Source: a virus
Length of the DNA stretch: 22,053 nt
IMG/VR virus record: IMGVR_UViG_3300027553_000006
Span: 1 to 22,053 of that record
Strand: one strand, 5' to 3'
The position numbers were made by a program, and so were the translations under genes. The notes below the pieces were generated by a model that worked only from the letters and a program-made list of their open reading frames with translations, had not been told where the DNA came from and ran no database searches. Shown here in pieces: positions 1 to 22,053 of the stretch. Position 1 is the first letter of the stretch. Every line of letters begins with the position of its first letter.

Positions 1-96
1 AGACATCTTCTGACTGAACTGCTCTCTATTGTATCTTGACTGAAAGGTATCGTCAATCTCGCTCAGCCTATTGTATAATTCTTCTATATCTTCCAT
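1..96 (-). CDS. Start of a truncated gene, probable internal virion protein
   Basis: An open frame of 32 codons runs from an ATG at 94-96 off the low-coordinate edge of the window. It begins MEDIEELYNRLSEIDDTFQS, an acidic, helical-looking N-terminus. Its ATG shares one base with the stop of the 589-aa gene upstream (TAATG), the same junction used elsewhere in this gene cluster, which supports a real translated gene. In related Bacteroidota podoviruses, a very large internal virion or ejection protein often follows at this point, sometimes with a peptidoglycan-cleaving domain. That identity is inferred from position; the visible 32 residues do not prove it. Confidence 0.6.
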   Translation of the reverse strand, partial: MEDIEELYNRLSEIDDTFQSRYNREQFSQKMS

Positions 97-1865
97 TAAG
101 GTACTTGTATTACACTCATTTCTGAAAAGTCTTGGTTATCTAATATGTATTTTGCTATTGCATTATAAGCCCCTTCAGAGTCTCTTCCAATATAAAACTT
201 ACCATCATCTCTAGTCGTTCCTTGGTCATATCCAATGTCGTTACCTGTGACAATTTGGTTGTTGGAATCTACTATTGAAACATAGTTCCAACCACCCGTG
301 CTCCCTGTTGCTTTTAATCTGAAGCTAGAAGCCGCGATAGCAGGTATTGCGTTGAACTTATTAACAAAGTCTCCCTGTTCCGTAACGCCTGTGAAGTCGT
401 TGGTCGCTCCGGTCAATGCATTTTTTAAAGAAGCTTCATTATTTTTTACTCTTTCTTGCTCGTCCCCTATACCTGCATCAGCAAAAATACTAGATGCTCC
501 TATATCATTATCAAAATCCCAATACGACCCTACAACTTCATCCCCCGTAAACGCACCTCTCGACCTAGCTGTCTCTATATCTTTTACCTGTGCCAAGCTT
601 GCTCCTGTGCCGGTTAGAAGATTATTAAATTCTGTTCCCCCTTCTCTAATTTCTCCAATAACTACTTCACTACCGTCATCAAGATTTATTCCTCTTATTT
701 CATAATAAGCAGGTGCACTACTCCTTGCATCTGCAGCGTGGTATTTAAAATCAAACGAAGTAAACCTGTCTTGGTTTAGAGCCAATAAAGCATCTTTGAC
801 CTCTCTTTGATTTTTAGCTTGGTAAAGCTTCTTCATTTGGTTGGTCTTTGTAATGTCTGTCTTTTGACTAGCAGGAGGTTTTCTTCCACTACTACTTGTT
901 CTTATAGGTTTAGGCGTTTCTACTCTTTGGAAAGTTGCTTCGACTGCTTGCTTAAGAGCACCTGCCGCTTCTTCTTCTTGTTTTGTTGTAAGGTTAGGAA
1001 CATAAGTCTGTTGCTGTTCGTTCCATTGCATGTCTATATCGTCCATTGAGTAACTTAGGTAGTCAACGAGTATGCTTGCTGCTGCGTTGGGGTTCCCCTC
1101 CAATTCAGCATTTACAAAAGCTGAAAGGGTTTCTTCGTATTTAGGCTTCTGCTTTATATCATCAATGGTTAGTAGTTTGCCGTCAGGGTCTACTATCTTA
1201 AATGTCTTAGCAAAACTGTCTGATATTTTTTGAGCAGCAGTAAGAACTTCAAATTGGTCTGTTTGCTCATACAGCATGTTGCGTAAGCTAGAAAAGCTAA
1301 GACCCTCCTTGGGAACCATCTGCCCATTACCATCATCTACCATCTCAGATAAAGACAGCTCTCCTGTGGCAGGGTTGAATGTTGGTTTGGTATTTCTAAA
1401 GGTTGCAAATGTTCCAAGCTTCTCGACTCGCCAAGCTTCAATTTCTGAAGAGTACTTACCTGTTGGCCCTAAACCATCTAACCTCTTTTTAAACAACTCA
1501 AACTGCTCATTGTACTCGTCAGCGAAATCAAACATGTTACCTGTGCCTGATGTGGTGTTCTGCCGCATCATGTTGTAATCCTTCAGCTTGATACTTCCGC
1601 TTCTTAATAGCCTGTCTTGCATTAAGCGAAGCTCTTGTGCGGAGTCAGCAAATTCTGCCAATATCCTATTAGCTTCAGCATCTGACCCTACAGGTTGATT
1701 AGAGAGCTCCTCACCATATTCTTGAGTAGCCTTCTCTATTGCTGCCTTCTTTTCTTCTCTGAGCTGAGTCTCAGTAGCAAGCATGTCTGAAACATCCTTG
1801 CCTACCTTAGACCAATCTATCTGATTCTGTACATCCCTTTCTGCGTATCCGTAATAAGTTGCCAT
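96..1865 (-). CDS. Putative internal virion/ejection (cargo) protein, 589 aa
   Basis: The N-terminus (MATYYGYAERDVQNQIDW) and the following charged helical stretch (about residues 15-60) resemble a protein I associate with the end of the structural module in marine flavophages. Residues about 70-110 (RLMQDRLLRSG, LKDYNMMRQN) look helical and probably continue the coiled-coil part. The C-terminal half, from about residue 330, is more mixed, with Ser/Asp/Gly-rich segments. There are no membrane segments or enzyme motifs that I recognise. The ATG follows the stop of the 265-aa gene with no gap (TAGATG), and the stop overlaps the next start. Position after the muzzle-like protein and beside an Ala/Gln-rich internal protein suggests cargo stored in the head or neck and released at infection. 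Role inferred; real gene nearly certain. Confidence 0.72.
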   Translation of the reverse strand: MATYYGYAERDVQNQIDWSKVGKDVSDMLATETQLREEKKAAIEKATQEYGEELSNQPVGSDAEANRILAEFADSAQELRLMQDRLLRSGSIKLKDYNMMRQNTTSGTGNMFDFADEYNEQFELFKKRLDGLGPTGKYSSEIEAWRVEKLGTFATFRNTKPTFNPATGELSLSEMVDDGNGQMVPKEGLSFSSLRNMLYEQTDQFEVLTAAQKISDSFAKTFKIVDPDGKLLTIDDIKQKPKYEETLSAFVNAELEGNPNAAASILVDYLSYSMDDIDMQWNEQQQTYVPNLTTKQEEEAAGALKQAVEATFQRVETPKPIRTSSSGRKPPASQKTDITKTNQMKKLYQAKNQREVKDALLALNQDRFTSFDFKYHAADARSSAPAYYEIRGINLDDGSEVVIGEIREGGTEFNNLLTGTGASLAQVKDIETARSRGAFTGDEVVGSYWDFDNDIGASSIFADAGIGDEQERVKNNEASLKNALTGATNDFTGVTEQGDFVNKFNAIPAIAASSFRLKATGSTGGWNYVSIVDSNNQIVTGNDIGYDQGTTRDDGKFYIGRDSEGAYNAIAKYILDNQDFSEMSVIQVP

Positions 1866-2663
1866 CTATTGTTGTATTAATATTGGGGGCGTAAGCTGCT
1901 CCTCCCACCAATCGAATGTTATTGGGGTGTTACTGTCTCCTTGCCGAACGTAAGGATTAGTAATCTTGTCATAAGGAAGATTTGGATTTAACAGCGTCTC
2001 GGTACGTTCAGTTTTAGTTGCCGCCCAACTATCAGGGTCCCAAGTCTTTTCTTCACCCCACCTCTTTTGTTGTCTTTCGTACCAAGCAGCATCTCTCCGT
2101 CCTTTACTTCCGTATAATTCAGGTAGTGCTGCTACTTGAGTGCCTAAGGATGTCACGCCTGCTAATCCTTGCTGCATAGCTTGCTGACTAGCTTCTTGTG
2201 CATCTCTTGCTGCTAGCTGTGCTCCTTGAGCCTCAGCTAAATCAAGTGAAGCCTTTTGTCCTGCTAACCTAGCTTCTTCCTGTGCTGTAATTTCTTCTAG
2301 CCTCTGCATTTGCTGAGACATGTCTGCTCGTGTAGCTGCGGCTGCTTTCTCCTGAGCCATCTGAATCCTACCAACTCCTGCAGCAGCACCTCTTTGGTCT
2401 GCCTCTCGGACTGCCTCGACACCCATAGCACCTTGAACCAACGCCTGCTCTCTAGCCAACTCAAAAGGCTCTTTAGCAATTGATAATCCTTCATAGTAGT
2501 TTACATCTAGCTTGGCTCTAGCCTCATCCATAGCTTTCACAGCAGCAGCTTCCGCTTCCTTTTGCTGTCTTCTCTGCTTTCCTGCTTGTATAAATGAACC
2601 TGCGGTAGATGCTGCTGTTGATGCTAAACTAACTCCTGTTGCTATTGCTGCGAATATAGACAT
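1866..2663 (-). CDS. Internal virion protein, Ala/Gln-rich with N-terminal hydrophobic segment (T7 gp14-like architecture)
   Basis: The first 27 residues (MSIFAAIATGVSLASTAAST and on) form a small-residue hydrophobic helix. A basic patch (GKQRRQQ) follows, then about 150 residues of Ala/Gln/Glu-rich coiled coil, and a Trp-rich, more polar C-terminus (WYERQQKRWGEEKTW). This layout is seen in podovirus ejection proteins such as T7 gp14, which insert in the host envelope during DNA entry. The similarity is architectural, not a sequence match. The gene sits between a structural protein and the 589-aa putative cargo protein, with its stop directly abutting the next ATG. A TAnnTTTG box lies 14 bases upstream of the ATG, so it may start its own transcript. 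No catalytic motif seen. Confidence 0.7.
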   Translation of the reverse strand: MSIFAAIATGVSLASTAASTAGSFIQAGKQRRQQKEAEAAAVKAMDEARAKLDVNYYEGLSIAKEPFELAREQALVQGAMGVEAVREADQRGAAAGVGRIQMAQEKAAAATRADMSQQMQRLEEITAQEEARLAGQKASLDLAEAQGAQLAARDAQEASQQAMQQGLAGVTSLGTQVAALPELYGSKGRRDAAWYERQQKRWGEEKTWDPDSWAATKTERTETLLNPNLPYDKITNPYVRQGDSNTPITFDWWEEQLTPPILIQQ

Positions 2664-2676
2664 AGTTGTTTTTATT

Positions 2677-2684
2677 CAAAGATA
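2677..2684 (-). promoter_or_regulatory. Candidate Bacteroidota -7 promoter box (TATCTTTG)
   Basis: The minus strand reads TATCTTTG, a full match to the Bacteroidota sigma-factor -7 consensus TAnnTTTG, inside the 27-base gap ahead of the 265-aa gene. It lies 13 bases before the ATG, leaving room for a leader of under ten bases. I see no convincing -33 TTG at the usual spacing, so this is a candidate only. The identical octamer occurs ahead of the gene starting at 10720. Confidence 0.4.
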
Positions 2685-2690
2685 CTAATT

Positions 2691-3479
2691 TTACGGATAG
2701 CTTTTCATAATCTCTGACTCTACAGCAAATAACTCTGTGGCAGTAGTGTCAGTGTTCTCCACCTCAAACAGACAGTAGTGTCCTAAAACACCATGCGACT
2801 CAGCAATTGAGTTCTTTATGTAGAAGCAGTAAGGGTCTGAGATTAGTGGTACTGTACCTAATGTAGCATCCACAACAACCTGATTCACAGAGCCCGGCAA
2901 GTCTACATTGATAGCTGTAACCGTACCTAGCAACACAGGCGTGTCGTAAGTTGGTGGTAATGAATAATAGAAAACATCACCAACACTAAGTATACTGCCA
3001 ATTGATACCAATGGAGATATGGAGAAGTCTACTACGGTTGCTGCTACAGGGCCTGATATAGCTGTACTCTTACCTATACCATTTAAGGAACGTAACGCAA
3101 GCTGCTCTGATGCAACATCTGAGTTTCTTACAAAAGCAAACCATGAGGCTTCCTTCTTCTCAAACCAATCTGCCTCTATAAATCCTGAGGTCTGTATATC
3201 TGTCTGCATGGTAGCACTCCACGCAGTATCAGACTCTAAGTTGAGCGTCTTGAATAATTTATTCTGCAATGGTATATCGTTGAATACGCTTGTCAGTTTA
3301 GATGTATACTGAACACCATAGTAGTTGTTCCTAACTGCGTTTGTATTGTGACGATAAATATTTCCACCATTAAATGTGTAAAAGTAATTGTTCATTCCAA
3401 TCATCCAATCAGGGACGTATGAGTAGAATGAGGGCCAACCTTCAACCCCTGCGCTGTATGTTAATGTATATTCTGCCAT
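2691..3479 (-). CDS. Virion structural protein, 262 aa (conserved-looking in flavophage structural modules)
   Basis: The protein is rich in aromatic residues and beta-type sequence. Its N-terminal half contains the stretches GWPSFYSYVPDWMIGMNNYF, VFNDIPLQNKLFKTLNLESD and GFIEADWFEKKEASWFAFVR, a pattern I associate with neck or tail proteins encoded just after the stabilisation protein in marine Bacteroidota phages. The C-terminal half looks like a small beta domain (ISPLVSIGSILSVGDVFYYS). There are no membrane segments, coiled coil or enzyme motifs. It begins nine bases after the stop of the 310-aa gene and clearly belongs to the same transcription unit. A role in the tail stub or neck is likely from position; the precise location in the virion is not known to me. 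Confidence 0.65.
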   Translation of the reverse strand: MAEYTLTYSAGVEGWPSFYSYVPDWMIGMNNYFYTFNGGNIYRHNTNAVRNNYYGVQYTSKLTSVFNDIPLQNKLFKTLNLESDTAWSATMQTDIQTSGFIEADWFEKKEASWFAFVRNSDVASEQLALRSLNGIGKSTAISGPVAATVVDFSISPLVSIGSILSVGDVFYYSLPPTYDTPVLLGTVTAINVDLPGSVNQVVVDATLGTVPLISDPYCFYIKNSIAESHGVLGHYCLFEVENTDTTATELFAVESEIMKSYP

Positions 3480-3488
3480 AACTTTATT

Positions 3489-4421
3489 TTACGGGATGCA
3501 AGCTTGAAAGTCTACAACCACTCCGTTTGCTACCTCTATCCAATTACTACCTGTTATCTCAATCCATTGTACGCCTGTCACAGGGAACTGACCGTTAGGG
3601 TCTGTGAATATCCAATCATATAATGCAGGAGCTCCCGGCAAACCTGCCCCTACAGGAGCGTTGTAAAAAGTTTCAGGTAGCAAGCCTGTACATTCACCTG
3701 CTCCCGGTGGTCCCGGACCACGAAGCCCACCTGAGAAAGGGGTTAGTGCTACAGGACAAGCCACATCTACAGTGAACTGAGATGTTGCACATGGGCTAAT
3801 TAGCGTTAAGTCTAAGTTAGATGGAGTAGGATTTATCTTTGGTATTACCATAACACAACCCAATGGGTCTCCTGCTGATAAAGATTCTTGACCTGAATCT
3901 ATATCTCCCGACATGTTTCCATCAGGACCAACAAAGGCAGGAGTCGAACAATCACTGTAATCATACTTGTATGAGTCTATAATACCTGTTACGGGCAGTG
4001 GAGTTATACAGGATGGAGCGTTGGAGCCTAGGTAAGTTATCTTAGTCCCTGTCGCAGAGTGATATCCATCGAGAGGAGAGCTCAACTCATTATACCGAAC
4101 TCCATCGTACTCAGCTCTTATACCACAGGGGACGACTCCGGGGCTGAACGTAACAATGACTGCTCCTGTTCCTGTGCCTAATCCCACACCAAGACTATAT
4201 CCTCCTTGTTGAATAGGGGACGTTATATTTATAGGGCATGGGCATACGCAGCCATCACATTTTGAAGCAGGGAGTAATGTGCAGTTTAACTGCTCCCTGA
4301 CAACATCACCATCACTATAGAAACCATTAGGAGCGCAGAACCGTAAATTAACATCAGTATACACTCCTGTAGCTGTTGCTAGTGTTGGGCCATTTATATA
4401 ATAACTTCCTAAGTTTGCCAT
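3489..4421 (-). CDS. Cys-rich virion structural protein, 310 aa, with short collagen-like patch
   Basis: The N-terminus (MANLGSYYINGPTLATATGV, then YTDVNLRF and APNGFYSDGD) resembles a repeated type of structural domain in marine flavophages. Cysteines cluster at residues 29, 47, 55, 58, 60 and 62, including C-x2-C-x-C-x-C, with more Cys scattered later and a final ACIP. Around residues 236-242 is a short Gly-Pro run (GPGPPGAG), and near the end the phrase QWIEITGSNWIEVANG repeats WIE. It lies ten bases after the large stabilisation protein, which also ends in a Cys-rich domain, so the two may contact one another in the neck or tail. No enzyme motif. Role inferred from position; gene call strong. 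Confidence 0.65.
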   Translation of the reverse strand: MANLGSYYINGPTLATATGVYTDVNLRFCAPNGFYSDGDVVREQLNCTLLPASKCDGCVCPCPINITSPIQQGGYSLGVGLGTGTGAVIVTFSPGVVPCGIRAEYDGVRYNELSSPLDGYHSATGTKITYLGSNAPSCITPLPVTGIIDSYKYDYSDCSTPAFVGPDGNMSGDIDSGQESLSAGDPLGCVMVIPKINPTPSNLDLTLISPCATSQFTVDVACPVALTPFSGGLRGPGPPGAGECTGLLPETFYNAPVGAGLPGAPALYDWIFTDPNGQFPVTGVQWIEITGSNWIEVANGVVVDFQACIP

Positions 4422-4431
4422 TCATTTAATT

Positions 4432-7400
4432 TTAAGGACACCCACACTGTAAGAAGGTGACATCTAATCCTGTTTCTTTACTCGCTAAGTAAGGCTCAAT
4501 ACGTGAGCACACCTGAACTGCTGTGCCTGTAAGTAGTGTTGCACCAACGATAGCACCTGTAGCGCAGTCAGCATATTCGTAAGCTATTGTTGAGCCTGAT
4601 GTATTATTGACAGTATAATAACTACAAACTTCCTCGCAAGATACACAATTACAGCAAGCGTCATCTGATGATGTTGAGTAGCAAAGCTGCTTACTCACTC
4701 TCTCTCTGTAGTCCCATATTAAATATAGGTACTGACCTGTAGCAGGCACTACGAAGTCTCCTTGGAATGTAGGAGCACTACCTGTAGGGGTGATTGTGTT
4801 CGGGAAAGCTAAATCTAGTAGGGTTTCAATTTCAGCAATCGTATTACCGTACAAAGTGTTGCTTCTTAAGAATGAGAACCTATCGTTCAGAGGGTCAAAA
4901 TCGTAATCATCAAATCCAAACTTGTTAGATATCAAACTCATGGTTGCAGAATCAGCAGGAATTACACCTGCTCCTTGCAGACCTGTAGTTGTGCTATACT
5001 CTGATATTAATACGTTGTCTGTTCCTGAAGCAAGTGTCACCTGACTAGAATGTATCGGTGAGACAAATACTCCGTCAGTCCATCTGTATTCATTGTGAAT
5101 GAACTCTCCTCCATTTGAGTCGCTAGATACACAAACCTCAACTATAGTTATCTCTTCAGCGTCAGGACAGTTAGTAGTGATTCCTATGGTGTTTGTTCCT
5201 GAAGGATACAGGGCTTCAACTAATATAGATACTTCCGTTGTTCCGACAAGGCTCTTAGCAACGGTAAGTGTCCCTGATACGTTAACAACTCCTGTGTCAA
5301 CACTTCCTCCGTTATAGGTAGCTGTAATCCTATAATCAACACCTCCTGTTATTACGTAGTCAATGTCAACATCTCCAACTAAGAATCCCAAATATACACA
5401 GTAGGTTTCTGTCTCGGCAGCATCCAATGTAACGCTTCTTGTAATTCCACAGTTATCACATGGAATCTCTATAGGAAGAGCGATATCATTAGATGATAGC
5501 ACATACTCATTCATGTATGGGTCAAAGGCTCCTAGCTTCTGCGTAGCAAATGACTCATTAAATAAATCTCTAAACCAAGAACGCATCCCTGCTTGTGAGA
5601 TTGGTGTTAGTTGCTCATTCTGACCTTGTCCTCTAAGCTGTAGTACGGCTCCCCTTTTTGAGTCAGTAAAGAACTTATCGTATCCCCAAGATACATAGCT
5701 CTCAGGATTATAGCTTATACCGAACTCTTCAGTTCTAGCTATCTGCTTTCCAAGAACCTCAGGTACAGAGGTTATGGCTCCACCACCTGCAGCGTCAGAC
5801 AATAGATTCTTTCCTGACAACACGTAAGATATCTTATCCTCCTGAAGAACTAATACATCTGTTTCTCTTCCATCCATCTTCTGAATAGGACCGAAAGATT
5901 CTTCTAGTGGACTAAAGTTTAGTAAGCCAAGATTAAATTCGTTCAGCTTGTTAACATTTGACTCGTCATTATATACGCCACTATAAGTGATGTCAGCAAA
6001 TCTATCAGCCTCTTTAAAATCCTGAGCCGATGTAGTTAGTGTTCTATTTCCAAGGTCTATAGTCTTCCCTGTTATTGAGTCTCGAACCTTATAGCTCTCA
6101 GCTCCGTTACCAAAAGCGTAGCAGTTGAAAAATGATGTGTCGATAATTGCAGGCAAGGTTGACGTTTGGTCCTGAACATTTCCACTATGCAACCCTGACG
6201 AGTCAATTGAATAAGAACTATCAGCCTCGTAAAATACATCAGGCAAGGTGTCTTGTGGCTCTGTTTCGAATATTAATACTTCCTGAATCTTTTCAAGCCT
6301 AATACCAAAGGATAACCTAACATCACAATCAATAGAGCTGCAAGCCTTAGACGACATGACCTGAAGAAACAGCTCGTTTGTTACAGAGTCTCTTTGCCAT
6401 TGAATGTACATTTTACCTTCTTGAGCACTAACAACTCCACTAGGAAAAACGGGAGCACAAGTCGGACCATCAACGCCAACTGCTCCTGTAACAGGCAAAC
6501 ACTCTATAAGTTCGACGGTACTGCTAGAAATAGAAGATTGAGCGTCATTTATTAGTTGAGTAATATTATTGCCGTCCCACCAATCCTGAATGCTTGAGTA
6601 GCTAGTTATGGTTCTAAACTCCTCAGTATACGCAAGTTGTCTATTAGACCCTATTTCTCCCCTTGTAACATTTTCAAGGGTTAGTGTTATTTTTGAATCT
6701 AAAGGAACAGTGATATCGCTACACACAGCTCCTACGCAACCACTCATTGAAACACGAAACACAGTAGCGTTAGGGATTGCTCCTGTAGGTCGCAAACTAC
6801 TAACCTTACTTGCAGAAAATAAATTACCACTCGTTCTAGTGGTGTTAAAGTCGTTAGCTCTTATCTTGATGTATACTCCTGCCGGGGATAATGTTCCTGC
6901 TACACCTACTGCTAATGACTTTTTCTCTAACACCGTAGTGTATATACAATTAGGCATAGGCCCTGATGAGTCTGCTTTAACTGCAAACCTATCTCCTTCT
7001 TCAGTTTTCCTTGCGTTTTCTCCTTCTAAAAATATCCAAGTTTCATTTTCGTCATTGGTATAATAAAAGGTGCTGTATATAGTTTCGTAGGTAGCTCTGT
7101 CAGCTCTTATAACAAACTTGTATCTAGTTGCCCAAGATGGAGCTATTTGTGTAGGTGGTATTGTTATCTTAATTTGATTCTTAACTGCCGACTGCTCACA
7201 AGGGATGTGAACAGTGTTGTTGGGGCTTACTAATGTAGTGGTAGACCTATTAAAGTCATCCATATAGACAATTCCTACCTCATAGTTCCTGTTGCTATGC
7301 AGGCTTCTTGGAGCTCCAAGACTATATCCTTTAGCATTAGCACTATTTATTTTGTAATATTCATAAGCGTTACCTGTTAATGGAAGAACAGCAGAAGAGT

Positions 7401-9048
7401 CAACAAACTTCATAGCCACCAACTGAAATCCTATCTCATTAGAAGACGGACTACTTATTATAGATATAGGTTCTGACGGAGCGTTAATACCACTTTCAGT
7501 TTCTATGTAAGCACCTAGACTTCCCGGTATGATACAATTAAATGCATCTGTCCAAGTTGTTCCATCACAAGATAATGGGACTGTTGCTATGTTGTACGCA
7601 GCTCCAACAGTCTCAATAAACCTTAAATCTGTCGCTAAGTCGTATGCGCTAGAATAGTCTCGGCCTAGTTGAAATGTAAAATTAATAACCGTATTAGGTG
7701 TGCTAGAAGCGGTTGGGGTGTCACTTGTAAATCCTGCACTATCAAACTGTAAAACAAGCTCAAGAAAAGACCCTCTAACTAATGGAATACCCGTCAGGTC
7801 TACGTACACGACGGAATCAACAACAGTTTCGGGAGGAACTGATGCGTCTATGTTGTATGTTCCTGCATCTCTTCTAGTGTTTATTTCTTTGATTAAAATC
7901 TCACTAGTCACAACCTCTGCGGAATACTCAAGCTTAGTAGGGTTGTTATTAGCATCTTTTAGGTCGTACCCATCAATATAGTTTCCATACATCAATCTGT
8001 TCCCCATCATTGTTTGGGCTTGAGCAAATCTAGGTACGTTGTCATACAGCCTTAATATCTCATAGCTTGGCAGAATGGTGTATATCTTTCCGTTGTCAAA
8101 CGTAACAGAAAAGTCTGTATCATCAGCAATGCCAAGCTCCTGCTTGTCAAACTTCTCAATAACTCTTATAGTGCTGTTAGTGTCTTCTTTAAACAACACA
8201 TCAAACCCAACAACTAATGGGCCACCTGAATTAACAACTACCGATGCAGTGTTGATTGTGTTCTCCATTCCTGCATTAAGCTTCGATGTCACATCAAAAG
8301 AGAATGGTCCGGGAACAAAAGCAGCAGCACTGAATTGAGATGTAGCTGAGTACTCATTATCGGCATAGCGATACCTATACCCAAAACAAATGAATCTCTC
8401 CTCCATGAAGTTCTCTTGATTCCCTGTATTAAATGTCGTGAATGTTGGAGCTGCAATAGGTGGCTTCTTTATGACGAGCAAGGACTCTTTTAGAATCTCA
8501 GCCAACGCAACTGTTCCACCACCATCTATAAGGGTTGACGGGTTGGGATAGTTCTTGGTTACATTTATCTTTCTAGGAGCATTATAATCGTCAGTAAAAA
8601 ACAACAAGTCATCAACTAGGTCTACCCCTGTTATGAGATACGTAGGATTGAAGTTTAGTGTTGTGTTTACACCACCACCATCATCAATACTAACTACATG
8701 GTATACCAATAAAGATGTTTCGGGCTTTATGGAAACAATAAGGTCAAGCTTGCCTGTAGCTCCTAATGTAAACGCAGGGTCGTGTACGAACCAATATATA
8801 GTCTCTTCGGCTCCATCTGCTATAGCTCCAATGCATCTAGCCTCAGGGCTAAGAAGAGTGCCATCAATAAAGGATAGTGAAGAAAGCTTTGTGTTCCCTT
8901 TGGAGTTTTCTACCGAACCTATCTCAGATGCTTCTGTAGAGCCTAAGCGAACATTTAGTGCGTCTATATACTCTCCATTAGGGATTAGTCTCTCGTCAAG
9001 AGACTTGTTCATTCTACCCTTTATAAAATTCCTTTGAATATTTGCCAT
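4432..9048 (-). CDS. Large tail/neck stabilisation protein, 'muzzle'-type (P22 gp10-like role), 1538 aa
   Basis: This is the largest gene in the window. The N-terminus (NFIKGRMNKSLDERLIPNGE, then YIDALNVRLGSTEASEIGSVEN) closely resembles the opening of phage stabilisation proteins that close the neck in P22-like and crAss-like phages, where the product is called gp10 or muzzle. The length suits the muzzle type. Most of the chain is beta-rich. A CxxC pair lies near residue 1198 (PCDNCG), and the last 80 residues form a Cys-rich domain (DACCNCVSCEEVC near 1470, ending QCGCP). There is no membrane segment and no signal peptide. It starts one base after the stop of the 307-aa ring protein, the classic ring-then-stabiliser order. 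The C-terminal Cys domain is a possible docking or disulfide-linked module. Confidence 0.85.
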   Translation of the reverse strand: MANIQRNFIKGRMNKSLDERLIPNGEYIDALNVRLGSTEASEIGSVENSKGNTKLSSLSFIDGTLLSPEARCIGAIADGAEETIYWFVHDPAFTLGATGKLDLIVSIKPETSLLVYHVVSIDDGGGVNTTLNFNPTYLITGVDLVDDLLFFTDDYNAPRKINVTKNYPNPSTLIDGGGTVALAEILKESLLVIKKPPIAAPTFTTFNTGNQENFMEERFICFGYRYRYADNEYSATSQFSAAAFVPGPFSFDVTSKLNAGMENTINTASVVVNSGGPLVVGFDVLFKEDTNSTIRVIEKFDKQELGIADDTDFSVTFDNGKIYTILPSYEILRLYDNVPRFAQAQTMMGNRLMYGNYIDGYDLKDANNNPTKLEYSAEVVTSEILIKEINTRRDAGTYNIDASVPPETVVDSVVYVDLTGIPLVRGSFLELVLQFDSAGFTSDTPTASSTPNTVINFTFQLGRDYSSAYDLATDLRFIETVGAAYNIATVPLSCDGTTWTDAFNCIIPGSLGAYIETESGINAPSEPISIISSPSSNEIGFQLVAMKFVDSSAVLPLTGNAYEYYKINSANAKGYSLGAPRSLHSNRNYEVGIVYMDDFNRSTTTLVSPNNTVHIPCEQSAVKNQIKITIPPTQIAPSWATRYKFVIRADRATYETIYSTFYYTNDENETWIFLEGENARKTEEGDRFAVKADSSGPMPNCIYTTVLEKKSLAVGVAGTLSPAGVYIKIRANDFNTTRTSGNLFSASKVSSLRPTGAIPNATVFRVSMSGCVGAVCSDITVPLDSKITLTLENVTRGEIGSNRQLAYTEEFRTITSYSSIQDWWDGNNITQLINDAQSSISSSTVELIECLPVTGAVGVDGPTCAPVFPSGVVSAQEGKMYIQWQRDSVTNELFLQVMSSKACSSIDCDVRLSFGIRLEKIQEVLIFETEPQDTLPDVFYEADSSYSIDSSGLHSGNVQDQTSTLPAIIDTSFFNCYAFGNGAESYKVRDSITGKTIDLGNRTLTTSAQDFKEADRFADITYSGVYNDESNVNKLNEFNLGLLNFSPLEESFGPIQKMDGRETDVLVLQEDKISYVLSGKNLLSDAAGGGAITSVPEVLGKQIARTEEFGISYNPESYVSWGYDKFFTDSKRGAVLQLRGQGQNEQLTPISQAGMRSWFRDLFNESFATQKLGAFDPYMNEYVLSSNDIALPIEIPCDNCGITRSVTLDAAETETYCVYLGFLVGDVDIDYVITGGVDYRITATYNGGSVDTGVVNVSGTLTVAKSLVGTTEVSILVEALYPSGTNTIGITTNCPDAEEITIVEVCVSSDSNGGEFIHNEYRWTDGVFVSPIHSSQVTLASGTDNVLISEYSTTTGLQGAGVIPADSATMSLISNKFGFDDYDFDPLNDRFSFLRSNTLYGNTIAEIETLLDLAFPNTITPTGSAPTFQGDFVVPATGQYLYLIWDYRERVSKQLCYSTSSDDACCNCVSCEEVCSYYTVNNTSGSTIAYEYADCATGAIVGATLLTGTAVQVCSRIEPYLASKETGLDVTFLQCGCP

Positions 9049-9049
9049 C

Positions 9050-9973
9050 CTACTTTATCCACTTTTCTCTTCCTCGAAGATTCATTAACAAGCGGCCCGG
9101 ATGTATATTGCTAATTCTAATCTTAGCATTTCTTAACAAGGCAGACCTTTCTTTTCTTGCTCTTGATACAATGTATTCCTGAACACCAACCTTGCTGTTT
9201 AATATCGCATACCTGATGTAAGCGTAAACAAATTCCTCGAACAACTTATTAACGGTTATAAGCGTGTCGTTACCACCCTCCATACCATCTGAAACGTATT
9301 CTAATATGCACATCTCTCCTGCCATCTCAGAGCTAAAGTTAATAACTCCTGCCTGCTTATCAATCCTGAATGTCGGATTAGCGTTAGCAGTCTCAGTATT
9401 TAAACCATATCTAGCTCCTATGCCATAATCAAAATACCACTCCCCATCACAACAGTATCCTTCTAGTCCGTTGAACTGACTTCCTTTATTTAGGTAGATG
9501 CTTTTCTTTTGTCCTGTAATTCGGTCTAGGTCTATGTCAGAGAACTCAGGCTTCAATATGTTTCCGCTAGCATCAAACAGTATCCGACAATCATTATCTT
9601 GAAGATAGGCTGTGGCTGAGTTTATTTGAATATTCTCAGTAAGCGGTCTAAGAACACCATCTTTGTATAAAGATATTCTTACCCAATTAACATAGTCGTG
9701 TGGTAAAACAAACCTAAGCGTATCACAAACCGAAAGCTCTAAAGCTTTAATCTCTTTGAAAGCATCGTAGTTAAGTTCTTGTATAGCTCTCTTGGCATGG
9801 AACAACACCTTGTATCTCTCCTCGTTATTGACTAAAGAGTGGTTGCCTGCATACATAAGCATGAAGTTGTTCACTATATCTTTTAGGCTAACATACTGAT
9901 AAGAACCCCAATTAGCATCCTCAGGTGCAACCCCACCATTTTCGTAATATTGATATGCACTTAAATATGCCAT
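9050..9973 (-). CDS. Head-tail connector/ring protein, 307 aa (P22 gp4-like role)
   Basis: Residues about 28-85 are helical (LKDIVNNFMLMYAGNHSL, YKVLFHAKRAIQELNYDAFK) and lead into a beta segment (LRFVLPHDYVNWVRISLYKD). This arrangement is typical of the ring proteins that extend the portal channel in crAss-like and P22-like phages. The central region carries a Cys-Cys motif (GYCCDGEWYFDYG), and the C-terminus returns to helix and ends basic (ARKERSALLRNAKIRISNIH). It directly follows another putative ring protein and precedes the stabilisation protein with a one-base gap, so it most likely sits between portal and muzzle. Which ring it forms cannot be told from sequence alone. Confidence 0.75.
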   Translation of the reverse strand: MAYLSAYQYYENGGVAPEDANWGSYQYVSLKDIVNNFMLMYAGNHSLVNNEERYKVLFHAKRAIQELNYDAFKEIKALELSVCDTLRFVLPHDYVNWVRISLYKDGVLRPLTENIQINSATAYLQDNDCRILFDASGNILKPEFSDIDLDRITGQKKSIYLNKGSQFNGLEGYCCDGEWYFDYGIGARYGLNTETANANPTFRIDKQAGVINFSSEMAGEMCILEYVSDGMEGGNDTLITVNKLFEEFVYAYIRYAILNSKVGVQEYIVSRARKERSALLRNAKIRISNIHPGRLLMNLRGREKWIK

Positions 9974-9976
9974 ATA

Positions 9977-10720
9977 TTATTTTTCTTCTTGTGACCCTTG
10001 AGCCTCTTCTGAATTAGCAAATGAATACACATCAGACTCTCTAATGGATATCCCTGCGTACTGTAATATCTTCATAACCAAATCAACCTCATCATCTAGC
10101 GGTAATTCAAAATCCTGAAAGTCAGTAGCAGTTTGGTCGAATGACGGCTCACCATTTGTTAATGTGACATAAGTCCACTTAGGAGGATTAGGATACCTGA
10201 TGTAGTTACAGGAAACCTCAGTAGCAGCATCAAATGTTTCAGGGTACACCGTTATGGTACTACCATTTAATACGTAAGCCGGGAATGTTTCAGATGGAGC
10301 AGTAAGCATTGAGTTAAGCAGCATTGTTATCTGAGAGTTGTGAACCTTCTCAGCCTCTCCTTTAAACACTCTAGGTGGAGCACTAGCATCGTAGCATAAA
10401 ACCTTCACTATAAGATAGTAGTCGTCTCCTGTAGTTATAACAGATGGAGCACTAAACTCGTTGTCTGCAATGTGAGTTAAATCATTTGTTACTGAGAACA
10501 AATCTATAACCTCCTCGTAACCCTTCTTTATGTCAGCATAGCCCGTACCTGATTGGCGAGCATTCTCTTTCATTATCTGATAATTGTACTGATAAAAGTA
10601 GTTATCAAATATATCGAGCTGCGCCTGCTTTGCAAATAGATTGAAATCAGATGGCGACAGGTAGCCATAGTTGTTTTTATTCAATACAGAAAGTACCGTA
10701 TTTCTAACTGAGTTTATCAT
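9977..10720 (-). CDS. Head-tail connector/ring protein, about 247 aa
   Basis: The frame can be extended to a TTG at 10736-10738, but the ATG at 10718-10720 is the better start: the protein then opens MINSVRNTVLSVLNKNNYGY, and the extra six residues would be encoded inside a -7-like promoter box and the terminator T-run. An N-terminal helical domain (SPSDFNLFAKQAQLDIFDNY) is followed by a beta region with VSCNYIRYPNPPKWTYV, a phrase typical of the short ring or tail-completion proteins of this phage group, and an acidic C-terminus. It stands just downstream of an intrinsic terminator and ahead of a second ring protein, so it probably opens the neck/tail transcript. Role assigned from position plus these motifs. 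Confidence 0.7.
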   Translation of the reverse strand: MINSVRNTVLSVLNKNNYGYLSPSDFNLFAKQAQLDIFDNYFYQYNYQIMKENARQSGTGYADIKKGYEEVIDLFSVTNDLTHIADNEFSAPSVITTGDDYYLIVKVLCYDASAPPRVFKGEAEKVHNSQITMLLNSMLTAPSETFPAYVLNGSTITVYPETFDAATEVSCNYIRYPNPPKWTYVTLTNGEPSFDQTATDFQDFELPLDDEVDLVMKILQYAGISIRESDVYSFANSEEAQGSQEEK

Positions 10721-10725
10721 TAAGA

Positions 10726-10733
10726 CAAAGATA
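10726..10733 (-). promoter_or_regulatory. Candidate -7 promoter box (TATCTTTG) after the terminator
   Basis: TATCTTTG on the minus strand matches TAnnTTTG exactly and ends only five bases before the preferred ATG of the ring protein. A start at the usual distance would give a nearly leaderless message. It follows the terminator T-run directly, which makes a fresh start plausible. No -33 TTG is seen at normal spacing. Confidence 0.4.
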
Positions 10734-10736
10734 AAC

Positions 10737-10770
10737 AAAAAAAAAGAGGGGCTGAAAAATCAACCCCTCT
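10737..10770 (-). terminator. Intrinsic (rho-independent) terminator
   Basis: On the minus strand, AGAGGGG pairs with CCCCTCT (seven base pairs), with three further pairs inside after one mismatch and a four-base loop, and is followed by nine consecutive T. It lies 30 bases past the stop of the 250-aa gene and just before the ring-protein start, so it separates the capsid region from the neck/tail genes. Confidence 0.88.
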
Positions 10771-10799
10771 GCTAGATAAACAATCATGGAAAGAAAAAA

Positions 10800-11552
10800 T
10801 CAGGCTATCTCTAGCTGATTTTCGAGCATTGTTAATATCTCTAACCCGTCATCACTTTGCAGGTATGACGAAACCACGAACATGGGGTCTTCCCCAAATG
10901 GTATAGTTAGCATTCTCTTTTTGTTGGATGATAAATTGAAATACACATCCTTCTTGTTGTTTCGGAAAGATAATAGTTTATTATCAAAGAACAACTGTAC
11001 GTTGGATGATAATTTTAAATTAGGGTCCGTTAATGCATTCATGAAAGCATGAGGCTCTCTCTTAGCAAAAATAAGTATATCTCTTTTTAACTCAGCAGTT
11101 GTTGAGCGAGATGGGTCTTTACCGAATAAAACCCTAGTCATTGTCTCTAGCTGCTCAATAGATAAAGACCTAGCCTCAGACAATGCGTCAAGCTCTTTGT
11201 TCATCTCTTCTAGTTGAGCCTGAGCATCCTTCTCCTCATCAACCTCTACGAACCTAATACCATTCATAGGGTGATAATGTAAGAACTCCTGTAGGACAGG
11301 ATTATTTCTTGGAACACTTAAGAATCCATCCTCAAAAATTATAGGCTCTACAATTGCATTTCCATCCTGCTCATCTTCAAAAGGTGTCTTTTGATTTCTA
11401 GCATATCGAAGAGGTTTGTTGACACCTGTCTCTTCATCAAAATGTAGTAGTGGGAATCTCCTAGTGTTTCTAGTTGGCAGCATATAAGAAAGAGGAGCTG
11501 CGTCTCTTGTTAGCTTGTAGACCTTGTCTACGTGATTTATGTTTGATTTCAT
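10800..11552 (-). CDS. Unassigned virion-associated protein next to the capsid gene, 250 aa
   Basis: I do not recognise a named family. The N-terminal third is polar, with RFPLLHFDEETGVNKPLRYA and FLHYHPMNGIRFVEVDEE. Residues about 108-135 form a charged helix (AQAQLEEMNKELDALSEARS), followed by a helical segment (ELKRDILIFAKREPHAFMNA). The C-terminal part has beta strands (VQLFFDNKLLSFRNNKKDVY). There are no membrane segments or enzyme motifs. The gene is insulated by an intrinsic terminator on each side, directly after the major capsid gene, a placement often used for abundant capsid-accessory or head-completion proteins. Its leader shares an AAATCAAAT-type sequence with the first gene of the window. 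A decoration, auxiliary-capsid or head-tail joining role is possible but not shown. Confidence 0.6.
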   Translation of the reverse strand: MKSNINHVDKVYKLTRDAAPLSYMLPTRNTRRFPLLHFDEETGVNKPLRYARNQKTPFEDEQDGNAIVEPIIFEDGFLSVPRNNPVLQEFLHYHPMNGIRFVEVDEEKDAQAQLEEMNKELDALSEARSLSIEQLETMTRVLFGKDPSRSTTAELKRDILIFAKREPHAFMNALTDPNLKLSSNVQLFFDNKLLSFRNNKKDVYFNLSSNKKRMLTIPFGEDPMFVVSSYLQSDDGLEILTMLENQLEIA

Positions 11553-11567
11553 TTGAATTTGATTTGT

Positions 11568-11583
11568 GTCCCATAAGTGGGAC
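11568..11583. repeat. Inverted repeat GTCCCA-N4-TGGGAC upstream of the 250-aa gene
   Basis: Perfect six-base arms with a four-base spacer lie between the capsid-gene terminator and the ATG of the 250-aa gene, 15 bases before that ATG. A longer version of the same palindrome occurs at 18663-18680 within the large terminase gene. It could be an operator or a small RNA hairpin near the start site. The second copy is what makes it worth recording. Confidence 0.5.
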
Positions 11584-11587
11584 GATT

Positions 11588-11617
11588 AAATAAAAGGAGC
11601 CTACTTCCGCAGGCTCC
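11588..11617 (-). terminator. Intrinsic terminator after the major capsid gene
   Basis: The minus strand reads GGAGCCT, an eight-base loop, then AGGCTCC and TTTTATTTAAT. The stem is seven base pairs and can be lengthened by A-U and G-U pairs into the T tract. It lies 18 bases after the capsid stop codon. Such a terminator is common after capsid genes and helps shape a high-level capsid message. Confidence 0.88.
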
Positions 11618-11634
11618 CTTCATAAACTTATTGA

Positions 11635-13065
11635 TTACTCTTGGAATAAGAAGAAGTTGTTCGCACCCATAGTACAAACACATCTCTCAGACAAAAAGTG
11701 AACCTCCATTGCATCGAGGTCGCTGTTAGCAGCACCACCTGCTGAACCTGTAATCCAAGTCTTGTATCGTCGGTCTTCAGTTTCTGAAGCTCTGTAACGT
11801 ACATGCAAGAATGGTCGCTTTGCGTTTTTACCTAACACTTGGTCATACACAGTTGTAGAACCTGCAGGAACCATTAGACCGTTTACACGACCTGAACCTG
11901 CACCTGTTGGTAAACCACCTCTCATAGTTGGGTCATTCAGGTATTTCCAATCCGTCTTGTAGAAGTCGTAACCTCTTCGGAATCCTGTGAATCCAAGGTT
12001 AAGAGCCATCTCCTCATCGTTATCGAAAAGACCGTATGAAGTACCACCTGCACCGTAAGAGTTTTGAGCAGCTAACATGTCGTCGATATCAAATCCAAAG
12101 TTTCTATCCAAGAAAATTACATTCTCTTCAATAGCTCCTTGGTTATCAAGTCGGCTAATGATAGCGTCAAAATCAGCTAATGCATTTGGGTTTCCACCGC
12201 CCCATACGTTACCTCTGTTTCCTACAACATAGAAGATTCCTTCTGAACCTGCTGTACCTGCTGTACCTGCTACACCTAACTCAGCAATTGCGCCTGAATT
12301 TAATTCCGCAGGAACTGCTTCAATCATTGCAGTCTCTAGGTAGTCATCAAATCGAAGACGAGTCTCGTGCTCTGACTTCAAATACCAAAGGTATCCTGTC
12401 GCACCATTCTCAGTAGTTACTTCAATCCAACCAATCTGAGCCATATCAGAACCACTTACTGCGTACTTATCTTTTATGATAATTGGCTTATTATCAAAGA
12501 TTTCATCATCAGCTTCCAAAGAACCTTGCATTCCTGCAGTTCCTTTTTTGAACTCAGAACCATAAATGAAGATAGTACATACTGCTGCGGCTGCAAAAGC
12601 TTGACCTGCTCCTTCGTAGTAAGCAACATCTATTGTGCCTGCTACTGTATCAACAGCAGTAACAACTGCTTTGTTTTGTCCTCCACCTGCATTCTCAGTA
12701 ACAACGATAGTTTGACCTACTCGGATAGCTATGCTACCTGTTCCCGGTACTAACGCATCGTTAATAGTAATAGTGGCATTGTCTGATGCTACTGCATCTC
12801 CTGAAGTACAATCTACATACTTTGTGTGTAGTCTTCCTTGCTCTGCCCATTTTACCATGTCAGAGTTGGAAGGCATTTCAGCACCAACCATTCTTAAGAA
12901 TGAAGATACTGTTCGGTTACCATATCTTTCAAATTCCTTCTCGTATGTATCAGGAAGATACTGATTAAGGAAATCAAAATTGGTAATATAATTTGTTGAC
13001 AACGGTACTTGTTCAGCACTTGGCTGAAGATTAAAGCCCGGTGTCGGGTTAACTTGTCCCGGCAT
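11635..13065 (-). CDS. Major capsid protein, HK97-type expected, 476 aa
   Basis: The N-terminal segment (FLNQYLPDTYEKEFERYGNR, then TVSSFLRMVGAEMPSNSDMVKWAEQGRLH) matches the opening I know from major capsid proteins of Bacteroidota podoviruses, and the length suits the roughly 490-aa crAss-like capsid proteins. Residues about 85-170 are a Thr/Val/Gly-rich beta segment that looks like an inserted surface domain. Residues 264-274 hold a small Ala-Gly-Thr repeat. There is no obvious N-terminal cleavage site, and the neighbouring acidic protein may act as a separate scaffold. The gene lies after portal and scaffold-like genes, begins behind a pure A/T leader and ends in a strong terminator, as expected for the most abundant virion protein. 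Confidence 0.88.
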   Translation of the reverse strand: MPGQVNPTPGFNLQPSAEQVPLSTNYITNFDFLNQYLPDTYEKEFERYGNRTVSSFLRMVGAEMPSNSDMVKWAEQGRLHTKYVDCTSGDAVASDNATITINDALVPGTGSIAIRVGQTIVVTENAGGGQNKAVVTAVDTVAGTIDVAYYEGAGQAFAAAAVCTIFIYGSEFKKGTAGMQGSLEADDEIFDNKPIIIKDKYAVSGSDMAQIGWIEVTTENGATGYLWYLKSEHETRLRFDDYLETAMIEAVPAELNSGAIAELGVAGTAGTAGSEGIFYVVGNRGNVWGGGNPNALADFDAIISRLDNQGAIEENVIFLDRNFGFDIDDMLAAQNSYGAGGTSYGLFDNDEEMALNLGFTGFRRGYDFYKTDWKYLNDPTMRGGLPTGAGSGRVNGLMVPAGSTTVYDQVLGKNAKRPFLHVRYRASETEDRRYKTWITGSAGGAANSDLDAMEVHFLSERCVCTMGANNFFLFQE

Positions 13066-13084
13066 TTTTTTATTTTTTTAATAT
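13066..13084 (-). promoter_or_regulatory. A-tract translation leader of the capsid gene
   Basis: The 19 bases before the capsid ATG contain only A and T on the minus strand, with seven A, one T and six A leading straight into ATG. There is no Shine-Dalgarno sequence. Bacteroidota messages typically rely on A-rich, unstructured leaders of this kind for efficient initiation, so this probably supports high capsid output. Confidence 0.5.
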
Positions 13085-14170
13085 TTAACTTCTGTTTCTT
13101 TTACTGCGAATCTTTAACCCTCGACCTGAGTCTTGTGTTACTGCCCTCACAGTGGTCCCCCCTTTAGAAGTTGCTTCAGGTGCTCTGCGCTCAGTCATAT
13201 TGACATTTTTTGTTTTACGCATCACATCCTCCGTAGCTTCCGATTTGCCTTGCTCATAAAAGAACTTAGCAAACTTGTCAGGGTTCATTGCAATTGCTAA
13301 AGACCTATGATAGCCTGTAGCGTCATTAAGCATTCCGTTCTCATCCAAATATTTCCCTATGAAATTCATTGGAGTCTCTTGTGCTTTCTTCAACTCAGAC
13401 GCATCTCCCGGACTAAACGTGTAACTGCTTTCACCAATCTCGAACTCAAAACCTTTGAACTCCTTACTAAAAACCTCGTCACTTTTTTTAGAAAACCATT
13501 CAGCTTTCCTGTCGTTTAATTCCTTTGCGGATTTAGAATTACTCATATATTGTTTATAAGCCTCGAACTCCTTGGTATCCTCTTCAGACATCTGACTCCC
13601 ACTTGACTCAAGGGGCTCCTTGTACATCTGCTTCTGCTCCTCGAAATATTTCTTAGCCTTAGCAATAACTTTTTTCTTCTCTACCTTTATCTTTCTAATG
13701 TCAGCCTCATCATCTAGCTCTTCGTCATAAGAGTAATCATCCATCAAGGATTCAATATCTTCTGCGTCTAAGCCTTCCTCTGTAGCCAACAGATATTCTT
13801 TAAGTAGAGTATCAGGGTTTGCTTTACTGAAGTCTCTGTTTAATTTAACATAGTCTTCAATACCTCTCCCTGTTTTCTTTTTGTATTCAAAATAAGCAGC
13901 AACATCTTCAGGCAACTCTTCCGAAGCTTCTCGCTCAGTAAGTAGTTCCTCTACAGAGTTAATCTGCTTATCATACCTATTCTTAATATATGAAAGAACT
14001 TCCTCCTCTTTTAACTCAGGAGGTGAGTCTTCTTCTTGAGGAGTTACAACCTCTACAGGTTCAGGCTCCTCGTTTGTAATTTCTTTTTCGTGCTTCTCAA
14101 GAAGTTCCTTCTCTACTTCCTGTACCGACTTCTCCTCTACAGCACTTACTTCTTTTACTTTAATTCCCAT
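13085..14170 (-). CDS. Putative scaffolding/capsid assembly protein, 361 aa, acidic
   Basis: The protein is strongly acidic and Lys/Glu-rich. Its first 60 residues are almost unstructured in character (EEKSVQEVEKELLEKHEKEI, NEEPEPVEVVTPQEED), followed by long helical stretches (residues about 150-220), including KIKVEKKKVIAKAKKYFEEQ. The last 30 residues turn basic (GRGLKIRSKRNRS). An acidic helical body with a basic C-terminal tail is the usual build of phage scaffolding proteins, whose tail contacts the capsid protein. Its place between portal and capsid genes is also the normal scaffold position. I see no protease motif. Sequence-level family membership was not established. A TAnnTTTG box lies 17 bases before the ATG. 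Confidence 0.65.
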   Translation of the reverse strand: MGIKVKEVSAVEEKSVQEVEKELLEKHEKEITNEEPEPVEVVTPQEEDSPPELKEEEVLSYIKNRYDKQINSVEELLTEREASEELPEDVAAYFEYKKKTGRGIEDYVKLNRDFSKANPDTLLKEYLLATEEGLDAEDIESLMDDYSYDEELDDEADIRKIKVEKKKVIAKAKKYFEEQKQMYKEPLESSGSQMSEEDTKEFEAYKQYMSNSKSAKELNDRKAEWFSKKSDEVFSKEFKGFEFEIGESSYTFSPGDASELKKAQETPMNFIGKYLDENGMLNDATGYHRSLAIAMNPDKFAKFFYEQGKSEATEDVMRKTKNVNMTERRAPEATSKGGTTVRAVTQDSGRGLKIRSKRNRS

Positions 14171-14186
14171 TAGATTTAATTTAATA

Positions 14187-14194
14187 CAAAGTTA
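14187..14194 (-). promoter_or_regulatory. Candidate -7 promoter box (TAACTTTG)
   Basis: In the 42-base gap between the portal and the scaffold-like gene, the minus strand reads TAACTTTG, a match to TAnnTTTG, 16 bases before the ATG. That would allow a leader of about 10-12 bases. The start would drive the scaffold and capsid genes as a unit ending at the terminator after the capsid gene. No clear -33 TTG is visible. Confidence 0.4.
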
Positions 14195-14212
14195 CATAAA
14201 AAATAAAGACCC

Positions 14213-16645
14213 TTATCTAGGCGAAAACTCTGCTAAGTCAAAACCATCTAAGCTGTCTTCGTTTGATTCAAATCTTTGTGGTGGAAGATTATTCTTCCTT
14301 TGATTAATAAGTTTAGATTGCTCGCTATTCTGCTGACTAATTCTATCAGCCTTAGCGTCCTCTCTCGACTGCTCCCTGTTGGATAAGTTTTGTGCTTGCA
14401 TACCTGATAGCTGCATGTTATAATCAAACTCTACCTGCATTAACTCACGCTTGAGCTGAGCCTCACCCTTAAGCTTCTCAAGCTCAAATGCTATCTCTGC
14501 CTGCTTGACCTGTATCTTGGATTGAGTCTCCATCTCTATCTTCTGAGCTGCTACTTGAGCTGCTATCTGTTGCGACTGCATCTGCTGCTGTGCTTGAGCT
14601 TGTTGCTGTTGCATCTGCATCTTTTCTTCTCTCTCTTGCTTTTTGACTCTTTTTAATTTCAACAATTGATTGGCAAGCTTTAAGTTTCTGAGCTCCCTAA
14701 TATCAATAGCGTCCTCAAGATTGATGTCCTGCTTGGATAACGCCATCTGAATGTTCTGCTCTAGCTGTGCCTTCTGCTCTTCATCAGGAGAGACCTCTAT
14801 GAATATACCAAAGTCATAAATGTACAGGTCAGATATCTCGTTAAGTATACTCACGTTATACTTGCCTATCTTGTTGATAAAGCTATCCTTAAAGTCTGAG
14901 TACTCTAATATGTCTGCTACCCTGTACGATAGAGCCTCGGATAATGTTCTATAAATATAAAGACTACCATCTAGTATATGCCTAGTAGCTGTGTTGGAGT
15001 TTAATGCAGCTAGCTTCTGCACACCAACTAATGAGTTAGGGTCAGGTGTTGAAGCGTCTCTAGGTCCTAATCCTGTCACAGACCTAATCATGTCTAGGTA
15101 GTGATTATAATTTGCAATCAGCATCTGAGTTTTAGCTGCCCCGGAATTAGATGTTAACTCTTGTATTGGGACACGACCTTGATTGTAATCACCATCCTGT
15201 GTGTAGCTACGACCAATGACGCTACCTGTTTGAAAGTAAAGTCTCAATGCGTCCTCAGGATTGTAAGCACTCCCTGTCCCTAAGTCAACCTCATTTAAAC
15301 CATCTGCATCAATAAACACACCATCAGGTACAACACGAGATATTACCTGCTGTAATTTGTAGTGTGTCATGTTGATTAAATCAGCAAATGGAATCATTCT
15401 TCTTGTCAATGACTCGATAGCTCCCTTGTACATTCGTGGAGCAACAGCAACATAATTTGGAATTGCATGCTGATTAGCTGACTTAGGCCGAACCATATTC
15501 TCTGCAAGCTCCCATTTCAAAACAATATTCGTTCCCATAACCATAACGCCTTCATACCAAACGTCTATAGTCTTTTCTATCTTCTCAAAATTTCCCTCCT
15601 CCATCATCTCTGTGGGTGGATTGAATTGGTCATCCTTCTCTATTACTCGACTACCTCCCCCTTCAAGAACTTTCTTCTTGTACACAAACTTCTTTGTGGT
15701 CTTGTAGTTAAAGTACATTAAGGTGCAAGTATCCCTGTAGAATATATCGTTCTGATAGTATTGAGCCACATTGAAGTAATCATACCAAGACTGACTATAC
15801 TTTGATATCTTCTCCATATCCTCATTAGTCAGCGTAGGGTCTATCTTCTTTGTCTCAGTAATGGGGACAGTTTTTATTTCCCCCCAATAAAAGCAGTCTT
15901 TAAAGTGTGGGTCTTCCGTATAGCTGTAAACCACATTTGCAGGGTCTACATAAGAAACCTTAACCCCGGAGCCTAGTAAAAACTCATGCTTAGCTACACT
16001 TATACCAAGTACAGTAAGGTCATAGTCAAATCTTTTTCTTAAATCAACATAGTGATTCTCTTCTAGTATCGTATCAATAGCTTCTTCCTCAGCTATTTCT
16101 ATAGCAGGCTTGTATTTAATCTGCATATATAAAGCGAGCTCATCATCATCCTGTGGTAGTTCTTCAGGAGACATAACAAACGCATCAAACCCTGAACGCT
16201 CTTTTACTGTGGTTAATATGTCCTGAGCCGCCATCTGCCCTTCTATCATGTCTTGATACTTACTTCTCTTTCCTTGGGACAAAGAATCTTGAGCGAATGC
16301 GTTAACCTTAAACAGCCTGTCAGCCATTCCGTTAACAACGATGTCTACAAACTTTGGTATAATAGGCACAGGTGTCCAATCAAGATTAAGGTAGGATAAG
16401 TCTCCGTCAATAGCTAGTTCATTTTTGTACTTACCAATAGACTGTTCTCCACGAGCATATAGTCTTAATCTATGGAACTCTCTCCATTGGTCGTAATAAC
16501 GACAGTTGCTGCCGTCCCTCTTAAACCATTCATATTGTATTGCTTGACCTACTTGCAATCCAAATTCTACTGTAGCTTTTTCAGAATCAGAAACAAACTG
16601 ACTAGGAAAACCTGATGGATTGATATTTATATTTACTTCCTTCAT
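14213..16645 (-). CDS. Portal protein, 810 aa
   Basis: The portal forms the dodecameric ring at one head vertex through which DNA passes and on which the neck assembles. The length, the place directly after the large terminase (ATGA overlap) and the phrases VKVSYVDPANVVYSYTEDPH, RRMIPFADLINMTHYKLQQV and DMIRSVTGLGPRDASTPDPN all fit portals of crAss-like and related phages. The C-terminal part, from about residue 660, is a long Gln/Lys/Glu-rich helix (EKMQMQQQQAQAQQQMQSQQ), probably the barrel or internal crown, and the chain ends LDGFDLAEFSPR. No frameshift or truncation is visible. The start ATG is fixed by the overlap with the terminase stop. Confidence 0.9.
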   Translation of the reverse strand: MKEVNININPSGFPSQFVSDSEKATVEFGLQVGQAIQYEWFKRDGSNCRYYDQWREFHRLRLYARGEQSIGKYKNELAIDGDLSYLNLDWTPVPIIPKFVDIVVNGMADRLFKVNAFAQDSLSQGKRSKYQDMIEGQMAAQDILTTVKERSGFDAFVMSPEELPQDDDELALYMQIKYKPAIEIAEEEAIDTILEENHYVDLRKRFDYDLTVLGISVAKHEFLLGSGVKVSYVDPANVVYSYTEDPHFKDCFYWGEIKTVPITETKKIDPTLTNEDMEKISKYSQSWYDYFNVAQYYQNDIFYRDTCTLMYFNYKTTKKFVYKKKVLEGGGSRVIEKDDQFNPPTEMMEEGNFEKIEKTIDVWYEGVMVMGTNIVLKWELAENMVRPKSANQHAIPNYVAVAPRMYKGAIESLTRRMIPFADLINMTHYKLQQVISRVVPDGVFIDADGLNEVDLGTGSAYNPEDALRLYFQTGSVIGRSYTQDGDYNQGRVPIQELTSNSGAAKTQMLIANYNHYLDMIRSVTGLGPRDASTPDPNSLVGVQKLAALNSNTATRHILDGSLYIYRTLSEALSYRVADILEYSDFKDSFINKIGKYNVSILNEISDLYIYDFGIFIEVSPDEEQKAQLEQNIQMALSKQDINLEDAIDIRELRNLKLANQLLKLKRVKKQEREEKMQMQQQQAQAQQQMQSQQIAAQVAAQKIEMETQSKIQVKQAEIAFELEKLKGEAQLKRELMQVEFDYNMQLSGMQAQNLSNREQSREDAKADRISQQNSEQSKLINQRKNNLPPQRFESNEDSLDGFDLAEFSPR

Positions 16646-18876
16646 TGAATTAATTCGCTTGTTCGACCCTTGTTATTATACCTAGCAAAGTTAATGCTTA
16701 TTTTTGATTCTTTTTTCTCAGGGATATATAGGTGTTTTTGATTAGCCATTATAGCTAAGCCTGAGCTTATCGTCGCATCAAACTTAGTTCTGTTGCTGAT
16801 ATCAAATTTAGCCCAATCTTCTAGGGTCTTTGTAAATACCATGCTCCCCATAGAATCACTATCTCTATATTCTGCTGAAAAATCTAATCCCACATGTTTC
16901 TCTATGTATGACTCTATAGCTGAGGCGTGAGCCTGCTTAACATCTTCGGAGCTGTTAGGTATTCCACCTAGTTCCTTCTCAGTTTTAGACAGCTTGTTAT
17001 AATGCTTGTCGGGTCTATTTAAACAAAAACCTCTGTAGCCTCTGTTTTTAAAGTGATATAACAACCTCGGCTTATTGTTCTCGATTAATATTGGCATGCC
17101 GTAAAACACGCAAGCCATGAGAACTTCTTCAAAGAATATCTCAGCAGTCTGTGGCCTAGCTACATACTCTAAGAAGAACTCATTACTAGGAGCGTCATCC
17201 ATATTAAACTTGGTCATACCATGTAAAGCCCCATTAGAACCTATCCCACCAACGGTCCCTGATATGTCGTATGAATCACAACCAAAAGAACCTATGTGTT
17301 CATTACCGGGCTTAAACCCTTTTCCTGACTTTATCACCCTATTCTGAAGCCCCCTGCTTGGAACCCAACCAACTAAGAATCTACCTCTCTTGTCAGGACT
17401 AAATACAACCTTAGTGTCCTTTATCCCATCCTTCCAATGAAAGGAGCCTCTTGTAACGTGGTGCTCTTTTATTAGAGAGTCGTTATAGTCTATCTGCTGA
17501 TATATTTTTGTTAAGTTAAATAAAGATGATTTACTCTCATCTCTAAATGCGTGTGACTCATTCCTTGGAAACTGCCTATAAAATTCATTAAGAGCGTCAG
17601 GGTCATCCTTTAATGACTCTACTTCTGCCTCCCAATAGTCAATTGCTCCATTAGTTATCATCTCACCGTCAACGCCCTCAATAGGTTTCATCGGCTTCCT
17701 CATTACAGGCATCCCATACTTATCAATAAACCCTTCCATATTCCATTCCATAGGGATAAATAAAGAATATAGACCGCTTTTAGTTTGACCATTCTTGTTT
17801 CTACTTAACACAGAAGAGTCTTCAAATAGCTTTTTAAAATTAGAGCCACCCTTATCTAATGCATTACAAGTTGAACCCATCATACACTTCCCGATTATCT
17901 TACTCCCTAATCTCAAGCAGGTCTTGGTTACCCTCCAATTGTTTTGTATGTTGTTCGGCTTTAACCATTTCCCACTCTCGTCGTGAGCTAGGAATAATAA
18001 CTTCTCACCATCGTAAGAGTTGTCGTCTGTGTTCTTCCAATCCACAGTAGTGTCCAATCCGTCTAGCTCTTCGCTCTCTACGTTGTACATGTTCTTTTTG
18101 GTAATCTTAGACGCAGGGATTCTAAAAGCAAGCTCAGTCTTAGGTTTGTCCATTCCATCCATGATTGGCTTAAAGAAAAATGGCAGCCTGCTATTGATGG
18201 GAACAACCTTATCTGTAAACATTTTTTTAGCATCAGGACCCGTCTTAGACAAGATACCAATCCTAGAATCTCTAGCCAATGTTCCAATATTAACACACTC
18301 AGAAGACGACATGAATGAAAATCCTGAACGTCTAATCTTAACGTAATCCATTCCAAAAGACCTCTTGTCAGCTCTGCAAGCCTCCCAATATATATAAAAT
18401 ATACGGTTAGCTTCCCTATAGTCAGGATATCCAATGTCTATATTAGACCACTGAAGATACATGTAATGAGACCCCGTTATGTATGTGGGCTTATTGTTAT
18501 TCTTAAACCAATAACCATACTCCCTTCTATCAAACTCCTCCTCAATGTAATCTACCCAACTATCCTTGAATGATGACGGCATGTCGTTCCATTGAAATAT
18601 TGATTGAATTTTTGATAAAGGCTTAGGTAGTTCCTTCCTTACCCAAAAATCATCATCACTCTTGTCCCATTTATGGGACACTTTTGGAAGAGCTATCACA
18701 AGACCATATATCCTAACTATCTCTCCTATCTGCCCCGTCTTGGATATAACTATAAGCTCATACTTTTCGTTGTACCCATACTTCCAAGCCTTTAATGTAT
18801 TCTTAGATGCAATAGATTTTTTTGGAACATAAGATTCCAAAACCTCATATAGTTTATTTTGACCTTCTTTCTGCAA
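16642..18876 (-). CDS. terL: Terminase large subunit (ATPase and nuclease), 744 aa
   Basis: This is the DNA-packaging motor. The ATPase part shows a Walker A-like arginine/glycine loop at about 180-187 (KIRRSGFS), a Walker B at 293-300 (LLFLAHDE, with D299 and E300) and a coupling motif at 334-336 (GST). The nuclease part shows the three acidic positions expected of an RNase H-type fold: D534 in FGCDSYDISG, E599 in PILIENNK and D700 in KFDATISSGLAIM. The length fits terminases of crAss-like phages. The Walker A lacks the usual GKS/GKT ending, which is odd but also seen in other large terminases. It overlaps the upstream 93-aa gene by 23 bases and the portal by four, so the three are translationally linked. 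Confidence 0.93.
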   Translation of the reverse strand: MQKEGQNKLYEVLESYVPKKSIASKNTLKAWKYGYNEKYELIVISKTGQIGEIVRIYGLVIALPKVSHKWDKSDDDFWVRKELPKPLSKIQSIFQWNDMPSSFKDSWVDYIEEEFDRREYGYWFKNNNKPTYITGSHYMYLQWSNIDIGYPDYREANRIFYIYWEACRADKRSFGMDYVKIRRSGFSFMSSSECVNIGTLARDSRIGILSKTGPDAKKMFTDKVVPINSRLPFFFKPIMDGMDKPKTELAFRIPASKITKKNMYNVESEELDGLDTTVDWKNTDDNSYDGEKLLFLAHDESGKWLKPNNIQNNWRVTKTCLRLGSKIIGKCMMGSTCNALDKGGSNFKKLFEDSSVLSRNKNGQTKSGLYSLFIPMEWNMEGFIDKYGMPVMRKPMKPIEGVDGEMITNGAIDYWEAEVESLKDDPDALNEFYRQFPRNESHAFRDESKSSLFNLTKIYQQIDYNDSLIKEHHVTRGSFHWKDGIKDTKVVFSPDKRGRFLVGWVPSRGLQNRVIKSGKGFKPGNEHIGSFGCDSYDISGTVGGIGSNGALHGMTKFNMDDAPSNEFFLEYVARPQTAEIFFEEVLMACVFYGMPILIENNKPRLLYHFKNRGYRGFCLNRPDKHYNKLSKTEKELGGIPNSSEDVKQAHASAIESYIEKHVGLDFSAEYRDSDSMGSMVFTKTLEDWAKFDISNRTKFDATISSGLAIMANQKHLYIPEKKESKISINFARYNNKGRTSELIQ
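18663..18680. repeat. 18-base palindrome within the terminase gene
   Basis: The plus strand reads TGTCCCAT-TT-ATGGGACA, with perfect eight-base arms. It lies in the codons for VSHKWDK near residues 66-72 of the terminase. Twelve arm bases are identical to the inverted repeat at 11568-11583. It may be a binding site or may simply reflect codon choice. Confidence 0.45.
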
Positions 18877-19135
18877 ATCCTTGTTGAGTATCCGTTCTTG
18901 AAATACCTTTTTCAGAAATATTAATGTTTTCTTGCTCTTGCTCTATTCTTGTTAATATTTCAAACGCATCAAATATAGCTAACTTCTTTGAGGCTGCGGC
19001 ATTCTTTAGCCTGTCTGCTGCTAACTCATCATCAATCTCAGGCTTTATTATGTCTTCTTCAGCAACCTTTATTAGCTCTTTTACTGCTTTCTCTCCGGCT
19101 TTAATTATTCTTAGTTTAATTTCTTTGTTTGTCAA
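18854..19135 (-). CDS. Small helical protein upstream of terL, candidate small terminase subunit, 93 aa
   Basis: The frame starts at a TTG that overlaps the upstream stop as TTGA; there is no ATG in the frame to use instead, so TTG is the likely start. The product is nearly all helix and Ala/Lys/Glu-rich (LAADRLKNAAASKKLAIFDA, then FEILTRIEQEQENINISEK), with a basic end (FAERRSK). It overlaps the terminase start by 23 bases. Small terminase subunits are commonly short helical proteins encoded directly upstream of terL, and this is the best candidate in the window. I do not see a clear helix-turn-helix, so the assignment rests on position, size and helical content. Confidence 0.5.
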   Translation of the reverse strand: MTNKEIKLRIIKAGEKAVKELIKVAEEDIIKPEIDDELAADRLKNAAASKKLAIFDAFEILTRIEQEQENINISEKGISRTDTQQGFAERRSK

Positions 19136-19695
19136 ATCGCTATAGTTATCTGATGGTCATATATCCTGTAAATCTTCTGACCGTCTAAATTAAATTCATA
19201 TTTTATTTCAGGCTCAAAACAAACCTTGTCACCCTTTGATACGCCTTTTGATACCAAATAGTTATTAGGATATAACATTTCCCCCATTAGTGGCTCCTCA
19301 CTCATAGGCTTCATAATGAAACAATCCTCTGTAGGAATAGGCTTAACAAAGCAATACCTGTCGTAAGCGTTCCATTTGCCACCACTCTTATACATGAAGA
19401 ATTGGTCTAGCTCTATAAAAAATAAGTCATCCTTGAAAAAGCTTTTACCACTCTTCCTTCTTCCTTGCATATCGTTATAAAACTTAAACACATTGTGGTG
19501 AACCAATAAGATGTCACCTATCTTGATAGGGCCTTCATAACCTAACGGAAGCTCTACCACCTCTGCTTCCCTGTTAGAAAACTTATGGTCCTCTTCGGAT
19601 GTGCTTACGATTAGCTCCATACCACCAACCGATTTCGTATTGCTGTAACGCTTACCGCCAACAGGTTTAGCTATAAAGTAGTGTGGTGACCTCAT
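19132..19695 (-). CDS. GroES-like co-chaperonin with two barrel units in tandem (putative), 187 aa
   Basis: The protein reads as two GroES-type units. Unit 1 (about residues 5-103) has YFIAKPVGG, a GGMEL turn, EAEVVELP, then IKIGDILLVHHNVF and FFKDDLFFIELDQFFMYK, in the order of GroES (RVLVKP, GGI, GeVvaVG, vkvGDkVlf, DIlAv). Unit 2 (about 114-187) repeats it with YCFVKPIPTE, LMGEML, GVSKGDKVCF and IYRIYDHQITIAI. GroES-like proteins cap GroEL; T4 gp31 is a phage example needed for capsid folding, and plastid Cpn20 is a known two-unit form. Mobile loops that bind GroEL would be near residues 12-25 and 121-136. Its place three genes ahead of the capsid module fits an assembly role. The fold call rests on my reading of motifs and was not tested by a search. 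Confidence 0.6.
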   Translation of the reverse strand: MRSPHYFIAKPVGGKRYSNTKSVGGMELIVSTSEEDHKFSNREAEVVELPLGYEGPIKIGDILLVHHNVFKFYNDMQGRRKSGKSFFKDDLFFIELDQFFMYKSGGKWNAYDRYCFVKPIPTEDCFIMKPMSEEPLMGEMLYPNNYLVSKGVSKGDKVCFEPEIKYEFNLDGQKIYRIYDHQITIAI

Positions 19696-19919
19696 TGAAA
19701 ATAGATATTATACTCGACAGATATAGGTATGGTAGATGTGAACTCTTTCCACAAAATAACCTCATCAGCTCTTTCTATCCAAACTTGAAACGAGTCTTTG
19801 TTTTCGTTGTACTTTATTAAATGAATGCAATAGTTGTCGTTTAACACCTTCTGCCCTACAATGTAGTGCATGGCTCCTGATTTATAGTCAGGTCCAACAG
19901 CTATCTTTCTTATGTCCAT
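19692..19919 (-). CDS. Small hypothetical protein, 75 aa
   Basis: The protein starts MDIRKIAVGPDYKSGAMHYI, continues VGQKVLNDNYCIHLIKYNEN and ends with aromatic, beta-type sequence (VWIERADEVILWKEF, VEYNIYFQ). It has no membrane segment, Cys motif or enzyme motif, and I do not know its function. The ATG shares one base with the stop of the fibre gene (TAATG) and its stop overlaps the next ATG (ATGA), so it is translated as part of the five-gene cluster before the terminase. I have the impression that similar small proteins occur at this spot in related marine phages, which would mean it is a conserved part of the packaging region, but this was not checked. Confidence 0.6.
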   Translation of the reverse strand: MDIRKIAVGPDYKSGAMHYIVGQKVLNDNYCIHLIKYNENKDSFQVWIERADEVILWKEFTSTIPISVEYNIYFQ

Positions 19920-21811
19920 TAAATTTGATAACCTGTTAAGTAGAGGTCGTTTACGATGATATTCTGTGCCGAGTCAATTCCAACCAAAACATCAAACACA
20001 TCCCCAAAAGTTGTTGTACCTATCACAGGAAGAACCGTCTCTTTTCCTTCAAATACTCCCCCTGAGTTTCTGTGTGTTTGAGACAAGGTAAAGAGGGTTA
20101 CTCCATTTTTTCTTAAAGAAACAGAAACAACATGAGTCCCGTTAGCAGGAACTGTTATGTTAACAGCAAGAGAAACATTAAAGCTCGCATCCACCTTGCT
20201 ATTGTAAGTAAATGAACCTGTAGCAGAGCTAGTTACTACTCTACTTGCAACCGGGAACTGAATCCCCCCTGTTGGTCCTGCTCCACCCACAAATGTCGAG
20301 TCCTGCACAACTACATTATAAGGAGGCCCAAATGCTCCTGAGGTATTCGACTCTATAGTGTTGTTGGCTACCTGCATAACCCCTGTGGCGTTACCATTCG
20401 ACACCCCTTGGTTCGCTTGTATGATGTAAGTGTTTTGGGTGTCGTAAGAAAAGTTTGTTACCAATCCTGTTGTTAGTCCTGTGCTCACAAAAGTGTTTGA
20501 CGCAATAGTTCCCAACCCTGTAGTACTAGATGGGTCTATCTTTATTCCATCCTGTCCCTGTTGAGGATGGATGATGCCCCCGTTAAAATTTACTGCCCCA
20601 AATCCCGGTCCTGCTCCATCAGCAAGAAGCTCAATCATGGGTACTGTAGCGAATCCGCTAGGAGTCGGTAGACTCGTCTCGTCAAACCATCTCACATATT
20701 CGCAAGAGCTCATTTGTAGTTTTGACACATTCTTAAAATGACAACCCATTACTGTGGCTTCCACATACCACACCAACGAATTTTGAATGTCGCATAAGTC
20801 AAAGCCTTCTATATGCCAAACATCAAAGCAGTTTCTGAACTGACAGTTAGTGATAGCTAATATCTTATCTCTCCCACCATTGTATGCAGCTCCATAATTA
20901 TAGTTCTCTGCCCTTATTAGAACATCTCCACCTGTGTTATTTGTGGAAGAAAACTTAAGTTCAGACATCTCACAGTTAACGTCTGTGATTGTAATAAAAT
21001 CACCTACCCCTGAAGGCCCTGTGTAAGACAGCCCATCCTTATCCCTATCCAACCCCATCAAAGAGATGTTTGCTCCTGTGATTGAAATTTTATTTGTAAT
21101 AGATACGTCACCTCTAATTAAGTAAGTTGTGTTTGCTACTAAATCTATTTCTCCTGCTACGGCAGCAGGAAAGTCAGATTCTTGAGATACCTGAACTACA
21201 CTTGTTCCATTCAAAGATGGTGTAAGTATCGAGTTCTGCCAACTAGACCCTGCGTCTCTTGTTAGCACTTGGCCTGCTGTGCCACCTGTAGCCCCTAAAA
21301 TAAAAGTCCCTGCACTTGTTATAGGGCTACCCGTCACATCAAACCCTGTAGAGGAAGATGAAAGTCCTACGCTAGTAACAGTTCCTGAGCCTACGAGGGC
21401 TTGCCAAGATACAAGTCCACTTGCGTCAGAAATTAACGCTTTTCCTAAAGAGCCTACTGTTCCTGCGGAATCCTTTATTGGCCCATTAAGCCTTGCCGTG
21501 GCCTCAATAATTAAAGCATCGGTTGCGTCTGTACCCAAAGTAACATCAGAATCTACCACCAACGCACCTGCGATTGTTATTGTAGCAGGAAGAGTTGCTC
21601 CGTCCTGAGATATAATTGAGCTACCAAGCTGACCTCCGGGCAAATACATTGGGATTTGATACGCTAACCCTCCCCCTAGTATATAAGTTGACAAGCTATC
21701 TACCGTAAATGTCTTTGTCTTGTTGGAGTCTTCTGAGTCGGTTCCAATTAAATAATCAGCTCCTGTTACTACTGCTTGTGGATACGAACCTGTGTCGCTT
21801 ATCTTAGCCAT
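19919..21811 (-). CDS. Virion fibre protein with beta-helix-like centre, 630 aa (head or tail fibre)
   Basis: The N-terminus (ADYLIGTDSEDSNKTKTFTV, residues 18-37) looks like the short virion-anchor domain of fibres in Bacteroidota phages. Residues about 130-195 hold a fibre-type Gly/Ser repeat (GTVTSVGLSSSSTGFDVTGS, SPITSAGTFILG). From about 215 to 500 the chain has spaced strands with Asn/Cys turns (ISLMGLDRDKDGL, ILAITNCQFRNCFDVWHIEG, MSSCEYVRWF), the appearance of a right-handed parallel beta-helix. The last 115 residues form a separate beta domain (THVVSVSLRKNGVTLFTLSQ), similar to trimer-forming, receptor-binding caps. In crAss-like phages a head fibre is encoded near the portal, so either head or tail attachment is possible. 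No catalytic residues for polysaccharide cleavage could be assigned. Confidence 0.75.
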   Translation of the reverse strand: MAKISDTGSYPQAVVTGADYLIGTDSEDSNKTKTFTVDSLSTYILGGGLAYQIPMYLPGGQLGSSIISQDGATLPATITIAGALVVDSDVTLGTDATDALIIEATARLNGPIKDSAGTVGSLGKALISDASGLVSWQALVGSGTVTSVGLSSSSTGFDVTGSPITSAGTFILGATGGTAGQVLTRDAGSSWQNSILTPSLNGTSVVQVSQESDFPAAVAGEIDLVANTTYLIRGDVSITNKISITGANISLMGLDRDKDGLSYTGPSGVGDFITITDVNCEMSELKFSSTNNTGGDVLIRAENYNYGAAYNGGRDKILAITNCQFRNCFDVWHIEGFDLCDIQNSLVWYVEATVMGCHFKNVSKLQMSSCEYVRWFDETSLPTPSGFATVPMIELLADGAGPGFGAVNFNGGIIHPQQGQDGIKIDPSSTTGLGTIASNTFVSTGLTTGLVTNFSYDTQNTYIIQANQGVSNGNATGVMQVANNTIESNTSGAFGPPYNVVVQDSTFVGGAGPTGGIQFPVASRVVTSSATGSFTYNSKVDASFNVSLAVNITVPANGTHVVSVSLRKNGVTLFTLSQTHRNSGGVFEGKETVLPVIGTTTFGDVFDVLVGIDSAQNIIVNDLYLTGYQI

Positions 21812-22034
21812 TGTCTTTTTGTTTTACTTCGCCTGTCTGAAGATTGATGACAGAATTTAAGCCGTACTTCTCGATAAGCTTGCCTTCAGCCTTAGCAAAT
21901 TCTTGCTTCAATAATCTAACAGAATCTATTAATGTTGCTTTCTGTAGCTCCATATCTCCAAGTGCCATCTTGCTTTTTTGTAGGTCACCATGAAGATTAG
22001 TTAGAGTCTCTAGTTCTTCTTTGTCTAATTTCAT
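21804..22034 (-). CDS. Small coiled-coil protein, 76 aa
   Basis: The protein is a helix with heptad-like Leu spacing over residues about 5-55 (KLDKEELETLTNLHGDLQKS, ALGDMELQKATLIDSVRLLK), followed by a short tail (YGLNSVINLQTGEVKQKDNG). It overlaps the start of the fibre gene by eight bases and is the first complete gene of the cluster. Comparable small coiled-coil proteins are found beside fibre genes in related phages as far as I recall, so it may be a fibre partner or assembly helper. There is nothing to show an enzyme or DNA-binding role. Confidence 0.6.
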   Translation of the reverse strand: MKLDKEELETLTNLHGDLQKSKMALGDMELQKATLIDSVRLLKQEFAKAEGKLIEKYGLNSVINLQTGEVKQKDNG

Positions 22035-22053
22035 TTGATTTGATTTTACACAA
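22035..22053 (-). promoter_or_regulatory. A-rich leader of the first gene, cut by the window edge
   Basis: The minus strand reads AAAATCAAATCAA directly before the ATG, with no Shine-Dalgarno site. The leader of the 250-aa gene at 11552 has a near-identical stretch (AAATCAAATTCAA). Only 19 bases are visible, so any promoter lies outside the window. Confidence 0.35.

Follow-up and report, generated by a model that had tools for sequence, protein, structure and literature searches.

Conserved promoter signals of host type very probably divide the structural block of an Elemovirus/Pervagoviridae-like podophage into several messages

Introduction

How is a long series of phage structural genes divided into messages? 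The window analysed here (22,053 nt, IMG/VR record IMGVR_UViG_3300027553_000006) raises the question because the boxes of its structural module, matches to TAnnTTTG, lie on the minus strand of that module in short gaps between genes. A first-pass annotation had proposed that three such boxes separate head, neck and internal-protein units, read by the host sigma factor. From the comparisons described below, the structural block is very probably transcribed as several separate messages from conserved host-type promoter signals.

Promoters of the sigma-ABfr type have the elements -33 TTTG and -7 TAnnTTTG. In a study of F. johnsoniae, the latter is refined to TAHHTTTG, lies 4-5 nt from the transcript start (the rule used for the predictions in Table 1) and is accompanied by a weak -33 motif (PMC6847099). 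In the literature consulted, mostly papers free of subscription, none on TAnnTTTG promoters in these phages was found.

In its terminase and portal the window resembles Elemovirus, Pervagoviridae and Pachyviridae records of a phage collection, and it shares its gene order with Elemovirus/Pervagoviridae-like podophages. Its portal is 76% identical to that of MW202828, 46% to that of elemo and about 35% to that of Calle_1/phi38:1. Genes are named from position and PHROGs only, because the sequences of MCP, ring-1, ring-2, portal and muzzle found nothing in the PDB or weak, unrelated entries. The virion RNA polymerase protein of crAss-like phages (Crassvirales) has no counterpart among the genes of the window, and in MW202828 and elemoA the giant proteins (that of elemoA partial) gave no Pfam match to a polymerase domain.

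Placement of the boxes

Table 1. Genes, candidate promoter boxes and hairpins of the structural module, with predicted transcript starts
Feature	Position	Strand	Remarks
Leader of gene 21804-22034	22035..22053	-	Probable box cut by the contig end, which leaves its final three bases, TTG
Terminase large subunit (TerL)	16642..18876	-	Named from annotated relatives; 3' end carries embedded box
Candidate -7 box TAACTTTG	16686..16693	-	Within TerL 3' coding end, 40 nt before portal ATG; predicted leader 35-36 nt
Portal protein	14213..16645	-	phrog_6547
Candidate -7 box TAACTTTG	14187..14194	-	Upstream of scaffold-position gene; start predicted at 14181-14182, with a leader of 11-12 nt
Gene between portal and MCP	13085..14170	-	Scaffold by position; phrog_16786, function unknown
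Major capsid protein (MCP)	11635..13065	-	By position; phrog_13704, virion structural
Hairpin GGAGCCTGCGGAAGTAGGCTCC + T-rich tail	11596..11617	-	Putative terminator after MCP; no box behind
g7	10800..11552	-	Conserved unknown between two terminators; phrog_34748
Intrinsic terminator AGAGGGGTTGATTTTTCAGCCCCTCT + T8	10745..10770	-	After g7; T tract ends 3 nt before box
Candidate -7 box TATCTTTG	10726..10733	-	Before ring-1; predicted start 10720-10721, leader 0-1 nt
Ring-1-position virion protein	9977..10720	-	phrog_14543; opens ring/muzzle unit
Ring-2-position virion protein	9050..9973	-	phrog_13977; no preceding box
Muzzle-position protein	4432..9048	-	1538 aa; no preceding box
Gene C	2691..3479	-	phrog_38031; 3' end anchors third box in relatives
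Candidate -7 box TATCTTTG	2677..2684	-	After gene C; predicted start 2671-2672, leader 8-9 nt
Gene B, virion protein	1866..2663	-	phrog_13764; downstream of third box, its predicted promoter

The three gap boxes end 16 nt before the ATG at 14170, 5 nt before that at 10720 and 13 nt before that at 2663, in gaps of 27, 79 and 42 nt, respectively. The coordinates thus agree with the original description, which had put them 5-16 nt before an ATG in gaps of under 150 nt in all (148 nt by our count). The minus-strand gaps counted, 292 nt in total, hold exactly these three boxes; shuffled gaps hold 0.23 on average, and at least three were reached in 1 of 5000 shuffles, which upholds the claimed excess in gaps. 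Over the whole window, on the other hand, the motif is not enriched (27 found vs 21 expected; 14 of 100 shuffles reached 27). The signal is the placement of the boxes, not their overall abundance. A sigma-70 promoter scan of 2600-22053 showed no excess either (41 found vs 50 expected).

The longest ring-1 ORF starts at TTG 10738, which would put the box inside the ORF. We take ATG 10720 as the start because the relatives' proteins open with similar MINSVRNTVLS-like residues.

Conservation in relatives

Gaps were counted as distinct when the sequence around them differed, and as cluster representatives at 80% DNA identity (82% for the 43 TerL representatives and the other coding boxes); the related loci are partly dependent, several coming from the same contigs. 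A box is present in the portal/scaffold gap of 58 of 64 representatives (3.2 in shuffles), in the g7/ring-1 gap of 61 of 64 (7.2 in shuffles; ring-1 starts limited to at most 135 nt after the g7 stop) and no more than 70 nt beyond gene C in 21 of 22 distinct loci, the window being one of them. In the gap counts from portal to muzzle, reversed-pattern and opposite-strand controls were low. The boxes match TAHHTTTG, and selection has kept their position upstream of genes. Neighboring gaps are different: the scaffold/MCP gap has no box in 53 representatives or 121 distinct gaps, ring-1/ring-2 none in 56 representatives, and ring-2/muzzle none in 50. The MCP/g7 gap has one in 4 of 47 representatives (2.1 in shuffles; 4 of 111 distinct gaps). 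The portal/scaffold box is dispensable in some relatives, since 8 of 117 distinct gaps lack it, with none in the preceding 90 nt either.

At most sites the box lies within about 25 nt of the start codon. The spacing ranges from 3 to more than 20 nt, and is mostly 14-18 nt at scaffold and ring-1, a few ring-1 starts being misplaced in these counts; after gene C, 5 nt is commonest. In 10 of 20 other box-bearing loci, the gene behind the third box encodes 134-136 aa (annotated as an acetyltransferase subunit in MW202828) and is not the internal virion protein first proposed.

A further box, overlooked at first, lies within the 3' end of TerL. It is kept in 39 of 43 cluster representatives (30 of 33 in another representative count), and its bases are fixed although the codons, and even the residues, vary among relatives. 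The first codon involved is ATT, CTT or GTT in 42 of 43. The next residue is N, as AAC in 38 and AAT in one, T as ACC in three, or S as AGT in one; the F codon that follows is TTT in 41 of 43. Over TerL as a whole, AAC accounts for 583 of 1533 N codons, and for 22 of 38 before F. It is the bases, not the protein, that are constrained. An unbiased synonymous scan gave the box z values up to 9.8, below several unexplained scaffold stretches. In phi38:1 the 3' end of TerL, different in sequence, also contains a box; Elemo has none there. The portal probably has its own start, from this embedded box.

For the window's other testable coding boxes, retention among relatives ranges from 0 to 42% (the gene A box had no relatives). 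We dismissed them as conserved elements, none being retained to a degree comparable to the TerL box; conserved residues may explain the retention of the ring-1 coding box at 10606 (22 of 52) and of the s_18854 box (14 of 35).

Terminators and the predicted ring-1 start

Hairpins mark the ends of the units. For g7/ring-1, a strict rule finds a hairpin in 85 of 107 distinct gaps and RNAfold in 87 of 104, with 54 distinct outer arms. In the MCP/g7 gap, a terminator-like hairpin in 103 of 111 distinct gaps bounds the scaffold/MCP unit downstream, although the consensus terminator scan did not list the window's copy at 11596..11617. Both have the features of intrinsic terminators, a GC hairpin followed by a T tract; the changes in the arms were counted for g7/ring-1 only. 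With terminators on both sides and no box before it in 43 of 47 cluster representatives, g7 therefore probably depends on read-through for its expression. The ring-1 box is fused to the preceding terminator and, as a promoter, is predicted to yield a leaderless mRNA.

Distribution along whole genomes

In this and the host comparisons below, early and late are assigned by strand with respect to MCP. The genes are mechanical ORFs, except in named records, where annotated ones are used. Outside the structural loci of 20 relatives, 43 of 141 structural-strand gaps have a box (6.5 expected), late-strand regions of this set still including some structural sites, vs 15 of 206 opposite-strand gaps (7.1 expected); the difference between the strands has p = 2e-8. 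A pattern search made without prior motif placed TCTTTG and CTTTGT at the top for the structural strand and showed no motif of comparable strength on the opposite strand. The reading that the box is not late-specific was dropped in view of this strong bias, and the concentration on the structural-gene strand fits the idea of a late module. Some opposite-strand gaps do have a box: two in MW202828, four in elemoA and two in phi38:1 (0.5, 0.6 and 0.4 expected).

In whole records, non-coding boxes number 12 in MW202828 (3.2 expected), 17 in elemoA (3.4) and 14 in phi38:1 (5.8), the expected numbers resting on base composition only, over both strands. The phi38:1 gene table omits three small annotated genes, also in the strand count, and elemoA is covered up to a terminal stretch that falls within a single long gene. 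Comparable boxes thus occur in Elemovirus, phi38:1 and phi46:3. In phi46:3, whose portal is 26% identical, TAACTTTG precedes two further virion genes as well as the gene before the MCP-position gene. Gundel_1 lacks a comparable set: of its 44 listed late-strand starts, one is preceded by a box, and this is not the one at the scaffold position.

A model for transcription of the structural block

We consider it likely that the boxes are promoters of the Bacteroidetes primary-sigma type that restart transcription at fixed points in the structural operon. Host RNA polymerase with a sigma factor of sigma-ABfr type would read TAHHTTTG elements. Transcription would start anew before the portal (inside TerL), before scaffold/MCP, before ring-1/ring-2/muzzle and before the gene after C, and hairpin terminators after MCP and after g7 would end the preceding messages. 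At ring-1, terminator and promoter would be one element, the T tract doubling as the promoter's AT-rich upstream stretch. Separate dosing of the units is plausible in such an arrangement. Against this reading stand the relatives that lack the portal/scaffold box, the single box among the Gundel_1 starts, the box-free TerL of Elemo, the rank of the TerL box in the synonymous scan and the lack of -33; the strand bias, too, would suit an enzyme directed by the phage.

We infer the host sigma factor as reader, as the first-pass annotation did, from boxes that are promoter-like, conserved and identical in their six-base -7 core to sigma-ABfr promoters. Like these, they have no G at the two variable positions, lie upstream of genes and follow AT-rich sequence. 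They differ in lacking a -33 TTG as a rule at the four conserved sites, in preferring C at the fourth base and, at the scaffold site, in the [TC]A behind the box. They also lie closer to the start codon than boxes of our host sample (median 28-30 nt). In crAss-like phages, which share a Bacteroidetes host, late transcription of crAss001 and phi14:2, including the structural module, is thought to use host RNA polymerase (PMC8375218); the text consulted there names no promoter motif, and the window groups with other lineages by terminase and portal.

These promoter positions, common to Elemovirus, phi38:1 (Pervagoviridae) and phi46:3 (Pachyviridae) and in one case inside a coding gene, predict exact starts that can be tested. 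They also supply short sequences that may serve as promoters in Flavobacterium and other Bacteroidetes. Bacteroidetes is a phylum without Shine-Dalgarno sites, and the predicted leaderless starts bear on how translation is initiated there.

Alternative readings

The first-pass annotation saw no -33 element and raised the possibility of an altered polymerase, for which the boxes offer a test. TTG at the -33 position is found in 2 of 58 scaffold, 7 of 61 ring-1, 1 of 18 after-C and none of 50 TerL boxes, vs 19 of 48 low-GC and 20 of 45 higher-GC host boxes. The host sample comprises 60 stretches from 40 genomes in the class of one Bacteroidetes MAG, reached through one of five loci matching a phage GroEL query; about a third of its boxes may be noise, because 78 of its 304 low-GC gaps have a box and 27 have the reversed pattern. 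Against this sample the lack of -33 is real, on four homologous sites; an altered polymerase is possible but not needed.

The late boxes might accordingly form a distinct class for a phage-modified holoenzyme, independent of -33 and made of an AT tract and TA[AT]CTTTG, often followed by [TC]A, with other genes on host-type -33/-7 promoters or something else. We regard this as unlikely, though not negligible. In its fullest form, to which we give the same low weight, modified host polymerase would favor, throughout this widespread group of podophages, a dedicated structural-gene class yielding leaderless or nearly leaderless mRNAs once host -33/-7 promoters are shut off, one promoter being fused to a terminator and one lying in the terminase under synonymous constraint. 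T4 late promoters, which are -10-only and read with gp55/gp33 and the sliding clamp, would be the model. The phage boxes resemble them in that a single downstream element, with no hexamer upstream of it, stands before structural genes and is concentrated on the structural strand. They differ in that their sequence is the host's own -7 element and some opposite-strand genes may use it.

Besides the rarity of -33 TTG, [TC]A after the box in 58 of 58 scaffold sites (17 of 48 in hosts) speaks for such a class, and the strand concentration raises it slightly. Several points weaken it. Being homologous, the structural boxes amount to four independent sites (0.6^4 = 0.13 by chance), and two of them have their own reason to lack -33, namely the ring-1 terminator hairpin and the TerL coding sequence. 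Late-strand boxes elsewhere, a set that includes some structural sites, have TTG in 8 of 37 (p = 0.1 vs hosts), and opposite-strand boxes in 6 of 14, though the latter barely exceed chance. The small opposite-strand excesses in the three named genomes also count against it, as does the weak -33 of F. johnsoniae itself (PMC6847099).

Operator sites for a phage regulator, overlapping weak promoters, are improbable. In three relatives (L025, L060, L069) the box ahead of the counterpart of gene 21804-22034 is part of an inverted repeat, TTCCTA-TCTTTG-TAGGAA, but no such symmetry was seen by eye at other sites among the printed examples. Still less probable is a role of the box in translation or as an RNA element in the leader. 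The closeness of most boxes to the start codon would suit it, but MCP, ring-2 and muzzle have none, the portal box lies far upstream inside coding sequence, spacing varies, the core is that of a known host -7 element, and an Rfam scan gave no family at gathering score. Chance or a base-composition artefact of AT-rich gaps, which the near-expected number in the window would allow, is practically excluded by the gap shuffles and by conservation far above shuffles with low controls.

A probable further start at the contig edge

If the boxes are promoters of host type, as we prefer to think, a further start probably lies before gene 21804-22034. The right end of the contig probably cuts a box there, which, with the one in TerL, would bring the starts from the three first described to probably five. 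A full box is found within 60 nt upstream of the homologous gene in 11 of 13 relatives.

Boxes ahead of the structural genes

The 22-kb contig is an entire IMG/VR virus record. Judged by terminase and portal, its closest match is MW202828, one spring-water podovirus (76%), followed by the Flavobacterium elemo phages (46%); Cellulophaga and Tenacibaculum phages of the Pervagoviridae and Pachyviridae are more distant matches. The gene names scaffold, ring and muzzle derive from gene order and PHROGs and are putative.

The first-pass annotation had placed three minus-strand boxes (TAnnTTTG, the -7 element type of the Bacteroidetes primary sigma factor) in short gaps ahead of ATGs, and they were located there (see the table). 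The window taken as a whole shows no enrichment of the motif (27 against 21 expected); the minus-strand gaps, 292 nt in all, hold three boxes against a shuffle mean of 0.23, with at least three in 1 of 5000 shuffles, which upholds the claimed excess.

Boxes, terminator and constrained stretches in the window
Feature	Position	Strand	Remark
Box before scaffold-position gene	14187-14194	minus	16 nt to ATG at 14170
Box before ring-1	10726-10733	minus	5 nt to ATG at 10720
Box after gene C, before gene B	2677-2684	minus	13 nt to ATG at 2663
Box TAACTTTG	16686-16693	minus	within TerL 3' coding end
Terminator after g7	10745-10770	minus	T tract stops 3 nt ahead of ring-1 box
Scaffold-gene stretch	13602-13612	minus	inside 13085-14170
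Scaffold-gene stretch	13985-13999	minus	inside 13085-14170
Scaffold-gene stretch	13446-13459	minus	inside 13085-14170

All three boxes are conserved in relatives. Homologous gaps were taken from loci matched by MCP, ring-1, gene B and scaffold queries. Among cluster representatives (80% DNA identity), the box precedes scaffold in 58/64 (3.2 expected from shuffling) and ring-1 in 61/64 (7.2 expected); it lies downstream of gene C in 21 of 22 distinct loci, the window counted. The adjoining operon gaps lack it, with 0/53 representatives at scaffold/MCP, 4/47 at MCP/g7 (2.1 expected), 0/56 at ring-1/ring-2 and 0/50 at ring-2/muzzle. The box is missing from 8 of the 117 distinct scaffold gaps and from the 90 nt preceding each of them. 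These gaps are short (18-38 nt, against a median of 50 over all), and one of them, in the related locus L020, has the box except for an altered last base. A gene of 134-136 aa follows the third box in 10 of the 20 other box-bearing loci (L082, L117, L118 and others); the window has no such gene, and its third box stands directly ahead of gene B.

A box within TerL and a probable one at the right edge

The coding sequences of TerL and portal share 4 nt, and the TerL box is kept at the homologous position in 39 of 43 cluster representatives (82% identity here). The codon preceding the asparagine of the box is ATT, CTT or GTT in 42 of the 43, so that its last two bases are constant while the amino acid varies. 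For the asparagine itself, 38 representatives use AAC and 1 uses AAT; in the others its place is taken by threonine as ACC (3, box retained) or by AGT (1). The F codon is TTT in 41/43. TerL-wide, AAC accounts for 583/1533 asparagine codons, and for 22/38 when F comes next. This stretch is prominent, with z up to 9.8, when 5360 windows (mean 1.2, sd 2.3) are scanned without bias for synonymous constraint; several scaffold stretches rank above it. The TerL box is constrained at the DNA level, and the constraint is best read as a predicted portal promoter. In phi38:1, TATCTTTG occurs in the final 110 nt upstream of portal in a different sequence context; the elemo TerL 3' end has no box.

On the minus strand the right end of the window starts TTGTGTAAAATCAAATCAAATG, ahead of gene 21804-22034, whose homologues have a full box upstream in 11/13 relatives; this is probably a fifth box, cut by the edge. 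In three related loci (L025, L060, L069) the box upstream of the homologue lies within an inverted repeat, TTCCTATCTTTGTAGGAA, an arrangement that would suit a regulator binding over the promoter.

Terminators and predicted leaders

A hairpin with T tract is found in 103/111 distinct loci at the MCP/g7 gap and in 85/107 at g7/ring-1, where a box stands behind it in 83 of the 85. By RNAfold the g7/ring-1 hairpin ends at most 18 nt from the box in 87/104, with 54 different outer arms; pairing is thus preserved despite sequence change. The MCP/g7 terminator usually comes without a box, although MW202828 and elemoA have one in this gap; in most relatives, therefore, g7 expression would probably depend on read-through. 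A second hairpin, GTCCCACTTATGGGAC, lies in the g7 leader (11568-11583), with similar hairpins in the relatives L005 and L006.

In F. johnsoniae the -7 element lies 4-5 nt from the transcript start (PMC6847099). By this rule the window leaders would be 11-12 nt (scaffold), 0-1 nt (ring-1), 8-9 nt (gene B) and 35-36 nt (portal). In that species 87% of leaders are longer than 10 nt (PMC6847099); leaders below 10 nt are about 3.7% in B. thetaiotaomicron (PMC7366714). After gene C the spacing from box to start codon is 5 nt in 8/21 and 3-8 nt in 16/21 box-bearing loci, which predicts leaderless or almost leaderless messages.

Choice of polymerase

The -33 element, which the first-pass annotation did not see, is genuinely lacking: TTG stands there at 2/58 scaffold, 7/61 ring-1, 1/18 after-C and 0/50 TerL sites, against 19/48 and 20/45 promoter-like boxes in the low-GC and higher-GC parts of a host sample (control interval, 7 and 9). 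This contrast with hosts favors a serious rival, namely that a phage-modified polymerase reads the boxes. The absence, however, comes from four homologous sites, the -33 place at ring-1 and in TerL is taken up by other constraints, and F. johnsoniae's own promoters likewise have a faint -33 (PMC6847099). For these reasons, use of the boxes by the plain host sigma appears the best reading. Late-strand boxes elsewhere have the TTG in 8/37 (control interval, 10) and opposite-strand boxes in 6/14 (control interval, 2).

Distribution and strand bias

Among complete or long records, non-coding boxes number 12 in MW202828 (3.2 expected), 17 in elemoA (3.4) and 14 in phi38:1 (5.8), and all three have a box ahead of the scaffold-position and ring-1-position genes. 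In phi46:3 (portal 26% identical) the box precedes 5/35 listed starts; among these, TAACTTTG lies ahead of the gene that precedes the MCP-position gene, of a virion gene in the ring-1 place and of one further virion gene. In Gundel_1 it precedes 1/44 listed starts, the scaffold position having none.

In stretches of 20 IMG/VR relatives, mostly outside structural loci, the box occurs in 43/141 structural-strand gaps (6.5 expected) and 15/206 on the other strand (7.1 expected; Fisher p = 2e-8). An open search for six-base patterns put TCTTTG and CTTTGT on top for the structural strand of these relatives; the non-structural strand gave no motif comparably strong. Structural-strand and other-strand gaps with a box are 11/22 and 2/25 in MW202828, 8/25 and 4/26 in elemoA, and 7/40 and 2/38 in phi38:1, with 0.4-0.6 expected on the other strand. 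These counts suggest that the box is mainly a structural-strand signal, though perhaps not only that. Ahead of opposite-strand genes in the 20 relatives it barely exceeds chance. At MW202828 40194-40211, between a repressor-annotated gene and its neighbour, two divergent boxes lie within an inverted repeat (TGTCACAAA...TTTGTGACA), a possible autoregulated switch.

Synonymous conservation in the scaffold-position gene

Several short stretches of this gene show extreme synonymous conservation that promoters do not explain. The palindrome CTTGAGTCAAG is exact in 109/143 distinct relatives, the window counted, with no other same-strand occurrence in ~1.97 Mb of partly redundant loci. The motifs GTTCTTTCA[TC][AT]T (110/143) and TTCAAAGGTTTTGA (118/143) likewise occur nowhere else in these loci. 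These stretches are possibly a packaging signal or another DNA or RNA element within the gene. Synonymous conservation is also raised at 12952-12966 (MCP) and 18319-18333 (TerL).
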